A stretch of DNA of 64,000 bases from Nitrospira japonica (GTDB lineage: Bacteria > Nitrospirota > Thermodesulfovibrionia > UBA6902): the NCBI GenBank assembly GCA_020723105.1, contig DYJL01000002.1:1-64000 (forward strand), in the 5' to 3' direction. This document shows positions 1 to 64,000 of this stretch, piece by piece. Position 1 is the first letter of the stretch. The number at the start of each line of letters is the position of its first letter. The position numbers and the translations under genes were made by a program. The notes beneath the pieces were generated by a model. It was not told the origin of the DNA and did not search any database. It worked only from the letters and a program-made list of their open reading frames with translations.

Positions 1-108
1 GGAGGCTATGGTGGCCTAACTTAACTGAGTGTCCGTGAAAACTGGGGAAGATCACATTCAATTGAAAAGGTTACATTCAGGCCTTACAAAATTTTTTGAC
101 AACCTTTG
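1..108. other. Non-rRNA sequence abutting a 23S rRNA tail; possible insertion-sequence end
   Basis: The 23S rRNA 3' end should be preceded by the conserved domain VI sequence (sarcin-ricin region and helices 96-98). Instead this stretch shows no 23S resemblance that I can recognise. It contains a segment around 29-55 (tgtccgtgaaaactggggaa) that resembles the ends of some transposable elements, and short matching inverted words ggcct (about 14-18) and aggcct (about 79-84). No ORF of useful size lies here. It may be the end of an insertion sequence that interrupts or truncated the rRNA gene. The join with 23S-like sequence lies roughly between 105 and 125. The IS assignment is a guess from pattern memory. 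Confidence 0.3.
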
Positions 109-120
109 ACCTGCACGTAA

Positions 121-241
121 TAATATGTTGCTCGTAAGAGTACTAAAAGTCGGTGGTAGACTACCACGTTGATAGGCTGGCTGTGTAAGTCCGGTGACGG
201 ATTAAGCTAACCAGTACTAATTGACCGTGTGCCTTGACCCC
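121..241 (+). rRNA. rrl: 23S ribosomal RNA, 3'-terminal fragment
   Basis: The segment contains the conserved 23S 3' end: cacgttgataggctggctgt near 166-185, then agctaaccagtactaattga near 204-223, and a terminal gccttgacc near 231-239. These pair in the canonical terminal helices of domain VI. Only about 120 nt match, because the sequence upstream of about 120 is not 23S-like. No 5S rRNA is seen in the 600 nt downstream, so either 5S is unlinked in this genome or this is a detached fragment rather than the end of an intact operon. I cannot tell which from this window. Confidence 0.8.
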
Positions 242-276
242 CTTACTATGATTTTTACAATTGAATATAGTTCAAT

Positions 277-310
277 AAAAAGAGGTTATCCTGAATGATG
301 AACTCTTTTT
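277..310. terminator. Bidirectional hairpin terminator between the 23S tail and queF
   Basis: An 8-bp A/T-rich stem, aaaaagag (277-284) with ctcttttt (303-310), encloses a loop of about 18 nt. Its arms give a run of U on either strand. It sits between the convergent 23S tail (plus) and queF (minus, stop at 363), so it can end both transcripts. Confidence 0.6.
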
Positions 311-362
311 ATATTCTTATATAGGTTATATCAAAGAGTCACAGTATGCTGTTCGAATTAAG

Positions 363-722
363 TTAAAGGCATATACGGATAATAGTTTTAACGTTTCCTC
401 GCGGGTTAAAATCTCCGATTACCTCGAGTCGCCGAGGCTTCAATAACTTATTCAAATCGCTGAATATTTGGTTTGTTGCAGACTCATGTGAAATAGATTG
501 GTTACGGAACTTGTTGAGGTAGAGTTTTAAAGATTTTAGTTCGATAATATATTTATCTGGCACATAATTGATTTTAATTACTGCGAAGTCAGGATATCCG
601 GAACGCGGGCACAAGCATGTAAATTCGGGCAAATCAATTTCAATTGTATAGTCCCTTTCAGGATGAGGGTTTAACCATTTCTCAAGTTTTGCCTTTGATA
701 TATTCTTTTCACCGTATTTCAT
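363..722 (-). CDS. queF: NADPH-dependent 7-cyano-7-deazaguanine reductase (QueF, short type)
   Basis: A 119-aa cytosolic enzyme that reduces preQ0 to preQ1 in queuosine biosynthesis. It matches the short, unimodular QueF type. The catalytic segment reads [14 protein letters not shown] at residues 34-47, with the thioimide-forming Cys38 and the acid Asp45. The common form of this motif is T-G-Q-P-D, so S-G-Y-P-D is a mild variant. The NADPH/substrate segment [20 protein letters not shown] (residues 61-80) is well conserved. The gene stands alone, on the opposite strand to the rRNA tail, with a shared terminator downstream. Other queuosine genes are not in the window. Confidence 0.95.
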
Positions 723-898
723 GCAACTATTATATATTTCTATCTATCTTTTCTCTATCTGGGGGGCAGATGGCAGAAAAAAACGTCAATTTATCACAAC
801 CAGATAAAAATGCTCGGCTGTAATAAGCAGTACTTAGCTTGACTTTAGGATGAAATTTGTAAGCTATGTTCTACTTAGTACATTTCTTATAGGGGAGA

Positions 899-1591
899 TT
901 AAAATAAATTTTTAAAAACTGCCCTCAATATCCTGTAGCCGACGGTTGCTATCCCCTTTATATTACCTGTTAATTTCGACTTCCCGGTTCCTTTACGGTA
1001 ACTGACAGGGACCTCAAGTATTTTATATCCTCTTTTGACTGCCTTGACCTGCATCTCTATGGTCCAACCTAAGTTATCACTCATATCAAGTCTTAGTAGT
1101 TTATCAAATTTAATAGCTCTGAAAGGGCCTACATCTGTATACTTGAATCCATAAAGGAGGCTGATTAATACAGTTGCCAGAAGATTACCAAAACGCACGG
1201 GGAGACGGAGGGCACCTTTTTCAACCTTGCCTATTGTTCTGGAACCAATAACCAAATCATAATCTTCTTCGATTATCGGAGTTACAAGTTTGTATATTTC
1301 ATTGGGATGGTCGCTGTAGTTGCCATCAACAAAAACTACAATGTCGGGGTTCTGGGTTTTTAAATTTTCAATTCCCTTTAGACAAGGGTATCCATAGCCT
1401 CTTTTTGATTCAAATAGGAGTGTAGCTCCCCACTCTTTTGCTATCTCAGGTGTTCTGTCACTACTGCCGTTATCTATTACGACAACTTCGCTTACAAGAT
1501 TCCTTGGTATGTCTCTGAGAACAAGCGCTAAAGTTTTCTCCTCGTTCAGCGCGGGGATTATCACAGCTATTTTTTTATCTTTATTTTCCAA
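899..1591 (-). CDS. Glycosyltransferase family 2, dolichyl-phosphate-mannose-synthase-like
   Basis: A 230-aa GT-A glycosyltransferase, expected to move a sugar from a nucleotide donor to a lipid carrier or glycan at the inner membrane face. The nucleotide-binding start IAVIIPALNEEKTLA (residues 8-22), the VVVIDNGSSDRT segment, and a metal-binding D-G-N following VVFVD (about residue 88) are all visible, as is the conserved GKSKLTG near the C terminus. It lacks the C-terminal membrane helices of longer DPM1-like proteins. The start is TTG (1589-1591), overlapping the end of the 48-aa membrane ORF upstream. It is co-oriented with the GT-C gene, so the pair probably makes and uses a lipid-linked sugar. 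Confidence 0.85.
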   Translation of the reverse strand: MENKDKKIAVIIPALNEEKTLALVLRDIPRNLVSEVVVIDNGSSDRTPEIAKEWGATLLFESKRGYGYPCLKGIENLKTQNPDIVVFVDGNYSDHPNEIYKLVTPIIEEDYDLVIGSRTIGKVEKGALRLPVRFGNLLATVLISLLYGFKYTDVGPFRAIKFDKLLRLDMSDNLGWTIEMQVKAVKRGYKILEVPVSYRKGTGKSKLTGNIKGIATVGYRILRAVFKNLF

Positions 1592-1727
1592 GAAAGCCTT
1601 TCCACCAGTTTATCTGATTTTGCAGAAACAACAATCTTTCAGGAACTATAAAATAACCAATTGCCATTATAAGTATAATTAGTATTAATAATGTATATGC
1701 CAAATTTTCTCTACTTTCATTATTCAT
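1581..1727 (-). CDS. Small 48-aa single-helix membrane protein between two glycosyltransferase genes
   Basis: A short ORF starts at ATG 1725-1727, overlapping the stop of the GT-C gene (1720-1722) by 8 nt, and ends with TAA at 1581-1583, overlapping the TTG start of the GT2 gene (1589-1591) by 11 nt. This chained overlap is the best evidence that it is real. The peptide begins MNNESRENLAYTLLILIILI. One strongly hydrophobic helix spans residues about 9-29, followed by a short charged and aromatic tail (ending INWWKGFLGK). I do not recognise a family. It could be a membrane partner or anchor for the soluble GT2 enzyme, which lacks its own helices. Confidence 0.65.
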   Translation of the reverse strand: MNNESRENLAYTLLILIILIMAIGYFIVPERLLFLQNQINWWKGFLGK

Positions 1728-3747
1728 TTTGTATGACCTTTGCTATCTTATAATTTTCATCGGAAAACAGTATTTGATATTTTTCCTTTGCGCTTTCAAT
1801 CCATTTATCTTCTTTTGAGTTTCTTCTTATTACTGCATACGTCACATTTTCTATTTGCAGCATTTTCAACGATTCATTAAATGTATCGTTCTTGATATAT
1901 ACTATTTTGTTGGAAAAGGCACTATTCCACATGGAAGACAGGAACAGTGGTTCAAAAGCATATCCGATTATTTCTCCGCGGGAGATGTTCTTGTTTATCC
2001 AGGCCCAATAACCGTAATCCTGTCTGGTATGTAAATCAATATTAAACGGAGCTTGCTTCGCGATCGTCCGTTCATAATAAGGTAAATGAATAAACTTCTT
2101 AATCTGTTGAGGAGTGATACATGGTGAATTTGAAATAAGAAATGTGTATCCTGTAAGAATTAATGCAACAATCCTCAATACCGTCTTTTTTCCACGGAAA
2201 TAATCTGATACCGAACCGAAAGAAAGTGCACCAAGCCCGACAATGAAAATAACATAACGTGGGTTCCAGTTCCTCGGATATAGTAGAAATGCAGTTGTAA
2301 AGATTATCAATAAAGCAATAAATTTGTAATTTCTTCTTATTAATGCATAACCAAATGAAAATGCAATGCTCGGCAGGAAAATGATAAACCAGATGGGACC
2401 CAAGCCCCCCAGTCTTGAGTCATATAGGTAATATTCTACATTCTCAATCCATACGTACAAGGGTCTGATTACTGGATGTAATTTATTGATAATCTCGGGG
2501 GCGGGCTCTATTATCCCCTTATATAACCCCTTAAAAATTGTGTTATTTAAGAAAGATATTTCCATAGGATAGACAGGATTGCCATAGATTATCCAGTTCT
2601 TTATATACCAGTAACCGCCCATTAATAATGCTGGTATAAAAAAAAGAAAGAAATAAAATTTTGTGCTTTCCATGATGATTTTCTTTAGATTGAAATTTTT
2701 TGTCTCAGAGGAAGTAACTTGTTTAATAGCATGCTGAATGATAACCGCAACCGACAATATTGCAATAAATAGAGGGCCTGAACCTTTTGAACCAAGTAAG
2801 ATACCAGCGGTCAGTCCTGCCAGGATCATTGTGACGTTTCGTTTCTGTAAATATTTTTTTTTCTCATCTGTTTTGCAGGTGCGGATTTGAAATATGTCCC
2901 CACATGAGATGTCATCCATCAAAAAATTCACGGCAATGAGAAATAACACAGAAACAGCAATGTCCACATAGTTTGTTGAAGACTGAAGGATGATTATTGG
3001 CGTGAAGAAGAACAGAAGCGATGCATATATTGCAAATCTTTCGTTAATCTTCAGCTTGACAGCGATGCTGAAGATTGTAAAAACTCCAGCTATTGTAAAA
3101 AACAGCTGACTCAAATCTGTGATGAGATCATTTTCAAGGAAAATAATGTTCCACAAAAAAAACAGCTCAATATTTTTGGGGAAAATATTAATAAATTGGT
3201 CAATAAAGGAATGGTTGGGAACTTCCTGAATAGCGCCGCTTTGCATTATATAACCTACAATAGGAAGGTGATACCAGAGAGAGTCCCATGTATAAGAAGG
3301 GAACAGGTATCCTAAAAAAATTATCCAGCAGATTGATAAGAGAAATAATGTGAAGATGAAAAGCAGTATCAGATCATTTTTGACGACAGAAGAAAACCAT
3401 ATGACTTTATCTGAAATTTCTTTAATAATATTTATGAAGACTGACGTTAGATGATCTCTGTCGGACTTCTCTAAAGCCTTGTTACAGGCAGATATGGCAT
3501 AAATTATTAGTGCAGATGAAATAAAAAAATTTAGTAAAAAAAGAGGAGTTGCATAAAGCTTTTTAAACACAAGACCAAGCAGCAGTTCTGTTAGTATTAT
3601 CTGAGTCAAACCCAGAATGAAGGCACTGATTATTCTGTCAGCAAATGAAAAAAGTTTCTTATGCCCGAAAAGGAAAGTATGCCATGAAGTAAATAAAAGG
3701 AAATTTATTATTATGTAGGATGCGATCTTCAAATTAATAATCAACAA
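1720..3747 (-). CDS. Polytopic GT-C fold glycosyltransferase (ArnT/PMT-like)
   Basis: A 675-aa inner-membrane protein with about a dozen hydrophobic segments. The first large outside loop carries YTWDSLWYHLP (about residues 152-162); an acidic residue in this loop is the expected catalytic base of GT-C enzymes that use polyprenyl-phosphate sugars. A long periplasmic C-terminal part follows the last helix (from about residue 545). This architecture is typical of enzymes adding sugars to lipids, glycans or proteins in the periplasm. It is coupled by overlap to a small membrane protein and a DPM1-like GT2 gene, which could supply its polyprenyl-phosphate donor. The acceptor cannot be told from the sequence. 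Confidence 0.75.
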   Translation of the reverse strand: MLIINLKIASYIIINFLLFTSWHTFLFGHKKLFSFADRIISAFILGLTQIILTELLLGLVFKKLYATPLFLLNFFISSALIIYAISACNKALEKSDRDHLTSVFINIIKEISDKVIWFSSVVKNDLILLFIFTLFLLSICWIIFLGYLFPSYTWDSLWYHLPIVGYIMQSGAIQEVPNHSFIDQFINIFPKNIELFFLWNIIFLENDLITDLSQLFFTIAGVFTIFSIAVKLKINERFAIYASLLFFFTPIIILQSSTNYVDIAVSVLFLIAVNFLMDDISCGDIFQIRTCKTDEKKKYLQKRNVTMILAGLTAGILLGSKGSGPLFIAILSVAVIIQHAIKQVTSSETKNFNLKKIIMESTKFYFFLFFIPALLMGGYWYIKNWIIYGNPVYPMEISFLNNTIFKGLYKGIIEPAPEIINKLHPVIRPLYVWIENVEYYLYDSRLGGLGPIWFIIFLPSIAFSFGYALIRRNYKFIALLIIFTTAFLLYPRNWNPRYVIFIVGLGALSFGSVSDYFRGKKTVLRIVALILTGYTFLISNSPCITPQQIKKFIHLPYYERTIAKQAPFNIDLHTRQDYGYWAWINKNISRGEIIGYAFEPLFLSSMWNSAFSNKIVYIKNDTFNESLKMLQIENVTYAVIRRNSKEDKWIESAKEKYQILFSDENYKIAKVIQNE

Positions 3748-3790
3748 TGATCAATGAATAATTTAAAACATTTCTTTCACTACTCATTAC

Positions 3791-4413
3791 TCATTGCTTA
3801 CTTTTCAGGCAGTTCCAGAATCTTTTGAAGCTGCAATCGGTCATTTCATGGTAATATTTAAACTGTTGTTCTGCTTTATCTTTTTTTCCCATTTTCTCAT
3901 AGACAACACCAATATCCCATAATGCATAACGGTGAGAAGGTTCAACTTCAAGAACCTTTTGAAACTCAGATAACGCTTCCTCATACCGTCTGCTGTCTTT
4001 ATATATAGTCCCCATGGCATGATGTGTATGAACATTTTCAGGCAATGCTTCTGATGCCTTTTTGCATAGCAATAGGGCGTCGTCATATTGTTGTTTCTCT
4101 ATATAAATATATGCTAAATCAAAATAGGCATAAGGGTGATTTGGCGAAATTGTCAATAATTTTTTATAGGTTTCTTCAGCTATGTCAAAGTCTCTTCGGC
4201 CCTTATACAACAAACCAAGCTGATAAAGAGCATAAGCATTGTGGGGATTAGATTTAGTAGCTTTTATGAACTCTTCGATGGCTTTATTCTCTGACTTAAG
4301 AGTCTGATAGAAAATCGCAAGAAGGGTATGCCTGTTTTCAACAATATATAATGATAATATTACTATAAAGAATGCAGCTAAAATCAGAGTAACAATTTTT
4401 TTTTAAGCTTCAT
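3791..4413 (-). pseudogene. Membrane-anchored TPR protein with a frameshift in a homopolymer near its start
   Basis: The longest intact frame from a TTG at 4213 gives 140 aa with tetratricopeptide repeats (for example NVHTHHAMGTIYKDSRRYEE). The same frame stays open upstream to 4406, encoding a membrane helix (LILAAFFIVILSLYIV) and another TPR-like stretch, but has no ordinary start. An ATG at 4411-4413 with a lysine-rich start lies one base out of frame, separated by a run of nine A on the coding strand (4396-4404). One extra A would give MKLKKKIVTLILAAFFIVIL and a normal signal-anchor TPR protein of about 207 aa. This is either a sequencing error, a phase-variable tract, slippage or a recent mutation. 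The gene lies between the GT-C gene and an outer-membrane protein gene. Confidence 0.7.
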
Positions 4414-4469
4414 TCTCTGTTCAAGCATTCTTACAATTTGAATCTATCAAGAATAAAGTAGTATCTCTG

Positions 4470-5453
4470 TTAATGTAAATAGACCAGGTTTAAACCAAGG
4501 GTCTTACCGAGTGCATTATTGCTTGACTTGAAATAGCCGCCTCCCGGAAGGTCGCTGCTATAGGATACTATAGTTTGAATATTAGGTTTTATATTAAATT
4601 GAAGCCCTATGGTTCCATTCAAGGCAGTTTGTTCCAGTGTCAATGTGTCCAGTATAAGTTTGTTCCTTGTCTTTGAACCCGCCTCTTGTCCTGTTGTTAA
4701 ATATCTTTCATACATATCATCTGAAATATCTGCATTGCCTACAGAATCTTTCCAGTTCAGGCTTCCTGTTAGTGACAGCCATGAAGTAATGGCATATCCG
4801 CCTGCCAGTGACATCTTGAACTCATCTGAAGGCTTGAATGTCTCAGGGTCAAATTCGTCATTTTCAAATCTGTATTTGTAACCTACATTAAATACAGCAT
4901 AACCCTTGCCAAGTCCTCTGCCGAATTGCAGCAATAATGTTGTGTCATACTGACCATCACCCTGACTCAAATTAAATAGAGGATGCTCGTAGTTATATGC
5001 TTCAGGTATTTTCACTTCTCCTTGCAAGGACATGATTACACCCGTGCCTAAAAGGTTAGGGGAGAGATTGTACCTTAAACCCAGAGTAATGTCACCTATT
5101 CCGCTCGGTCCATCTTCTCCTGCATATTTCATTGTATCATTTGAACGCTGCCAATCCCACCAGACAGATCCTACTACAGTGAGTTTGTCTGTAAGACCAT
5201 ATTCACCATAGTAACTGATTTTTGTGGAGTTGAATTCTTCTTGCTGCTCTACATAGGTACTGCCACTTGTGGTTGTTAATTCATTATGGTCATCGTTATG
5301 TAAGGTGGTAAATTTTTCGGTTGTTTTATAGTAGCTCAGTCCCAATGAATTGTAGGAGTGTCCTTTAGCTTGTGTCCATGCTGCATAAGACGTTTGCGAG
5401 GTAAAAACAAAGAGAACTGCCAATAAGAAAATCAAAACCATGCTTTTTTTCAT
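4470..5453 (-). CDS. Predicted outer-membrane beta-barrel protein
   Basis: A 327-aa protein with a clear Sec signal peptide (MKKSMVLIFLLAVLFVFTSQ, cleavage after about residue 24 in SYAA). The mature part is made of alternating-hydrophobic strands with aromatic girdles, such as KISYYGEYGLTDKLTVVGSV and TLLLQFGRGLGKGYAVFNVG, and ends in an aromatic-containing strand (LGLNLVYLH). It resembles the loosely defined transporter-like barrel families found near lipid or aromatic metabolism genes. Function is not determined. It sits between envelope glycosyltransferase genes, which fits an envelope role. Length and lack of long plugs argue against a TonB receptor. Confidence 0.75.
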   Translation of the reverse strand: MKKSMVLIFLLAVLFVFTSQTSYAAWTQAKGHSYNSLGLSYYKTTEKFTTLHNDDHNELTTTSGSTYVEQQEEFNSTKISYYGEYGLTDKLTVVGSVWWDWQRSNDTMKYAGEDGPSGIGDITLGLRYNLSPNLLGTGVIMSLQGEVKIPEAYNYEHPLFNLSQGDGQYDTTLLLQFGRGLGKGYAVFNVGYKYRFENDEFDPETFKPSDEFKMSLAGGYAITSWLSLTGSLNWKDSVGNADISDDMYERYLTTGQEAGSKTRNKLILDTLTLEQTALNGTIGLQFNIKPNIQTIVSYSSDLPGGGYFKSSNNALGKTLGLNLVYLH

Positions 5454-5516
5454 AACGTTGACTCCTTTTTTTATAAAGTTTAATTTTACAATAAAAAATA
5501 ATATGGTTTTTTCTTG

Positions 5517-7037
5517 CTATGTAGTCACTATATTTTCTGAATTTCGCTTTGAAATTAAATAGCGTGAAAAACGATTCGAAAATATGCCACTCAATATTAC
5601 TTGATAAAGTGACAAAAAAGCAACATAAAAATAGCCAACCTGAAAAATTACAAGAAACGGTATTGACACATAAATCCTGTTTATATAAGCGAAGTAAATA
5701 TTGAAAGTAAAATAGACGCCAAGGAACAATTCGAACAGTATCAGGAAGTTGATTTCTCCCCTATATTTCTTGCCAACCCACCTGTCTTTTTTCTCTTCAA
5801 TCTTATACTTTGGCGTTCTTTTAAATTCTGTTTCTTTATTAAATAGAGCTTCCAGCACGGCCTTTGAATTATTCACCGAAAGCCCGATTCCGAGCGACAT
5901 TAACATGGGCATATAAATCAATCTTGATTTCCAGTCTTTATATGCTTCTTTTTGAGAACACAAGTAGAAAAACGATATCCCAGTAGTTGCTACAAGCAGG
6001 AAAGGTACATCTGTTACAAGCATCTGGAACCATCCTATGTTTATCCTGGCGATCATGGACGGATACATCAGCAGCGAAAGCAATAACATAAGCAGATAAG
6101 ACATATTGTTTGTCAGATGAAAAAAAGCTTCCACCTTGACTTTTAACGGCAGCTTGCTTTTAATGATCTGGAAAAGCAGTTTCTTGGCAGTCTGTATTGA
6201 ACCTTTGGCCCATCTGTTTTGCTGGCTTTTAAAGGCGTTGATATCTACCGGGATTTCTGAGGGCGTTGTTTCATCTTTTAAAAAGATAAATTTCCATCCT
6301 TTTAATTGTGACCTGTAGCTCAGGTCAAGATCCTCTGTAAGCGTGTCATGCTGCCATCCGCCTGCTGTTTCTATTGCCTGTCTCCTCCAGACGCCTGCTG
6401 TACCATTAAAATTAAAAAAACGTCCCGACCAGTTTCTTGCAGTATGTTCCACTACAAAATGTCCATCAAGCATGATAGCCTGTATCTTCGTTAGGAATGA
6501 ATAGTCCCTGTTTAAATAGGTCCATCTTGTTTGTACCATGCCGATGGTTTCATCAGCAAAGTAGTGGATTGTTTTTTTCAATATATCCTGTTGCGGAACA
6601 AAATCTGCATCAAAGACAGCAATAAATTCTCCCTTAGCCGATTTAAGTCCATTTTCCAAAGCGCCGCTTTTGAAACCGTCTCTGTTGGCACGATGAATAT
6701 AATGTATGTCATACCCTTTCTTTTTCAATTCATCTACACATTCCTGCGCTATGACTGCAGTTTCATCTGTGGAATCATCAAGAACCTGAATATCAAGAAG
6801 TTCTCTGGGGTAATCTATATCACATGAAGCGGCAATTAATCGTCTAACCACATAGATTTCATTAAATATGGGGAGCTGAATGGTAACACGCGGCAAGCGC
6901 TCAAGTTCTTCTTTCAGTACAGGTTTGTTTTTTTGATGTTTATAATAGAGATATACCATATAGTAACGATGGGACGCATACATAAAAACAGTAATCAGTA
7001 CGAAAAAATATAGTATTAAAAATAGATAAAGTAACAT
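5517..7037 (-). CDS. CESA/CslA-like processive glycosyltransferase (GT2, membrane)
   Basis: A 506-aa membrane glycosyltransferase. An N-terminal helix (residues 1-22) is followed by a cytosolic GT2 domain with VTIQLPIFNEIYVV, the D residues in VLDDSTDETA and VFDADFVP, the TED motif (DTLTEDLDLSY) and the Q-x-x-R-W motif in QQNRWAKG. These are the hallmarks of processive beta-glycan synthases. Four or more helices follow. It resembles bacterial CslA-like mannan or glucan synthases more than BcsA, since no PilZ domain is present. No cellulose-synthase partner genes are nearby. The product polysaccharide is unknown. Confidence 0.85.
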   Translation of the reverse strand: MLLYLFLILYFFVLITVFMYASHRYYMVYLYYKHQKNKPVLKEELERLPRVTIQLPIFNEIYVVRRLIAASCDIDYPRELLDIQVLDDSTDETAVIAQECVDELKKKGYDIHYIHRANRDGFKSGALENGLKSAKGEFIAVFDADFVPQQDILKKTIHYFADETIGMVQTRWTYLNRDYSFLTKIQAIMLDGHFVVEHTARNWSGRFFNFNGTAGVWRRQAIETAGGWQHDTLTEDLDLSYRSQLKGWKFIFLKDETTPSEIPVDINAFKSQQNRWAKGSIQTAKKLLFQIIKSKLPLKVKVEAFFHLTNNMSYLLMLLLSLLMYPSMIARINIGWFQMLVTDVPFLLVATTGISFFYLCSQKEAYKDWKSRLIYMPMLMSLGIGLSVNNSKAVLEALFNKETEFKRTPKYKIEEKKDRWVGKKYRGEINFLILFELFLGVYFTFNIYFAYINRIYVSIPFLVIFQVGYFYVAFLSLYQVILSGIFSNRFSRYLISKRNSENIVTT

Positions 7038-7234
7038 TCGGCAGCCTCTTTAATTTCAGACATTTAAAATTAAGGATTTTTAAACGATGCATTATAACAT
7101 ACTAAAATACTGGGGAGCAATTAGAATTTATTCATAAGGATTATTAATAATGCAATCGTAAACAACCCTCATGATTGTTAATCCAGATAATTCATGAAGT
7201 TCACACTTCCTCCAGGTTTATGAATATGCTGACA
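7038..7234. other. Intergenic part of the divergent 307-bp gap upstream of rpsF
   Basis: The gap between the CESA-like gene (minus) and rpsF (plus) runs 7038-7344. The first ~200 nt is A/T-rich and holds no ORF or repeat that I can support. The rpsF-proximal part holds a promoter and a hairpin, listed separately. Confidence 0.5.
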
Positions 7235-7264
7235 TTGAATTTTTATTTGTTAATATGATATAAA
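7235..7264 (+). promoter_or_regulatory. Sigma-70-type promoter for the rpsF-ssb-rpsR operon
   Basis: A TTGAAT box at 7235-7240 and a TATAAA box at 7259-7264 are separated by 18 nt, about 80 nt upstream of the rpsF start. The boxes sit in an A/T-rich stretch on the correct strand. This is a consensus-based call; the start site is not known. Confidence 0.5.
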
Positions 7265-7296
7265 ATATGCTCTTTGCTCTTGACAAAACTGGCAAG

Positions 7297-7325
7297 GGCT
7301 TGTCTTTTCGCATGCGAAAAGAGCC
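7297..7325 (+). promoter_or_regulatory. Leader hairpin just upstream of the rpsF ribosome-binding site
   Basis: A perfect 18-nt palindrome (cttttcgcatgcgaaaag, 7304-7321) is extended by ggct (7297-7300) pairing with agcc (7322-7325), leaving a 3-nt bulge on the 5' side. It ends 5 nt before the aaaaggaggt Shine-Dalgarno. The position fits feedback control of ribosomal protein operons, where S6 and S18 bind the rpsF leader. I do not see the classic CCG bulge of the described S6:S18 leader, so function is inference. Confidence 0.4.
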
Positions 7326-7344
7326 AATTCAAAAGGAGGTAATT

Positions 7345-7764
7345 ATGAATTACTATGAAAAGGTCATAATACTTGACACTAACCTTGACGACAGTGCTGT
7401 TGAAGACACTGTTGGAAAATTCAAAGATGTTATCGCCAAGCGGGGCGGTGAAATCTTGAAGACAGAAAACTGGGGCCGCCGTAAGTTAGCCTATCTGCTT
7501 AACAAACATCAAAAAGGCAACTACATCATGCTGCTTTTCAAAGCTCCTTCTGCTACCATTGCGGAACTTGAAAGACTTTGTAAGGTAATTGATTCCGTCA
7601 TAAAGTTTATGGTGGTAAAACTGACGAAAAAGAAACAGATAGAAGCTGTGCTTTCAGCCCTTATACAGGCGTCAGCAAAGAGTGAGGTCAAAGATGTGCC
7701 AAAACCTGCTCAGGTAAAGACACCGGCATCCGAGGAGAGCAAACCAGCGTCGGAGGGCCAATAA
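7345..7764 (+). CDS. rpsF: 30S ribosomal protein S6
   Basis: A 139-aa protein of the small-subunit platform, which binds S18. The S6 fold is clear from MNYYEKVIILDTNLDDSAVE and ENWGRRKLAYLLNKHQKGNY (about residues 48-67). The start is ATG 7345 because a strong aaaaggaggt lies at 7331-7340; a longer frame from 7267 has no such site and would add residues absent from S6. The C terminus is a Lys/Pro/Glu/Ala-rich extension of about 35 aa beyond the usual S6 core. It begins the operon with ssb 1 nt downstream and rpsR after that. Confidence 0.97.
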   Translation: MNYYEKVIILDTNLDDSAVEDTVGKFKDVIAKRGGEILKTENWGRRKLAYLLNKHQKGNYIMLLFKAPSATIAELERLCKVIDSVIKFMVVKLTKKKQIEAVLSALIQASAKSEVKDVPKPAQVKTPASEESKPASEGQ

Positions 7765-7765
7765 G

Positions 7766-8167
7766 ATGTTCAATAAGATAATACTTATCGGCAATCTTAC
7801 AAGAGATCCGGAGTTGAGATATACTCCTCAGGGAACTTCGGTATGCAGCTTTGGAATTGCTGTCAACCGCAGATACAAACAGGGCGATGAAGTTAAAGAA
7901 GAGGTCACATTCATAAATGTGGTTGTTTTTGGTAAACAGGCTGATACCTGTGGACAATATTTAAATAAAGGCAGTGCGGTGCTTATTGAAGGCAGGCTTC
8001 AGGAAAGACGTTGGGAAACAGAAGATGGTCAGAAAAGGAGCAGGCATGAAGTTGTTGCACAGAATGTACGATTCCTTTCCAAAAAACAGGGTGCTGCCGA
8101 TCTTGAGTCTTTTAGTGGAGTGGAAGCTGCTCCACCTGATGAAACTACCGAGCTCGAACCATTTTAA
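7766..8167 (+). CDS. ssb: Single-stranded DNA-binding protein
   Basis: A 133-aa OB-fold protein that coats single-stranded DNA in replication and repair. The N-terminal OB domain starts MFNKIILIGNLTRDPELRYT and includes the aromatic, DNA-contacting segments FINVVVFGKQADTC and GRLQERRWETEDGQ. The C-terminal tail is short and ends ETTELEPF, an acidic tip with terminal Pro-Phe that matches the partner-binding tip of SSB. Its place between rpsF and rpsR is the classic S6-SSB-S18 operon. Confidence 0.97.
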   Translation: MFNKIILIGNLTRDPELRYTPQGTSVCSFGIAVNRRYKQGDEVKEEVTFINVVVFGKQADTCGQYLNKGSAVLIEGRLQERRWETEDGQKRSRHEVVAQNVRFLSKKQGAADLESFSGVEAAPPDETTELEPF

Positions 8168-8206
8168 AATTAAATTTAATATCTTTAAAATAAAAGGAGT
8201 ATAAAA

Positions 8207-8431
8207 TTGCAATACAGAAAATTTCAAAGAAAAAGATACTGCAGATTTTGTGCAGATAAAACCCCGTTTATTGACTATAAGGACATCAAGATTCTAAGAA
8301 GCTATCTTACTGAGAGAGGGAAGATAATTGCCGGCAGAATGAATGGCAATTGCGCAAAACACCAGAGAGAACTTACGCAAGCAATCAAAAGGGCCCGGAA
8401 CATAGCTCTTTTGCCGTATGTTGAAAAATAA
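8207..8431 (+). CDS. rpsR: 30S ribosomal protein S18
   Basis: A 74-aa small-subunit protein. The core [20 protein letters not shown] and the C-terminal [20 protein letters not shown] are diagnostic. The cysteines in RYCRFC near the N terminus and NCAKH further on form a C-x2-C...C-type zinc site, so this is the Zn-binding form. The start is TTG at 8207 preceded by aaaaggag at 8190-8197; no ATG fits. The stop TAA overlaps the ATG of the next gene. rplI, which follows rpsR in many genomes, is absent; two DUF507 genes take its place. Confidence 0.97.
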
Positions 8432-8712
8432 TGAGAGTCCCAAAAAGCTGGGTGCCTGTTATAGCAAAAGAAATCCTTGAAGAACTTTTGACGAGGAATA
8501 TGATCCAGTTGCAGGTGCCGAAAGAGAAAACCGCAGAACTGTTGCATGAACTCATGCTGGAAGAACTTATGGTAGAAGCCCGGCTTAATGAAGAAGTGCG
8601 GGAGATGCTGAAGAAATTTGATTCTGAGATAGCAAAGGGACGCCTTGATTACCGTAAGCTTTTTGAACTGACCAAGCAGAAACTTGTAAAGGAACGTAAT
8701 GTCGTTTTATGA
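8431..8712 (+). CDS. DUF507 family protein, first of a tandem pair
   Basis: A 93-aa, highly charged, mostly helical protein of the DUF507 family, whose function is unknown. It begins [20 protein letters not shown], and Lys/Glu-rich helices run to the C terminus. It overlaps rpsR (TAATG) and the next gene (ATGA), so it is translated with the ribosomal operon. It resembles the following protein (shared spacing of a K-(I/L)-E-L and helical core), which suggests an old tandem duplication. The operon position suggests a link to translation or single-stranded nucleic acid, but that is inference. Confidence 0.85.
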   Translation: MRVPKSWVPVIAKEILEELLTRNMIQLQVPKEKTAELLHELMLEELMVEARLNEEVREMLKKFDSEIAKGRLDYRKLFELTKQKLVKERNVVL

Positions 8713-8987
8713 AACTTTCTGATGATAAGATAAGTCATCTGACGCATGTTGTGCTGAAAGGACTTATTGAGAAAAAAGCGATTACTCTTCTTGCAGAAGA
8801 GAGCGTTGTCAGGCGTGAGATAAAAAGAGCTCTTGTTAAGGAATTAAAACTTGCCGAGAGCATAGACGAAGCCGTCAGGAAGAAACTCATGTCCTATTCA
8901 AAGAAAATTCCAGAGGGCACTTCTGAATGGGAAGTTCTTTATCATAAATTTTTTCAGGAAGAATCAGCAAAAAAGGGACGGGGATAG
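8709..8987 (+). CDS. DUF507 family protein, second of a tandem pair
   Basis: A 92-aa charged helical protein related to its upstream neighbour. It starts MKLSDDKISHLTHVVLKGLI with ATG overlapping the previous stop in an ATGA. Residues 13-60 hold the DUF507 helix pair, with the conserved basic stretch VVRREIKRALVKELKLAE. It is the last gene of the rpsF operon, ending 2 nt before the convergent lnt stop, without an obvious terminator. Function unknown. The two paralogues may form a heterodimer, which I propose from their coupling only. Confidence 0.85.
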   Translation: MKLSDDKISHLTHVVLKGLIEKKAITLLAEESVVRREIKRALVKELKLAESIDEAVRKKLMSYSKKIPEGTSEWEVLYHKFFQEESAKKGRG

Positions 8988-8989
8988 TT

Positions 8990-10537
8990 TTATTTGTTAT
9001 AACGTCTATTTTTTCCAGGAAAGAATTTGCCAATTAGCAGCAATGCCGAGTAGATTGTACATAAATAGGCAAACAGGTCGCCATATTTTGAATAGAAGCT
9101 TTTTTGGTTGCCGACCGATATATCATTTGTTAAAACTGCTTCTACAAAAATATCACTTTTCTGAGAGATTCTTCCTTTACTGTCAATAAAACCCGATATG
9201 CCAGTATTAGCTGCCCTGACAACAGGGGTCCTGTTTTCTACTGCTCTGAATACAGCCATTGAAAAATGCTGATAAGGTGCCGAGGTTCGGCCAAACCAGG
9301 CATCATTTGTTATTGTTACGAGCAGGTTGGCTCCCCTATCAGCGAATTTTCTGACAAGATCCGGGAAGATGATCTCGTAACAGATCAGATTTCCTATCTT
9401 TACAAGAGGTGTTTGCATAATAACAGGTTCTTTCCCTGGCATGAAATCACCAATGCCGACAGTTATTTTTTCGATAAAGGGGAAGAATTTTCTTAGAGGG
9501 ATATATTCGCCATATGGGACAAGATGTATTTTGTCATAGACTGATAAAATGTCCCCCTCTGGTGAAAGCAGGACGACACTGTTTGACAGGCGGCCCGCAG
9601 TTTTTTCAAGCATACTGCCAAAAAGCAGATGTACGCCAAGCTGTTTTTGAAAATTGGTAAGGTCCTGAGTGAGGACGCTGTCATAACCAAATATGAAAGG
9701 CACTGCGGTCTCGGGCCAGACAATTAAATCTGGAGCGACTTCTGATACGGAAAGGGAAAGCCGCTTGTAAGTGTCAATAACTTCCCTCTGAAATAGTGCT
9801 TCCCATTTTTTATCCTGGGAGATATTCCCTTGCATTATGCTGACTTTTATTTTCTGTCTGTTATCATTTTCTTTAAGTCTTTCATTTCCATAAAGGAATA
9901 CGCATGCAATAATAACAGAATAAAGTGCTACAGAAAACATGAGAGGCCACTTGGCAGACAGGGGAGTGTCTTTTATTTTTTGCGGCCAAAAGGCCATAAC
10001 ATCAAATAACATGCTATTTGATGCAGCTACGAGGAAAGACACCCCGTAAATTCCTGCTATATCAGCAACCTGAATAAATGATAAAAACTTATACTGGGAA
10101 TATCCCAATGAGGACCATGGAAAACCTAAAATGGGGGCCTGTGTTCGCATAAGCTCAAGTGTAACCCACAGAAAAGGGACTACTGAAATGGCGGGACGCA
10201 TAGAGTTTTTCATAATATAATTGAACAACACAGAAAATATGCCTGTATAAGCGGCAAGATAGAGACAAAGAAGGATGAGTATCAAGGCGCTTAGAGGCGC
10301 TGCAACGTAACCATAATAATGCATGGAATAGAAAACCCAGTATACGGTTCCAAGAAAACAAACAAGGCCAGATGTTATCCCAAGTAAAAAAGAAGTTCTG
10401 GTATTATTCCTCTGCAGAGCTATGAGAAGGGGAACAAGGGCAACCCATGCGAGAGACGAAAACTCAAATGGGGGAAATGCAAATACAAGCAGAAGTCCTG
10501 AGGTTATTGACAGTATGATATCTGTCTTTTTTGCCAT
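8990..10537 (-). CDS. lnt: Apolipoprotein N-acyltransferase
   Basis: A 515-aa inner-membrane enzyme that adds the third acyl chain to bacterial lipoproteins. About six to eight helices occupy residues 1-215. A periplasmic nitrilase-like domain follows, with the catalytic triad visible: Glu in VWPETAVPF, Lys in YDKIHLVPYGEYIPL and Cys in NLICYEIIFPD. A C-terminal helix ends the protein. Its presence shows a diderm cell with triacylated lipoproteins, consistent with the lipoproteins predicted elsewhere in the window. It is a single gene on the minus strand, convergent with the rpsF operon. Confidence 0.96.
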   Translation of the reverse strand: MAKKTDIILSITSGLLLVFAFPPFEFSSLAWVALVPLLIALQRNNTRTSFLLGITSGLVCFLGTVYWVFYSMHYYGYVAAPLSALILILLCLYLAAYTGIFSVLFNYIMKNSMRPAISVVPFLWVTLELMRTQAPILGFPWSSLGYSQYKFLSFIQVADIAGIYGVSFLVAASNSMLFDVMAFWPQKIKDTPLSAKWPLMFSVALYSVIIACVFLYGNERLKENDNRQKIKVSIMQGNISQDKKWEALFQREVIDTYKRLSLSVSEVAPDLIVWPETAVPFIFGYDSVLTQDLTNFQKQLGVHLLFGSMLEKTAGRLSNSVVLLSPEGDILSVYDKIHLVPYGEYIPLRKFFPFIEKITVGIGDFMPGKEPVIMQTPLVKIGNLICYEIIFPDLVRKFADRGANLLVTITNDAWFGRTSAPYQHFSMAVFRAVENRTPVVRAANTGISGFIDSKGRISQKSDIFVEAVLTNDISVGNQKSFYSKYGDLFAYLCTIYSALLLIGKFFPGKNRRYNK

Positions 10538-10596
10538 AATATGCCTGTCATGATAAAAACCGTTTCAACTTTCAATTGTTTTACGGAGCAAATATG

Positions 10597-10626
10597 TTGA
10601 CAATTAAAAAAAATATCGGTTATAGT
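10597..10626 (+). promoter_or_regulatory. Promoter of tRNA-Phe
   Basis: A perfect TTGACA (10597-10602) lies 18 nt before TATAGT (10621-10626), or 17 nt before the overlapping TTATAG. The mature tRNA starts at 10635, about 8 nt beyond the -10 box, so transcription would start at or just before the tRNA 5' end. Confidence 0.7.
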
Positions 10627-10634
10627 TTTACCTC

Positions 10635-10710
10635 GGGCAGTTAGCTCAGTCGGTAGAGCAAGGGACTGAAAATCCCTGTGTCCGCAGTTCGATTCTGCGA
10701 CTGCCCACCA
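10635..10710 (+). tRNA. tRNA-Phe (GAA anticodon)
   Basis: A full cloverleaf. The acceptor stem GGGCAGT pairs with ACTGCCC and the discriminator A and encoded CCA end at 10710. The D arm is GCTC...GAGC. The anticodon stem AGGGA/TCCCT encloses CTGAAAA with anticodon GAA at 10668-10670, reading Phe codons. The T arm contains GTTCGATTC. CCA is genome-encoded. The tRNA stands alone between lnt and a glnQ-type gene. Confidence 0.97.
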
Positions 10711-10757
10711 CTTAATCCTGTCTTTTCCCAGAAAAAATCAGCTTAAAAATGTAAGTA

Positions 10758-11516
10758 TCAGATTTCCTCTTTGGGCTCATGGAAAATGGGAATATGGAAG
10801 ACCTTACTCATGAATTCTCTGGTCCTTTGATGTTTCGGGTTAACGAATATATCGGGAGGGCTGCCTATCTCAAGAATTTCACCATCATCCATGAATACAA
10901 CTCTATCAGCAACTTTTTGTGCAAATCCTATTTCATGGGTTACGACAACCATTGTCATGCCTTCCTTTGCAAGTGAAATCATTACATCAAGGACGTCATT
11001 TATCAGCTCTGGATCCAGAGCTGATGTCGGTTCATCAAAAAGCATCACCTTAGGCTCCATAGCGAGGCTGCGTGCAATAGCAACACGCTGCTGTTCGCCG
11101 CCTGACAGCTGTGAAGGGAAAGCATTCTGTCTGTGCTCAAGGCCAACTTTTTCGAGTAATTTGACAGCCCGTTCTCTTGACTGTTTTTTATTCAATCCTC
11201 TTACCTTGCGCGGTGCTAATGTGATATTTTTTAGAGCGGTTTTGTGGGGATAAAGATTGAAATGCTGGAAAACCATGCCTACTTCAGCTCTAAGTGCAGT
11301 CAGGTTAGTTTTTGGATCCGAGAGATATCTGTTGTCTACAATTATCTCGCCGTCATCTATTGATTCAATCTTGTTTATGGTTCTAAGAAGGGTGCTTTTA
11401 CCTGCCCCGCTCGGTCCGCAGATTACAACAACTTCACCTTTAGTAATCTCCAGATTGATATTTTTCAGAACGTGATGATTATTAAACCATTTATTGGCGT
11501 TAATAAATTTAATCAA
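10758..11516 (-). CDS. glnQ: Polar amino acid ABC transporter ATP-binding protein (GlnQ-type)
   Basis: A 252-aa cytosolic ATPase. Walker A is GPSGAGKST (about residues 34-42), the Q-loop lies in [13 protein letters not shown], the ABC signature is [15 protein letters not shown] (about residues 140-154) and Walker B is [12 protein letters not shown], followed by the switch His in VVTHEIGFA. The overall match is to the GlnQ/HisP group that powers amino acid uptake. No permease or substrate-binding gene is adjacent on either side, so it is an orphan here; partners may be elsewhere. The specific substrate cannot be read from the ATPase. Confidence 0.85.
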
Positions 11517-11671
11517 TACGTTAGGCCGCTCCTGTTATTGAATAGAGGGGTTCAAACTATTTGCGTCTTAAGGCAAATTTTATTATTTCACAACATCTGT
11601 TTTTTGTCAACGTAACTTCAAGGAGTCATAACATGTCATCTCTCAACTTGTTATGAGCTATTGTCGTAAAA

Positions 11672-12871
11672 CTATTTTCGATTATAATGCATGTTGAATT
11701 TACAGAGTTTCTTGGCTGTAAATCTGACCAGTTCGGACAGATAGGCTGCTCCCACTCTTAATACCTCTTCATCAAAATCAAATCTTGGACTGTGTGATGG
11801 TATATTCCCATGTCCTTCTGTTGCCCCGCCAAATCTGACAAAACATCCTGGTATTTTCTGCAGATAATAAGCAAAGTCCTCCCCGCCGAGACTCGGCAAC
11901 GGGATTGAAATAACGTTTTTCCTGCCTAAAAGTTCTTCAGCCACATGTCTTGCGAATCCGCATGCCTTCTTTTCATTTATTACAGGCGGATAACCAGGTT
12001 TGAGGGACCATGTTATTTTTGCATCATGGAGAATTGATAATGAATCAGTCAGGTTTTTAATACTGGCGATTAGTTGAGCTCTTATTGATTCATCAGTAGT
12101 CCGGATCGTTCCTTTAAGTACAGCTTTTTCTGCAATTGCATTATATACGGTTCCGGATTTCAGGTAACCGATGGATATTACAGCAGGATAGAGAGGGTCT
12201 GTTTTTCTTGAGATAATAGTCTGTATATCCATAACAAGTTTACTTGCAAGTAACAGGGCATCTACTGTCTCATGTGGTCTGGCAGCATGACCGCCCCGAC
12301 CCTTAATTTTAATATCAAAGGCGTCTGTATATGCAGTGTGTATGCCAGTTTTTATGCCGATTTCGCCGACATGATAATGTCTTTCAATATGACCGCCGAA
12401 GATCATATCAACTCCTTCAAGAATGCCTTCTTCAATCATGGGCTTTGCTCCGCCTTCACCTTCCTCGGCAGGTTGAAATATGAATGCCACATTACTGGCA
12501 GGAGGGTTTTCTTTCAGGAGCGCTGCAGCGCCTAATACAATTGCAATATGGCCGTCATGCCCGCAGGCATGCATTAGCCCTGAAACCCTGGAGGAAAAGG
12601 GAAGGCCTGTTTCTTCAGTTATCGGTAATGCATCCATATCAGCCCTCAGCGCAATGACAGGCGCCTTTTCATCAACCATTAGTTTCCCCACAACGCCGGT
12701 TTTAGTAACGCCTGTTTTATGCTTGATTCCAAGTTTCCTGAGTTTACTGGAAATAAGTTTAGCCGTTTTTTCTTCCTTAAATCCTAATTCGGGCCACTGA
12801 TGAATAGTTCTGCGTATAGAGCGCATCCATTCAAACAGTCCGTCGCTTACTATTTCTTTTACTCTGCTCAT
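11672..12871 (-). CDS. M20D-family amidohydrolase (hippurate hydrolase / N-acyl amino acid deacylase type)
   Basis: A 399-aa cytosolic metallohydrolase. Zinc-site and catalytic motifs are visible: MHACGHDGHIAIVLGAA (about residues 101-117), FIFQPAEEGEGGA (about residues 130-142) with the catalytic Glu, a His in FGGHIE and the late GGEDFAYYL. A lid domain lies in between. The family cleaves N-acyl or other amide bonds of amino acids and related compounds; the real substrate is not evident. The gene ends after about 396 normal residues with a short basic tail (NMHYNRK). recN starts 13 nt upstream on the same strand, so the two may share a transcript. Confidence 0.85.
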   Translation of the reverse strand: MSRVKEIVSDGLFEWMRSIRRTIHQWPELGFKEEKTAKLISSKLRKLGIKHKTGVTKTGVVGKLMVDEKAPVIALRADMDALPITEETGLPFSSRVSGLMHACGHDGHIAIVLGAAALLKENPPASNVAFIFQPAEEGEGGAKPMIEEGILEGVDMIFGGHIERHYHVGEIGIKTGIHTAYTDAFDIKIKGRGGHAARPHETVDALLLASKLVMDIQTIISRKTDPLYPAVISIGYLKSGTVYNAIAEKAVLKGTIRTTDESIRAQLIASIKNLTDSLSILHDAKITWSLKPGYPPVINEKKACGFARHVAEELLGRKNVISIPLPSLGGEDFAYYLQKIPGCFVRFGGATEGHGNIPSHSPRFDFDEEVLRVGAAYLSELVRFTAKKLCKFNMHYNRK

Positions 12872-12884
12872 TTACATCAACTCC

Positions 12885-14576
12885 CTATTTGCTTTTTTTG
12901 AGTATTTCTTTTGCATGTTTTAATGAGACCTCGGATATTTTACCGCTTAACATACGGGCGATTTCTGCGGTTCGTTCATCTTTTTCAATTCTGGTTACTT
13001 CAACAATTGTTCTTTCTTTTCTGACTTTCTTTTCAATTTTCAGATGTCTGTCAGCATATGCTGCTATCTGGGGAAGATGGGTAATGCATATTATCTGATG
13101 GTGCGATGAAAGATGCTTTAGTTTCTGTCCAACGGTTTCTGCAGTTTTGCCGCCGATGCCTGCATCAATCTCATCAAAAATAAGGACGGGAATATTATCT
13201 CCTTTTGCCATGATACTCTTTAATGCAAGCATTATTCTTGAGAGTTCCCCGCCCGAGGCTGTTTTGGATAAGGGTTTAAGGTTTTCACCGATGTTGGGGG
13301 AGATTAAAAATTCAATGCTGTCAATCCCTTTCTGAGACGCTTTCAGGCCGTCTGTTGTATCATCACCTTTTTCCTGTTCGATAAGAATTGAAAATCTTGC
13401 ATTTATCATTGATAATTCCGAAAGCTGCAAGACCACTTCCGCTTCTATTTTCTTTGCCATTGACACCCTTTTTTTTGATAGACTATGCGCCGTTTCTGTC
13501 AAATCATGTTTGATTCTTTCAAGTTCTTTTTGCAATCCTTCCAGTTCTTCTTCTGCATGCTGAAGTTTCTCAATTTCAACGGCAGCCCTGTCCCTGTAAT
13601 CAAGAATTTCCTGAATACTGCTGCCATACTTTCTTTTCAGGCTTTTTATCAATTCAAGCCGGTCCTGTAATTGTTCAAACCGGTCAGGATCATAGTTTAG
13701 ATTGTCTTTGTAATCCCGCAGAAAATATCCTGTTTCTTCAAGCAGGGGAAGGGCGTTTTCAACCGCCTTAAGAGCGTCATTTGCCTTTGAATCAATACTG
13801 GATATTTCTCTTAACGAATTTAGTATGCCGGAAAGTCTGGTGATGCAGGCTGAATCCGATGAGTAAAGAGCATCATATGTTTCATTGGCAAGTTCTGCAA
13901 GGCGGCTGGCATGGCCTAATATTTTTATCTCATCTGCAAGCTCTTCTTCCTCAGAGGTATTTAAATTTGCAGACTCAATCTCACTTGTCTGATACCTGAG
14001 AAGGTCCAGCTTTTGAGCCTTTTCTTTTTCTTCAAGAATGAGTTTGGAAGTCTGTTGTCTTAAGGCATATAGTGAATTATACATTTTTCTTACGTCTTGC
14101 CTGATTCCAAGAAATCCGCCATATGCATCCAGTAAATCCAGTTGTTTGTCTGACGCTAACAGAGATTGATGCTCATATTGTCCATGTACGTCAATAATGC
14201 TCTTGCTGATATCAGAGAGGGTTTGTACATTCACCATGGATCCGTTAACAAAAGCGCGGCTTTTTCCCTGTGTTGAGATAATTCTTTTCAGTATCAGACC
14301 TTCGTCAATATTGATTCCAAAATCTTTAAGAAATTGTGTGGTGGCAGGTTGCAGCAGCTCCGGAGATATGTCAAAAAAGGCGGCAACAACAGCTTCCTTT
14401 TCTCCGCTTCTGACGATTTCATTTGTTGCCCTTTCTCCGAGGGTCAAACACAGTGCGTCAATAATTATGGATTTCCCTGCGCCTGTTTCTCCTGTGATGA
14501 CATTAAAGCCTTCTCCAAATTCCATATTTACATCATCAATAATGGAAAAGTTTTTAATGTGAAGCACTCGCAGCAT
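12885..14576 (-). CDS. recN: DNA repair protein RecN
   Basis: A 563-aa SMC-like ATPase for double-strand break repair. It begins MLRVLHIKNFSIIDDVNMEF and has Walker A GETGAGKS near residue 31. Long coiled-coil segments occupy roughly residues 150-370. The C-terminal half carries the signature LSRIMLALKSIM and Walker B LIFDEIDAGIGGKTAE, followed by ICITHLPQIAAYADRHLKIE, the RecN-specific D-loop/H-loop region. Length is normal for the family. It is upstream of the M20 amidohydrolase with a 13-nt gap. Confidence 0.95.
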   Translation of the reverse strand: MLRVLHIKNFSIIDDVNMEFGEGFNVITGETGAGKSIIIDALCLTLGERATNEIVRSGEKEAVVAAFFDISPELLQPATTQFLKDFGINIDEGLILKRIISTQGKSRAFVNGSMVNVQTLSDISKSIIDVHGQYEHQSLLASDKQLDLLDAYGGFLGIRQDVRKMYNSLYALRQQTSKLILEEKEKAQKLDLLRYQTSEIESANLNTSEEEELADEIKILGHASRLAELANETYDALYSSDSACITRLSGILNSLREISSIDSKANDALKAVENALPLLEETGYFLRDYKDNLNYDPDRFEQLQDRLELIKSLKRKYGSSIQEILDYRDRAAVEIEKLQHAEEELEGLQKELERIKHDLTETAHSLSKKRVSMAKKIEAEVVLQLSELSMINARFSILIEQEKGDDTTDGLKASQKGIDSIEFLISPNIGENLKPLSKTASGGELSRIMLALKSIMAKGDNIPVLIFDEIDAGIGGKTAETVGQKLKHLSSHHQIICITHLPQIAAYADRHLKIEKKVRKERTIVEVTRIEKDERTAEIARMLSGKISEVSLKHAKEILKKSK

Positions 14577-14669
14577 GTTCTATTATATCCACAGCTTGTG
14601 CAGATTGCACAGATTTTTTTTGAGCCTTAATTAACTCAAGAAGGGTTGTTGCAGGAAGCAGTGTGGACC

Positions 14670-17219
14670 CTAAATCTGCTTTAATTCCGGGGCAGGTTTC
14701 CCTATATGGTATCCCTGGGCAAAATCAAGTCCCATAAGTTCAACAACGTTAAGAATTTCCTCATCCTCAACATATTCAGCAACAGTCTTGATGCCAACTT
14801 GTGCAGTAAATGTGGCAATGCTGTTTACTATGGCCTTATTCACTTCATTTCCGCTTCCAATTATGTTCCTTATAAAATCGCCTTCGACTTTTATAAAGTC
14901 AATGGGGAAGAGTTTTATATACTGGAATGAAGAAAATCCGGACCCAAAGTCATCAATTGCAAATTTGAAACCTTCAAACTTGAGATCCAGAACGAATCTC
15001 TCCAGGAGAGTAAGGTTTCTTACAGTATCCCGTTCTGTTATTTCAAAGACCACCCTTGACGGGTTTATATTATAATTTCTTACCATGTTCCGGATATTCG
15101 GCAGGAACTCGGAGAATATCAGGGCCTTCGGCGATATATTAATGAACAGGTTGCCGGCATAATTCATCTCCGATGCCTTTATAAAAACTTTTTCCATAAG
15201 TATGGAATCCATCTTGTTTATTACCCCGATGTCAGTTGCCAGATCAATAAACTCTGCAGCAGTCATTGTTTTATCGTCAAGCTCAATCCTCATGAGAGTC
15301 TCGTACGCCTCAATCTTCTTGGTTTTTACGTTCATAATAGGCTGAAAATGCGGGATGATTCTCTTTTCATCTATGGCGTTCATGATTATAATGTTCTTTT
15401 CGCTTATATGTTTAAAGACATCAGCTATTTCTTCAGAAGTCGGGATAACAATCCTGTCTTTTCCTGAGGATTTTGCACTGCCTACCATATTGTCTGCGAG
15501 GAGGAATAAGTCTCTTGGCGAGCTGGCATGATTGGGGAATACAGCAATACCAATGGAGACCGTGGCCTTTACAATAACCCCGTCCGGCGCTTTAAGCGAG
15601 AATTCTTTTATGGCTTCCTTAATCCTTTTTGCAACAAGGAAGGCATGCTCTTCATCAGAATCCAGAATTATGCCTGCAAATTCATCCCCGCCATATCTTG
15701 CTACTATATCTTCTTTTCTGAAAATGTCTCTTACAGTGGAACTGACGCCCTGAAGAAATTTATCGCCAAAGATATGCCCGTACACATCATTTATAACTTT
15801 GAAGTTGTCAATGTCAATCACTAACACCGAGAATTTATAGTTGTGTCTCTTCGCCCGTTCTGCTTCATAATCCAGTAGTTCCCAGAATACCCTCTGGTTG
15901 AAGAGGTTTGTAAGGGGGTCTCTCGTTGCGTAATATTCAAGATCCCTTGTGTATTTATATATGGCCTTTACAGAACCGACAACATTCAGCAATGTTGTAA
16001 GGACCCCTTCTATCACAAGCGCCCTTGTAGGGTCAAAAGAGAGGTCTACATTGACTCCGATCCCGATGATTCCGCCAATCCTTGGAGAGTCGAGTATAAG
16101 GGTTTTTGTCTGCATCTCCAGGGTATCCTCATTAAGTTCTGGTAAATTGGCTAACGGAAGCACGACATTGTGGACAATATTTAATCCGTTCAGATTCCCG
16201 AAGTAAGGATGCGACATGAGTTTCAGTTTTATTATTCTCTCAGTGGTTTCTCTGGTGTTTTGGGAAGGAGTATTTCTCCAGAATATTTCGATATCATAAG
16301 TCTCGTCATTCATTACAAACAGGGAGAAAAGACAATAGGCCTCCATTATCCTGTTAATCTCTATCAGTATATGTTTAATGTGGTCTTTCCAGTCTTTTAC
16401 CAGTTCAGAAGTTATTATGAATTTCTCAAGCAGTCTTATCTCAAATTCCAGAATGTCTTTGTCTATTGCGGTTTCCCTTAGTCTTAAAACCGTTTTCTTT
16501 AATCCTTCAAAGAGGGTGTTGAATTCTCTGAAAGTAAGGTCCACATCGTTCATTGCAAGGAGTTTGAGATCTTTTACGCTGTTTATGCTTTCTATCCTTT
16601 TTTGCAGCTTGCTTACGGATCTCGTTATCTTTCTGGAGACTATTCCGGAGACGATCAGGGCCCCAAGTATTGGTACAGGAAAGATCAACAGCAGAATCAT
16701 CTGGATCTTTTTGTTGCCCTCACTAATAGTAACAGACAAATCATTTGTTATATCTATAATTCCAAGGACGTCGCCTGTGCTGGCATTTGTATGGCATGTA
16801 AGACACTCTGTTTTGGCTTTCAGGGGATATATATATCTTATAGTGTTATCTGTTTCCAGGGCCTTCTCATCGCCGGTATGAAAAACCTCAAGCGCCTCTT
16901 TATCCATAACAGCCTGCTTGATCCTTCCATGAGACTTCTCAACTACCTCGCCCCGAAATACCTCTACAGAATAATGTGCCTTCTTAAACAGCTCCCTGTT
17001 GCTCTCCAAAACGTCTTTTACTTCATTTCGGTTCCATCCCTTTTTCATTACATGAAAGATGGTGTTAGAGGTTGTGTCAGCAATATTTTTTGATATGTCT
17101 TTGGCTTCAGTCCTTACATTATTTCCGTTCATGTAGGAGATAGCAAAATATACAATTGAGAACATGGTTACAGTCCCAATTATCGTTCCTACAACTATGA
17201 AGTTCTTTAATCCTTTCAA
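14670..17219 (-). CDS. Membrane c-di-GMP enzyme: heme-binding periplasmic sensor, GAF-like, GGDEF and EAL domains
   Basis: An 849-aa signalling protein. A first helix (residues 8-28) is followed by a periplasmic domain resembling DUF3365/Tll0287-like sensors with a c-type heme motif CLTCH at residues 139-143, then a second helix (173-195), a HAMP-like linker and a GAF-like region (about 260-415). GGDEF lies at residues 510-514, with an RKED inhibitory I-site (501-504) five residues before it. The C-terminal EAL domain reads ETL at 640-642 instead of EAL, but keeps NIS, EITE, DDFG and the late AEYVE motifs. It may both make and degrade c-di-GMP in response to redox state or a gas ligand. The start is TTG. 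It appears monocistronic. Confidence 0.88.
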   Translation of the reverse strand: MKGLKNFIVVGTIIGTVTMFSIVYFAISYMNGNNVRTEAKDISKNIADTTSNTIFHVMKKGWNRNEVKDVLESNRELFKKAHYSVEVFRGEVVEKSHGRIKQAVMDKEALEVFHTGDEKALETDNTIRYIYPLKAKTECLTCHTNASTGDVLGIIDITNDLSVTISEGNKKIQMILLLIFPVPILGALIVSGIVSRKITRSVSKLQKRIESINSVKDLKLLAMNDVDLTFREFNTLFEGLKKTVLRLRETAIDKDILEFEIRLLEKFIITSELVKDWKDHIKHILIEINRIMEAYCLFSLFVMNDETYDIEIFWRNTPSQNTRETTERIIKLKLMSHPYFGNLNGLNIVHNVVLPLANLPELNEDTLEMQTKTLILDSPRIGGIIGIGVNVDLSFDPTRALVIEGVLTTLLNVVGSVKAIYKYTRDLEYYATRDPLTNLFNQRVFWELLDYEAERAKRHNYKFSVLVIDIDNFKVINDVYGHIFGDKFLQGVSSTVRDIFRKEDIVARYGGDEFAGIILDSDEEHAFLVAKRIKEAIKEFSLKAPDGVIVKATVSIGIAVFPNHASSPRDLFLLADNMVGSAKSSGKDRIVIPTSEEIADVFKHISEKNIIIMNAIDEKRIIPHFQPIMNVKTKKIEAYETLMRIELDDKTMTAAEFIDLATDIGVINKMDSILMEKVFIKASEMNYAGNLFINISPKALIFSEFLPNIRNMVRNYNINPSRVVFEITERDTVRNLTLLERFVLDLKFEGFKFAIDDFGSGFSSFQYIKLFPIDFIKVEGDFIRNIIGSGNEVNKAIVNSIATFTAQVGIKTVAEYVEDEEILNVVELMGLDFAQGYHIGKPAPELKQI

Positions 17220-17349
17220 ACAAGATCCCCTTTAAGCTATTTAAAAATGTTCATAAGTATATCAACCCATGTAAAGAAAATCTACACAAATTTTTCACAC
17301 CACTGCCTATTAAATGCCAGGCTGCTATATAATATATTCCTGAGGATTG

Positions 17350-18381
17350 ATGAAGATACTTGTTATAAAACCAAGTTCACTGGGAGATATTATTCATGCC
17401 CTGCCTTTTTTAAAGGTGGTAAAAGACTCTTTCCCTGACGCAGAAATAGACTGGGTAATAAGCAAGCAGTTAAAAGGTATAATCGAAGGCAACCCCTTGC
17501 TCCACGAACTTATAGTCTTTAATAAAGACTCCTGGAAAAGTTTAAGGAATCTCACAGGAACCCTCACAGAAATAGCTCTTTTGAAGAAGACCTTGAAAAA
17601 AAGAAAATATGACCTTGTTGTAGATTTGCAGGGGCTGCTTAGAAGCGGTCTTATAACGCATTATACCCCGGCCCCCACCAAGATTGGTTTTGCAGATGCA
17701 CGGGAAGGGAGCCGGTTTTTTTATGACAGGAAAATCCCAGTCAAACAACCTGTTCATGCAGTGGACAAATGTCTTGAAGTAGCAAAGACCATCGGCGCCA
17801 GAACGGGCAAAGTTGAGTTCCCTATCCATATTGATGAAACATCAAAATACAGGATGCGGAAACTTGTCGGAGATATAAACGAGTATGTAGTAATAGTCCA
17901 CTCAGCCAGATGGGCCACAAAAAAATGGCCCGCAGAACACTTTGCACAGCTTATAACAAAATTCCATATCCCCTGTGTTATAACAGGCGGCAGGGGAGAC
18001 AGAGAGACAGCTCAGGAAATAATAGATATAGCAAGGAACACGGAGCATGACAGCTTTCATTCAAGACAAATAATTAATCTGTGCGGGAAAACAAACTTGA
18101 AAGAGCTTGTGGCCCTTATCGCAGGCTCAAGGGCTGTGGTGAGCAATGATTCCGGGCCCATGCATATCGCTGCAGCCCTTGATAAACCTGTTGTGGCCCT
18201 TTTTGGACCTACAGACCCTGTAAAGACAGGGCCCTATGGCTGGCAGAAAAACAGTAATCTTAAGGTAATAACATCCGGAGTTTCATGCAGCCCCTGTTTC
18301 AAAAGAAGGTGCAAAAATCCTATTTGCATGAATAATATAAGTGTTGAAAAAGTTTTCATTGCAATAAAGGAATATCTGTGA
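17350..18381 (+). CDS. waaC: LPS heptosyltransferase I-type glycosyltransferase (GT9)
   Basis: A 343-aa GT-B enzyme that adds heptose to the LPS inner core. The N terminus MKILVIKPSSLGDIIHALPF is typical of WaaC/RfaC. The nucleotide-sugar segment NDSGPMHIAAALDKPVVALF and the GPTDP stretch (about residues 257-281) mark family GT9. A cluster of Cys near the end (SPCFKRRCKNPICMN) is common in these proteins. ATG 17350 is preferred to TTG 17347, because GAGG at 17342-17345 is properly spaced only from the ATG. The stop overlaps the GTG of the DUF3108 gene. No heptose-synthesis gene is present locally. Confidence 0.85.
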   Translation: MKILVIKPSSLGDIIHALPFLKVVKDSFPDAEIDWVISKQLKGIIEGNPLLHELIVFNKDSWKSLRNLTGTLTEIALLKKTLKKRKYDLVVDLQGLLRSGLITHYTPAPTKIGFADAREGSRFFYDRKIPVKQPVHAVDKCLEVAKTIGARTGKVEFPIHIDETSKYRMRKLVGDINEYVVIVHSARWATKKWPAEHFAQLITKFHIPCVITGGRGDRETAQEIIDIARNTEHDSFHSRQIINLCGKTNLKELVALIAGSRAVVSNDSGPMHIAAALDKPVVALFGPTDPVKTGPYGWQKNSNLKVITSGVSCSPCFKRRCKNPICMNNISVEKVFIAIKEYL

Positions 18382-19133
18382 CAGAAACCAGAATAAAGAC
18401 CAGATGTTATCTTAGCCTGTGCCTGGCATTCTGTATTCTGATGTCTATTTGTACCTCTTCAGACGGAGCCGGTCCAATAGCTAATAAGAAATTTGTTTAT
18501 CATATCTACTGGACTGGCATCAGGGCCGGGATGGCTACAATGGATTATGAGACAACGTCATCTGGCATGACAATCAGGACCCATGCGACCTCTGCTTCAA
18601 TAATTTCGCTCTTTTATCCGGTTGATGACTTTGCTGAGAGCATCCTTTATCCTGATGGATATCCAATGAAATATACTTTAAAGACCAGAGAGGGCCGTTA
18701 TAGAAGACATAAAATTACCTGCTTCGAAAAAAAGGCAGACGGCCTGCCCCAGAAGGTCCTGTATCAGAACATGCGTGATGATGAAACAAAAGAATTTCAT
18801 CTGGATAAACAGGCGTATGATCCCTTGTCAGCATTTTATGCCATGACCAAGATGGCTCTGGAAGCCGGCCAGTCTAAATATATTGATATTTTTGACAGCA
18901 AGAAACTTTTGTATACTGAAGTTCAGGTATTGCGAAAAGAAAAAATCCGTACACAGTCAGGCGAGTTTGATACCTTACTGATAAAGCCCCTTTTGCACTC
19001 AGAAGGTATTTTCCGAAGAACGGGCGATATCTTCATATGGGTAACAGACGATGACAGAAAACTTCCGGTCCTTGTAAAAAGTAAGGCGTTAATCGGCGCT
19101 TTTACAGCAGAATTGGTAGAAGGAGACTTTTGA
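18378..19133 (+). CDS. DUF3108 domain secreted protein
   Basis: A 251-aa protein with a signal peptide (hydrophobic residues 11-26, cleavage probably in SSDGA). The mature part follows the DUF3108 pattern: a YHIYWTGIRAGMATMDYETT start, a middle YPDGYPMKYTLKTREGRYRR and the late SGEFDTLLIKPLL and VKSKALIGAFTAELV segments. The family is periplasmic or envelope-linked and uncharacterised. GTG at 18378 overlaps the stop of the heptosyltransferase gene in GTGA, so the two genes are co-translated. This fits a role in LPS or envelope assembly, by association. Confidence 0.85.
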   Translation: MTETRIKTRCYLSLCLAFCILMSICTSSDGAGPIANKKFVYHIYWTGIRAGMATMDYETTSSGMTIRTHATSASIISLFYPVDDFAESILYPDGYPMKYTLKTREGRYRRHKITCFEKKADGLPQKVLYQNMRDDETKEFHLDKQAYDPLSAFYAMTKMALEAGQSKYIDIFDSKKLLYTEVQVLRKEKIRTQSGEFDTLLIKPLLHSEGIFRRTGDIFIWVTDDDRKLPVLVKSKALIGAFTAELVEGDF

Positions 19134-19200
19134 TTGCCTTGCAATTTAAGCTTTTTTTAAATTATTTTAGAATATAAAATCAATAAGCCAAGGAGACAGA

Positions 19201-20502
19201 ATGAACATTGCTATTATAGGAAGTGGGTACGTAGGATTGATCACAGGAGCCTGTTTTGCAGAGTTCGGTATCAATGTTACATGTGTAGACAATGATGAAA
19301 AGAAGATACAGTTAATGAAAAAGGGGACGGTCCCGTTTTATGAACCCGGGCTTGAAGAGCTGTTGCAGAGAAACCTTAAGTCCGGCAGATTGCATTTCAC
19401 TAACGATCTTGCCGATGCCATTGATAATTCGCTCGTAATTTTTATAGCAGTCGGCACCCCGCCGCGCGGAGACGGATCAGCAGAGATGAAATACGTAGAG
19501 AGTGTTGCAAGAGAAATTGCCAAACATATCAAGAGTTATAAAGTAATTGTAACCAAGAGTACTGTTCCTGTTGGCACAGGGGAGAAAATTAGAAAGATTA
19601 TCTCAAAAAATTTAAAAGAAAATGTGGATTTCGATGTCGTCTCCAACCCTGAATTTCTGAGGGAAGGCGCAGGGATTGAAGATTTCATGAGGCCTAACAG
19701 GGTAGTCATCGGCGCTTCAAGCGCACAGGCCATTGCAATAATGAAGGATCTCTACAGGCCTTTATACCTTATTGAAGCGCCAATTGTCATAACAGATGTA
19801 AAGACGGCTGAATTGATAAAATATGCCTCAAACGCTTTTCTTGCCACAAAGGTTTCATTTATTAATGAGATTGCCAATTTATGCGAAACCGTTGGCGCTG
19901 ATGTCCAGGTAGTCGCAAAGGGAATGGGGCTGGACCGGAGAATAGGCCCAAAATTTCTCCATGCAGGGCCGGGATATGGAGGTTCCTGTTTCCCGAAAGA
20001 CACCCTGGCCCTTTCACAGATAGGAAAAGAAAACAATATTCATCTCGGGATTATCGAGGCAACGATAAAAGCCAATGAACTGCAAAAGGAAAAAGTATCC
20101 GATAAAATAATAAACACATTGGGTAATTTAAAGGGTAAAACCATTTGCATTCTCGGCCTCTCATTCAAGCCAAATACCAATGATCTGAGAGATGCGCCGT
20201 CAATTTTCATCATTAACCGTTTACTTAAGGCAGGGGCCCGGATAAGGGCACATGATCCGGTAGCAGTAGAAGATGCCCGTAAGATGCTTCCAAAAATTAC
20301 ATATTGTAAAGATGCCTATGATGCTGCAAAAGGAGCTGATGCTGTTGTTATTGTTACGGAATGGAACCAGTTCAGGAATCTGGACCTTGGCAGGATAAAA
20401 AAACTTGCAAAAGGTAATTTCTTTTTTGATCTCAGGAACATATATGAACCTGATAAATTAAGAAAAATGGGTTACAAGTATTACTCTGTTGGCAGGGTGT
20501 AA
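19201..20502 (+). CDS. ugd: UDP-glucose 6-dehydrogenase
   Basis: A 433-aa cytosolic enzyme that oxidises UDP-glucose to UDP-glucuronate with two NAD+. The NAD-binding start is MNIAIIGSGYVGLITGACFA. The catalytic Cys lies in GPGYGGSCFPKDTLAL (about residues 257-272), and the Lys of the active site in LIKYASNAFLATKVSFINE. The C-terminal domain (from residue about 315) contains ILGLSFKPNTNDLRDAPS. AAGGAGACAG immediately precedes the ATG. UDP-glucuronate would feed surface polysaccharide synthesis, matching the nearby heptosyltransferase. Confidence 0.95.
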   Translation: MNIAIIGSGYVGLITGACFAEFGINVTCVDNDEKKIQLMKKGTVPFYEPGLEELLQRNLKSGRLHFTNDLADAIDNSLVIFIAVGTPPRGDGSAEMKYVESVAREIAKHIKSYKVIVTKSTVPVGTGEKIRKIISKNLKENVDFDVVSNPEFLREGAGIEDFMRPNRVVIGASSAQAIAIMKDLYRPLYLIEAPIVITDVKTAELIKYASNAFLATKVSFINEIANLCETVGADVQVVAKGMGLDRRIGPKFLHAGPGYGGSCFPKDTLALSQIGKENNIHLGIIEATIKANELQKEKVSDKIINTLGNLKGKTICILGLSFKPNTNDLRDAPSIFIINRLLKAGARIRAHDPVAVEDARKMLPKITYCKDAYDAAKGADAVVIVTEWNQFRNLDLGRIKKLAKGNFFFDLRNIYEPDKLRKMGYKYYSVGRV

Positions 20503-20566
20503 CTAAACATCAGGACAGCCTTCTACGCCTTGACTTTAAAGTATAAATTCAACTAAAGTATCTCCT

Positions 20567-21343
20567 ATGCGTAAACCATTTATATCAGCCAACTGGAAAA
20601 TGAACAAGACTGTTGACGAGACAGAGGAGTTCATTAATTCTTTCATTCCTATGGTTAAAGATATAACAGATGTTGAGGTCCTCATTGCACCTCCTTTCAC
20701 TTCATTACAGGCCGCATCCCGGATTCTAAAGACAACCAATATAAAACTTGGAGCACAAAATATCTTTTATGAAGAAAAAGGTGCGTTTACTGGTGAAATA
20801 TCGCCAGCCATGCTCCTCTCTGCCGGTTGTTCATGTGTGATTATCGGGCATTCTGAGAGAAGGCAATATTTTATGGAAACCGATGAAATTGTAAATAAGA
20901 AAATTAAAACTGCAAGAAAGAACGGGCTTGAGGTAATTTTATGTATAGGCGAGTCCCTGAAGGAACGAGAAGAGAATAAAACCTTTGAGGTACTGAACGG
21001 ACAATTAACAGGCTCTCTTAAAGATATCTCTCTTGAAGGAATTACAATAGCATATGAGCCAGTTTGGGCTATAGGGACCGGGAAAACTGCTACAAAAGAG
21101 CAGGCAAATGAAGCGCATGAATATATAAGAAAGTGGCTGGTGAAGAATAAAGAGGGCGCTGACAAACTGAGAATACTCTATGGCGGCAGCGTCACACCCG
21201 ATAATACTGAAGCGCTAATGTCAGAACCAGAAGTTGACGGAGCGCTTGTCGGCGGTGCAAGCCTGAAACCGGACAGTTTTGCGCAGATTGTAAAAAACGC
21301 AGGGGAAAAAATAAGAGTGAATAACAGGAGGATGTCAGTTTAA
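20567..21343 (+). CDS. tpiA: Triosephosphate isomerase
   Basis: A 258-aa TIM-barrel enzyme of glycolysis and gluconeogenesis. The N-terminal Asn and Lys are in ISANWKMNKT, the electrophilic His in GHSERRQYF, and the catalytic Glu in AYEPVWAIGTGKTATKEQ, with the phosphate loop YGGSVTPDN near residue 208. Length is normal. Its stop codon overlaps the secG start (TAATG), forming the common tpiA-secG pair. Confidence 0.97.
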   Translation: MRKPFISANWKMNKTVDETEEFINSFIPMVKDITDVEVLIAPPFTSLQAASRILKTTNIKLGAQNIFYEEKGAFTGEISPAMLLSAGCSCVIIGHSERRQYFMETDEIVNKKIKTARKNGLEVILCIGESLKEREENKTFEVLNGQLTGSLKDISLEGITIAYEPVWAIGTGKTATKEQANEAHEYIRKWLVKNKEGADKLRILYGGSVTPDNTEALMSEPEVDGALVGGASLKPDSFAQIVKNAGEKIRVNNRRMSV

Positions 21344-21708
21344 TGTATACATTTGCACTAATAATTCATTTAATAGTCTGTCTTTTTCTCATTTTTGTAA
21401 TCCTGATTCAGAGCAGTAAGGGCGCTGAAATGGGTGCAGCATTTGGCGGCTCGAGTCAGACCCTTTTTGGCAGCAGAGGCGCTGCAACAGTGCTGAGCAA
21501 AGTAACAACCATAGCAGCTATAGTATTTATGCTTACTTCTCTCCTGCTGGCAGTTATTTCTGTCAGAAAAGAATCTGTAATGTCATCAGTCTCTGTAAAA
21601 GAATCACCTGCAAAGCAGCTTCCAGGCGCTGCCGGGCCATTGCAGGAAAAACCAACAGCCCCCGGGCAGGGAGAGAATCAGAAACAGCCTGCCGCCCCAG
21701 CGAAGTAG
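21343..21708 (+). CDS. secG: Protein translocase subunit SecG
   Basis: A 121-aa inner-membrane subunit of SecYEG. Two helices (residues 3-24 and about 52-72) flank the conserved cytosolic loop IQSSKGAEMGAAFGGSSQTL and FGSRGAATVLSKVT. The C-terminal 40 residues are a Pro/Gln/Ala-rich tail with no clear fold, ending KQPAAPAK. The start overlaps the tpiA stop by one base. It is convergent with purN, with only 8 nt between the two stops. Confidence 0.93.
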   Translation: MYTFALIIHLIVCLFLIFVILIQSSKGAEMGAAFGGSSQTLFGSRGAATVLSKVTTIAAIVFMLTSLLLAVISVRKESVMSSVSVKESPAKQLPGAAGPLQEKPTAPGQGENQKQPAAPAK

Positions 21709-21716
21709 CCTCCGGG

Positions 21717-22367
21717 TTAAAAAAAGGGACAGGACGGATTGATGAGGAATGAGTCCTGCCGGTCTCCTTTGATAAACACTTTCCTGCCTTCGACATAAAT
21801 CCTGCCTTCTTCATACAGCCTGATTGCATATGGAAAGATTTTATGTTCCTGTTTCAGTATGCGTTCGGAGAGAGTTTCCTCTGTATCATCATGGTAGGCA
21901 GGAACAGCGGCCTGAATTATAACCGGCCCGGTATCCATGCCTTCATCTACAAAATGTACGGTACAGCCTGAAATCCTGACTCCGTAATCAACGGCCTGTT
22001 TCTGGCCGTGAAGCCCGGGGAATGAAGGCAGAAGGGCCGGGTGGATGTTCATTATTTTATTCTTGTACTGGTCTATCAGCGCTTTACCAATCACTCTCAT
22101 AAAGCCAGCCAATACCACTAATTCAACGCCTCTTTCTTTCAGTTCCCTGGCAATATGTGCGTAATAAGTATCCTTGTTTGTGAAATCCCTCGGCTTCAGA
22201 ACAAGCGAGTCAATATTGTGCTTTCTGGCCCGCTCAATGGCATATGCGTTCGGATTGTCGGTTATAAGCACTGCGATGTTTGCCTTGAGAAAGCCTGATG
22301 CAATGCTGTCAATGATTGATTGGAAATTTGAGCCCCTGCCCGAGGCGAGTATCCCGAGTGTCAGCAT
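21717..22367 (-). CDS. purN: Phosphoribosylglycinamide formyltransferase (10-formyl-THF dependent)
   Basis: A 216-aa enzyme for the third step of purine synthesis. It starts MLTLGILASGRGSNFQSIID; residues 10-14 form the phosphate site. The catalytic Asn/His/Asp set is in MNIHPALLPSFPGLHGQ and the later VHFVDEGMDTGPVI. The C terminus carries about 15 residues more than the shortest PurN proteins. purM lies upstream on the same strand, separated by the DUF4258/DUF2283 pair, so this is a purine locus interrupted by a small accessory module. Confidence 0.95.
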   Translation of the reverse strand: MLTLGILASGRGSNFQSIIDSIASGFLKANIAVLITDNPNAYAIERARKHNIDSLVLKPRDFTNKDTYYAHIARELKERGVELVVLAGFMRVIGKALIDQYKNKIMNIHPALLPSFPGLHGQKQAVDYGVRISGCTVHFVDEGMDTGPVIIQAAVPAYHDDTEETLSERILKQEHKIFPYAIRLYEEGRIYVEGRKVFIKGDRQDSFLINPSCPFF

Positions 22368-22429
22368 GGATAATTATAAACAAAACAGGATAAACCGTCT
22401 ACCGTAACACTAATATCTTTTTACCTATA

Positions 22430-22657
22430 TCAGGCAATTTTTTTAGATAGCAACTCTTTGTCCAGATCAAGCGTATAGGAAAGTAATGTTTTAAGATCCA
22501 CCTTCTTGGAAGCATTAAGAATTTCTATTCCTACTATCTTCCCCTCTGTTGTTGTATCAAGATTAACTCCTTCTGAGATCTCTATGACTCCTTCCGGTTT
22601 CTTATTCCCTAATTTTATATAAAGGGCATCTACTTCGTTATCATAGTATACTCTCAT
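22430..22657 (-). CDS. DUF2283 protein, probable antitoxin-like partner
   Basis: A 75-aa protein with the DUF2283 pattern: MRVYYDNEVDALYIKLGNKK, then GVIEISEGVNLDTTTEGKI and IVGIEILNASKKVD. DUF2283 proteins commonly follow DUF4258-type genes in a presumed toxin-antitoxin-like pair. That is exactly the case here: the start overlaps the end of the DUF4258-like frame by 17 nt. As the upstream partner is frameshifted, this may be an orphan survivor. Confidence 0.85.
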   Translation of the reverse strand: MRVYYDNEVDALYIKLGNKKPEGVIEISEGVNLDTTTEGKIVGIEILNASKKVDLKTLLSYTLDLDKELLSKKIA

Positions 22658-22873
22658 TTCTTCCTTTCCTTAGAGGATAGTTCGTTACCACTGTTATTAT
22701 ATCATCTTCAACAGTTGTAACAATTTTCAGTGGATATTTAAGTTTTATGCTTATTACAATTTCATGTTTACCAGGAGATAAATTCATAGTCTTCAGGATA
22801 TCTGATACCATTAACTCGGAATATTATAAAGTTTTGCTCTTCTTTTGGCATGCCGTGAAAATTTGATCTTCAT
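22641..22873 (-). pseudogene. DUF4258-like gene broken by a frameshift
   Basis: Two short frames together make one recognisable protein. The first, from ATG 22871-22873, reads MKIKFSRHAKRRAKLYNIPS and then hits TAA at 22811-22813. The second, in the neighbouring frame from ATG 22809-22811, continues MVSDILKTMNLSPGKHEIVI and ends ...TVVTNYPLRKGRNESIL at 22641. The N-terminal F-S-x-H-A-x-x-R-x-x-x-x-x-I and the C-terminal I-x-V-V-T-N-Y-P are the DUF4258 pattern, so one base has been lost or gained near 22812. It is a decayed gene or a sequencing error. Its partner DUF2283 gene is intact. Confidence 0.65.
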
Positions 22874-22877
22874 AAAT

Positions 22878-23912
22878 TTAAATATATCTTACTTCCTTTG
22901 GACCTTTCTCGACCTGTCCGATTATAAAGGCATTTTCTCCAAGCTGATTGAACTTTTTCACAATTCCTGAAGCCTCTGCCCGGTTCACTACCAGTATTAA
23001 TCCGATTCCCATATTAAAGGTCTTGTACATCTCGCTTTCAGAAATATTGCCAAGGGTCTGAATAAGGTTAAATATAGGGAGGGCCTTCCAGCTTCCTCTC
23101 TCTATAATTAATCTTAATTTCTTAGCTCCAGGAACAATGCGGGGGAGGTTTTCAGTAATCCCCCCGCCTGTAATATGTGCTATACCCTTTATATTGAAAT
23201 GCTGCAAAGTTTTCAGGACGCTCTTTACATAAATTTTTGTAGGTTTCAGGAGTTCTTCCCCGATTGAGCAGCCGAGATTTTTTATATGTTTTTTCGGACT
23301 GTATTTTTTAATGTCGAAGAAGAGCTTTCTTGCGAGAGAATATCCATTGCTGTGAAGCCCGCTGGATGAAAGACCTATCAGGATGTCTCCGTTTGTGATT
23401 TCAGAGCCGTTTATAATTTTCCCCCTGTCTGCAAGGCCGACTGCAAACCCTGCAAGATCGTATTCCCCTTTGCTGTAAAATCCTGGCATCTCGGCAGTTT
23501 CACCGCCGATAAGCGAGCAGCCAGCCATCTTGCAGCCGTCTGCAATCCCTTTTATGACAGCTCCGGCAGTCTTTGTTGAAAGCTGGCCCGTTGCAAAGTA
23601 ATCAAGGAAAAAGAGGGGGCGGGCCCCGCTCGTAAGGATATCATTCACTGACATGGCCACAAGGTCTATCCCCACTGTATTGTGTTTATTCATCAGGAAG
23701 GCGATCTTTAATTTTGTGCCCACGCCATCTGTGCTGCTGACAAGTACCGGATTTTTGTAACCGGCCTTATCAATTTCAAAGAAAGCGCCGAAGGAACCTA
23801 TTTCGTTAATTACATTCTTTGTAAAAGTTGCACGCGCCAGGGGTTTGATAATATCCACCAGTCTGTTACCTTTATCAATATCTACGCCTGAATTTTTGTA
23901 AGTGAGCGGCAT
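22878..23912 (-). CDS. purM: Phosphoribosylformylglycinamidine cyclo-ligase (AIR synthetase)
   Basis: A 344-aa cytosolic ATP-dependent enzyme for the fifth step of purine synthesis. It starts MPLTYKNSGVDIDKGNRLVD, the classic PurM N terminus. The phosphate and Mg segments VLVSSTDGVGTKLKIAFLMN and HNTVGIDLVAMSVNDILTSG are conserved, as are GLIGGETAEMPGFY-like (here CSLIGGETAEMPGFY) and HITGGGITENLPR. The length is that of the family. It precedes the frameshifted DUF4258 gene and follows rnc. Confidence 0.96.
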   Translation of the reverse strand: MPLTYKNSGVDIDKGNRLVDIIKPLARATFTKNVINEIGSFGAFFEIDKAGYKNPVLVSSTDGVGTKLKIAFLMNKHNTVGIDLVAMSVNDILTSGARPLFFLDYFATGQLSTKTAGAVIKGIADGCKMAGCSLIGGETAEMPGFYSKGEYDLAGFAVGLADRGKIINGSEITNGDILIGLSSSGLHSNGYSLARKLFFDIKKYSPKKHIKNLGCSIGEELLKPTKIYVKSVLKTLQHFNIKGIAHITGGGITENLPRIVPGAKKLRLIIERGSWKALPIFNLIQTLGNISESEMYKTFNMGIGLILVVNRAEASGIVKKFNQLGENAFIIGQVEKGPKEVRYI

Positions 23913-23931
23913 AATCTCCTCTAAAGAAACG

Positions 23932-24708
23932 TCAATCTTTCTTGATCTTTTTCAGTGCTGCTTCGGCAGCCTTCTGCGCTGCAGCTTTTTTGGTTTTGCC
24001 TTTGCCCAGGCCCAGATAATCGTTATTTATAAAAACTTTTACTTCGAAGGTCTTTTCGTGTTCGGGACCTTCTTCTTTATGTATGACATATGTTGGCAGC
24101 ACGCCAAATTGCGCCTGTGCCACTTCCTGCAGTTTTGTCTTGAAGTCGAAGACGAAGTTTTTTGTTGAAAGTTCATCGGTTCTGTGTATTAAATGCCTGT
24201 AAATAAAATCTCGGGCCTTTTTATAACCTCCGTCCAGATAGATTGCAGCCAACAGTGCCTCAAACGCATCTGCAAGAAGAGAATCCTTTTCCCTCCCGCG
24301 GGTTATTTCTTCACCTTTTCCGAGAAGGAGGTATTTGCCTATATTAATGCTTTTTGCTGTTTCAGCCAGTGTGGCCTCCTGAACAGTATAGGCCTTGATT
24401 CTGGAAAGATCTGCTTCGGTGTATTCCGGATAGGAAGTGAAAAGATATTCACTGATGATTAATTCCAGGACCGAGTCTCCAAGGAATTCCATACGCTCAT
24501 TGAATGATAAACATTCTTTTTGTCTTTCATGGGCATATGATTTGTGAGTGAGAGCCTCTTTTAACAGAGACTTTTTCTTGAATTTATAACCAAGAGAGCT
24601 TTCAAATTCAGTGTAACCATGTTCTAATATGTCTTTAAGCTTTTTTTTGAACTTGCGGCTGATAAAGCTTTTAAGACCGGTTGAATTTTTTGAAGATGAT
24701 GCACGCAT
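23932..24708 (-). CDS. rnc: Ribonuclease III
   Basis: A 258-aa double-stranded RNA endonuclease for rRNA and mRNA processing. The catalytic RNase III signature is ERMEFLGDSVLELIISEYLF, and the second acidic cluster is in DSLLADAFEALLAAIYLDGG. A C-terminal dsRNA-binding domain (about residues 185-255) ends with GKTKKAAAQKAAEAALKK. I chose ATG 24708, which gives MRASSSKNSTGLKSF and overlaps fabF by 38 nt; the frame runs open further upstream, but inside fabF and with no family likeness. An N-terminal extension of about 25 residues precedes the usual RNase III start. The fabF-rnc order is common. Confidence 0.93.
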   Translation of the reverse strand: MRASSSKNSTGLKSFISRKFKKKLKDILEHGYTEFESSLGYKFKKKSLLKEALTHKSYAHERQKECLSFNERMEFLGDSVLELIISEYLFTSYPEYTEADLSRIKAYTVQEATLAETAKSINIGKYLLLGKGEEITRGREKDSLLADAFEALLAAIYLDGGYKKARDFIYRHLIHRTDELSTKNFVFDFKTKLQEVAQAQFGVLPTYVIHKEEGPEHEKTFEVKVFINNDYLGLGKGKTKKAAAQKAAEAALKKIKKD

Positions 24709-25915
24709 TTGTTCCACCGAACCCAAATGAATTGGACATAGCCATATTGATATCAAGGGACCGCGCCTTATGAGCCACATAATCAAGGTCGCACTCTGTG
24801 TCAGGATTATCCAGGTTAATTGTCGGCGGCATCATCCCGTTATATATACTCAGCGCACAGATGCCTGCCTCCACTCCGCCTGAAGCGCCAAGAAGGTGTC
24901 CGATCATTGACTTTGTGGAGCTGACGCATAATTTGTAGGCGTGTGCACCAAAAACTGTTTTCATTGCTGTTGTTTCCAGTTCATCGCCGTATTTTGTCGA
25001 AGTCCCATGTGCGTTTATATAGTTAATTTCTCCAGGACTGCTTCCTGCATCCTTTAATGCAAGCCCCATGCATTTTGCTGCGCCTTCCCCGTTTGGTGAC
25101 GGGCTGGTTATATGATATGCGTCTGAGTTAAGGCCATAACCTGTCACTTCAGCATAAATCCTGGCTCCTCTTTTTATTGCGTTTTCCATTTCTTCAAGGA
25201 TCAATATTCCAGCGCCTTCTCCCATGACAAAGCCGTCTCGGTCCCTGTCAAAGGGCCTGCTTGCCTTTTCAGGTGCGTCATTTCTTGTAGAGAGGGCCTT
25301 CATTGAAGTAAATCCGGCAATGCCCAACGGGGTTATACAGGCTTCAGTCCCTCCGCAGATCATGGCATCGGCAACACCATGCTGTATTAGCTTGAAAGCA
25401 TCACCTATTGCATGGGTTCCGGTAGCGCATGCTGTAGCAACAGCGGAATTTGGGCCTTTAACGCCGAAACGGATAGATATCTGACCGGAGGTAAGATTTA
25501 TTATCGTCATCGGGATAAAGAAAGGGGATACCCTCTTGGGGCCCTTTTCAAGCAGGACCTGTTCGTAATGCTCGATTGCAGACAGGCCGCCTACTCCTGC
25601 GCCGACAATTACACCTATGGTGTCGGCATTGCTTTCTGTTACCTCGAGCCCGGAATCCTCCATGGCCAGTGTTGCTGCAGCAAGCCCCAGGTGAATAAAA
25701 CGGTCCATTTTCTTTTGTTCTTTAATTTCAATAAACCGGTCTATATCAAAGTCAGGAACCTCTGCGGCTATCTGACATGGCAGACCCTCGGGGTTAAAGT
25801 GAGTTATTTTCCTTATAGCAGAGCGGCCCTCTAAAAGGCCTTTCCAGGATTTTTCTGTGCCTGTGCCAAGGGGTGTTATCATGCCCACCCCTGTTATTAC
25901 TACTCGTCTTTTCAT
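24671..25915 (-). CDS. fabF: 3-oxoacyl-[acyl-carrier-protein] synthase II
   Basis: A 414-aa condensing enzyme that elongates fatty acids from malonyl-ACP. It begins MKRRVVITGVGMITPLGTGT. The catalytic Cys is in SAVATACATGTHAIGD (about residues 157-172), and the two His are in INAHGTSTKYGD and KSMIGHLLGASG. The length is normal. It lies directly after acpP and before rnc, in an acpP-fabF-rnc block with fabG upstream. The 126-bp gap to acpP holds a long inverted repeat. Confidence 0.96.
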   Translation of the reverse strand: MKRRVVITGVGMITPLGTGTEKSWKGLLEGRSAIRKITHFNPEGLPCQIAAEVPDFDIDRFIEIKEQKKMDRFIHLGLAAATLAMEDSGLEVTESNADTIGVIVGAGVGGLSAIEHYEQVLLEKGPKRVSPFFIPMTIINLTSGQISIRFGVKGPNSAVATACATGTHAIGDAFKLIQHGVADAMICGGTEACITPLGIAGFTSMKALSTRNDAPEKASRPFDRDRDGFVMGEGAGILILEEMENAIKRGARIYAEVTGYGLNSDAYHITSPSPNGEGAAKCMGLALKDAGSSPGEINYINAHGTSTKYGDELETTAMKTVFGAHAYKLCVSSTKSMIGHLLGASGGVEAGICALSIYNGMMPPTINLDNPDTECDLDYVAHKARSLDINMAMSNSFGFGGTNACIIFKKFNRS

Positions 25916-25935
25916 TGATTTTAATTAGAAATTTT

Positions 25936-26032
25936 TAACCACAGAAAAGAGAGTCAGGAGTTATGAGTTAAGAGAAAATGTTTCATTAAGTTACTTAACT
26001 CATGACTCTTAACTCTATGATCTCTGTGGTTA
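25936..26032. repeat. Long imperfect inverted repeat between acpP and fabF
   Basis: Outer arms taaccacaga (25936-25945) and tctgtggtta (26023-26032) are perfect complements. Inside them, tatgagttaag and cttaactcat also pair, giving a near-continuous hairpin of about 97 nt. The inner words (gagttaag, actcttaactc) are of the same kind as the simple repeats inside pyrK and carA. It may act as an RNA element that separates acpP from fabF, or be an inserted palindromic repeat. Confidence 0.6.
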
Positions 26033-26041
26033 ATATCTTTT

Positions 26042-26278
26042 TTAGCTCCCGGACTTGTCCTCAATATATTTTATAGCGTCCTGTACTTTCAGGATTTTCT
26101 CAGCGTCTTCGTCGGGAATTTCGATATTAAAGGCTTCTTCGAAAGCCATTACAAGTTCAACTGTATCGAGTGAATCCGCTCCAAGATCTTCAATAAATGA
26201 TGCTGCCGGGATCACCTTTTCAATATCAACGCCAAGTTGCTTTGCTATTATTTCCTTCACTTTTGTTTCAACTGCCAT
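26042..26278 (-). CDS. acpP: Acyl carrier protein
   Basis: A 78-aa acidic four-helix protein that carries acyl chains in fatty acid synthesis. The phosphopantetheine attachment Ser is in [17 protein letters not shown] (about residues 31-47). The start is ATG 26278, preceded by GGAGGTG; an in-frame TTG directly before it is too close to that site. The gene lies between fabG and fabF as usual. Confidence 0.97.
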
Positions 26279-26367
26279 CAAGCACCTCCGTTTTTAATAA
26301 AGTTACAAATTAAGTACTGAAATTGCAAGATATCAATTATACATATTCATATTAAATATTTCATCTG

Positions 26368-27108
26368 CTACATATACATACCGCCGTTTATATGGAGGAC
26401 CTGTCCTGTTATATAATCAGCCTCTCTGGAAGCCAGGAATATAACTGCATTTGTTACATCTTCGGGTGTTCCAAACTGTCCCAGCGGGATGGCTTTTTTC
26501 ATCTCTTCCTTGACAGCCTCTGAAAGCACATCAGTCATAGCGGTCTGAATAAAGCCTGGTGCAATAGCATTAGCCCGGATTCCTCGGCTTGCGTATTCCT
26601 TTGCAATAGTTTTTGTAAGGCCAATAAGCCCTGCTTTTGAGGCGCTGTAATTTACCTGTCCGGGATTGCCCATGAAGGCTACCACAGAAGATATGCTGAT
26701 AATCCTGCCGGAACGCTGCTTCGCCATAATTTTTACCGCTTCCTTGCTGCATAAAAAAGAACCTTTGAGATTGATGCTTAATACGGCATCCCAGTCTTCT
26801 TCCTTCATCCTGAGCAATACGTTATCCCTGGTAATCCCTGCGTTATTTACCAGTATGTCAAGAGCACCAAATTCTTTTGTAAACATTTCAAAGGCAGATG
26901 AAACTTCATTTTGTCTGGAAACGTCAAGTCTTATGGCAATGCTTTTTACGCCTAAGGCCCTGATTTCATCTGCGGTTTTCCCGGCGCTTTCGATGTTGAC
27001 GTCAGCTACACCGATATCTGCACCCTCCTTTGCCATGCCGAGGGCTATTGCCTTGCCGATTCCCTGCGCCGCGCCTGTAATGAATGCTTTTTTCCCTTCC
27101 AGCCTCAT
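26368..27108 (-). CDS. fabG: 3-oxoacyl-[acyl-carrier-protein] reductase
   Basis: A 246-aa short-chain dehydrogenase that reduces 3-oxoacyl-ACP with NADPH. The cofactor loop is GAAQGIGKAIALGMA (about residues 12-26), NNAG is at about residue 87, and the catalytic Ser and Y-x-x-x-K lie in ISISSVVAFMG and NYSASKAGLIGL. The C terminus YITGQVLHINGGMYM is the standard FabG end. It heads the fabG-acpP-fabF-rnc group; a MITE-like repeat lies just upstream of its start. Confidence 0.96.
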   Translation of the reverse strand: MRLEGKKAFITGAAQGIGKAIALGMAKEGADIGVADVNIESAGKTADEIRALGVKSIAIRLDVSRQNEVSSAFEMFTKEFGALDILVNNAGITRDNVLLRMKEEDWDAVLSINLKGSFLCSKEAVKIMAKQRSGRIISISSVVAFMGNPGQVNYSASKAGLIGLTKTIAKEYASRGIRANAIAPGFIQTAMTDVLSEAVKEEMKKAIPLGQFGTPEDVTNAVIFLASREADYITGQVLHINGGMYM

Positions 27109-27168
27109 GTTGCCTCCATATATACAATTAGTAATGAAACACCTTAAAATTTATTTAATATCTTTTAT

Positions 27169-27333
27169 CAGATATGGCAGCCTGTTCCAGAATTTCTATA
27201 ATCGACAAACGACGTATTACATTTTTTCTTCAAGCTGTTTTTCTTGTTTCTTTTTGTTTACCCCCTACACCCTATCCCCTAATCCCTTTTCAAAGGTGTA
27301 GTATAAAAATTCTTCCACAGCCTTCCATATCTG
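27169..27333. mobile_element. MITE-like repeat, copy 1 (165 bp)
   Basis: The element begins cagatatggcagcctgt and ends acagccttccatatctg, so its ends are imperfect terminal inverted repeats of roughly 30 bp. It has no coding capacity. A second copy of exactly the same length lies in the opposite orientation at 44180-44344, with similarity extending about 12-30 bp into the flanks on either side. The middle carries a C-rich patch (accccctacaccctatcccc). This combination is that of a miniature inverted-repeat transposable element. The parent transposase is not in the window. Confidence 0.75.
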
Positions 27334-27430
27334 TCAGAGTTTGCTATGCATTATCAGGATTAAGACGGAATATTATAAAATTTCATTTTCAATTAGGCAA
27401 TACAAAAGTCTGTAGGTTATAATACCCCAG

Positions 27431-29014
27431 ATGAAACTGCTTCTTATTTCCTTGCAATCCAATGCCTATGTTACAGGGTTGAAATATGTTGCTGCCAATG
27501 CAAGTGCGCAGGGACATGATGTGAGGATTTTATTTCTCTCTGGTTATCTGAAGGCTGATCTTAATCCGGCCCTTGAAGAGTTTATCAATAATTTCAAGCC
27601 TGATTTAATCGGCATCAGCCTGATGTCAATTGAGTTTTATCCTGCAAAGAATCTTACAAGGCTTATAAAAGAGAAGTTTGACGTGCCGGTAATCTGGGGC
27701 GGGGTGCATGCTATTATCAAACCAGAAGAATGTATAAGATATGCAGATTATGTGTGCACCGGAGAAGGGGAACATGCTGTTGTCTCATTGCTGGAGCATT
27801 TGAGAGACCGCGCCAAAGAGGCCCCTCCTGAAATACGCGGCGTATGGGTCAATCTTAAAGGGAACATAATAAAACGACCTGTAGCTGAGCCGGAAATGGA
27901 TCTTGACCGCCTCCCGTTTCAGGAGTATTTGCCGGATTATTTTTACGGTTTTCACAATAACAGGATATACAATTTTGCTCAAAACCAGCGTTTGTTCCGT
28001 GAATATGCATTGTACGGCGGGACCTGCCATATGATGATAACTACACGCGGCTGTCCGTTTCAATGTTCCTATTGCGGGAATTCTGCATTCATGAGTGTTT
28101 ATGGCAGAAAGGTCCGGGAAAGGTCGGTTAAAAATGTTATAGATGAGATAGTGGAAGTCAAGAAAAATTCTTTTGTCCTTTATATAAATTTTCAGGATGA
28201 TTGTTTTTTCACTCATAGCAGGGAATGGGTTGAAGAGTTTTGCAGATTATATAAAAAACAGATAGGTCTGCCTTTTGTGGCCCGGGTTATCCCGACAATG
28301 CTGGACCGGGAAAAGTTGTTTATGCTTGCTGAGGCAGGGCTTAGCTGGATAGTTATGGGCATTCAGTCAGGGAGCGACCGGGTCAATTTTGAGGTCTACA
28401 ACAGGAAGATCCGGTTTCCGGCGGTTAAAAAGGCCGCAGACCTTATCTCCGAAACACATGCTGCGGCGTTTTATGAAATGATAGTTGATAATCCCTACGA
28501 AACGGAGCAGGAAAAGATAGAGACGATTAATGCAATAGCCACGTTGAAAAAGCCATATATCGTTTCCCTTGCACATCTGACCTTTTTCCCCGGCACTCCG
28601 CTTGCAGAAAAAGCGGTGAAAGACAATATTGTCACGCCTGATGCCTACCTCTTTCGGTATCTGCTTAATATTGATGAGACCTATACCAATAGACTTCTGG
28701 CAATAACTGCATGCACCCCCGGGTTTATTATCAGATATCTGAACAAACCGGAAGCGCAGAGAAATCAGTCTCATATATTTCTTCTCAATATCCTGCATCC
28801 TGTCGTAAAAAGATTTGTCGAACCACTTATGTTTCTGTTTATCACAATGAGGTCGCTTGATTACAGATTAAACTGGATTATCAGGACGATTCTCGGAAAC
28901 TGGAAATCCACGCTTGCAAGACTTGTCTCCAAATACCTCGGCAAGGGAGACCTGGAGTTTGATCAGCGCCTGACGCTGGCGAAAAAGAACATGCCGGAGT
29001 TGTTTGAGAAATAA
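27431..29014 (+). CDS. B12-binding-type radical SAM protein
   Basis: A 527-aa protein. The N-terminal part (about residues 1-135) has the cobalamin-binding-like fold seen in B12 radical SAM enzymes (GISLMSIEFYPAKNL, VIWGGVHAIIKPEEC), and the SAM domain carries C-x3-C-x2-C in RGCPFQCSYCGNSAF (about residue 210). The D-x-H-x-x-G cobalamin motif is not evident. The rest is the BchE-like arrangement, with MGIQSGSDRVNFEVYNRK as substrate-side barrel. C-terminal residues 430-527 are helical and basic. Members of this class modify lipids, cofactors or antibiotics; the substrate is unknown. It is convergent with a glycosyltransferase, so an envelope-linked role is possible. Confidence 0.8.
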   Translation: MKLLLISLQSNAYVTGLKYVAANASAQGHDVRILFLSGYLKADLNPALEEFINNFKPDLIGISLMSIEFYPAKNLTRLIKEKFDVPVIWGGVHAIIKPEECIRYADYVCTGEGEHAVVSLLEHLRDRAKEAPPEIRGVWVNLKGNIIKRPVAEPEMDLDRLPFQEYLPDYFYGFHNNRIYNFAQNQRLFREYALYGGTCHMMITTRGCPFQCSYCGNSAFMSVYGRKVRERSVKNVIDEIVEVKKNSFVLYINFQDDCFFTHSREWVEEFCRLYKKQIGLPFVARVIPTMLDREKLFMLAEAGLSWIVMGIQSGSDRVNFEVYNRKIRFPAVKKAADLISETHAAAFYEMIVDNPYETEQEKIETINAIATLKKPYIVSLAHLTFFPGTPLAEKAVKDNIVTPDAYLFRYLLNIDETYTNRLLAITACTPGFIIRYLNKPEAQRNQSHIFLLNILHPVVKRFVEPLMFLFITMRSLDYRLNWIIRTILGNWKSTLARLVSKYLGKGDLEFDQRLTLAKKNMPELFEK

Positions 29015-29021
29015 GGCGGGG

Positions 29022-30059
29022 TTATTTTTCGTAAAGTTTTTTTATCTTCGTGTAGGAATCTTCGATGTTGATTTCAGGTATCTGTCCTGACTCAACACAT
29101 AATATTGTGTTTATGATGCAGGCACACATTTCTGCGGTCTCTCCCTCTTTGACAAATAACAAGCCGCTTGGGAAATAAATATAATTGTCTGTCTGCAATG
29201 TTTTCTTGATGGATATACTGAAATCCTGGAAAAAAGTTGTGCCGTCACAGCTTAAGGGCCTCATAATAATGTCGGCCCTGGCATAGGCCGAGAGTGTTGC
29301 CTGCAGATCGTCGGGCTCTATGAAGATGAAATTATCCATGTATTCCTTTCCCGCTTCCTGAAGCATATGCAGCAATTTTGCAGAAGGTTTCTCAGACAGG
29401 GAAATTATCAGTCCCACATACGATGGCAGTGGATAAGTGGAAACCATTTCTTTCAGGATTTCAAAAAGGAAAGAAGGATATTTTACGTTTGAAAAGATTA
29501 TGATTTTTTCTTTACCCTTGAGTTTCTTGAAAGCAGAAGGTTCATGAGTTGCGATATCAGGAGGGGTGTAAATGAAAGAAGGAATCAGTTCAAAGTTGGA
29601 CTTGCGCATATACATGCAAGCCACATTATAGGTGTCTTTGTCAGAACATATGATCTTGTCAGCAAATGTGAAAGCGGTAAAGAGCGTTTGTCTTCCACCG
29701 ACCGGGCTGCGCATCTGTCCCTGCACGGAAAACAGTTCTGAATGAATGGTGATAAAGGATTTTGCACGGAAAAACTTGCCGACAAGTATCGAGGTCATGA
29801 GTTTTAATAATCCCAGCCGCAGATAGCCCTTCGTTGAAAAATGAACTATATCTTTTCCCCAGCACATGCGGAGCAGTGTAAATACAAAACCTATGTAACT
29901 CTTTGTGTCAACAAATCTCTTGTCTTTGGAAGGATTTGAAGAGGCGTTGATAACGCTGCATTCGTGGCCTTCTTCTTCAAGTTTTTTCAATAACGACAGG
30001 TTGCAGAGATTTTCCTCTTCATATGGAGGGGTAAAATTTCCTATTAATAATATCTTCAT
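29022..30059 (-). CDS. GT-B-like glycosyltransferase of uncertain family
   Basis: A 345-aa protein. The start MKILLIGNFTPPYEEENLCN is typical of GT4-type enzymes, with a glycine-containing first loop and a C-terminal Rossmann half (from about residue 185, KIIIFSNVKYPSFLFEILKE) ending in helices. The usual E-x7-E motif of GT4 is replaced by RADIIMRPLSCDGTTFFQDF, so a standard GT4 assignment is unsafe. It ends 8 nt from the radical SAM stop and begins 2 nt from the end of the DUF62 gene, with which it probably shares a transcript. Confidence 0.6.
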   Translation of the reverse strand: MKILLIGNFTPPYEEENLCNLSLLKKLEEEGHECSVINASSNPSKDKRFVDTKSYIGFVFTLLRMCWGKDIVHFSTKGYLRLGLLKLMTSILVGKFFRAKSFITIHSELFSVQGQMRSPVGGRQTLFTAFTFADKIICSDKDTYNVACMYMRKSNFELIPSFIYTPPDIATHEPSAFKKLKGKEKIIIFSNVKYPSFLFEILKEMVSTYPLPSYVGLIISLSEKPSAKLLHMLQEAGKEYMDNFIFIEPDDLQATLSAYARADIIMRPLSCDGTTFFQDFSISIKKTLQTDNYIYFPSGLLFVKEGETAEMCACIINTILCVESGQIPEINIEDSYTKIKKLYEK

Positions 30060-30060
30060 T

Positions 30061-30873
30061 TTAATTTCCGAGCATTACGCTTATGGTGTCGCCTATTTTG
30101 ATATTGAATATCTGCGCCGCATCATTTTTATTGACAAAGAGTTCGACATGGCCAAAACCGTTTATGGTAGCAGCTAAAGACTGATCTGCTATCTCGGCGT
30201 AGCAGTTTACAAAAGGCAAGCCTTTGTCATGATACATTATCCTGAATTTATCTTTTGAGACACCGGGATCTAATTGTGAAAGGGTATCTATTGTTATATT
30301 CGTGATGGCATTGCCGAAATGATCAAAACATATCACCTCGCCATTAATGATATTCTCACTTGACAGGACGGGTTTTGCCAGGGGGATTTTTAAATAGTCA
30401 TGAATCTCCTCACCAAATTTATAGGAATCCACACCTTTGGAAAGCCAGGCTGCTGCCGGTGCAAATATGTCGCGTCCATGAAATGTGGTGCCGGTAATAT
30501 GCCGGAAATAGTGTGATGAAGACAGGTGGAGCACTTTAAAAAAGGAATTGTGTTCTTTCTCAAAGATCATGGTAAACAGGCCGTTGTCAGGGCCTATGAA
30601 ATAGTGATTCTCCGTAATTACCAGAACAGGCCTTCTTGCTCCTCCCACACCAGGGTCTACAATAACTATATGGATTGTTGTTGGCGGGAAATATTTATAA
30701 CTCATCCCTATTACCTGTGATGCTTCGTATATGTTGTGCCGCTCTATCCTGTGAGTGATGTCTATTATCTTTGCATGCGGACTGATTCCCAGGATTACGC
30801 CTTTCATCATTCCCACAAAAGAATCTTTCAGGCCGTAATCTGTTGTCAAGGTGATAATGGGCCTTTCTAACAT
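30061..30873 (-). CDS. SAM hydroxide adenosyltransferase (DUF62 family)
   Basis: A 270-aa protein of the fluorinase/chlorinase fold. The family members in ordinary bacteria hydrolyse S-adenosylmethionine to adenosine and methionine; halogenases are rare relatives. The N-terminal ITLTTDYGLKDSFVGMMKGV contains the conserved Asp that binds SAM ribose, and HIVIVDPGVGGARRPVL and FIGPDNGLFTMIFE are conserved family segments. No evidence here favours halide use. The gene overlaps pyrD by 7 nt on the same strand, so it is expressed with pyrimidine genes. Confidence 0.85.
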   Translation of the reverse strand: MLERPIITLTTDYGLKDSFVGMMKGVILGISPHAKIIDITHRIERHNIYEASQVIGMSYKYFPPTTIHIVIVDPGVGGARRPVLVITENHYFIGPDNGLFTMIFEKEHNSFFKVLHLSSSHYFRHITGTTFHGRDIFAPAAAWLSKGVDSYKFGEEIHDYLKIPLAKPVLSSENIINGEVICFDHFGNAITNITIDTLSQLDPGVSKDKFRIMYHDKGLPFVNCYAEIADQSLAATINGFGHVELFVNKNDAAQIFNIKIGDTISVMLGN

Positions 30874-31793
30874 TGCATTGCTCCTGTCAGTTCCTTTAAT
30901 GATTTAACACCATTTGCTGACATGTAGGATTTAATCCCTTCAAGCACGTTCATTGTAGCCGCTGGATTAACAAAGTTTCCAGTGCCTACAGCTATGGCGC
31001 TTGCGCCTGCCAGAAAAAATTCTATGGCATCATCGGCAGATATTATACCACCCATTCCAATAATTGGAATATGTACTGCCTTGTAACATTCCCAGACCAT
31101 TCTTAAAGCCACAGGCTTAATGGCCGGGCCCGAAAGTCCGCCGATTATATTTGCAAGTCTGGGCCTTCTTGTTGTTGTATTAATGGCCAGGCCTGTTAGT
31201 GTGTTGATTACGGATACGGCGTCGGCCCCTGCATCCTCTGCAACTTTTGCCATAAGGGCTATATCAGTTACATTGGGAGAGAGTTTCACAATCAGCGTAA
31301 GGCCTGTGGCCTTGCGTACCGCACTTACAACCTTATAAGTCACTTTTGGATCCGTGCCGAATATAATCCAGCCGGCCTGCTTGTTCGGACATGAGATGTT
31401 CATTTCCAGTGCATGAATGCCTTTTACAGAACTCAATTTTGCCGCAGCCTCAACATACTCCGGTATGGTATCGCCAAAAAAATTAACTATTACAGGTGTG
31501 CTGAATTCTCTCAGAAAAGGGAGCTTGTCCTTAATAAAGTTCTCTATGCCTATATTCTGCAACCCGATTGAATTAAGCATCCCGGACGGTGTCTCCACAA
31601 TACGGGGCGCAGGGTTGCCGGGCCTGGGTTTGAGAGAGAGCCCTTTTACAACAACTGCTCCCAGCCTGTTGATGTCAACAAATTCAGAATACTCATCGCC
31701 GTATCCAAAGGTGCCGGAGGCAGTCATAACAGGATTTTGAAGTTTTAATTTTCCTAATTTAACTGTAAGGTCTACTGTTTTATTTTTAGGCAT
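30867..31793 (-). CDS. pyrD: Dihydroorotate dehydrogenase B, catalytic subunit
   Basis: A 308-aa TIM-barrel flavoprotein for the fourth step of pyrimidine synthesis, class 1B (NAD-linked with PyrK). The catalytic base is the Cys in EMNISCPNKQAG (about residue 130), which is typical of class 1, and FMN contacts are in VKLSPNVTD and GMGGIISADDAIEFFLAG. PyrK, its electron-transfer partner, is encoded just upstream. The rest of the pathway is in the separate pyrR-pyrB-pyrC-carA-carB operon about 13 kb away. Confidence 0.95.
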   Translation of the reverse strand: MPKNKTVDLTVKLGKLKLQNPVMTASGTFGYGDEYSEFVDINRLGAVVVKGLSLKPRPGNPAPRIVETPSGMLNSIGLQNIGIENFIKDKLPFLREFSTPVIVNFFGDTIPEYVEAAAKLSSVKGIHALEMNISCPNKQAGWIIFGTDPKVTYKVVSAVRKATGLTLIVKLSPNVTDIALMAKVAEDAGADAVSVINTLTGLAINTTTRRPRLANIIGGLSGPAIKPVALRMVWECYKAVHIPIIGMGGIISADDAIEFFLAGASAIAVGTGNFVNPAATMNVLEGIKSYMSANGVKSLKELTGAMQC

Positions 31794-31872
31794 ATTCCTG
31801 TCAATAATTCAATTAGTCCTATTGGTTGCATTAGTTAACCAATTCAACTTTTTATTAACCAATTAACCTTCT

Positions 31873-32673
31873 TCAACTCTTTTTTTGAAATGATCTGTTT
31901 TCCCATACAATATCTTCTATTTTAAATACAGGCCCTTCCTTGCAAACCCGCTTATAACCATCTTTTGTATTAACAACACAACCAAGGCATGTTCCAAGCC
32001 CGCAGGCCATGTTCTGCTCAAGCGCCATGGACCCTTTTAAACCGTGTTCTTTTGCAAGAAGGGTGAGCGCTTTGAGCATCGGTTCAGGGCCGCAGGCGTA
32101 CAAATAGTTTTGAGTTTTGAGTTTTGAGTTTTGAGTTAAGAATTTTTTAAAAATATCTGTTATAACCCCTTTATATCCAAGCGTACCGTCATCAGTGGCA
32201 ATTACAGGTTCGATCCCGAGTGATTTCAGCTCATCGATACAGAGCAATTCTTCTTTTGTCCTTGCCCCGTAAAATAGAAGGGGTTTTATCTTTTTCAGTT
32301 TTTCTGCAAGAGAAAAAAGCGGCGCTATTCCGAGCCCCCCTGCTACAAGAATAATTTTATCAGTTGATTTTGGAACAGGGAAGCCTTTGCCAAGAGGGCC
32401 GATCACTTCCAATATGTCATCAGGTTTTCTCCTGCTTAAAATATCTGTACCCTTGCCGACAATCCTGTAGAGAATTTGAAAGTCAGGCCCAAGCCAGCGA
32501 TAAATACTGAAGGGCCGTTTCAGAAGGGGATCGAGGCTGCTGTCTACAGACAACATAAAAAAATTGCCTGGCCTGGGGCGATTAATTTTCTTTAAGGGGC
32601 GAAGTGTTAAAAGATAATGATTGTCTTTGACTTGTTTGTTTTCTGTTACAACTGCTTTAAATAGTCTATTCAA
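31873..32673 (-). CDS. pyrK: Dihydroorotate dehydrogenase B, electron transfer subunit
   Basis: A 266-aa FAD and [2Fe-2S] protein that carries electrons from PyrD to NAD+. The FAD-binding start has RPFSIYRWLG, and the NAD loop is LVAGGLGIAPLFSLAEK. The cluster Cys are in CGLGTCLGC and CKEG, C-terminal as expected. A linker of about residues 181-194, FLTQNSKLKTQNYLYACG, contains the translated product of a simple tandem repeat (see the separate feature). It overlaps greA by 8 nt. PyrD follows after 79 nt that include a short repeat of ttaaccaatt-like words. Confidence 0.94.
   Translation of the reverse strand: MNRLFKAVVTENKQVKDNHYLLTLRPLKKINRPRPGNFFMLSVDSSLDPLLKRPFSIYRWLGPDFQILYRIVGKGTDILSRRKPDDILEVIGPLGKGFPVPKSTDKIILVAGGLGIAPLFSLAEKLKKIKPLLFYGARTKEELLCIDELKSLGIEPVIATDDGTLGYKGVITDIFKKFLTQNSKLKTQNYLYACGPEPMLKALTLLAKEHGLKGSMALEQNMACGLGTCLGCVVNTKDGYKRVCKEGPVFKIEDIVWENRSFQKKS
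32106..32140. repeat. Simple tandem repeat translated within pyrK
   Basis: The plus strand reads repeated ttgagtttt units, roughly gttttgagttttgagtttt at 32107 onward. On the coding strand it gives the in-frame SKLKTQN in a surface linker of PyrK. A closely similar repeat lies in carA (48216-48276), where it yields TKLKTQN. Confidence 0.8.
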
Positions 32674-33139
32674 AGCGGATCTCTAATATCTCGTATTCAA
32701 TGGTCCTTGCGGGGGCCTTTACTATTGCAACATCGCCGATTTCCTTGCCGATTAAGGATCTTCCGACTGGTGAGGTTATGGAGATTTTATGTTCTTTAAT
32801 ATTTGTCTCCTCAGGGCCCACAAGCATAAATTCATATTCTTCATCAGCCTCAACATCCAGAACTTTTACCCTGGCCCCGAACGCAACCTTATCCTGTGTT
32901 ATCCTTGAAGGGTCAATCACCTCTGCAAGGGCAATCTTTGTCTGCAGGTCCTGAATCCTCCCCTCAATAAAAGACTGTTTTTCTTTTGCCGCATGATACT
33001 CTGCATTTTCAGATAAGTCGCCATGGGCCCTTGCCTCGGCAATGGCCTTTATATTATTGGGACGGTCTATTTTAATTAGTTTGTCAAGTTCATCTTTAAG
33101 TTTTTTATGCCCCGCGGGAGTCATTGGAAATTTTTTCAT
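32666..33139 (-). CDS. greA: Transcription elongation factor GreA
   Basis: A 157-aa factor that rescues backtracked RNA polymerase by stimulating cleavage of the 3' end. The N-terminal coiled coil (residues 1-75) contains ARAHGDLSENAEYHAAKE with the catalytic acidic residues at the tip (about residues 41-46). The C-terminal domain is globular, ending KAPARTIEYEILEIRFE. It overlaps the start of pyrK on the same strand. Confidence 0.96.
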   Translation of the reverse strand: MKKFPMTPAGHKKLKDELDKLIKIDRPNNIKAIAEARAHGDLSENAEYHAAKEKQSFIEGRIQDLQTKIALAEVIDPSRITQDKVAFGARVKVLDVEADEEYEFMLVGPEETNIKEHKISITSPVGRSLIGKEIGDVAIVKAPARTIEYEILEIRFE

Positions 33140-33191
33140 GATGGGAATTTTAACAATATGTATTTAGTAAAGTAAAGGCAGGAAAAGAGCC

Positions 33192-34877
33192 TTACCCCCT
33201 TGTTAACTGCCTGTATTTAATCCGGTGCGGCTGGTCCGCAGCAGCGCCTATGCGCGCCTTTCTGTCAGCTTCATATTCTGAATAATTCCCGTCAAACCAG
33301 ACTACATTGCTGTCACCCTCAAAGGCGAGTATATGGGTTGCAATGCGGTCGAGGAACCATCTGTCATGGCTTATTATTACAGCGCAGCCTGCAAAGTTCT
33401 CCAAAGCCTCTTCCATGGCCCGCATGGTATTGACGTCGAGGTCATTTGTAGGTTCATCCAGCAAGAGGACATTGGCCTCTTCCTTCAGCATGCGCGCAAG
33501 ATGCACGCGGTTTCTTTCGCCGCCGGAGAGCATTGAGACCTTTTTCTGCTGGTCGCTTCCGGAGAAGTTGAAGCGCGCTACATAGGCGCGTGAGTTGATT
33601 TGCTTTTTGCCAAGCTGAATAACATCAAGGCCGTCAGAGACAATCTCCCATATAGTTTTGTTTGGATCGAGATCGTCCCGGCTCTGGTCTATATATGCAA
33701 GCCTTACGGTCTCTCCAATTTTGAAATTTCCCGAGTCAGGACTTTCTTTTCCTGTGATCATCCTAAAGAGGGTGGTCTTTCCAGCTCCGTTAGGTCCTAT
33801 GATTCCTATGATTCCGCCAGGAGGAAGAGAGAAGGTCATTCCCTCAATAAGAATATTATCGCCGTAGGCTTTACTCACCTTGTCTGACTCTATCACGACG
33901 TTTCCCAGGCGGGGGCCGGGTGGTATGTATATTTCAAGGTCTCTGGAACTCTTTGCAATATCCTGACTGAGGAGCGCTTCGTATGAGCTAATGCGTGCCT
34001 TTGACTTGGCATGGCGTCCTTTGGGAGACATCCGTATCCACTCAAGTTCGCGCTGAAGGGTTTTCTGTCTTTCACTCTCGGATTTCTCTTCCTGCTGCAG
34101 GCGGTTTTTCTTCTGTTCGAGCCATGATGAGTAGTTGCCCTTCCAGGGGATCCCCTGTCCCCGGTCCAACTCCAGAATCCACCCTGCAACATTATCAAGG
34201 AAATAGCGGTCATGGGTCACCGCAATAATAGTGCCGGGATAGCTTTGAAGGTGGTGCTCCAGCCATGCAACGGTCTCGGCATCAAGATGGTTTGTAGGCT
34301 CATCCAGAAGAAGGATGTCTGGTTTCTGCAGCAGAAGCCGGCAAAGCGCCACACGCCTGCGCTCTCCTCCGGAAAGCACCTTTACCGGCGTTTCTGCCGG
34401 CGGGCAGCGCAGGGCATCCATTGCCATCTCCAGACGTGAATCCAGGTCCCACGCATCCATTGCATCGAGCTTCTCCTGCACCTTCCCCTGACGCTCAATA
34501 AGTTTGCTCATCTCATCGTCGGACATGGGCTCAGCGAATTTCTCATTGATTTGATTGTATTCATTCAGGGTATCAACCACCTCCTGCACGCCTTCTTCGA
34601 CAATCTGTTTCACAGTTTTGTCGTTATCTAACACCGGCTCCTGCTCCAGAAAGCCCACGGTGTGCCCGGGAGACAGGACGGTCTCGCCATTAAACTCTTT
34701 ATCCTTGCCGGCAAGTATACGGAGGAGGGAGCTTTTCCCTGACCCGTTGAGGCCGAGGACTCCGATCTTTGCTCCGTAAAAATAGGAAAGATAGATGTCT
34801 TTCAGCACAGGCTTCTTGTCGTAATATTTGCTTACCCCGATCATAGAGTAAATTACTTTATTGGGTTCATTGCTCAT
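33192..34877 (-). CDS. ettA: Energy-dependent translational throttle protein EttA (ABC-F)
   Basis: A 561-aa ABC-F ATPase that binds the ribosomal E site and tunes early elongation to ATP level. Two ABC domains are clear, with Walker A GLNGSGKSSLLRIL and GPNGAGKTTLFRM and signatures LSGGERRRVALCRLL and LSGGERNRVHLARML. The Walker B pairs are LLLDEPTNHLDAETV and LLLDEPTNDLDVNTM. The arm and linker between them (RLQQEEKSESERQKTLQREL) fits EttA rather than Uup or other ABC-F types. Length 555-560 is normal. It is in a single unit with no obvious partner. Confidence 0.95.
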   Translation of the reverse strand: MSNEPNKVIYSMIGVSKYYDKKPVLKDIYLSYFYGAKIGVLGLNGSGKSSLLRILAGKDKEFNGETVLSPGHTVGFLEQEPVLDNDKTVKQIVEEGVQEVVDTLNEYNQINEKFAEPMSDDEMSKLIERQGKVQEKLDAMDAWDLDSRLEMAMDALRCPPAETPVKVLSGGERRRVALCRLLLQKPDILLLDEPTNHLDAETVAWLEHHLQSYPGTIIAVTHDRYFLDNVAGWILELDRGQGIPWKGNYSSWLEQKKNRLQQEEKSESERQKTLQRELEWIRMSPKGRHAKSKARISSYEALLSQDIAKSSRDLEIYIPPGPRLGNVVIESDKVSKAYGDNILIEGMTFSLPPGGIIGIIGPNGAGKTTLFRMITGKESPDSGNFKIGETVRLAYIDQSRDDLDPNKTIWEIVSDGLDVIQLGKKQINSRAYVARFNFSGSDQQKKVSMLSGGERNRVHLARMLKEEANVLLLDEPTNDLDVNTMRAMEEALENFAGCAVIISHDRWFLDRIATHILAFEGDSNVVWFDGNYSEYEADRKARIGAAADQPHRIKYRQLTRG

Positions 34878-34905
34878 CTTGTTTTAAATCCTTTCTTTCA
34901 ATAAG

Positions 34906-36165
34906 TCATGAAGTATACCATAATGTAGCCGCACTCTCTCCTGCAATGTATCCTGTGCTCCAGCAGACCTGCAGGTTATATCCTCCTGTAGGCCCGTCAA
35001 GGTCCAGTATCTCTCCGGCGAAGTATAAATTGTTAATTATTCCGGACCGCATGGTTTTAGAGTCTATTTCTTTTAAGGCGATACCGCCGGTGGTGATTAT
35101 TGCTTTGTCAAATCCCGATAAACTCTTTATTGTCAGGGGGAACTGTTTTGAAATTAAGCGCAATCTTTTACGTTCATCCCTGTTTATGGAGTTGCCTTTT
35201 TTTTCCGGATCTACCTTTGCCGCTTCGAGAATTACCGGAACCAGTTTCCTGGGAAGCAATCCTGAGAGTATGTTTCTTACTGCCCTGTTATTATGCTGTT
35301 GCAGATCCTGAAGAATTCTGTCATCCAACGCATGAGAGTCCATATCCGGATAAAAATCAATAAACAGATCAGTTGTCCCCGTGACAAGAAGTCTCCCGAT
35401 GGATTTGCTCATATTCAGGATTGCCGGCCCGCTCAGGCCGTCACTGGTAAATAAGGCATCTCCCCGGCATTCCTCCTGTTTTTTGTGGTCCTGATAAATT
35501 GAAATCCGAACGTTCCTGAGGCTTAAACCTTCCAGCTCTCTTACCCATTTTTCTTTCACGGCTATTGGAGTAAGTGCGGGTTCAGGTTTTATCACCGTAT
35601 GTCCCATTTGTTGGGCCCATTTGTAACCGTCGCCAGTAGAGCCAGTTTGAGGATAGGAAAGCCCCCCTGTAGTAATTAAATAATTCTTTGCTTTAATCTC
35701 GGCAGGGTCGAGAATGATTTTTTCTACTGTCTTTTGCTGATGGGATATATTTTTTATCCTGCAATCAGTAAGCAGGGTGACGTTATTTTCTTTTATGAGC
35801 CTCAGAAAAAGCGTTTGCACATCTTGGGCCCTGTCACTTTCAGGGAATATCCGGCCGTCCTGTTCGATCTTTGTCTTCAGATTGTGCTTATGGAAAAAAT
35901 CAATTGTCTCTGTTACTCCAAAACGGCTGAGTGCGCTGAGAAGGAATTTGCCGTTTTTCCCGAAATGAGCTGCAAAGCGCCGAATATCGGTTTCGTTATT
36001 TGTAAGGTTGCATCTCTCTTTTCCTGTCATTAACAGCTTTATCCCGGGAACATGATTTTTTTCCAATAGAACAACATGCGCCCCGCATTCAGAGGCGCGC
36101 ACTGCAGCCATCATACCGGCCGGACCTGCTCCAATTATTGCGAGATCATATTTTTCAGTTTTCAT
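34906..36165 (-). CDS. NAD(P)/FAD-dependent oxidoreductase, HI0933/YhiN family
   Basis: A 419-aa flavoprotein. The FAD loop is YDLAIIGAGPAGMMAAVRAS near the start, followed by LLMTGKERCNLTN, a family signature. The C-terminal part keeps GGIALKEIDSKTMRSGI and the final GEILDLDGPTGGYNLQVCW. The start is the ATG at 36165, preceded by acaggtag, which gives MKTEKYDLAIIG; a longer reading from 36204 adds 13 unlikely residues. The family is common in bacteria and its exact redox role is not settled. It is divergent from maf. Confidence 0.87.
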   Translation of the reverse strand: MKTEKYDLAIIGAGPAGMMAAVRASECGAHVVLLEKNHVPGIKLLMTGKERCNLTNNETDIRRFAAHFGKNGKFLLSALSRFGVTETIDFFHKHNLKTKIEQDGRIFPESDRAQDVQTLFLRLIKENNVTLLTDCRIKNISHQQKTVEKIILDPAEIKAKNYLITTGGLSYPQTGSTGDGYKWAQQMGHTVIKPEPALTPIAVKEKWVRELEGLSLRNVRISIYQDHKKQEECRGDALFTSDGLSGPAILNMSKSIGRLLVTGTTDLFIDFYPDMDSHALDDRILQDLQQHNNRAVRNILSGLLPRKLVPVILEAAKVDPEKKGNSINRDERKRLRLISKQFPLTIKSLSGFDKAIITTGGIALKEIDSKTMRSGIINNLYFAGEILDLDGPTGGYNLQVCWSTGYIAGESAATLWYTS

Positions 36166-36313
36166 GGCTACCTGTAATTTTATCATTATTTTAATTATAA
36201 TCATGCGGTTGCTGCATGCTGAAAAATAGAGATAGAGGGCATGGATGGTTATTTATAGTAATGGTTGCAGACATGGCAGCCTGCTAACTTGGAATCTGGC
36301 TTAGAGTGTCATT

Positions 36314-36907
36314 ATGAAAGAAATAATACTCGCATCTGCCTCCCCGCGGAGAAAGGATATCCTGAGCATAACAGGCCTGCGGTTCTCTATCTGCGAGAGT
36401 GATTATGAAGAGGACCTCTCTCTGCCTCTACGGCCCCGTGCACTTGCAAGATTTCTGTCACGTAAAAAGGCGGAAGCCGTTGCACATAAATACAAAAACG
36501 CAATACTCATTGCAGCAGATACTTTCATTGTCTTTAAAGACAGACTGTTAGGTAAACCCCATACTGATAAAGAGGCGGGCCAGATGCTGCGTTTGCTGAA
36601 TGGTAAGGCGCATTCGGTAATCACCGGTTTTACCATTATGGACCTTGCCAATGGTAAAACAATATCGAGGTCTGTAGAAACAAAGGTATATTTCAGGAAG
36701 CTCGGCACGGAAGAGATACGTGCATATGTCAGATCAAAAGAGCCGATGGATAAGGCGGGCGCCTACGCAGTTCAGGGGCTTGGAGCGGTTTTCATTGAAA
36801 GGATTGACGGGGATTTTTTCAACGTAATGGGCCTTCCACTCTGTGCCCTTACAGAAGGCCTGAAGGAGTTTGGAATCCAGGTGTTAAGAAAGAGTCCGGG
36901 TTGCTAA
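36314..36907 (+). CDS. maf: Maf-family nucleotide pyrophosphatase
   Basis: A 197-aa house-cleaning nucleotide pyrophosphatase that removes non-canonical or modified NTPs and influences septum formation. The N terminus MKEIILASASPRRKDILSIT, the Asp in AADTFIVFKDRLLGKPHT (about residue 75) and the late DKAGAYAVQGLGAVFIERID are diagnostic. The C-terminal 15 residues are non-conserved. It starts 148 nt from the flavoprotein, divergently. Confidence 0.93.
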   Translation: MKEIILASASPRRKDILSITGLRFSICESDYEEDLSLPLRPRALARFLSRKKAEAVAHKYKNAILIAADTFIVFKDRLLGKPHTDKEAGQMLRLLNGKAHSVITGFTIMDLANGKTISRSVETKVYFRKLGTEEIRAYVRSKEPMDKAGAYAVQGLGAVFIERIDGDFFNVMGLPLCALTEGLKEFGIQVLRKSPGC

Positions 36908-36955
36908 TTACTGCCGGCCTTGCTTATGATAACTGTATAAATAAAACGGCTACGG

Positions 36956-37468
36956 GTGGACCAGCCTGAGATGAGACCTGAAGAGACAAGGAAGATCCCT
37001 AAAATAATCGTCTATGGGAGCAACGGCTTTGACGATTTGATCCAGCGTTTCAAGACTTATACCGGTAAAAGCTTTCCCGTTCTTTTTTATGATCCTTCCG
37101 GAAAAAGAAAAACTACTGCTGCAGATATCATCGCTGCTGAACTCAACCTCAAAATACACAGGGCCGACCTTTCCAAAGTCATAAGCACAAAAAGCGGCGA
37201 AACAGAGAAAAATCTGGATCTTATCTTCAGGAAATCCTCTTCTGTGAACGCCCTTCTGTATTTTGAAGAAGCTGATGCATTGTTTGGAAACCGCCTGGAA
37301 ATAAAAGAGGGCTATGACCGTTATGCCAATATGGAAATTAAATACTTGCTGCAGAAAATAGAGGAATATGACGGCATCGTGATACTGGCTACCAACCATA
37401 ATAAAAATATAGATGAGGCCTTCATTCGCAATATGCGTTTTGTTGTAGAATTCCCCCCCACAAAGTAA
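36956..37468 (+). CDS. Isolated AAA domain of contractile-injection type with degenerate nucleotide site
   Basis: A 170-aa protein that matches the AAA+ ATPase domain found in extracellular contractile injection system loci: GETEKNLDLIFRKS, the FEEADALFGNRLEIKEGYDR and the RYANMEIKYLLQKIEEYDG are strongly reminiscent. The P-loop is broken: YDPSGKRKTTAAD has Asp and Arg where glycines belong, and Walker B is FEEAD instead of F(D)EAD. The C-terminal sensor region VILATNHNKNIDEAFIRNMR is partly altered. Only one domain remains (usual proteins are several times longer), and no tail, sheath or baseplate genes are near. It may be a decayed remnant or a pseudo-ATPase with a new role. The GTG start and N terminus are uncertain. 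Confidence 0.65.
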   Translation: MDQPEMRPEETRKIPKIIVYGSNGFDDLIQRFKTYTGKSFPVLFYDPSGKRKTTAADIIAAELNLKIHRADLSKVISTKSGETEKNLDLIFRKSSSVNALLYFEEADALFGNRLEIKEGYDRYANMEIKYLLQKIEEYDGIVILATNHNKNIDEAFIRNMRFVVEFPPTK

Positions 37469-37511
37469 CGCCTCATGGATAGTTCATAATTTCTGTCATG
37501 TATCTGAGGCG
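37469..37511. other. Hairpin after the AAA gene; rest of the 293-bp gap is blank
   Basis: cgcctca (37469-37475) pairs with tgaggcg (37505-37511), directly after the stop of the AAA gene. There is no T-run, so a Rho-independent terminator is not certain. In the remainder, 37512-37761, I see no supported gene, repeat or promoter. Confidence 0.4.
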
Positions 37512-37761
37512 ATATAGCAAGAAAGCAGATGGAGAAGAATATGGATGAAAAGTCTTATGCCCAATAGAGCGAAGATTATCGAAAATGTAGTGAAGAAAAT
37601 CGCCTGATCTGAAGCGTAATCTATTGAATTAATTTACTTTCAACTCTTGAACTGCGGAAGATGGGTTAATATTCAAAATCTTATCGCTTTAAAGATGTTT
37701 TTTCCATGTCTCCTCCAATGCAGATGTTGTTAGATAATCCGGTAAAGAGGGATCCGCAGAT

Positions 37762-38859
37762 TTACAAATCTCTTTTATACTGCATTGCAGCAAGAATCCG
37801 TTTCTTTGCAATCAGGTTTGCAGCATCGCGGGGGTAGATTCTGTCCCTCCCTGCTTTCTCCAGAATTAACCCGGTATTTTTTATGATGCGTTCCTGTATC
37901 AGGACAAAGGCCTCTTTTGCAGATTTCCCGGCATACTCCATAGCTGACATTATTACCCCTCCGGCATTGGCTATAAAATCAGGGATGGAGAGTATGCCTT
38001 TACCATGCAGAAATTCTTCAGCCTCTGTCGTGACCGGGATATTGGCCCCCTGAACAATGAGTCTGGCTTTTATCTCGTTCATATTGCTTTTGCTGATTAC
38101 ATCCGGTGTTGCCGCAGGTACAATGATGTCACATGGAATTGCGAATATTTCATTACAGGCCTTGACCGTAGCTGGCTGGTAATGAATCACACTGCCTGTC
38201 TCCTGTTTTGTCTCAATGAGCTTTATGACGTCAATTCCGTCAGGATTGTAAATACATCCTTTTGTATCACTGACTGAAACAATAACTGCTCCTTTATTAA
38301 ATAAGTGCCGGGCGGCTGCCTTTCCTACGCTTCCAAAGCCCTGTATGACAACCCGCGCTCCGGCGATTTCAAATCCGGCATGGGCGCTGGCCACTTCTGC
38401 ACATTCTGCCAGGCCCAATCCTGTGGCTCCGAGTTCATCGAGCGGAAGTCCGCCAAGCTCTTCCGGCAGTCCCACGGCCCTTCCTGTTTCATCATGAATC
38501 CACGCCATGCATTCTTCATTGCTTCCCATATCAGGCCCCGGAATATATTCGTGAAGATCTCTCAGGGCCCGGGCGAACAACCTGAAGCAGTTTTCTTTCT
38601 CAGGACTCAGCGGGTCAGTTATTATCGCAGCTTTTCCTCCTCCATGAGGAATACCTGCTATGGAATTTTTCATTGTCATGGTGCGCGCAAGCCTCTTTAC
38701 TTCACTGATTGTTACATCAGGAGAGACTCTTACTCCGCCAATAGAGGGCCCGAGGGCTGTATTGTCAACAACAACAATTGCATGAAAATTTGAGACCGGA
38801 AAAAATAACTGGATTACTTTCAAAGGACCTATTTCATCAATTTCTTTTTTGAAGGGCAT
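37762..38859 (-). CDS. Leu/Glu/Phe/Val-type amino acid dehydrogenase
   Basis: A 365-aa NAD(P)-dependent dehydrogenase that interconverts an amino acid and its 2-oxo acid. The substrate Lys lies in GIPHGGGKAAIITDP (about residues 69-83), after ARTMTMKNSIAGIP; the second Asp-containing motif is IPGPDMGSNEECMAW, and the cofactor loop is VVIQGFGSVGKAAARHLF. The C-terminal IVPAATPDVISKSN and IANAGGVIMSAMEYAGKS follow the family. At 365 aa it is closer to leucine/branched-chain dehydrogenases than to the ~420-450-aa glutamate enzymes, but I would not assign the substrate. It is the last gene of the six-gene 2-oxoacid operon. Confidence 0.82.
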   Translation of the reverse strand: MPFKKEIDEIGPLKVIQLFFPVSNFHAIVVVDNTALGPSIGGVRVSPDVTISEVKRLARTMTMKNSIAGIPHGGGKAAIITDPLSPEKENCFRLFARALRDLHEYIPGPDMGSNEECMAWIHDETGRAVGLPEELGGLPLDELGATGLGLAECAEVASAHAGFEIAGARVVIQGFGSVGKAAARHLFNKGAVIVSVSDTKGCIYNPDGIDVIKLIETKQETGSVIHYQPATVKACNEIFAIPCDIIVPAATPDVISKSNMNEIKARLIVQGANIPVTTEAEEFLHGKGILSIPDFIANAGGVIMSAMEYAGKSAKEAFVLIQERIIKNTGLILEKAGRDRIYPRDAANLIAKKRILAAMQYKRDL

Positions 38860-38860
38860 G

Positions 38861-39559
38861 TCAGACTTCTCCTTTCAGTATTTTTGCATCAAGGGCTATA
38901 GCGCTGTCAGGATAAAGCACAACCGGATTTAAATCAATCTCTCTGATTAACTCCGTTGAGATAATTTCAGAAGTGATAACGAGGACCTTTACGAGGGCGT
39001 CTATATCTGTCTGTGGCCTTCCTCTGTAGCCCGTCAGTATTTTATAACCTTTAACCTGCTGTATAAGGTGCAGGGCGTCTTCTTTTTTCAACGGCGCAAG
39101 GGCAAAGGAAATATCCCTGAACAATTCTACAAAAACACCACCAAGGCCAAACATAACAACAGGCCCGAACTGTTCGTCAATAATACCGCCTGCAACGATC
39201 TCAACTCCCTGCGGAGCCATCTCCTCAATAAGCGCCCCTTCTGCATTCTCAATGTGCATAAGTTCTCTTACGGCAATCGTCAGTTCGTCAATATTTTTCA
39301 GGCCGGTTCTTACGCCATGGACCTCACTTTTTGAGGTTATCTTTGATGAAGAAACCTTTGCCACAAGCGGATAGGCCAGAGCGTGTGATGAAGGAACTGA
39401 TTCAGCAGCGCTTATGAACATCCCTTTTGGCGTAGAAATACCGAGTTCCCTGAGGAGCCCCTTAACTTCATGTTCAAGGAAAACTGTTTTATGCCTGTTT
39501 CTCTCAAGAAACTTTCTCAGCATCTCAGCGACGGAGTTGTCTTTATGTTCAGTTGTCAT
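38861..39559 (-). CDS. ADP-forming acyl-CoA synthetase, beta subunit (ATP-grasp)
   Basis: A 232-aa ATP-grasp protein, the small subunit of ADP-forming acetate/acyl-CoA synthetase, which makes ATP from an acyl-CoA. Substrate and ATP contacts are in LVAKVSSSKITSKSEVHGV and ALIEEMAPQGVEIVAGG, then VMFGLGGVFVELFRDISFA. The length matches the stand-alone beta subunit. The alpha subunit is encoded 5 nt upstream, so this is the split two-subunit form. It is located downstream of the 2-oxoacid dehydrogenase genes. Confidence 0.87.
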   Translation of the reverse strand: MTTEHKDNSVAEMLRKFLERNRHKTVFLEHEVKGLLRELGISTPKGMFISAAESVPSSHALAYPLVAKVSSSKITSKSEVHGVRTGLKNIDELTIAVRELMHIENAEGALIEEMAPQGVEIVAGGIIDEQFGPVVMFGLGGVFVELFRDISFALAPLKKEDALHLIQQVKGYKILTGYRGRPQTDIDALVKVLVITSEIISTELIREIDLNPVVLYPDSAIALDAKILKGEV

Positions 39560-39564
39560 ATTTT

Positions 39565-40896
39565 TTATAAAAGGAGCGTTCTCAATGCCCTGACGGCCCT
39601 TTCGGGAGAGGAAAAGACCGGGATTTTTGAACGTTCAAGAAGAACAGTTAATTTTTTTGTTATTCCGCTTTGGGCCATGTAAGAGACCACGGGCTTATCT
39701 GTCCTCATTCTGAAATTCTTCATCAGCGCCGGGAACCTCTCTGTGATTCCAATAACATTAGGAAGGGCTATTACCATAAAGCCGTCATAAGCATCTGTCA
39801 GCTCATCTAATGCAGTGATGTAATCTTCATCCTTTACCTGTCCGGTAAGGTCGAGAGGGTTGTGGATACCGTAAAAATAAGGGAATGCCTTTTTCAGTTT
39901 TTCTCTCTTCTCGTCAGGCAGTTCAGCCACTTCAAGCCCCTGTCTCATACACTCATCTGCTGCAAGCACGCCAGAGCCGCCGCCATTGGTTATTATTAAG
40001 ACCCGGTTACCCTTGAAAGGCCTCTGGTAGGAAAGGGCCTTTGCAGAGTCTGTCAGCTCATCGAGATCGCTTGCTTCACTTATTCCGGATTGTCTTATGA
40101 TTGAACTGAAGACCTCGTATCTTCCGGCAAGCCTTCCGGTATGGGAGAAAGCTGCAGACTGTCCGCTTTGGCTCTTGCCTGATTTAAGTATGATCAGAGA
40201 TTTTTTACCGGATAATTTCTTTGCCTTTTCAATAAATCTTCTGCCGTCGCCGACTGATTCAATATACGATATCACTACATCGGTCTGGGCGTCACCGGCG
40301 AGATATTCATACAAGTCTGATTCGTCTATGTCAATCGCATTACCGTAGGTAACCGCCTTTGATACGCCTATGTTTGAGGATTGCATGGCGCCGAGGAGGC
40401 AGCTTAATATTGCACCGCTTTGCGACACGATTGCTGTATTTCCCTTTCCGGGCCGCCTCAGCCTCTCGTGAGGGAGAAAAAAGGTGTCCAGATTTTTATG
40501 GGGATTAAAGAGGCCCATGCAGTTAGGCCCGAGTATTCTGATGTTTGCTTCCCGGCCCAGTCTCTTCAGTTCATCCTGAGGCCCTGTGTTGCCGATTTCA
40601 GAGAAGCCCGAGCTTACGACAATTGCGCACCCGGTTTTACCTTTCAGTTCCTTAAAGATAGCGTTTACTTCATTTGCAGGCCTCATGATTATGCAGAGGT
40701 CCACGAAGCCTGGAATTTCCTGAACAGACCGGAAGGCCTTCAGCCCCATGAGTTCATTATAGTTAGGGTTTACAGGATAGACCGTTCCCCTGAATCTGAG
40801 CAGGTTTTTTAATATAACGCCGCCGAGTTTTTCTTCAGTGTGGGCTGCGCCAATCAGGGCAATTGATTCAGGGTTAAAAAGATAATCAAGATTCAT
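39565..40896 (-). CDS. ADP-forming acyl-CoA synthetase, alpha subunit
   Basis: A 443-aa CoA-binding/ligase protein. It begins MNLDYLFNPESIALIGAAHT, the CoA-binding domain start, with GPNCMGLFNPHKNLDT in the middle and the phospho-His motif SHTG in SAAFSHTGRLAGRYE (about residue 233). The C-terminal domain includes VLIITNGGGSGVLAADECMR. With the beta subunit downstream it converts acyl-CoA, ADP and phosphate to acid, CoA and ATP. Its place after E2 suggests substrate-level phosphorylation from branched-chain or pyruvate-derived acyl-CoA. Confidence 0.87.
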   Translation of the reverse strand: MNLDYLFNPESIALIGAAHTEEKLGGVILKNLLRFRGTVYPVNPNYNELMGLKAFRSVQEIPGFVDLCIIMRPANEVNAIFKELKGKTGCAIVVSSGFSEIGNTGPQDELKRLGREANIRILGPNCMGLFNPHKNLDTFFLPHERLRRPGKGNTAIVSQSGAILSCLLGAMQSSNIGVSKAVTYGNAIDIDESDLYEYLAGDAQTDVVISYIESVGDGRRFIEKAKKLSGKKSLIILKSGKSQSGQSAAFSHTGRLAGRYEVFSSIIRQSGISEASDLDELTDSAKALSYQRPFKGNRVLIITNGGGSGVLAADECMRQGLEVAELPDEKREKLKKAFPYFYGIHNPLDLTGQVKDEDYITALDELTDAYDGFMVIALPNVIGITERFPALMKNFRMRTDKPVVSYMAQSGITKKLTVLLERSKIPVFSSPERAVRALRTLLL

Positions 40897-40916
40897 ACGG
40901 TATTATTTAAAACCTG

Positions 40917-42068
40917 TTACGCACTCTCAATAAATAATAATGCCGGGTCCTCGAGATATTGAACCACCTTTGATAAAAACCGTGCTGCATCAACTCCGTC
41001 TGTTACTCTGTGGTCAAAGGTTAATGAGAGCGGCAGGATTTTTCTTATCATTATCTGTCCGTTTTTAACCCACGGCCTGTCAGAGATTTTTCCTGTGCCG
41101 AGTATTGCTACGTCAGGATAATTAATAATGGGAGTCGCAAAGGTTCCGCCGAACGGGCCATAGTTTGTTATAGTGAAAGTGCTCCCCTTCATCTCGTCAA
41201 GCGTTATTTTTCTGTCTCTGGCTTTCTTGCTAAGGTCCTGAATCTCTTTGGCGAGATCCAGGATGGTTTTTTTATCTGCATTTTTTATAACCGGAACCAT
41301 AAGCCCGTCTGCTGTATCTACGGCCACACCGATATTAAAGTATTTCTTTGTGATAATTTCTTCTTTCTCTTCATCAACTGAGGCATTCAGCAGAGGATGC
41401 TCTGTCAGGGCGTGCTGAACAGTTTTTATAAAGAACGGCAAAAAGGTCAGGCGTATCCCTTTTTCAAGCAGAGACTTCTTCTCCCTCTCCCTCATGTTCC
41501 AGAGTTCGGTGACATCCGCTTCGTCCATCCCTGTCACAAAGGCAGTTGTCTTTTGCGAAGTGATAAGATTTTTTGATATAGTCCTCCGCACGCCCCTTAT
41601 CGGAATTCTTTCAATAGCGCCATATGGATCTTCAGCTTTTACAGTTTGTTGCGCAGCATTAAGTACGTCATCTCTGGTAATGCTGTTGCCGGGGCCTGAG
41701 CCTTTTAGGGTTTCAAGCCTGATGTTCAATTCCTTTGCGAGCGTTCTTACTGCAGGGGTTGCGAGAATCTCATCCTCAGGGAGGACCCCTACAACGGAGA
41801 CGGATCTGGGTTTCTCCTCAATACTCTCGCCTTCTTCAGACAGGGTCAGCAGCACATCGCCGACCTTTGCAACTTCTCCTTCTTCCCTGTTAATCTGCAG
41901 CACTTTTCCTTTTCTGGGAGACGGCACCTCGACCACTGCCTTGTCAGTTTCTATTTCAAGGACCATCTGATGTTCTTCAACAGAGTCGCCTTTTTTGATA
42001 AGCCACTTTCTTATCTCTCCTTCGGTTATGCCTTCACCCAAATCCGGCAGTATAAAGTCAAATGGCAT
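40917..42068 (-). CDS. pdhC: Dihydrolipoamide acyltransferase, E2 of a 2-oxoacid dehydrogenase complex
   Basis: A 383-aa E2 subunit with one lipoyl domain (residues 1-78; lipoyl Lys in EIETDKAVVEVPSP), a peripheral-subunit-binding domain (about 103-140, ATPAVRTLAKELNIRLETL) and a catalytic domain ending in DHRVTDGVDAARFL, where the H-x3-D-G active site is intact. The short inter-domain linkers suit a compact bacterial E2. The genes for E1beta and E1alpha lie upstream, but no E3 (dihydrolipoamide dehydrogenase) gene is in the window. Whether the complex handles pyruvate or branched-chain 2-oxoacids cannot be decided here; the symbol is a family label. Confidence 0.9.
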   Translation of the reverse strand: MPFDFILPDLGEGITEGEIRKWLIKKGDSVEEHQMVLEIETDKAVVEVPSPRKGKVLQINREEGEVAKVGDVLLTLSEEGESIEEKPRSVSVVGVLPEDEILATPAVRTLAKELNIRLETLKGSGPGNSITRDDVLNAAQQTVKAEDPYGAIERIPIRGVRRTISKNLITSQKTTAFVTGMDEADVTELWNMREREKKSLLEKGIRLTFLPFFIKTVQHALTEHPLLNASVDEEKEEIITKKYFNIGVAVDTADGLMVPVIKNADKKTILDLAKEIQDLSKKARDRKITLDEMKGSTFTITNYGPFGGTFATPIINYPDVAILGTGKISDRPWVKNGQIMIRKILPLSLTFDHRVTDGVDAARFLSKVVQYLEDPALLFIESA

Positions 42069-42120
42069 GGCAAGATCTCCTTAATTCTGTCATTCCGGCT
42101 TGTGATATTTAATTGCCAGG

Positions 42121-43086
42121 TTAATAATATTTCAAAACCTCGTTTACGGCTCTCTTTATCTTTTCAACATCGGGTATGTAATAATCCTCAAGTTTTGCAA
42201 GCGGCATGACAGCATCATATCCGGTTACCCTTATTATAGGTGCCTTAAGATACAGCATTGCATCTTCAGCAATGGAGGCTGAAAGTTCAGCACCAAAACC
42301 GCAGGTCCTGGGCGCTTCATGAACGATTACAACCCGGCCTGTCTTTTTCACAGATTTAAATATGGTCTCTTCGTCAAAAGGATTCAGAGTCATCAGGTCT
42401 ATTATCTCACAGTCCGCCGCCCCTGCAGCCTGTAATACCCGTTGCAGCATGCTTCCCCATGCGAGCACAGTCACCGCGTTGCCTTCCTGTACAATACGGG
42501 CCTTTCCAAGCGGGATGGTATATTCACCTTCTGGCACATCTTCTTTAATAAGACGGTAGAGCCTTGCAGGCTCAAGGAATATTACAGGGTCCGGATCCCG
42601 GATTGATGAGATGAGCAATCCTTTTGCAATATAGGGAGTTGACGGCACCACAACCTTCACGCCGGGCATGTGACAAAACAGCGCCTCTGCGCTTTCTTCA
42701 TGAAGTTCAGGAGCCTTGATGCCGGCCCCGTATGGAGTCCTGATAACGATAGGGCATGTAAACCTTCCCCTGGAACGCGAACGGATCCTCGCTGCATGGC
42801 AGAACAACTGTTCCATTGCTGAATAAATGAAGCCCATAAACTGAATCTCCGCTACGGGTTTTAATCCATAAACAGCCATGCCGATTGATACCCCGGCAAT
42901 GCCGGACTCTGAAAGCGGCGTGTCTAGGACCCTGCGGGAACCGAACAGGTCATGCAGTCCTTCTGTAATGCGGAACACACCTCCGTCTTTCCCAACGTCC
43001 TCTCCGAGGAGAACAACGTCCTGGTCCCGCTGCATCTCTTCTCTTAATGCAAGGTTCAGGGCCTGTACCATGTTCAGTGTAGGCAT
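42121..43086 (-). CDS. pdhB: 2-Oxoacid dehydrogenase E1 component, beta subunit
   Basis: A 321-aa thiamine-diphosphate-enzyme subunit. It starts MPTLNMVQALNLALREEMQR, and contains VVLLGEDVGKDGGVFRITEG (about residues 24-43) with the Glu that activates TPP, and TPLSESGIAGVSIGMAVYGL. The C-terminal transketolase-like domain ends with RVTGYDAVMPLAKLEDYYIP. It forms an alpha2-beta2 E1 with the upstream gene, which ends 1 nt away. It may be pyruvate- or branched-chain-specific. Confidence 0.9.
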   Translation of the reverse strand: MPTLNMVQALNLALREEMQRDQDVVLLGEDVGKDGGVFRITEGLHDLFGSRRVLDTPLSESGIAGVSIGMAVYGLKPVAEIQFMGFIYSAMEQLFCHAARIRSRSRGRFTCPIVIRTPYGAGIKAPELHEESAEALFCHMPGVKVVVPSTPYIAKGLLISSIRDPDPVIFLEPARLYRLIKEDVPEGEYTIPLGKARIVQEGNAVTVLAWGSMLQRVLQAAGAADCEIIDLMTLNPFDEETIFKSVKKTGRVVIVHEAPRTCGFGAELSASIAEDAMLYLKAPIIRVTGYDAVMPLAKLEDYYIPDVEKIKRAVNEVLKYY

Positions 43087-43087
43087 A

Positions 43088-44143
43088 TTAAAAGTCCTTT
43101 ATCTGTCTTGATTGTCTTTGTGACAACTTCTCATAAGTATATGTGAACATATCCTTTGGCTGGGGGGGCTGTATCGCTTCTTCTTTTTTTACGGCATCTT
43201 CAATTATTGTCTTTGATTCTTCTTCAATCTTTTTCTGATATGCTTCGGTCCACAGCCCTTTCTTTTCCAAAAATAATTTCAGTCTCAGGGCAGGGTCTTT
43301 CTGTTTCCATTGCTCTACTTCTTCCATGGAGCGGTAGCGTGTTGCATCATCGGCTGTTGTATGGTCTGACATCCGGTAAGTAAAACATTCTATGAGTGTG
43401 GGACCTTCGCCCTGCCGGGCCTTTTTCAGGGCATCTCTTGTCGCCTTATACACGGCAAATATATCATTGCCGTCAACCTGCAGACCTTCAAAGCCATAAG
43501 CCATTGCCTTCTGCGCCAGGGTCTTTGAGGCCGTCTGCCTTTCCCTTGGCACTGATATGGCCCACTGATTGTTCTGACAAATAAAGATAACAGGCAGCCT
43601 GAACACGCCTGCTATATTAAGACCTTCGTGGAAATCGCCCTTTGACGTGCCTCCGTCACCAAAATATGCGAGTACGGCTGTTTTATCTCCCCTGTAAACT
43701 GCAGCCATTGCAGCGCCGGTTGCATGAGGTATTTGAGTCCCGACAGGAACACAGACCGGAAAAATGTTCAGGTTATCAGGCGGAGTAATTCCCCTTTCAT
43801 CGCCGGACCAGTACTGAAAGAGTTTGTAGGGCGGAAACCCGGCAGTGAGATATACACCCATTTCCCTGAAGGACGGGAATATCCAGTCTGTATTTTCAAC
43901 AGCGAAGGCGCTCCCTATCTGTGACGCCTCCTGTCCCAGAATAGAGGCATAAGTGCCCAGCCGTCCCTCCCTCTGCAGATTCAGGGCATATCTGTCGAAA
44001 GTCCTTGAGAGGATAAGCAGCTCATACATCTTTTTTATTTCATCATCGGACAACGGAGGCATAAGGGATGCATCCGCATCACCTTTTTCATCGAGGACCT
44101 CAAGACGTTTTATATTGAAAGATTCTATTATTTTTTCCGGCAT
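43088..44143 (-). CDS. pdhA: 2-Oxoacid dehydrogenase E1 component, alpha subunit
   Basis: A 351-aa subunit with the TPP-binding motif GDGGTSKGDFHEGLNIAGVF (about residues 160-179), where the Asp and later Asn (QNNQWAISVP) hold Mg-TPP. The phosphorylation-loop-like SDHTTADDATRYRS is a family mark. The first gene of the operon that continues with E1beta, E2, acyl-CoA synthetase alpha and beta and an amino acid dehydrogenase. A MITE-like repeat lies in its promoter region, 36 nt upstream of the ATG. Confidence 0.9.
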   Translation of the reverse strand: MPEKIIESFNIKRLEVLDEKGDADASLMPPLSDDEIKKMYELLILSRTFDRYALNLQREGRLGTYASILGQEASQIGSAFAVENTDWIFPSFREMGVYLTAGFPPYKLFQYWSGDERGITPPDNLNIFPVCVPVGTQIPHATGAAMAAVYRGDKTAVLAYFGDGGTSKGDFHEGLNIAGVFRLPVIFICQNNQWAISVPRERQTASKTLAQKAMAYGFEGLQVDGNDIFAVYKATRDALKKARQGEGPTLIECFTYRMSDHTTADDATRYRSMEEVEQWKQKDPALRLKLFLEKKGLWTEAYQKKIEEESKTIIEDAVKKEEAIQPPQPKDMFTYTYEKLSQRQSRQIKDF

Positions 44144-44179
44144 GGCATTACACCCAGCTTTTTCATAACAAACTTTATG

Positions 44180-44344
44180 CAGATATGGAAAGCTGTAAAA
44201 GAATTTCTATACGACATCTTTGAAAAGGGGTTAGGGGATAGGGAGTAGGGGATAGATGAGAAGAAATAAGAAAAACAGCTCGAAGAAAAAATGTAATATG
44301 CTGTTTGTCGATTATAGAAATTCTGAAACAGGTTGCCATATCTG
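44180..44344. mobile_element. MITE-like repeat, copy 2 (165 bp, opposite orientation)
   Basis: This is the reverse complement of the copy at 27169-27333, at the same 165-bp length and with most bases conserved. The ends are cagatatggaaagctgt and acaggttgccatatctg, imperfect inverted repeats of one another. A G-rich patch (aaaggggttaggggataggg) replaces the C-rich patch of copy 1 when read on this strand. It sits between the promoter side of the E1alpha gene and the end of carB, in a non-coding gap. Confidence 0.75.
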
Positions 44345-44400
44345 ATAAAAGAGCTTAAATAGATTTTAAGATATCTAATAATTAACAACATAAAGCTTGG

Positions 44401-47400
44401 TTAACCAGCCACATGATGGTACTGTTGAAGCGATTTGATATTAATCTGTTCGATCATCATCACTTCAATGGCGTTTATAGTGGCCCTGGCACCTGCAATT
44501 GTGGTGGTGTAAGGAATCTTATACTGAAGTGCGGCTTCTCTCAATGTGAAAGAATCCTTCTGGGCCTTTGCGCCTGAAACTGTATTTATTATGAAACTCA
44601 CTTCTTTGTTCTTTATGTAATCAACGATGTCGGGCCTTCCCTCGCCGACTTTGTTAACTGTCACAACGCTGATGCCGTGCTGCTGAAGGTAGTTTGCAGT
44701 GCCTTTTGTTGCTATTATCGAAAAACCGAAAGTGGCCAGCTTTTTCGCCATTGGAGGAAGATATTGCTTGTCCTGGTCCTTAACGCTTATGAATACCTGT
44801 CCGTACATGGGGATTATATTGTTTGCCGAGGTCTGAGCCTTGGCATAGGCCCTGCCGAAGTCCTGATCAATACCCATTACTTCTCCAGTTGATTTCATTT
44901 CAGGCCCGAGCAGCGAATCAACGCCCCGGAATCTGTCAAACGGAAATACTGCTTCTTTCACAGTGAAGTGAGATATTTCCTTTTCGGATGTCAGCCCTGA
45001 TTTGGCAAGTGATTTTCCGACCATCACCTTCGCAGCCAGTTTGGCAAGGGGGATGCCGATGGATTTGCTGACATATGGAATTGTACGCGAGGCCCGCGGG
45101 TTGACTTCGAGGATATAAACTTCCTGGTCCTTGACTGCAAACTGGATGTTCATAAGACCGATAACATTTAATTCTTTTGCGAGGGCTTTTGCCTGCAGCT
45201 TGATGTTCTCAATAATATCTTTTGGCAATGAATACGGCGGAAGCGAACATGCTGAATCTCCTGAATGTACCCCGGCTTCTTCAATATGCTCCATTATGCC
45301 GCCGACAATAACGGTGGCCCCGTCAGAAATAGCATCAACGTCAATCTCTATGGCATCTTCAAGATATTTATCTATCAGGACGGGATGTTCCGGAGAGGCC
45401 TTCACTGCACGCTGCATATAGTCCCGGATACTCTTTTCATCATAGACAATCTCCATGGCCCGGCCGCCGAGAACATATGACGGTCTGACCATTACGGGAT
45501 AACCAATGCCTGTGGCAACATTAACTGCTTCTTCAACTGACATTGCAGTGCCGCTTTCAGGTTGCTTGAGATCGAGTTTATGCAAAATTTCTTTGAATCT
45601 CTTTCTGTCCTCAGCCCGGTCTATTGAATCCGGGGAGGTGCCGAGAATTTTTACTCCAGCCCTCTCAAGAGGGACGGCGAGTTTCAGAGGTGTCTGTCCG
45701 CCGAACTGGACGATAACGCCTTCGGGTTTCTCGATTTCAACTATATTAAGAACATCTTCAAAGGTTAGAGGTTCAAAATACAATCTGTCTGCGGTGTCAT
45801 AGTCGGTGCTGACTGTTTCAGGATTGCAGTTGATCATTATCGTCTCATAGCCGAGCTCTCTCAATGCAAAAACAGCATGTACACAGCAGTAATCAAATTC
45901 AATCCCCTGGCCAATCCTGTTAGGGCCTGAACCGAGGATGATAACTTTCTTCTTGCTTGTGGGATTAGCCTCGCACTCAGCGAAAGTGGTATTTCCCCTT
46001 GTCACTTGTTCCATACTCCTGTAGAACGGCCGTTCGTAAGTCGAGTATAAATAAGGTGTGTAAGCCTTGAACTCGGCTGCACAGGTATCTACCATCTTAT
46101 ACACCGGCTTTATTCCGTATGCAAGTCGCTGCTTTCTTAATGTGATTTCATCAGTGCCGAGCATACTGGCAAGCCTGCGGTCCGAGAAGCCGTATTCTTT
46201 GGCCTGCTGTAATAGATCAGGAGAAAGGGGCTGGTTGCGGGTAACAAGTTTTTCAAAATCCAATATCTGTTTTATATTGTGCAAAAACCACGGATCAATC
46301 ATTGTTAAATCGTGTATGTCTTCAATACTCATGCCCATCCGTAATGCATGGGTAATGTACCAGATGCGATCCCAGCCGGGAATTTTTAATTTCTTCTTTG
46401 TCTCATCAAGGTCTGCATCTGCCGGCTCAAAACCGTAACTGTCAATCTCAAGGCTGCGTATTGCTTTGTGCAGGGACTCTTTAAAGGTTCTGCCGATTGA
46501 CATGGCCTCACCGACAGACTTCATTTGAGTCATTAGAGTGGCATCTGCCTCAGGGAATTTTTCAAATGCAAAACGTGGGAATTTCACGACAACGTAATCA
46601 AGTGTAGGCTCAAAGGATGCAGGTGTTTCCTTTGTAATATCATTTGGTATCTCATCAAGAGTCAACCCGACAGCGAGCTTTGCAGCGATCTTTGCAATCG
46701 GGAATCCCGTGGCCTTTGAGGCCAGGGCGGAACTTCTTGACACCCTTGGATTCATCTCGATAACCACCATTTGACCATTGGCAGGATTTACTGCGAACTG
46801 GATGTTTGAGCCTCCGGTATCAACTCCTATCTCACGGATTATTGCAATTGAGGCATCGCGCATCATCTGATATTCCTTGTCAGTCAGCGTTTGTGCAGGA
46901 GCAACAGTAATCGAGTCTCCGGTATGGATGCCCATCGGATCAAAATTTTCTATGGAGCAGATGATTACAACATTGTCCTTGTTGTCGCGCATGACCTCAA
47001 GCTCGTATTCCTTCCACCCGAGTACCGATTCTTCCACGAGCACCTGATGGACCGGACTGAGCTGAAGGGCCTTGCTCAGGCTTTTATTGTATTCATCCAT
47101 GTTGTAGGCAATGCTTCCGCCTGTTCCTCCGAGTGTGAAGGACGGTCTCAGGATCAGGGGGAATTTGAGATATTCGGTGGCCTTTAAACCTTCTTCCATG
47201 GAATTGATATTTTTACTTTTTGGAGTATCAAGGCCTATCCGGGCCATTGCTTCCTTGAATAACTCCCGGTCCTCACCTTTTTTTATTGCAGGAATTTTTG
47301 CGCCGATCAATTCCACGCTGTATCTGTCGAGAATACCTCTTTCATATAACTCCACTGCAAGGTTCAATGCGGTCTGTCCCCCCATTGTCGGGAGAATTGC

Positions 47401-47652
47401 GTCAGGACGTTCCTGTTCAATTATTTTCTCAAGGATTTCAACTGTGAGAGGTTCGATATATGTAATATCTGCAGTTTCAGGGTCCGTCATGATTGTGGCC
47501 GGATTTGAATTGACAAGCATTACTTTGTAACCTTCTTCACGCAGGGCCTTGCACGCCTGCGTTCCTGAATAGTCAAATTCACATGCCTGTCCGATGATTA
47601 TCGGCCCTGAGCCAATCAGTAATATGCTTTTAATGTCTGTCCGTTTGGGCAT
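44401..47652 (-). CDS. carB: Carbamoyl-phosphate synthase large subunit
   Basis: A 1083-aa ATP-grasp tandem enzyme that makes carbamoyl phosphate for pyrimidines and arginine. It starts [20 protein letters not shown]. Two homologous ATP-grasp halves show [17 protein letters not shown] and [17 protein letters not shown], each followed by the V-E-M/E-V-N-P-R segment ([26 protein letters not shown]). The C-terminal regulatory domain (residues about 935-1083) is present. The length is normal. It is downstream of carA by 2 nt. Confidence 0.97.
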
Positions 47653-47654
47653 GT

Positions 47655-48803
47655 TTATTCTCCTATCATCTCTCTGAATCTGCTGAATATATAGCCCGAA
47701 TCATTCGGGCCGGGTCCTGCCTCCGGATGATGCTGGAAAGAAATTATCGGCAGTTCAATATGCCTCATTCCTTCTTCTGTGCCGTCATAAAGATTTTTAT
47801 GTGTAAGTTCAACCTGTCTGCCGAGGCTTTTTACGTCAACGCAGTAGTTATGGTTCTGCGATGTGATTTCAACTTTTCCTGTTGTCAAATCCATCACAGG
47901 ATGATTGCCTCCGTGGTGTCCGAATTTGAGTTTGTAAGTTGTGCCGCCCATTGCAAGCCCCAATATCTGATGGCCGAGACATATGCCAAGAACGGGCTTT
48001 TGGCCCATGAGTTTCTTTGCAGCTTCGATACCGTATGTGACTGTCTGCGGATCGCCGGGACCATTGCTCAGAACAACTCCTTCAGGATTCATATCTAATA
48101 CTTCTTCTGCAGGTGTCTGCGCCGGCACTACTGTAACATCAAAACCTGCATTGACAAGATGACGCAGGATATTCATCTTAATACCAAAATCATAGACGAC
48201 AACTTTTTTAAGTTCTAAGTTTTGAGTTTTGAGTTTAGTATTTTCACCTGACTCTTGACTCTTAACTCTTGACTCCAATTCCCACAATCCTTTGATCCAG
48301 TTATAAACTTTTTTTGTTGTAACTTCTCTTACCAGATCAAAAGCGGAGATGCCGGGATGTTTGCGGACTTTTTCAAGCAGGCTTTGGGGACTTAAATCTG
48401 TTGACGAGATGATCCCCATCTGACAACCGTAGTCTCTCAGATGTTTTGTAAGAGCTCGTGTATCGAGGCCGTGAATACCGACCTTGTTGTTGTCTTTGAG
48501 ATAGTGAGCGAGGTTTTTCTGAGAACGCCAGTTGCTCGGGAAATCAAAGAACTCCTTTGCAACAAAACCTTCGACATGGGGCAGACATGATTCCATATCT
48601 TCATCATTTATTCCGTAATTGCCTATCTGGGAATAAGTCATTACAACTATCTGCCCTTTATATGAAGGGTCCGTAAGTATTTCCTGATAACCTGTCATCG
48701 AGGTATTGAAGACAACCTCTCCGATGGTCTCGCCTTCTGCGCCGAAATTCCACCCCTCAAAGACCGTACCGTCGGCAAGTACAAGAAGAGCTTTTTTATT
48801 CAT
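47655..48803 (-). CDS. carA: Carbamoyl-phosphate synthase small subunit
   Basis: A 382-aa glutaminase subunit that supplies ammonia to CarB. ATG 48803 gives [20 protein letters not shown], the normal CarA start; a longer reading from TTG 48851 adds 16 aa with no family match. The glutaminase triad is the Cys in [13 protein letters not shown] and the His/Glu in [12 protein letters not shown] variable linker before the glutaminase domain (about residues 170-195) carries the repeat-encoded [18 protein letters not shown]. The gene lies between pyrC and carB. Confidence 0.96.
48216..48276. repeat. Simple repeats translated within carA
   Basis: Two low-complexity blocks lie side by side: taagttttgagttttgagt (about 48217-48235) and actcttgactcttaactctt (about 48251-48270). 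On the coding strand they are read in frame as SRVKSQES and TKLKTQN, in the linker before the glutaminase domain. The words match those found in pyrK (32106-32140) and in the inverted repeat upstream of fabF (25936-26032). Confidence 0.8.
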
Positions 48804-48857
48804 TATAGGTGTAACCCCCAAATTGTTATTTTTTTGTCTGGCTAATGACAATTGAAT

Positions 48858-50159
48858 CTACGACCAATCGTATATTTTACCCATTGAGATAGTCTTTTCA
48901 ACTGTCCCTTTTAACGTCCATCCATTAAAGGGTGAATTTTTCCCTTTTGACAAGAATTTTGACGAATCAACTGTATATGTATTCTCAAGATTTATTATTG
49001 TGATGTCAGCATCAGCCCCTGATGATAAAGTTCCCTTTGGAATTTTCATGATTTCAGCAGGAGTTGCAGACATCTTCATGATGAGCTGTTTCAGATCTAA
49101 AAGTTCCTGTCCCACAAGCTGAAAGGCCAGTGAGAAGGCTGTTTCAAGTCCTGAAATCCCAAATGCGGCGGAATCAAATTCTTTTGTTTTATCATCAAAA
49201 TGATGCGGGGCATGATCCGTAGCAATTACATCAATAGTGCCGTCTTTCAGTCCTTCCTTAATCGCTTCAACGTCTTTCTCGGTTCTGATGGGCGGATTGA
49301 CTTTCAGATTCGTATCATAACTGATAAGAGACTCGTCTGTCAGAGAAAAATAATGCGGACAGGTTTCTGCAGTCACATTTATTCCGCAGGCTTTTGCGTC
49401 CCGTATCAGTTTTACAGAACCTGCAGTTGAAACATGAGCAATATGCAGCCTTCCGCCTGTAAGCTGGCAGAGGGCTAGGTCTCTTGCAACCATTATTTCC
49501 TCAGCAGCTTTTGGTATTCCTTTTAGACCGAGAATGGTTGAGACAAACCCTTCATTCATTACCCCGCCTTCTGATAAATACAGATCTTCACAGTGAGAGA
49601 TTATAGGGACCTCGATGATTTTTGAATACTCAAGTGCGCACCTCATAATAAGGCTGTTGGTTACAGGCCTGCCGTCATCAGAAAATGCGATACAGCCGGT
49701 CCGTTTCAAGGCTTCAAGTTCGGCAAGCTCTTCATTTTTCTGTCCTTTTGTTATGGCGCCGATAGGATAGACAGTGCATGAACCTTCGCTCAGGGCCTTT
49801 TTAATAATGAACTCTGTTACAGCAATGGTATCGTTTACAGGATTTGTGTTAGGCATGCAGCATACTGATGTAAAGCCGCCTCTTGCAGCGGCGCTGGTTC
49901 CGGTGCTTATTGTTTCTTTATACTCAAAGCCCGGTTCGCGCAGATGCGTGTGCATGTCAACAAGTCCCGGTATGACAATACAGTCAGAAGCGTCAATAGT
50001 TTGTAAGCTTGCCAGCTTGCCGGCTTGCCAGCTTGTGACTTTATTCTTCTGCGCTAAAACAATCTCTTTTATCTTTCCGTCTTCAATTAACACATCCCCT
50101 TTTCCATCAATATCCTGTGAGGGGTCAATTATACGGCCATTCTTTATCAAGATCTTCAT
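48858..50159 (-). CDS. pyrC: Dihydroorotase
   Basis: A 433-aa zinc amidohydrolase of pyrimidine synthesis. The first metal motif is [17 protein letters not shown] (about residues 66-82), and the later [17 protein letters not shown] has the catalytic Asp. The N-terminal composite domain contains [20 protein letters not shown] (about residues 39-58), partly encoded by a gcttgcc/ggcttgcc repeat. The C-terminal part ends [16 protein letters not shown]. It overlaps pyrB by 4 nt at its start. Confidence 0.95.
50006..50036. repeat. Short tandem repeat translated within pyrC
   Basis: Plus-strand agcttgccagcttgccggct (from about 50006) is a run of near-identical 8-9 nt units that continues to about 50036, and it reads in frame as WQAGKLAS in PyrC. 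It lies in the N-terminal composite domain, in a region that dihydroorotases tend to vary. It is a different repeat word from those in pyrK and carA. Confidence 0.7.
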
Positions 50160-51076
50160 TTTTTTACTCCTGCAAGCAGATACAGGACTGCCATTCTGAC
50201 AGCAAGTCCGTTAGTTACCTGTTCAAGAATCACTGATTGCGGCCCGTCTGCAACCTCTGATTCAATTTCAACACCCCTGTTCATGGGCCCCGGATGCATG
50301 ACAATCGCATTATCCCGGGCTAATTGCAACCGTGCGGTTGTGAGGCCGTAAAGATAGAAGTATTCCTCAAGCGAAGGGAAATATCCTTTGCTCTGACGTT
50401 CCAGTTGAAGTCTCAGCGTCATAATCACATCAGCTTTTTTCAAGCCTTCTTCAATGGTATTAAAGACCTCTATGCCGAGATGCCTGACTTCAGCAGGCCT
50501 CAGGGTAGGGGGGCATATCAACCTCACATGAGCTCCAAGTTTTGTAAGGGCATAAATATTTGAACGGGCTACCCGGCTGTGGGTTATATCTCCTATTATG
50601 GCGACAGTAAGTCCCTTAATTTTTTTCTTGTGAGACAGGATGGTAAACAGATCGAGCAGGGCTTGTGTCGGATGTTCATTTGCGCCGTCTCCTGCATTGA
50701 TTACAGAAATATTGAGTATCCTGCTCAGAAAATGCGGGACCCCTGCAGAGGAATGACGTATAACGACAAAATCTGCTCCCAATGCTTTTATGGTAAGTGC
50801 AGTATCTTTTAGAGTTTCACCTTTTATAACACTGCTTGTTATAGTTGAGAAATTTATAACATCAGCGCTCAACCTCTTTGCAGCAAGTTCAAAGGAAATT
50901 CTGGTTCTTGTTGACGGTTCAAAAAAGAGATTGACCACGGTTTTGCCCCTCAAGGGAGGAACTTTCTTAATGTCTCTCTGCAGCACATCCTTGAATCCGG
51001 ATGCGGTTTCGAGAACATGATATATCTCTTCAGTTGTAAGTTCTTTGATGCCGAGAAGGTTTTTTGATGTAACCAT
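50156..51076 (-). CDS. pyrB: Aspartate carbamoyltransferase catalytic subunit
   Basis: A 306-aa enzyme that joins carbamoyl phosphate and aspartate. The carbamoyl-phosphate signature is [20 protein letters not shown] (about residues 50-69), with [16 protein letters not shown] and the later [18 protein letters not shown]. The length is that of the catalytic chain; no pyrI regulatory gene is present. The start ATG at 51076 follows a run of 7-bp repeats in the pyrR-pyrB gap. Confidence 0.96.
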
Positions 51077-51078
51077 AG

Positions 51079-51113
51079 TTTGAAATTTGAAATTTGAAAT
51101 TTGAAATTTTTTT
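51079..51113. repeat. 7-bp tandem repeat in the pyrR-pyrB gap
   Basis: On the plus strand tttgaaa is repeated four times, then followed by a T-run (about 51079-51113). It fills the whole 39-bp gap between the pyrR stop and the pyrB start, so it contains the region where a pyrB ribosome-binding site should be (on the minus strand it reads aaattt-type sequence with no Shine-Dalgarno). Coupling of pyrB translation may therefore differ from the usual. Confidence 0.75.
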
Positions 51114-51115
51114 CA

Positions 51116-51646
51116 CTATCCGTTTACCAAAACTACTTTATCTTTCTTGCCATCTTCTTCGAGAAATACCTCTACGCGGTCATTAAAAAAAGTGGGAATA
51201 TTCTTCCCGACGTAATCAGCCCGGATAGGGAGTTCTCTGTGGCCTCTGTCAATTAAAACCGCAAGCTGAATATAGGCAGGCCTGCCGAAATCTATCAATG
51301 CATCCATGGCAGCCCGGATGCTCCTGCCTGTAAAGAGTACGTCATCAATAAGTATCACGGTCTTGTTGTTTATGGTGCAGGGAATATCTGTTTTCTTGAC
51401 TACCGGCTGCTCTTCTTTGGTATTGAGATCGTCTCTGTAGAAGGTAATATCCAGTATGCCGACCTCGATGCGGCCGCTTTCAATTAATTCTATTTGGGTG
51501 GCCAGTCTTTTTGCGAGAAGGACACCGCCTTTTTGTATGCCTACGAGACAGATGTTTTCGGTCCCCTTGTTTTTTTCAATAATTTCATGGGCCATCCTTC
51601 GGATTATTCTTTTAATGTCGTTATAATCAAGCAGTTGTTTAGACAT
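51116..51646 (-). CDS. pyrR: Bifunctional pyr regulatory protein / uracil phosphoribosyltransferase PyrR
   Basis: A 176-aa PRTase-fold protein that senses UMP and, in some lineages, binds pyr leader RNA. The PRPP loop is VILIDDVLFTGRSIRAAMDA (about residues 94-113), and the middle GKNIPTFFNDRVEVFLEEDG is typical. It heads pyrR-pyrB-pyrC-carA-carB. I could not find a convincing PyrR-binding attenuator upstream (51647 on), so regulation by this protein is not shown. Confidence 0.95.
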   Translation of the reverse strand: MSKQLLDYNDIKRIIRRMAHEIIEKNKGTENICLVGIQKGGVLLAKRLATQIELIESGRIEVGILDITFYRDDLNTKEEQPVVKKTDIPCTINNKTVILIDDVLFTGRSIRAAMDALIDFGRPAYIQLAVLIDRGHRELPIRADYVGKNIPTFFNDRVEVFLEEDGKKDKVVLVNG

Positions 51647-51993
51647 AAAAAAAACCTTCTTCTGTTGAGAGATAAAAGGCGTTTAAGCGGGTGTTATATT
51701 GGAGAATCTTAAAAAGTGTGCGACTCAATTAATGCTTCCTTTCCAGCCTCTCAGGACCAGTTTAAAGGTTAAAAACTGTAACCATCATAATATAAAACAA
51801 GATTTGTTGTCAATAACCCGAATTGCAAGGTAGTTATATATTGACTTTTTGACCAAACTTCGCTATCGTTTGAGGAAAAAATTCAGACAGATACCGACAA
51901 ATCGCTCTCTTGTTGTAAGAATTTGGCAGAATGCGTAGGGACAGCAGTTTGGCTGTGCAAACAACGCATAGAGAAACAAGAAGGAGGACAGGT
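51647..51993. other. Divergent intergenic region between pyrR and the WD40 genes
   Basis: This 347-bp gap divides the pyrimidine operon from the accessory island. A plausible promoter for the first WD40 gene has ttgact at about 51842 and tatcgt 18 nt later. Closer to the start an inverted repeat pairs atgcgt (51931-51936) with acgcat (51964-51969), ending 12 nt before the AAGGAGG of the gene. A pyrR promoter in the opposite direction is likely in the A/T-rich 51780-51850 part, but I could not fix it. Confidence 0.4.
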
Positions 51994-53376
51994 ATGAAAG
52001 ATGATTTTAAAAGCGATGAAAGTCAACTGCCGCAAGATGAAGAAGAAACCCCAAATGTTTACTCTCGCAGTCATGCTGATGGTGAGACTAAGCTTAGCCG
52101 TAGGACGTTTTTAGAACTTGCTGCGGTTGCAGCGACAACATCTGCTCTCCACAGCGGGTGTGCAACGCTGGCGGGCTTGGGGCAAACCGGTCCTGCGATC
52201 GCTCACAAATCAGCGGTCACTGCACTAGCGGTCAATACTGCTGGCAATTTGCTGGCTTCCGGCGATAAAGATGGTACCCTTAAGCTATGGCAGTTACCCC
52301 AAGGCGTGCTTCTAAACTCCTGGGAGGGATATAAGTCCACTATCTCTGACCTGACCTTTCCCCTTATGGAGGATGAGCTGTGGTCGCTCAATTCATACGG
52401 CACCCTGAAGCGTTGGCACCTGCCTGACTGCAAGGAATCCATTGGTGGGGCGTCCATGTCAGGGATGCAGTTATTTGCAGTTCCGAGTTCGGCTGACTGG
52501 TATGCCTTACGAACAACTGCCGGGGATATGGAACTCCGCAGCCAAACAACGGGAGAGAAGCTGTTTTCACTAACAGGTTTTAACGATACCGTCAATGCGT
52601 TGGCTGTGACTTCGGATGGGCGCCTCCTACTGGCTGGCGGAGCTAATGGAAATTTGGGCCTCTGGATTGACCCTGCTGGCGACAAATCTCTACAGATAGT
52701 CAAGTCAGGTCCCTCAGCGGTATCAGCCTTGGCTATCTCTTCAGATGGCAAACTGGCGTTAAGCGCTCATGCTGATGCCCAGTTACGCACCTGGCAAATG
52801 CCCAAGATGCAACCTGGAGCTGTGTACCAATCCAACCTCGGCAAACCATTTTGCGTTGCCATCAGACCTCAAATGGACCTGTTTGTAGTTGGCTCAGAGA
52901 AACCCGAGATCGGGTTATGGAAGCTATCCCCTGCGGTGGTGGAGGCCCAAATTTTGATGGGACATTCGGCGGCAGTGCCAGCCACGGTTATTACACCGGA
53001 TGGAACGCTGTTGATCTCCGGTAGTGAGGACAAGACAATACGGCTGTGGTCACTGCCTGACGGCAAATATCTGCGGAACCTAGTGGATATGTCAATCAAC
53101 TATAAATATATCGAGGGGACGTCCTACAAAGGTACGGATGTTTATGGACGGACCATCACCTATACGCTTCCGTGCGGTTCACCTATTCCGCCTGGTGCGG
53201 TTTGCACCTGCAACTGTGTCCCGGGCGCGATGACCATTCCTAGAAATAACTCTCAGAGATACGATGCGAGGGGCTACTGCACGTGTGACCTGATTTGTAC
53301 GTGCAATACTGTCTGCACGTGCCAAAGTGTCGGCCGTGGTAGAACGTACTATATTTCGTACTGGTATCCTAATTGA
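51994..53376 (+). CDS. Tat-exported WD40 beta-propeller protein with Cys-rich C-x-C tail, copy 1
   Basis: A 460-aa protein. ATG 51994 follows AAGGAGG at 51981-51987. The N terminus is charged, then SRRTFLELAAVAA (about residues 33-45) is a twin-arginine signal. HSGC shortly after could be a weak lipobox. From about residue 65 WD40 blades follow, with recognisable GDKDGTLKLWQLPQG and GSEDKTIRLWSLPDGKY. The last 70 residues are a tail: LPCGSPIPPGAVCTCNCVPG, then YCTCDLICTCNTVCTC and GRGRTYYISYWYPN. The six Cys of the last cluster form three CTC triplets spaced three residues apart. The tail looks like a radical-SAM substrate core carried on a folded leader, or a metal-binding site. It is followed by a truncated copy of the radical SAM gene. 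Confidence 0.85.
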   Translation: MKDDFKSDESQLPQDEEETPNVYSRSHADGETKLSRRTFLELAAVAATTSALHSGCATLAGLGQTGPAIAHKSAVTALAVNTAGNLLASGDKDGTLKLWQLPQGVLLNSWEGYKSTISDLTFPLMEDELWSLNSYGTLKRWHLPDCKESIGGASMSGMQLFAVPSSADWYALRTTAGDMELRSQTTGEKLFSLTGFNDTVNALAVTSDGRLLLAGGANGNLGLWIDPAGDKSLQIVKSGPSAVSALAISSDGKLALSAHADAQLRTWQMPKMQPGAVYQSNLGKPFCVAIRPQMDLFVVGSEKPEIGLWKLSPAVVEAQILMGHSAAVPATVITPDGTLLISGSEDKTIRLWSLPDGKYLRNLVDMSINYKYIEGTSYKGTDVYGRTITYTLPCGSPIPPGAVCTCNCVPGAMTIPRNNSQRYDARGYCTCDLICTCNTVCTCQSVGRGRTYYISYWYPN

Positions 53377-53472
53377 AGGATGTCTATTTTATTGAGTTCA
53401 ACGGGCGGTATCTCATCTATCGTCCGCTGAAACGTTTGGCGTTCATTGGCAATCAGGCTCTGATTAACTATA
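53272..53472 (+). repeat. 201-bp perfect repeat, copy 1 (Cys-tail and radical SAM start)
   Basis: The bases are identical to 55771-55971 throughout. They encode the last 34 residues of the WD40 protein tail and the first 33 residues of the radical SAM protein, across the shared stop/start overlap. Outside the block the two WD40 genes are clearly diverged. This is a sign of recent gene conversion or duplication limited to the tail/maturase junction. Confidence 0.95.
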
Positions 53473-53501
53473 CAAATAATCACGAACCAACGGCAAGTTA
53501 A
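53373..53501 (+). pseudogene. Truncated radical SAM peptide maturase remnant
   Basis: TTG 53373 starts a 42-codon frame whose first 33 codons are identical to the radical SAM gene at 55872 (MKDVYFIEFNGRYLIYRPLK and onward to INY). It then diverges into TNNHEPTAS and stops. The next bases (attcaaggttcggat, 53502-53516) again match the intact gene at about 56256-56270, so about 280 bp appears replaced or lost. No SAM or SPASM Cys motif remains. It overlaps the WD40 stop in TTGA, as in copy 2. Confidence 0.85.
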
Positions 53502-53525
53502 ATTCAAGGTTCGGATAATTAGGCA

Positions 53526-54059
53526 CTATTTTTTGCAGTTTTGATTCAGGGTCTCTAATCTTTGCTTGGCTTCTTCATTTAAAGGGTATCGTTTGAGGAA
53601 GTCTTCATAGGCGTAAATGGTTCCTATAGACTTTGCTTTGTCAAAATACAGCCTTTCTATTTCCTTACGTGCGTTTGCACTGAATTCACTCCCCGGATAT
53701 TGTTCTAGGAATTTTTCATATGCGGATATGGTTCCTTTAGACTTTGCTTTGCCGTAATGTAACCTTTCTATTTCTTGACGTGCGGTTGCACTGAATTTAC
53801 TCCCCGGATATTGTTCTAGGAATTTTTCATATGCGGATATGGTTCCTTTAGACTTTGCTTTGTCGAAATACAGCTTCTCCAGTTTTCGTTTTGCTTCTCC
53901 ATCAAACTCGCTCCCCGGATATTGTCGTAAGAAGTTTTCATATGCATAAATGTTATTTGCTTTTTGCGCCCTTTCCCACGCCATGCTCGCGCAACCGATA
54001 AGGCTTAAAAGGATAACAAACATCATAAACCATATAGCGATTTTCAGCAGTTTAATCAT
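53526..54059 (-). CDS. Lipoprotein built of four ~36-residue helical repeats
   Basis: A 177-aa protein with a lipoprotein signal (residues 1-22, lipobox LIGC). It then holds four 34-36 residue repeats of form Y-x-x-F-L-x-x-Y-P-G-S-x-F with a following (A)R-x-x-I-E-x-L-x-F-D-K-A-K-S (e.g. YEKFLEQYPGSKFSATARQE). They resemble TPR/Sel1-like or YfiO-type helical pairs. Two central repeat units are almost identical at DNA level (108-bp period), showing recent expansion. It runs opposite to the flanking WD40 genes and sits inside the duplicated segment. A periplasmic scaffold role is plausible but unproven. Confidence 0.75.
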   Translation of the reverse strand: MIKLLKIAIWFMMFVILLSLIGCASMAWERAQKANNIYAYENFLRQYPGSEFDGEAKRKLEKLYFDKAKSKGTISAYEKFLEQYPGSKFSATARQEIERLHYGKAKSKGTISAYEKFLEQYPGSEFSANARKEIERLYFDKAKSIGTIYAYEDFLKRYPLNEEAKQRLETLNQNCKK

Positions 54060-54495
54060 GTTACTTCTCCTTTCTGCCTAAATATGAGGTCTTTGATGTG
54101 AAGACCATGTAAAGAACGATTCCCCGTAGTCAACGGATTTAAAAATTGATTGATTATTAATAGATAAACCAAAATATTTTTTTTAAAACAGAAATATCAT
54201 ACGAAATTGTACACTGCTTTTTATCTTAATTCAACAACCATTTCATATAGATTTTTACGTGAGGCAACAGGTAGATAATGAATTCCTCTTCCTCTGTCAC
54301 GCCCTCGCCCGAAACTATCAAGGAGGCGAACAAAAACTGTCGAGGAAAACTTGCATGATAGGGGAGTTTTTGTTAAACTTGAAGGCACTCAATCCCAAGT
54401 AGTTTTTTTAGGGTTAATAGTAAGTTCTTTATAGTAATCAGCAACATATGGAAGCCTGTTAAATAGCACCTGGAGAAACAGGAAAAGGAGCAGGT
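54060..54495. other. Intergenic region between the lipoprotein and WD40 copy 2
   Basis: The gap is 436 bp and divergently flanked. The lipoprotein promoter and RBS (aggagaagt) lie at its left end, on the minus strand. A possible plus-strand promoter, ttgcat about 54351 and ttaaac about 17 nt later, precedes WD40 copy 2. The motif acatatggaagcctgtt near 54444-54460 resembles the end of the MITE-like repeats (atatggcagcctgtt), which may be a relic. No ORF of merit is seen. Confidence 0.4.
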
Positions 54496-55875
54496 ATGAA
54501 AGACGATTCTAAGCACGACAAGAGTCGAACCCCTCAAGACGAAGAAGAAACCCCGGCCGTTTACTCATGCAGTAAGAATGATGGCGAGTCCAAGCTCAGT
54601 CGGCGGACTTTCTTAGAGCTGGCTGCAGTGGCGGCGGCAACAGCTGCGCTTCCCTTTTCAGCCCTTGGAAAGGAAAAACAGAAAAGCATACCAATTGCGC
54701 ATGAAAAGGAGGTTACAGCGCTGGCCGTAAACTCTACAGGGACGTTGTTAGTCTCCGGTGATAAAGGTGGCGACATCAAGCTTTGGCAGTTGCCAGAAGG
54801 AACGTTATTGCATTCCTGGAAGGGGACTCATAAGCCTGTCTCGGACCTCTCTTTTTTTCATGGGGAAGATGCACTATGGTCACTCGATACTGAAGGTGCT
54901 CTTAAACGATGGGACTTGCCAGATGGGAAGGAAATTTATAACGCCGCTTTTACAGGTTCTCGCCATAATAATGGGTCTGAACTTGAGATACCCTGTGGGA
55001 GTGAATGGTATGCCATCATATCGAAAAATGGCGACGTCGAAATCCGCGGCAAAAGTACGGGTGAAAAGTCGCATACATTAAACGGGTTGAAAGATGAAGC
55101 AACAGCTCTTGCCGCGACATCTGATGGCCGTTTGATAATGGCTGGGGGAAAGCACGGAAGTGTCGGCCTCTGGACTGATATAATACAAATGCAGACGGCA
55201 GGAATGCACATGGAAACCGTATCAGCCTTGGCTATATCTTCAGATGGCAAACTGGCGTTAAGCGCTCATGCTGATGCCTTGTTGCGCACCTGGCATATGC
55301 CTGAATTGCGTGCAGGAAAAACATTCACATCCACTCTTGGCAAACCTTTCTCTGTTGCCATCCGGCCGCAGTTGGACCTAATTGTGGCAGGCTCAGAGAA
55401 GCCCGAAATTGGGTTGTGGAAGCTGAATGGCGAGACTTCAGAGCCCCAGTTGCTCAAGGGACATGCAGATGCAGTGCGCGCCACGGTCATCACACCCGAC
55501 GGCTCCCTGCTGATCTCTGGCAGTGATGACAAAACCATTCGCCTGTGGTCACTACCTGATGGCAAGTATTTGCGTAACCTCTTAGATCTTTCCATAAATT
55601 ATAAACATGTCGAGGGCATAGGCTATGAGGGCAAAGATATCTATGGACGGACCATCACCTTCACACTTCCCTGTGGTTCACCCATTCCTCCCGGTGCAGT
55701 TTGCACATGTAACTGTGTCCCTGGCGCCATGTCCATTCCCAAAAATCACACTCAAAATTATAATTCCCTTGGCTACTGCACGTGTGACCTGATTTGTACG
55801 TGCAATACTGTCTGCACGTGCCAAAGTGTCGGCCGTGGTAGAACGTACTATATTTCGTACTGGTATCCTAATTGA
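54496..55875 (+). CDS. Tat-exported WD40 beta-propeller protein with Cys-rich C-x-C tail, copy 2
   Basis: A 459-aa homologue of copy 1, starting at ATG 54496 after AAAGGAG. The Tat motif is SRRTFLELAAVAAA (about residues 35-48), here without a lipobox (ALPFSALGKEKQ), so export without lipid anchoring is likely. WD40 blades follow (GDKGGDIKLWQLPEG, GSDDKTIRLWSLPDG), and the same tail with LPCGSPIPPGAVCTCNCVPG, YCTCDLICTCNTVCTC and YYISYWYPN. The stop overlaps the radical SAM start in TTGA. Only this copy retains the intact enzyme. The Cys pattern, C-terminal position and coupling suggest a substrate of that enzyme, with modification before Tat export of the folded protein. Confidence 0.88.
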   Translation: MKDDSKHDKSRTPQDEEETPAVYSCSKNDGESKLSRRTFLELAAVAAATAALPFSALGKEKQKSIPIAHEKEVTALAVNSTGTLLVSGDKGGDIKLWQLPEGTLLHSWKGTHKPVSDLSFFHGEDALWSLDTEGALKRWDLPDGKEIYNAAFTGSRHNNGSELEIPCGSEWYAIISKNGDVEIRGKSTGEKSHTLNGLKDEATALAATSDGRLIMAGGKHGSVGLWTDIIQMQTAGMHMETVSALAISSDGKLALSAHADALLRTWHMPELRAGKTFTSTLGKPFSVAIRPQLDLIVAGSEKPEIGLWKLNGETSEPQLLKGHADAVRATVITPDGSLLISGSDDKTIRLWSLPDGKYLRNLLDLSINYKHVEGIGYEGKDIYGRTITFTLPCGSPIPPGAVCTCNCVPGAMSIPKNHTQNYNSLGYCTCDLICTCNTVCTCQSVGRGRTYYISYWYPN

Positions 55876-55971
55876 AGGATGTCTATTTTATTGAGTTCAA
55901 CGGGCGGTATCTCATCTATCGTCCGCTGAAACGTTTGGCGTTCATTGGCAATCAGGCTCTGATTAACTATA
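55771..55971 (+). repeat. 201-bp perfect repeat, copy 2
   Basis: Identical to 53272-53472. It covers the final 34 codons of the WD40 tail and the first 33 codons of the intact radical SAM gene. The next base (t against c) ends the identity abruptly. Confidence 0.95.
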
Positions 55972-57197
55972 TAGGGCGGCGGACTATTAATTCCCATACT
56001 GCACCAGCACACCCGGATATAGACTTATTTCTTGCGCGTACTGGATACTGGGAACCCGCTGTATCGCCGGAACCCGGGGACAGACCTGAACCAGCGCGTC
56101 CGACCATGGCTGTGCTCCTTATGACAAATCGATGCAACCTCGCATGCACCTATTGCTATGCATCTGCCGGCAGCCATGCACCAGTGGACATGTCCTGGCC
56201 TATTGCACGGGTGGTGATCGACTCTGCCACCGATAACGCGCGTATCAATGGTGATTCAAGGTTCGGATTATCTTTTCATGGCGGGGGGGAGCCTACACTC
56301 AACTGGTCCATTCTAACGGCTGCCGTGAGCTACGCACGAGCACAGCGTTTACCATGCGATGTTTCGCTAGCCAGCAACGGAATATGGACAACTCAAATAA
56401 GAAATTTTATCTGTAGTAACATAGACTCGGTAACGTTATCATTCGATGGTGTTAAGGCTGTTCAGGATGCTCAGCGTCCTCGCCGTTCCGGTAGCGGATC
56501 TTTTGAAAGTGTCATGCGTAGTATACGAGCGCTCGATACTTCCGGAGTTGAATACGGCATTCGTATGACGGTGATGCCTGAATCTTTTGAGCGATTACCG
56601 GAAAGTCTGCAATTTCTTTGCAACGAGACTGGCGTCCGAGCTATCCAAATTGAAGCGTCTTTTACCAGCTCCCGCGGTGTCTATACTGACATATCCTCCG
56701 AGGATGCAGACCGCTTTGTGACGTCCTATATATTAGCAGAAAGAATTGGCTTTCAACATGACGTTGTTGTTTCTTATTCTGGAGCACGTCCCTGGGTAAT
56801 TTCTGACACGTTCTGTCAAGCCCCTTCTAAGGCTATCATCGCCACACCTGAAGGGCGTATGGTTGCCTGTTTCGAGGCAACAGGAGAAAACCATCCTTAT
56901 TCCAAAGAGTTTACGATAGGTCACGTGACTCCAAACGGTGTCGAAACTGATCCTGATGCTTACAATAAATTCCAGCAGAGCCGGGAAATTCGCCGTGCGA
57001 AATGTGGCGAGTGTTTCTGCTATTGGCACTGTTGCGGAGACTGCGCATCTAGGGCTATGATATCAAAAGCGCCGACATCCAAGCGGTGTCATGTTAATAG
57101 GGAAATCACAAAAGCTCTTATTGCCGACTACATTGAACGAGGCAATGGTATTTGGATGACAAGGGATTCAGTCCCCGTGATTAATGAGGTAACGTAA
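55872..57197 (+). CDS. Radical SAM/SPASM peptide-maturase-type enzyme
   Basis: A 441-aa protein. TTG 55872 overlaps the WD40 stop (TTGA). An N-terminal segment (residues 1-75: VYFIEFNGRYLIYRPLKRLA) may serve as a recognition or adapter part. The SAM motif C-x3-C-x2-C is in NRCNLACTYCYASAG (about residue 90). GGEPTLNW and the DGVKAVQ segment follow the barrel. The C-terminal SPASM region has Cys in FCQAPSKA, VACFEAT, KCGECFCYWHCCGDC and RCHVN, which is enough for two auxiliary [4Fe-4S] clusters. Such enzymes form thioether, C-C or other links in peptides, or modify residues. The coupled WD40 tail is the most likely substrate; the reaction is unknown. Confidence 0.9.
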   Translation: MKDVYFIEFNGRYLIYRPLKRLAFIGNQALINYIGRRTINSHTAPAHPDIDLFLARTGYWEPAVSPEPGDRPEPARPTMAVLLMTNRCNLACTYCYASAGSHAPVDMSWPIARVVIDSATDNARINGDSRFGLSFHGGGEPTLNWSILTAAVSYARAQRLPCDVSLASNGIWTTQIRNFICSNIDSVTLSFDGVKAVQDAQRPRRSGSGSFESVMRSIRALDTSGVEYGIRMTVMPESFERLPESLQFLCNETGVRAIQIEASFTSSRGVYTDISSEDADRFVTSYILAERIGFQHDVVVSYSGARPWVISDTFCQAPSKAIIATPEGRMVACFEATGENHPYSKEFTIGHVTPNGVETDPDAYNKFQQSREIRRAKCGECFCYWHCCGDCASRAMISKAPTSKRCHVNREITKALIADYIERGNGIWMTRDSVPVINEVT

Positions 57198-57221
57198 CTC
57201 TGAGAGCTGGTCATAGCAAGC

Positions 57222-57256
57222 CCGAGCAAGGGTCATGCAATTTCGGGTAGTTTATT
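57222..57256. terminator. Weak hairpin between the convergent radical SAM genes
   Basis: A short cccga (about 57222-57226) pairs with tcggg (about 57242-57246) after the plus-strand gene, followed by a T/A-rich run (tagtttattattt). It lies in the 126-bp gap between two convergent genes. The stem is short, so confidence is low. Confidence 0.25.
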
Positions 57257-57323
57257 ATTTCCAGTTTGCAATCTTGTTATCGCTTGCCACAGCAGTTATG
57301 GTGTTGAAGGCAGATAAATATTC

Positions 57324-59303
57324 TTAAACATGTTTAGCGAGTGTAGTCAAATACCTGTGAAAAGCATCTTCAGATATGTCTTTGCCCGCAGCTGTTGCTG
57401 AACGATTGGTATATCGTTCGGGTATAGCCAGAGACAATAATCTGTTTGAAATTCGTATTGCAAGACATTGATCGATAAGCTCAGTCAGGGCGTTATGTAA
57501 TAAAACTGAAGATGTCTGGATACCTTGTACCGATAGCTGATCAGGGATCGTGTCTATCTCAATCGGGTCTTCTGCTAATCTGTATACATGCGCTGAAAGG
57601 CCCTGAAGAATAATATTATGAGATACTGCACAGGAACGGGTATCCATAAATACCAAAGTCTCAGCGTCATGTTCCTTGACTGTCAGTTGTGGCGGGGACG
57701 GGCTTAAATATGCTCTTCTCCACTCCTCAGATGCAACTATAAGACAGCGAATTCCGTCCGTCTCACGATTCATTTCAGGGTAGAACTCAGGCCAAGACTC
57801 GTCGCGAAAATAATAAGCAAGTTGGCTAATAGTCGATGTCGGAAGAGGGTAAATAACTTCATAATTATTATACGGCACTGGATTTAAGCCGTAGCGATCT
57901 GGATTTGTCATGTACGCACTGAATCTCTGTAACGTGATGCCATGGAGACTCTTAGGTGGCTGGAGGTGATATAGCAGTGGTAACAAAGAGGCTGTCTTAC
58001 TGTACCAGTCATCCGAATCGCCGGGAAACCCTGTAAGCAAGTTCCATCCGACGATTATGCCGAACTCAGCAGCATGTTTAAGTAAAGCAATATTTTGAAG
58101 AACTGTAGAACCCTTGTTTATGAGTGTAAGGAGCCCGTCGTGAAGGGATTCAATGCCTGCCTGTACATGGCGAACGCCGGCTGAAAACAGCAGGCGCGCC
58201 TGATTGCGTTGCATAATGGGACGAATTTCGTAGAAAAGATCATAAGTCGCCTGCTGGCGCTCAAGCTCTGGGAAAAGTGTTTTCAAATAGCTTGGTGGCA
58301 AAACGTTATCAGCCATGGCGAAATTTCGCAGGTTGTAACGGTTTGTCAACGTTTCCAATTCAGTGCATACCCGTGCCGGATTTTTAGTACGGTAAGCATG
58401 ATTCCCATGGTTTAACCCACAGAACGTACAGGCATCTGTATTGCTCCACCAGCAACCACGCGATGTTTCCATGGGAAGCGTGCTATGAATAAGCAGGCGG
58501 TCAGAGTCTGAAAACCGTGCAAGAGACTTGAAGTAATCGTCATAGTCAGGGATCGGGAGCGCATCAAGGTCAGATACAGTCACACGCGATGCAGTGCTAT
58601 TAGTTGATGTGCAATGAGATGCCATATCACGAGTAAGGACACCTTCAGGAAGCTGTTGTTTCAGTCCTGCGCGCCCCCATTTCATCACCGATCTACACAG
58701 AGACACAACTGTTTCGTCAGCCTCACCTGAACAGATGGCATCAACCCAGGGGAATACCCGGACAACAGTGGCTCCCATTTCACCTTCCACATTGGCCCCT
58801 CCTATCAGTGTCACCACCTCGGTATCCAGTTCCCGAACCCGGCGCAAAAGAGCCAGAGACGACACCTGTTGAAAAAAGCTGGAGCTACAGCCGACGATTT
58901 TCGGCTGCTTTGCCAAAAGGTCACGAGCCAACTGGTCGATGAAGGCGGGTGCAGCCTTTCGCATACGCATAAACTCCTTTCGAAGTGCAAGAACGAGTGG
59001 CAAAGGGTCGCCATGGGAATAGGCTCGGGCAAAAGGGACGATACACTCCTCCAAGTATCGGTCATCGCAAGGCGAGAAATCCGGAAACGCTGCACTGGCA
59101 AAAACCCACTCGCCTATGAGCGAAGTGGGCCACATACGTAGTGGCAGACTAGAAGCATGAATACCAACATGCTGGGCAAAGATAAGGTTGGCATAGATGA
59201 TATCAGCAGATATACCATTCCTCTTCAGAGCACCCTTGAGCAAGCCTAATGCCAGCGAGGGGCGTTCAATATCACAGAATGGCATTAGGACGAGCGAGAT
59301 CAT
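57324..59303 (-). CDS. B12-type radical SAM RiPP maturase, rSAM_ocin_1 (RiPP maturation radical SAM protein 1) type
   Basis: A 659-aa protein. It begins MISLVLMPFCDIERPSLALG; a B12-binding-like N-terminal part is followed by the characteristic loop RGCWWSNTDACTFCGLNHGN (about residues 284-303), in which the cluster Cys are C-x7-C-x2-C, a spacing typical of this family. The barrel continues with QAGIESLHDGLLTLINKGST and WNLLTGFPGDSDDWYS. The last 150 residues form a variable domain. Relatives methylate carbon in ribosomally made peptides and sit next to precursor genes. ATG 59303 overlaps the stop of the 65-aa gene (ATGA). Confidence 0.9.
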   Translation of the reverse strand: MISLVLMPFCDIERPSLALGLLKGALKRNGISADIIYANLIFAQHVGIHASSLPLRMWPTSLIGEWVFASAAFPDFSPCDDRYLEECIVPFARAYSHGDPLPLVLALRKEFMRMRKAAPAFIDQLARDLLAKQPKIVGCSSSFFQQVSSLALLRRVRELDTEVVTLIGGANVEGEMGATVVRVFPWVDAICSGEADETVVSLCRSVMKWGRAGLKQQLPEGVLTRDMASHCTSTNSTASRVTVSDLDALPIPDYDDYFKSLARFSDSDRLLIHSTLPMETSRGCWWSNTDACTFCGLNHGNHAYRTKNPARVCTELETLTNRYNLRNFAMADNVLPPSYLKTLFPELERQQATYDLFYEIRPIMQRNQARLLFSAGVRHVQAGIESLHDGLLTLINKGSTVLQNIALLKHAAEFGIIVGWNLLTGFPGDSDDWYSKTASLLPLLYHLQPPKSLHGITLQRFSAYMTNPDRYGLNPVPYNNYEVIYPLPTSTISQLAYYFRDESWPEFYPEMNRETDGIRCLIVASEEWRRAYLSPSPPQLTVKEHDAETLVFMDTRSCAVSHNIILQGLSAHVYRLAEDPIEIDTIPDQLSVQGIQTSSVLLHNALTELIDQCLAIRISNRLLSLAIPERYTNRSATAAGKDISEDAFHRYLTTLAKHV

Positions 59304-59497
59304 AGCAACTGAATTTTCCCCATTCGGTCAAGTGACAGATCAAGGTAAGCCAGACAATCCTGGAGACTATAAGCAATGTCTACAGGGATTAAGGTCTCAT
59401 AAGATTTGTTTAGTGCGAGCCATGCGGTAACCGGTATCCTAATGCCAACCCCCGGGTCTTTATCAAACAGTATGCTCCTTTGAGTACTAATGTTCAA
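59300..59497 (-). CDS. Small 65-aa protein between the glycosyltransferase-like and B12 radical SAM genes
   Basis: TTG 59497, after GGAG, overlaps the preceding stop in TTGA and the downstream ATG overlaps its stop, so it is translated in a chain. It starts MNISTQRSILFDKDPGVGIR and runs on as IPVTAWLALNKSYETLIPVD and SLQDCLAYLDLSLDRMGKIQ. A longer frame from 59569 overlaps the upstream gene by 76 bp and is unlikely. I recognise no family. Its size and place next to an rSAM_ocin_1 enzyme make it a candidate precursor peptide or accessory recognition protein; it has only one Cys and no Gly-rich leader. Confidence 0.65.
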   Translation of the reverse strand: MNISTQRSILFDKDPGVGIRIPVTAWLALNKSYETLIPVDIAYSLQDCLAYLDLSLDRMGKIQLL

Positions 59498-60336
59498 GAA
59501 TCCATCTCCAGCGTCTGCATCATCTCCGTGTGCCTGCGTAATAATTCGGGGTCTTCTAGTTCTAACCATTCGCGTGGGCAGTTTTGGAAGAAAGCGTCAA
59601 AACTCATCAATATATACCGTCGCCAGTCAAAAAAAGCGGAAGGCATGTCTGTGCGTGGTTGAGTTGCGACCGTGTAAAGGTGCAAACCGCCAATATGTAT
59701 GTGCTGAGGAAATGATGACAGGAAGTGATGTGTCCCGTCTTCTCCATCCACTGGAAACGTACAGGTCATATTCATTGTTTCCAGTTCTTCTCTTACCTGC
59801 ACCATAGTGTCTTTCAATGGGATTGTAAGATCCCCCTCATGCCTGTGGAGATCAGGTCGCCGAGCATAGACCTTAGGCGTAAACGGAACGGGGTCAAACG
59901 ACGACAATCCTTCTGGCCAACGTAATGGTGAAAGCCAGTATGCAGGCTGTGTTATTCCGCAGCCGGGCAGTGGACTCCGAGTACAGAGACATACGTCACT
60001 ATTCGAGAAACAGTTGTCAGCCATCTCAAACCAGTGCTCAGCCGGTGTCAGTAAAAATGTATCATGATCAAAAAACCATACACCTTCATAGTTGCGGAGA
60101 GCGTCCTTCGCCAGGTACTCGCGCATAGCGCTGTCGTCAGCCAGAATGTGGGGGGGATACAGGAGCTCCTTGACGCTTTTGGGGAGGAATTTACGAAATC
60201 GTTCCATCTGTACCTCTGATTTGCCGGCTTGCATCACGTAGATTTCACGCTCGGGAGCGAATGCCTGCAGCCGGTGCAGACAGATCAGTCCCAAGCAATT
60301 CGACCACCAAGAAGTGACAAAGACACTGCTACGCAT
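59494..60336 (-). CDS. GT-A-like nucleotidyl-diphospho-sugar transferase-type protein
   Basis: A 280-aa protein beginning MRSSVFVTSWWSNCLGLICL at ATG 60336, chosen because GGAGAGGATC lies just upstream; a longer reading from 60402 would overlap the previous gene by 74 bp. The middle contains YEGVWFFDHDTFLLTPAEHW, in which D-H-D resembles the metal-binding D-x-D of GT-A enzymes, and HRLQAFAPEREIYVMQAGKS. It ends MQTLEMDS. A sugar-transfer or tailoring role on a peptide is possible. It is one of the linked genes and is not a recognised subfamily. Confidence 0.6.
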   Translation of the reverse strand: MRSSVFVTSWWSNCLGLICLHRLQAFAPEREIYVMQAGKSEVQMERFRKFLPKSVKELLYPPHILADDSAMREYLAKDALRNYEGVWFFDHDTFLLTPAEHWFEMADNCFSNSDVCLCTRSPLPGCGITQPAYWLSPLRWPEGLSSFDPVPFTPKVYARRPDLHRHEGDLTIPLKDTMVQVREELETMNMTCTFPVDGEDGTHHFLSSFPQHIHIGGLHLYTVATQPRTDMPSAFFDWRRYILMSFDAFFQNCPREWLELEDPELLRRHTEMMQTLEMDS

Positions 60337-60820
60337 ACTGATCCTCTCCTGGTGAGGGTATGCTTGAGAGACGGGGAGGGTCAGTTGGATGGTAGACCTC
60401 ATGCAATGCCAGTGTCAGAAATGCTTCGCGTACGATGGATACTCCCTGCCTATGTGACATTCCGAGTTCGATGGCAAGAGTTGCTGCCACTTGCTCAATT
60501 GTCCGAACTCCGTTGAACAGCCTCGTAGCTGCACATTCATCTGGACTGAGGGACATCATACCCTCCTGACCTGAATCATCCCGATAGTAGATACCATCTT
60601 CGCAAACGTACACTCGCCACCCCTGACGCAAAACAGGCACCATACGTAACAGTTCCGTTTCTGGAATGTTTTTAAGGGCACTCAACGGAACGCGGCAAGA
60701 AATGGTTTCTTCCTTGCCTGGATGTGATGGCTCACGTGCAAACCACTTAAACGGTTGAGTAAAGAACTCTCTGCGAGTTATCACTTTATATCTCTGTCTC
60801 CATCCGTTACTTGTACTCAT
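60329..60820 (-). CDS. PqqD-like / RRE winged-helix protein with an N-terminal extension
   Basis: A 163-aa protein. The first 65 residues are unusual and basic (TRREFFTQPFKWFAREPSHP). The following part (residues 65-150) is PqqD-like: GWRVYVCEDGIYYRDDSGQE, then SPDECAATRLFNGVRTIEQ and AFLTLALHEVYHP. PqqD-like domains bind leader peptides and present them to radical SAM enzymes. The stop overlaps the next gene by 8 nt. It may be the recognition subunit of one of the two SPASM enzymes. Confidence 0.65.
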   Translation of the reverse strand: MSTSNGWRQRYKVITRREFFTQPFKWFAREPSHPGKEETISCRVPLSALKNIPETELLRMVPVLRQGWRVYVCEDGIYYRDDSGQEGMMSLSPDECAATRLFNGVRTIEQVAATLAIELGMSHRQGVSIVREAFLTLALHEVYHPTDPPRLSSIPSPGEDQYA

Positions 60821-60839
60821 ATATGTGCGTTTTCTCCTC

Positions 60840-61967
60840 TCATTTTGAAGCCAGAGCAGTTGAGGAATCCGGACGCAGTCTCAGGGCCCGCCGAGCCCTG
60901 CAGCCTCCACTACACAAGCCCTTTGCCAGGTAGTCACAATGGGTGCATTCGCGGTGAACTCCAACTGGAAGCACCGGCAATAACTCTCTGTCGAAAGACT
61001 TCACCAAATTATAACGATTCCCTTCCAACGGCAACGGAAGGCGGCCAAATCGCGAAAGAGCATAGCATGAGATGCAATCACCTTCCACCAGGATATCGAT
61101 AACAGGATTACATCTTACCCCGACTGCCTCCCTCAGATTTTCAGCTCCCATCGGATCTTGTCCAGCAGCAAAATCATTCGTACAGGCCATATGCGAGTCT
61201 TGACTGTCATGTATGTTAGCAGAAATCCCAAGTCTCGTTGTAAAATCTTCCTGTTTGGATAGCTTGCTGTGGTCAGCATCTCTAAGCATGAACAAATCAT
61301 AATGAGAAGTTACAAAATCCCTGGAAAACATACAAGGTGTGATACCACAATCGAAACCGACATTTATGCCCAACTTATCCCCAAATGCTACAAGACGTTC
61401 CAAAATGGGAATTACACGAGGACCGCGAAACACAAAATAATCATTTACTCCACCCCAGATTGGATGGGCAACTCCTACCCGAAGCGTCCGGCATACATCG
61501 TATTCATTTACCCAGTCGAACAGGAAAGTAGGATCTTGTTCATATGATCGGATATTTACTCCCAGCGTAATCTTTTCACCCAGAGCCTTGCATAACTTTC
61601 GCTGCTTTTTCACTAAAACTTCTGCATCGAAGGAGGGATCAGCCGCATTCAACACCACCGAAAAATTATCCGCAGGTAATCGCGCCATATACTCCTCTAC
61701 TGGTTGAGGAACCATACCTCCACTGAAAACTACCACGCGAAAGGCTCTTTCAAAGGCAAGATTAACATATTCAATAAACCGAGGATGCTCGGTAGGTTCC
61801 CCGCCTAAAAGCCGCACCTCCGGAAAGTTGGAGCGCTCAAGAAACTCCAGCGCAGCTTCATAGATTTCTGGCGACATGTCATCTCCCAACTTCCTGGCCA
61901 ACTCGTGTTTGGCAAAGCAGTAAGTACAGTAACGCTTACATCGTCTAGTTATTGACAAGTTTGCCAT
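60840..61967 (-). CDS. Radical SAM/SPASM protein, second in the island
   Basis: A 375-aa protein from ATG 61967, preceded by GAGGAG; an upstream reading from 62009 overlaps the PqqD-like gene. The SAM motif is RRCKRYCTYCFAKHE (C-x3-C-x2-C, near residue 10), unusually close to the start. GGEPTEHPRFIEYV follows. The C-terminal SPASM Cys are in RCNPVIDILVEGDCISC and CTHCDYLAKGLCSGGC. A stretch around residues 255-295 (HDSQDSHMACTNDFAAGQDP) looks inserted. It is next to a PqqD-like gene on each side. Confidence 0.88.
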   Translation of the reverse strand: MANLSITRRCKRYCTYCFAKHELARKLGDDMSPEIYEAALEFLERSNFPEVRLLGGEPTEHPRFIEYVNLAFERAFRVVVFSGGMVPQPVEEYMARLPADNFSVVLNAADPSFDAEVLVKKQRKLCKALGEKITLGVNIRSYEQDPTFLFDWVNEYDVCRTLRVGVAHPIWGGVNDYFVFRGPRVIPILERLVAFGDKLGINVGFDCGITPCMFSRDFVTSHYDLFMLRDADHSKLSKQEDFTTRLGISANIHDSQDSHMACTNDFAAGQDPMGAENLREAVGVRCNPVIDILVEGDCISCYALSRFGRLPLPLEGNRYNLVKSFDRELLPVLPVGVHRECTHCDYLAKGLCSGGCRARRALRLRPDSSTALASK

Positions 61968-61968
61968 G

Positions 61969-62226
61969 TCACTCCTCTGAAAGTAATCCTTTCTGTTTCC
62001 AAGCCGCAAGAGTCTTTTCGACCTCCTGCATTGCAGCCTGCCTGCTGACTGACATGAGGATAATCATCAGTTCGGTGGCATGGGACAGACTGTAGTTGCC
62101 ATTAGCGACTAGAGCCCATAACCCGGCATGGGGATAGGGAATCGAATGACATATCTGCCCATCTCGGCTATTCAAAGTTACTCCCCTTGTCTCGACAAAC
62201 CACGTTAGCTGTTCTGATGGTTTCAT
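61969..62226 (-). CDS. PqqD-like protein (RRE)
   Basis: An 85-aa protein whose ATG 62226 overlaps the preceding stop in ATGA. The PqqD pattern is clear in YPHAGLWALVANGNYSLSHA, AMQEVEKTLAAWKQKGLLSE and the early GVTLNSRDGQICHS. It lacks the extension of the other PqqD-like protein. It probably delivers the leader peptide to the adjoining radical SAM/SPASM enzymes. One nt separates its stop from the next ATG. Confidence 0.78.
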   Translation of the reverse strand: MKPSEQLTWFVETRGVTLNSRDGQICHSIPYPHAGLWALVANGNYSLSHATELMIILMSVSRQAAMQEVEKTLAAWKQKGLLSEE

Positions 62227-63620
62227 AGTTTCATCCGTGCTCCCTCTCTCCATGCTGTAATACGATCATCAGGATTGTTCGCGACAGCTTGCATAGCAGA
62301 TATATTTTCTATAAATGACTCTGCCGCCATCGCTCCATCCAATTTACGCAACAGGCGTCCTGCAGTAATGAGACGGGTTGCCCGACAGCGATCATCGTAC
62401 TCTATTGAACAACCTGGAGGAGTTTGTTCAATATGGCACCCTCCGGCGCATGTGTGGCGGCAGAAGCACCTGACACAACGCGGTTTGGAATCCAGAAGGC
62501 CAGCAATAGCATCAAGTTTCTCTTGTTCGATCACGGGCCCGGACACCAGATCCATCCGCCCTACCACCGGATCAAGCCCACGACTCTTCCAACGCTTAGT
62601 TTCAAGATAACAAGCTGTCAGTAGTCCCTCAGGATTTAGCATTAACGTCCCCCGTCCCATAGGACATGAGGTATCGCGAGGACTACACAACTCCGACGGG
62701 CCGTGGACAACGTTGACACCATAAGATGCCACCAGTGTTTCTGCTTTCAATACACCTGCAGCAAAGCGGTAGGGATCCGGAGGATTCAATCCGGCAATCT
62801 GCGACGACCTGTTCGGAACCATCATCTCGAAACAAAGAACATCGAACTCGAACTCCGAGCAGAAATGAGACGCAATGGCCGTCATTGAGTCTACGGAACA
62901 ACTGGTAACGCACGTCCGCAAACTCACTTCGATGGGGAACCGGCTAAGTTGGCGGATGTTAGCCGCAATGGTAGAGTACGTGCCACGGCCATCAGTATGC
63001 CGGCGATTAATATCATGAACCGATTCGCCTCCATCTAACGAAATGACAACGCTGTCCATATAATCTCCGATCAATGGAATCACTGTAGTATCAAACAGCC
63101 CGTTAGTAGTGATCTCAAACCATGGGATTAAACCTGTTCGGGCACAAACCATGCGGGCATAATGCACAACGGCTTCTACACATGGCCGAGCTATCAGCGG
63201 CTCACCGCCAAAGAAGTGAATACGCAGCACGGCTGGCAACTCGGAAGATCGTTTGGCTACAGTATCATCAATCAGCCTGATAGCCAGAAGGGGATCGAGC
63301 GTTGTTCCGTTATTGTCTGTCTTGCCAAAATCACAGTAGACACAGTGCATATTGCAAGATCGGGTTGGTATGATGACTAATTTATCCTGTCCCGATGGGG
63401 AGTGGTCGGAAGACCCCTGTACCTCCACCAGATGCCGCCAGAGATCTTGTATAGTTTCAGAGGCAGCAGTATCACCAACTGCGTATTTTGCCACAGCATC
63501 AACGGCCGCGCGATTTACCATTGCACTTTTCAAATCGTGTGAAGATACAAGCATCCATTTCTCATTAATGGGTATTGCATAGATAGCTGCCGAAATATCA
63601 TCAAAAGCAGAATCCCTCAA
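62223..63620 (-). CDS. Radical SAM/SPASM peptide-maturase-type protein
   Basis: A 465-aa protein from TTG 63620, overlapping the preceding stop in TTGA and preceded by GAGGTG; a longer frame from 63686 would overlap the Cys-rich upstream gene by 70 bp. The SAM motif is TRSCNMHCVYCDFGKTD (C-x3-C-x2-C), followed by FFGGEPLIARPC and SLDGGESVHDINRRH. C-terminal SPASM Cys lie in LCSPRDTSCPMGRG, TACYLETKR, RCVRCFCRHTCAGGC and CSIEYDDRC. The N-terminal 75 residues (AIYAIPINEKWMLVSSHDLK) may be a recognition domain. It is the first intact enzyme of the minus-strand cassette. Confidence 0.9.
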   Translation of the reverse strand: MRDSAFDDISAAIYAIPINEKWMLVSSHDLKSAMVNRAAVDAVAKYAVGDTAASETIQDLWRHLVEVQGSSDHSPSGQDKLVIIPTRSCNMHCVYCDFGKTDNNGTTLDPLLAIRLIDDTVAKRSSELPAVLRIHFFGGEPLIARPCVEAVVHYARMVCARTGLIPWFEITTNGLFDTTVIPLIGDYMDSVVISLDGGESVHDINRRHTDGRGTYSTIAANIRQLSRFPIEVSLRTCVTSCSVDSMTAIASHFCSEFEFDVLCFEMMVPNRSSQIAGLNPPDPYRFAAGVLKAETLVASYGVNVVHGPSELCSPRDTSCPMGRGTLMLNPEGLLTACYLETKRWKSRGLDPVVGRMDLVSGPVIEQEKLDAIAGLLDSKPRCVRCFCRHTCAGGCHIEQTPPGCSIEYDDRCRATRLITAGRLLRKLDGAMAAESFIENISAMQAVANNPDDRITAWREGARMKL

Positions 63621-64000
63621 GGGTTCACCTCGTTCCTTTGTCCGTTCTTGTAGACTCTTACATTCAACATCCTCTGCTTGTCCCAAATTTCATTACAATT
63701 TCCCCACTTGGTGGAAACCCATGCCTTATCGGCTGCCTCAACTATCATAGCTTCCATAAGCATCCGATTCACCAGGCACCGGAAACTCCCCCCCTCATAT
63801 TCGCGAAAAGAAGACGACTCGACGGACTCCTCCAACTTACAACGGTCGGGACAACCAAACGTGCACTGGCAACTGCACAGGCAGTTGTAGCAACCAATCG
63901 GCCGTTCGGAGCAACGGATGATCAGGGAACGGATATATTCCTTATCAATCCGGAACATCCTGCGGGCCGAATCAAGTGATCCGATCTGCACTCGTCGCCG
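63617..64000 (-). CDS. Cys-rich protein running off the window (partial)
   Basis: The frame is open from the window edge to TGA at 63617-63619 (128 codons); a GTG at 63991 is only a nominal start. Residues just after the edge include a dense cluster, CYNCLCSCQCTFGCPDRC, with alternating C-x-C and C-x2-C spacing that resembles the tails of the WD40 proteins. The rest (YEGGSFRCLVNRMLMEAMIV, STKWGNCNEIWDKQRMLNVR) has no family I know. The stop overlaps the radical SAM start (TTGA). It may be a precursor or a Cys-cluster protein; its N terminus is missing. Confidence 0.6.
   Translation of the reverse strand, partial: RRRVQIGSLDSARRMFRIDKEYIRSLIIRCSERPIGCYNCLCSCQCTFGCPDRCKLEESVESSSFREYEGGSFRCLVNRMLMEAMIVEAADKAWVSTKWGNCNEIWDKQRMLNVRVYKNGQRNEVNP

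Follow-up and report, generated by a model that had tools for sequence, protein, structure and literature searches.

Tat-exported WD40 propellers with CxC-rich C-terminal tails as likely protein substrates of co-encoded radical SAM/SPASM enzymes

Comparative analysis of a 64,000-nucleotide stretch of a Nitrospira japonica genome (contig DYJL01000002.1, positions 1 to 64,000; hereafter the window) points to a RiPP-like maturation on the scale of a protein, in which the likely substrate is a whole Tat-exported WD40 propeller with a disordered C-terminal tail. Among the attributes of RiPP systems, a leader-like segment, a tail and co-encoded enzymes are present, while the predicted substrate is a whole protein and no leader peptidase was recognised. 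If this reading is true, radical SAM maturation is not confined to small peptides but also reaches full-length beta-propellers exported by Tat, in about twelve phyla.

Results

Two WD40 proteins with Cys-rich tails

The following features of the window are located on its plus strand:

51994-53376, plus strand: WD40-1, a Tat-signal WD40 propeller with a CxC tail (Pfam WD40, 101.5 bits; translation)
53173-53373, plus strand: tail of WD40-1, CGSPIPPGAVCTCNCVPG...CTCDLICTCNTVCTC...YWYPN (translation, alignment of relatives)
53272-53472, plus strand: putative recombination tract, 201 bp, 100% identical to 55771-55971 (sequence comparison)
53373-53489, plus strand: remains of another type A radical SAM gene, about 39 aa (82% identity to type A residues 1-39; 201-bp identical block)
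54496-55875, plus strand: WD40-2, a Tat-signal WD40 propeller with a CxC tail (TIGR01409, Pfam WD40, AlphaFold)
54496-54600, plus strand: candidate leader, before the RR motif of WD40-2 (ETPAVYS...SKLS; pre-RR segments of 31 relatives compared)
55672-55872, plus strand: tail of WD40-2 and predicted substrate, spanning residues 393-459 (P/C positions invariant across 31 and 26 relatives)
55872-57197, plus strand: type A radical SAM/SPASM enzyme with an N-terminal RRE-like domain (motif alignment, predicted fold)

The first-pass annotation of this DNA had described two WD40 proteins with SRRTFL Tat signals and a Cys-rich tail, and both were recovered at those places by Pfam WD40 (101 bits for WD40-1 and 91 bits for WD40-2) and the translations. 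They have the sequence SRRTFLELAA in common, and the twin-arginine motif with a hydrophobic stretch expected of Tat substrates is present (SRRTFLELAAVAAATAAL); WD40-2 reaches the cut-off of the TIGR01409 Tat model (16.8 vs 16.7 bits), and the position of RR (once RK) is constant among relatives. Both end in the pattern GSPIPPGAVCTCNCVPG...CTCDLICTCNTVCTC...YWYPN, laid out as CTCNC followed by three CTC triplets at a six-residue period. The five CxC motifs of each protein lie within its last 70 residues, a number reached in none of 20,000 shuffles of either sequence, and no other ORF of at least 60 aa in the window contains more than one C[TSV]C. AlphaFold places the propeller of WD40-2 at approximately residues 61-392; pLDDT falls below 50 in residues 1-60 and over most of 393-459. 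The tail is predicted to be disordered, and its low confidence suits a substrate that is flexible and accessible.

The likeness of the two tails requires a qualification. The same tail is indeed present in both proteins, as first described, and yet the resemblance overstates its conservation: a 201-bp block that spans the latter half of the tail plus the enzyme start is identical in the two copies, whereas the genes are about 70% identical elsewhere. Because of this identity, which points to gene conversion or recombination, the two tails of the window are not independent evidence. The remnant downstream of WD40-1 indicates that this gene once also had a type A gene directly behind it. In the simplest history, a WD40-enzyme pair would have been duplicated, one enzyme lost and the tail ends homogenised. 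The remnant, the identical block and the further radical SAM enzymes described below had not been recorded in the first-pass annotation.

The adjoining type A enzyme

As proposed earlier, a SPASM radical SAM gene overlaps the stop codon of WD40-2: type A starts with the TTG at 55872, which overlaps the WD40-2 TGA as TTGA. The protein matches Pfam PF04055 (54 bits), and contains both CxxxCxxC and the SPASM motif CX2CX5CX3C...C; among 33 relatives the CxxxCxxC motif (CNLACTYC; C88/C92/C95) and seven SPASM cysteines (C315, C333, C378, C381, C387, C391 and C406) are invariant, features by which type A is assigned to the radical SAM/SPASM peptide maturase superfamily. Its predicted structure (pLDDT 88.6) comprises an N-terminal domain, a radical SAM barrel and a SPASM domain. 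The N-terminus is predicted to contain strands at 5-9, 12-17 and 22-26 and helices at 28-39 and 48-56; in the model, this strand-strand-strand-helix-helix order resembles the leader-binding domain of CteB and has the layout of an RRE. The best solved match in Foldseek is CteB itself (5why, E 1e-19). Type A lies below the cut-offs of the named maturase families: 117.9 vs 340 bits for NF047865 (PapB-family; 112-137 bits for other type A and B members), 100 vs 425 for TIGR03974 (SCIFF maturase), 68 vs 453 for TIGR03906 (QhpD family) and 62 vs 350 for TIGR04115 (CXXX-repeat maturase).

Distribution of the tail and its coupling to radical SAM genes

A search of approximately 85,000 species, one genome per species, yielded 45 tail loci (44 distinct) in about 12 phyla, among them Acidobacteriota, Bacteroidota, Pseudomonadota, Armatimonadota, Chloroflexota, Verrucomicrobiota, Planctomycetota, Actinomycetota, Thermodesulfobacteriota, KSB1 and Aminicenantes. 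Since the tail was not found in 36 other genomes of the host's own family, its distribution is patchy and horizontal acquisition is probable. The closest tail (81%) is from a Desulfobacteraceae MAG. In one distant Nitrospirota genome with a tail, apparently that of scan locus L043 (a Nitrospirales MAG), a type A homologue (32% identity) precedes the WD40 gene with an ATGA overlap. The tail ORFs are nearly all WD40 proteins with an RR motif and form one similarity cluster; the match in L010 is weak and lies in an 82-aa frame. Across 31 aligned proteins the invariant columns include C393, P396, P398, C403, C405, C407 and the Tat arginine; the propeller sequence drifts, unlike the invariant tail core. 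The tail is usually terminal, and the extra stretch that follows it in L016, L017, L019 and L028 marks it as a module.

The proposal that the tail is the substrate of the adjoining SPASM enzyme draws support from the gene neighbourhoods: at least one cassette radical SAM gene lies in the stretch around the tail in 40 of the 44 loci. Type A itself is present in 35 of the 44, mostly overlapping or at no more than 300 bp on the same strand. Tails of this kind were thus not common without a radical SAM neighbour, since two of the other four loci (L034, L055) belong to genomes that carry type A elsewhere; the remaining two (L047, L051) have none at the threshold used. A full type A is missing at that threshold from the genomes of L047, L050 and L051, all draft MAGs, and in L015 the contig end truncates the enzyme. 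The enzyme gene may precede or follow the tail gene, but the coupling persists, often as an overlap. A DsbA-like thioredoxin gene adjoins the WD40/enzyme pair in L012.

When Nitrospirota were searched by the enzyme alone, four sister type A enzymes were retrieved, and in three of these four genomes the direct neighbour is a 120-aa CSC-repeat protein with neither a Tat signal nor a propeller. No CxC gene was seen near the type A relative of L093. The strongest sequence evidence for the target is that related enzymes adjoin CxC repeats on two unrelated scaffolds, and CxC is therefore probably the target of type A.

Two tail classes and the minus-strand cassette

The tails fall into two classes. 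Class I tails end in CVPV, CVPIK, CMAVRCR and similar sequences and are accompanied by type A only; L016, L041 and, in Desulfosarcina cetonica, L042 belong to this class. Class II tails end in YW[YHR]PN, and their loci can contain as many as three additional radical SAM types (B, C and D) together with the small proteins E and F. B, C or D genes occur in 12 of 14 YWxPN loci vs none of the 31 others (Fisher p=3e-9). The two exceptions are L015, at a contig end, and L034, whose genome carries the enzymes elsewhere (its assembly holds L046 and L048). An independent retrieval, in which 396 Acidobacteriota genomes were searched with type B alone, gave three new genomes, all with WD40 tails ending in YW[YH]P[NT]: two carry the full tail-A-B-C-D-E-F set, and the third has a WD40 protein ending in HYWHPN on another contig, directly followed by F-like and D-like frames read by eye. 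The same search of 291 Armatimonadota genomes returned only the two cassettes already known. In the type A tree, from which the placement of L093 was disregarded (it was entered in a wrong frame), class II enzymes occupy two separate parts; the link is thus not explained by one inheritance of type A and, judging by this tree, would have arisen more than once or been exchanged. If the overall reading is correct, the tail is a module whose end predicts which enzymes are present, and the system offers simple pairs of enzyme and substrate, namely type A and class I tails, as well as a natural series from which enzymes could be assigned to residues.

Several loci have further peculiarities. Paralogue arrays contain up to four tail proteins per enzyme set, type C in some loci carries an additional HutW/HemN-like radical SAM domain as a fusion (179 bits, a score under the cut-off), and one cassette includes a gene for YcaO (144 bits), a RiPP-type tailoring enzyme. 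Type D has a fused domain in some loci, for which a U32-like reading was dropped after Pfam gave no match.

The window contains such a cassette on the minus strand, downstream of type A:

57324-59303, minus strand: B12-type radical SAM protein of the RiPP C-methyltransferase family TIGR03975 (621 bits vs cut-off 282)
59494-60402, minus strand: unclassified 302-aa protein (no Pfam or NCBIfam match)
60329-60820, minus strand: E, RRE/PqqD-like small protein with an RRxFF N-terminus (E family HMM, 40.9 bits, weak)
60840-62009, minus strand: type D radical SAM enzyme (type D HMM, 451 bits)
61969-62253, minus strand: F, RRE/PqqD-like small protein (F family HMM, 120 bits)
62223-63686, minus strand: type B radical SAM/SPASM enzyme (type B HMM, 638 bits)
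63617-64000, minus strand: type C radical SAM/SPASM enzyme, 3' part (type C HMM, 662 bits)
about 65113-66327 of the contig, minus strand: type G, a further radical SAM enzyme preceding type C (L013:2114-3328)

The type C gene extends past the window to about 65110 of the contig (L013:618-2111), and the cassette reaches about 66.3 kb, far beyond position 57197, where the first-pass annotation had ended. Its genes nearly touch or overlap, and a promoter and terminator scan of the region gave promoter-like sites at chance level only. Type G is also present in L050 and L057, and the E family was found in eight other YWxPN loci. By their sequences, E and F look like RRE/PqqD domains, and the 302-aa protein, with its DHD motif, reads to us as glycosyltransferase-like. 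The TIGR03975 gene is counted as part of the cassette by position, since this family was not seen to be conserved in the other cassettes. With its YWxPN tail and genes for B, C, D, E and F, the window's cassette belongs, on sequence grounds, to class II.

Because elsewhere these genes are interleaved with the tail genes on one strand, we treat the minus-strand genes and the WD40/type A pair as one system. The alternative of two unrelated systems, with WD40/type A on the plus strand and a small-peptide RiPP cluster (TIGR03975, B, C, D, E, F and G) on the minus strand, would suit the opposite strands, the convergent layout in the window and the membership of TIGR03975 in a RiPP maturation family. 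We regard it as improbable: B, C, D, E and F accompany YWxPN tails in unrelated phyla, usually interleaved on the same strand, all three new genomes retrieved by type B have the tail, and the gaps checked around the compact cassette yielded no small Cys-rich ORF that could encode a precursor. Neither a precursor-releasing peptidase nor a peptide transporter was recognised in the window's cassette.

Leader segment and proposed mechanism

The first-pass annotation had cast the folded propeller as the leader recognised by the enzyme, a proposal that gained no support from the comparison. Although the propeller is present throughout the tail-protein family, its sequence is weakly conserved, and the conserved part is the segment preceding the RR motif, which keeps a near-constant distance from it (PEVYAI...WKLSRR or PEIVPV...MNRRGF) and lies outside the general Tat consensus. 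Moreover, the sister systems lack a propeller and type A has an RRE-like domain of its own, so that a propeller leader appears quite improbable; on these alignments we lean towards the pre-RR segment as the leader.

In the proposed mechanism, the RRE-like domain of type A would bind the conserved segment before RR, the tail would then enter the active site, and the CxC array would be modified in the cytoplasm. That type A acts on the tail is very probable. The CxC spacing is common in metal binding and, with the DsbA-like neighbour in L012, might suggest that the tail binds a metal or an Fe-S cluster, or forms disulfides after export, while the radical SAM enzyme has another substrate. Such a role is very unlikely given that type A relatives adjoin CxC repeats on two unrelated scaffolds, that the tail end correlates with the enzyme set and that, in contrast to the drifting propeller, the tail core is invariant. 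Non-peptide substrates are known for some radical SAM enzymes that have a barrel of this type, but the CteB-like fold with its RRE-like domain and the covariation of tail and enzymes make it highly unlikely that the enzyme produces a free small molecule or modifies the propeller, with the WD40 protein as a scaffold or sensor.

For modification of the tail by type A, the products could be non-alpha thioethers in which Cys is linked to T/S/N/D residues within C-[TSV]-C-[ND]. Its best family scores include the thioether formers PapB, SCIFF maturase and QhpD, all below cut-off, and from this similarity and the predicted fold we give thioether chemistry an even chance. Since the presence of B, C and D tracks the YW[YH]PN end, these enzymes would modify the C-terminal YWYPN, with E and F as recognition proteins; it is fairly likely that they act on the same tail as type A. 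Tat exports folded proteins, which fits a product cross-linked in the cytoplasm, and the protein would accordingly leave the cell interior already folded and cross-linked; that modification precedes export is probable.

A more far-reaching possibility, which we consider rather unlikely, is that B, C and D, together with E/F and, in the window, the B12 methyltransferase and the further radical SAM enzyme, convert YW[YH]PN into a cross-linked cap or into a new cofactor that derives from Tyr/Trp and stays bound to the protein. A CxC stem stapled by thioethers would carry this end on the exported propeller, and the whole would be a new class of multi-radical-SAM protein maturation. Biologically, the product may function as a stapled stalk, as a protein-bound cofactor or as a surface ligand.

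Comparison with known systems

The scanned proteins of types A, B, C, D and G, proteins E and F, the tail and the CSC proteins all score below NCBIfam cut-offs, and among open-licence papers nothing relevant was found on the tail motifs or on radical SAM enzymes with WD40 or Tat. The closest solved fold of type A is that of CteB, a thioether-forming RiPP maturase of the SCIFF type, which differs in having 18-19% identity to type A and a short peptide substrate. In the His-Xaa-Ser system HxsA/HxsB/HxsC, a larger repeat-bearing protein occurs with paired radical SAM maturases; its repeats are His-Xaa-Ser rather than CxC, and the HxsB and HxsC models score far below cut-off. The CXXX-repeat system of TIGR04115 likewise combines a Cys-repeat target with a SPASM-type enzyme, and the repeat differs.

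The ranthipeptide system PapA/PapB (PMC9413430) resembles ours in its repeated Cys motifs and leader guidance, and its NCBIfam family is the best-scoring one for types A and B; in contrast, its precursors are small peptides with a CX3D motif, without a Tat signal or propeller (PMC9413430). PapB, like QhpD, joins Cys to Asp/Glu side chains (PMC9413430, PMC7876137). QhpD, the SPASM-type enzyme of the quinohemoprotein amine dehydrogenase system, forms Cys-Asp/Glu thioethers in the protein subunit QhpC in the cytoplasm; an N-terminal leader of QhpC is needed, the mature enzyme is periplasmic, and a partner enzyme then modifies Trp (PMC7876137). The two systems are alike in that a SPASM-type enzyme would modify a protein substrate in the cytoplasm before it reaches the periplasm, whereas the small subunit QhpC has a 28-residue leader that is removed and the substrate proposed here is an entire WD40 protein that bears a tail and is exported by Tat. 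The maturation logic would thus be that of RiPP/SPASM systems, while we know of no precedent for the substrate or for an enzyme set of this size.

A likely second substrate family

Immediately adjacent to sister type A enzymes in three genomes, SPASM radical SAM proteins of Nitrospirota found by enzyme search alone, lie CSC-repeat proteins of ~120 aa with the pattern CSCENKP...CSCELIPV (L handles denote loci, with coordinates counted within each):

L091:7013-7414, one CSC-repeat protein
L092:4822-5196 and 5300-5659, two CSC-repeat proteins
L094:7116-7490, one CSC-repeat protein

No NCBIfam match was obtained for the two that were scanned. These proteins likely constitute a second substrate family, one that lacks the propeller.

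Neighboring genes and cassette variants

Two further features were noted on the window's contig, the second by eye:

53526-54059 (-), located between WD40-1 and WD40-2, a BamD/YbgF-like protein that resembles a lipoprotein and carries TPR-type repeats
L013:4768-17220 (about 67.8-80.2 kb of the contig), cluster just past the cassette: ClpB-like ATPase, OmpA-like and DnaK-like proteins, Ser/Thr kinase, PP2C phosphatase and FHA/sigma-54 regulator

Among the cassette enzymes, the type C SPASM enzyme carries an additional, fused radical SAM domain at L080:9382-12153 and at L083:8664-11468 (HutW/HemN-like in the latter). A YWYPN cassette contains a YcaO cyclodehydratase gene (L057:6205-7899), hinting at azoline formation in this member.

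Three propeller tails of one locus (L050:7683-8528, 13879-15213 and 15162-16556) retain the CxC arrays and YWYPN without the PCGSPIPPG element, which is therefore dispensable in some members. Bryobacterales tails (L053, L055, L059) consist of long Cys-Gly/Ser-Cys and Asp-rich repeats, and the YWYPN end is absent. At L016 and L019 the tail is internal, followed by a domain that, read by eye, appears to resemble an S74-type intramolecular chaperone.
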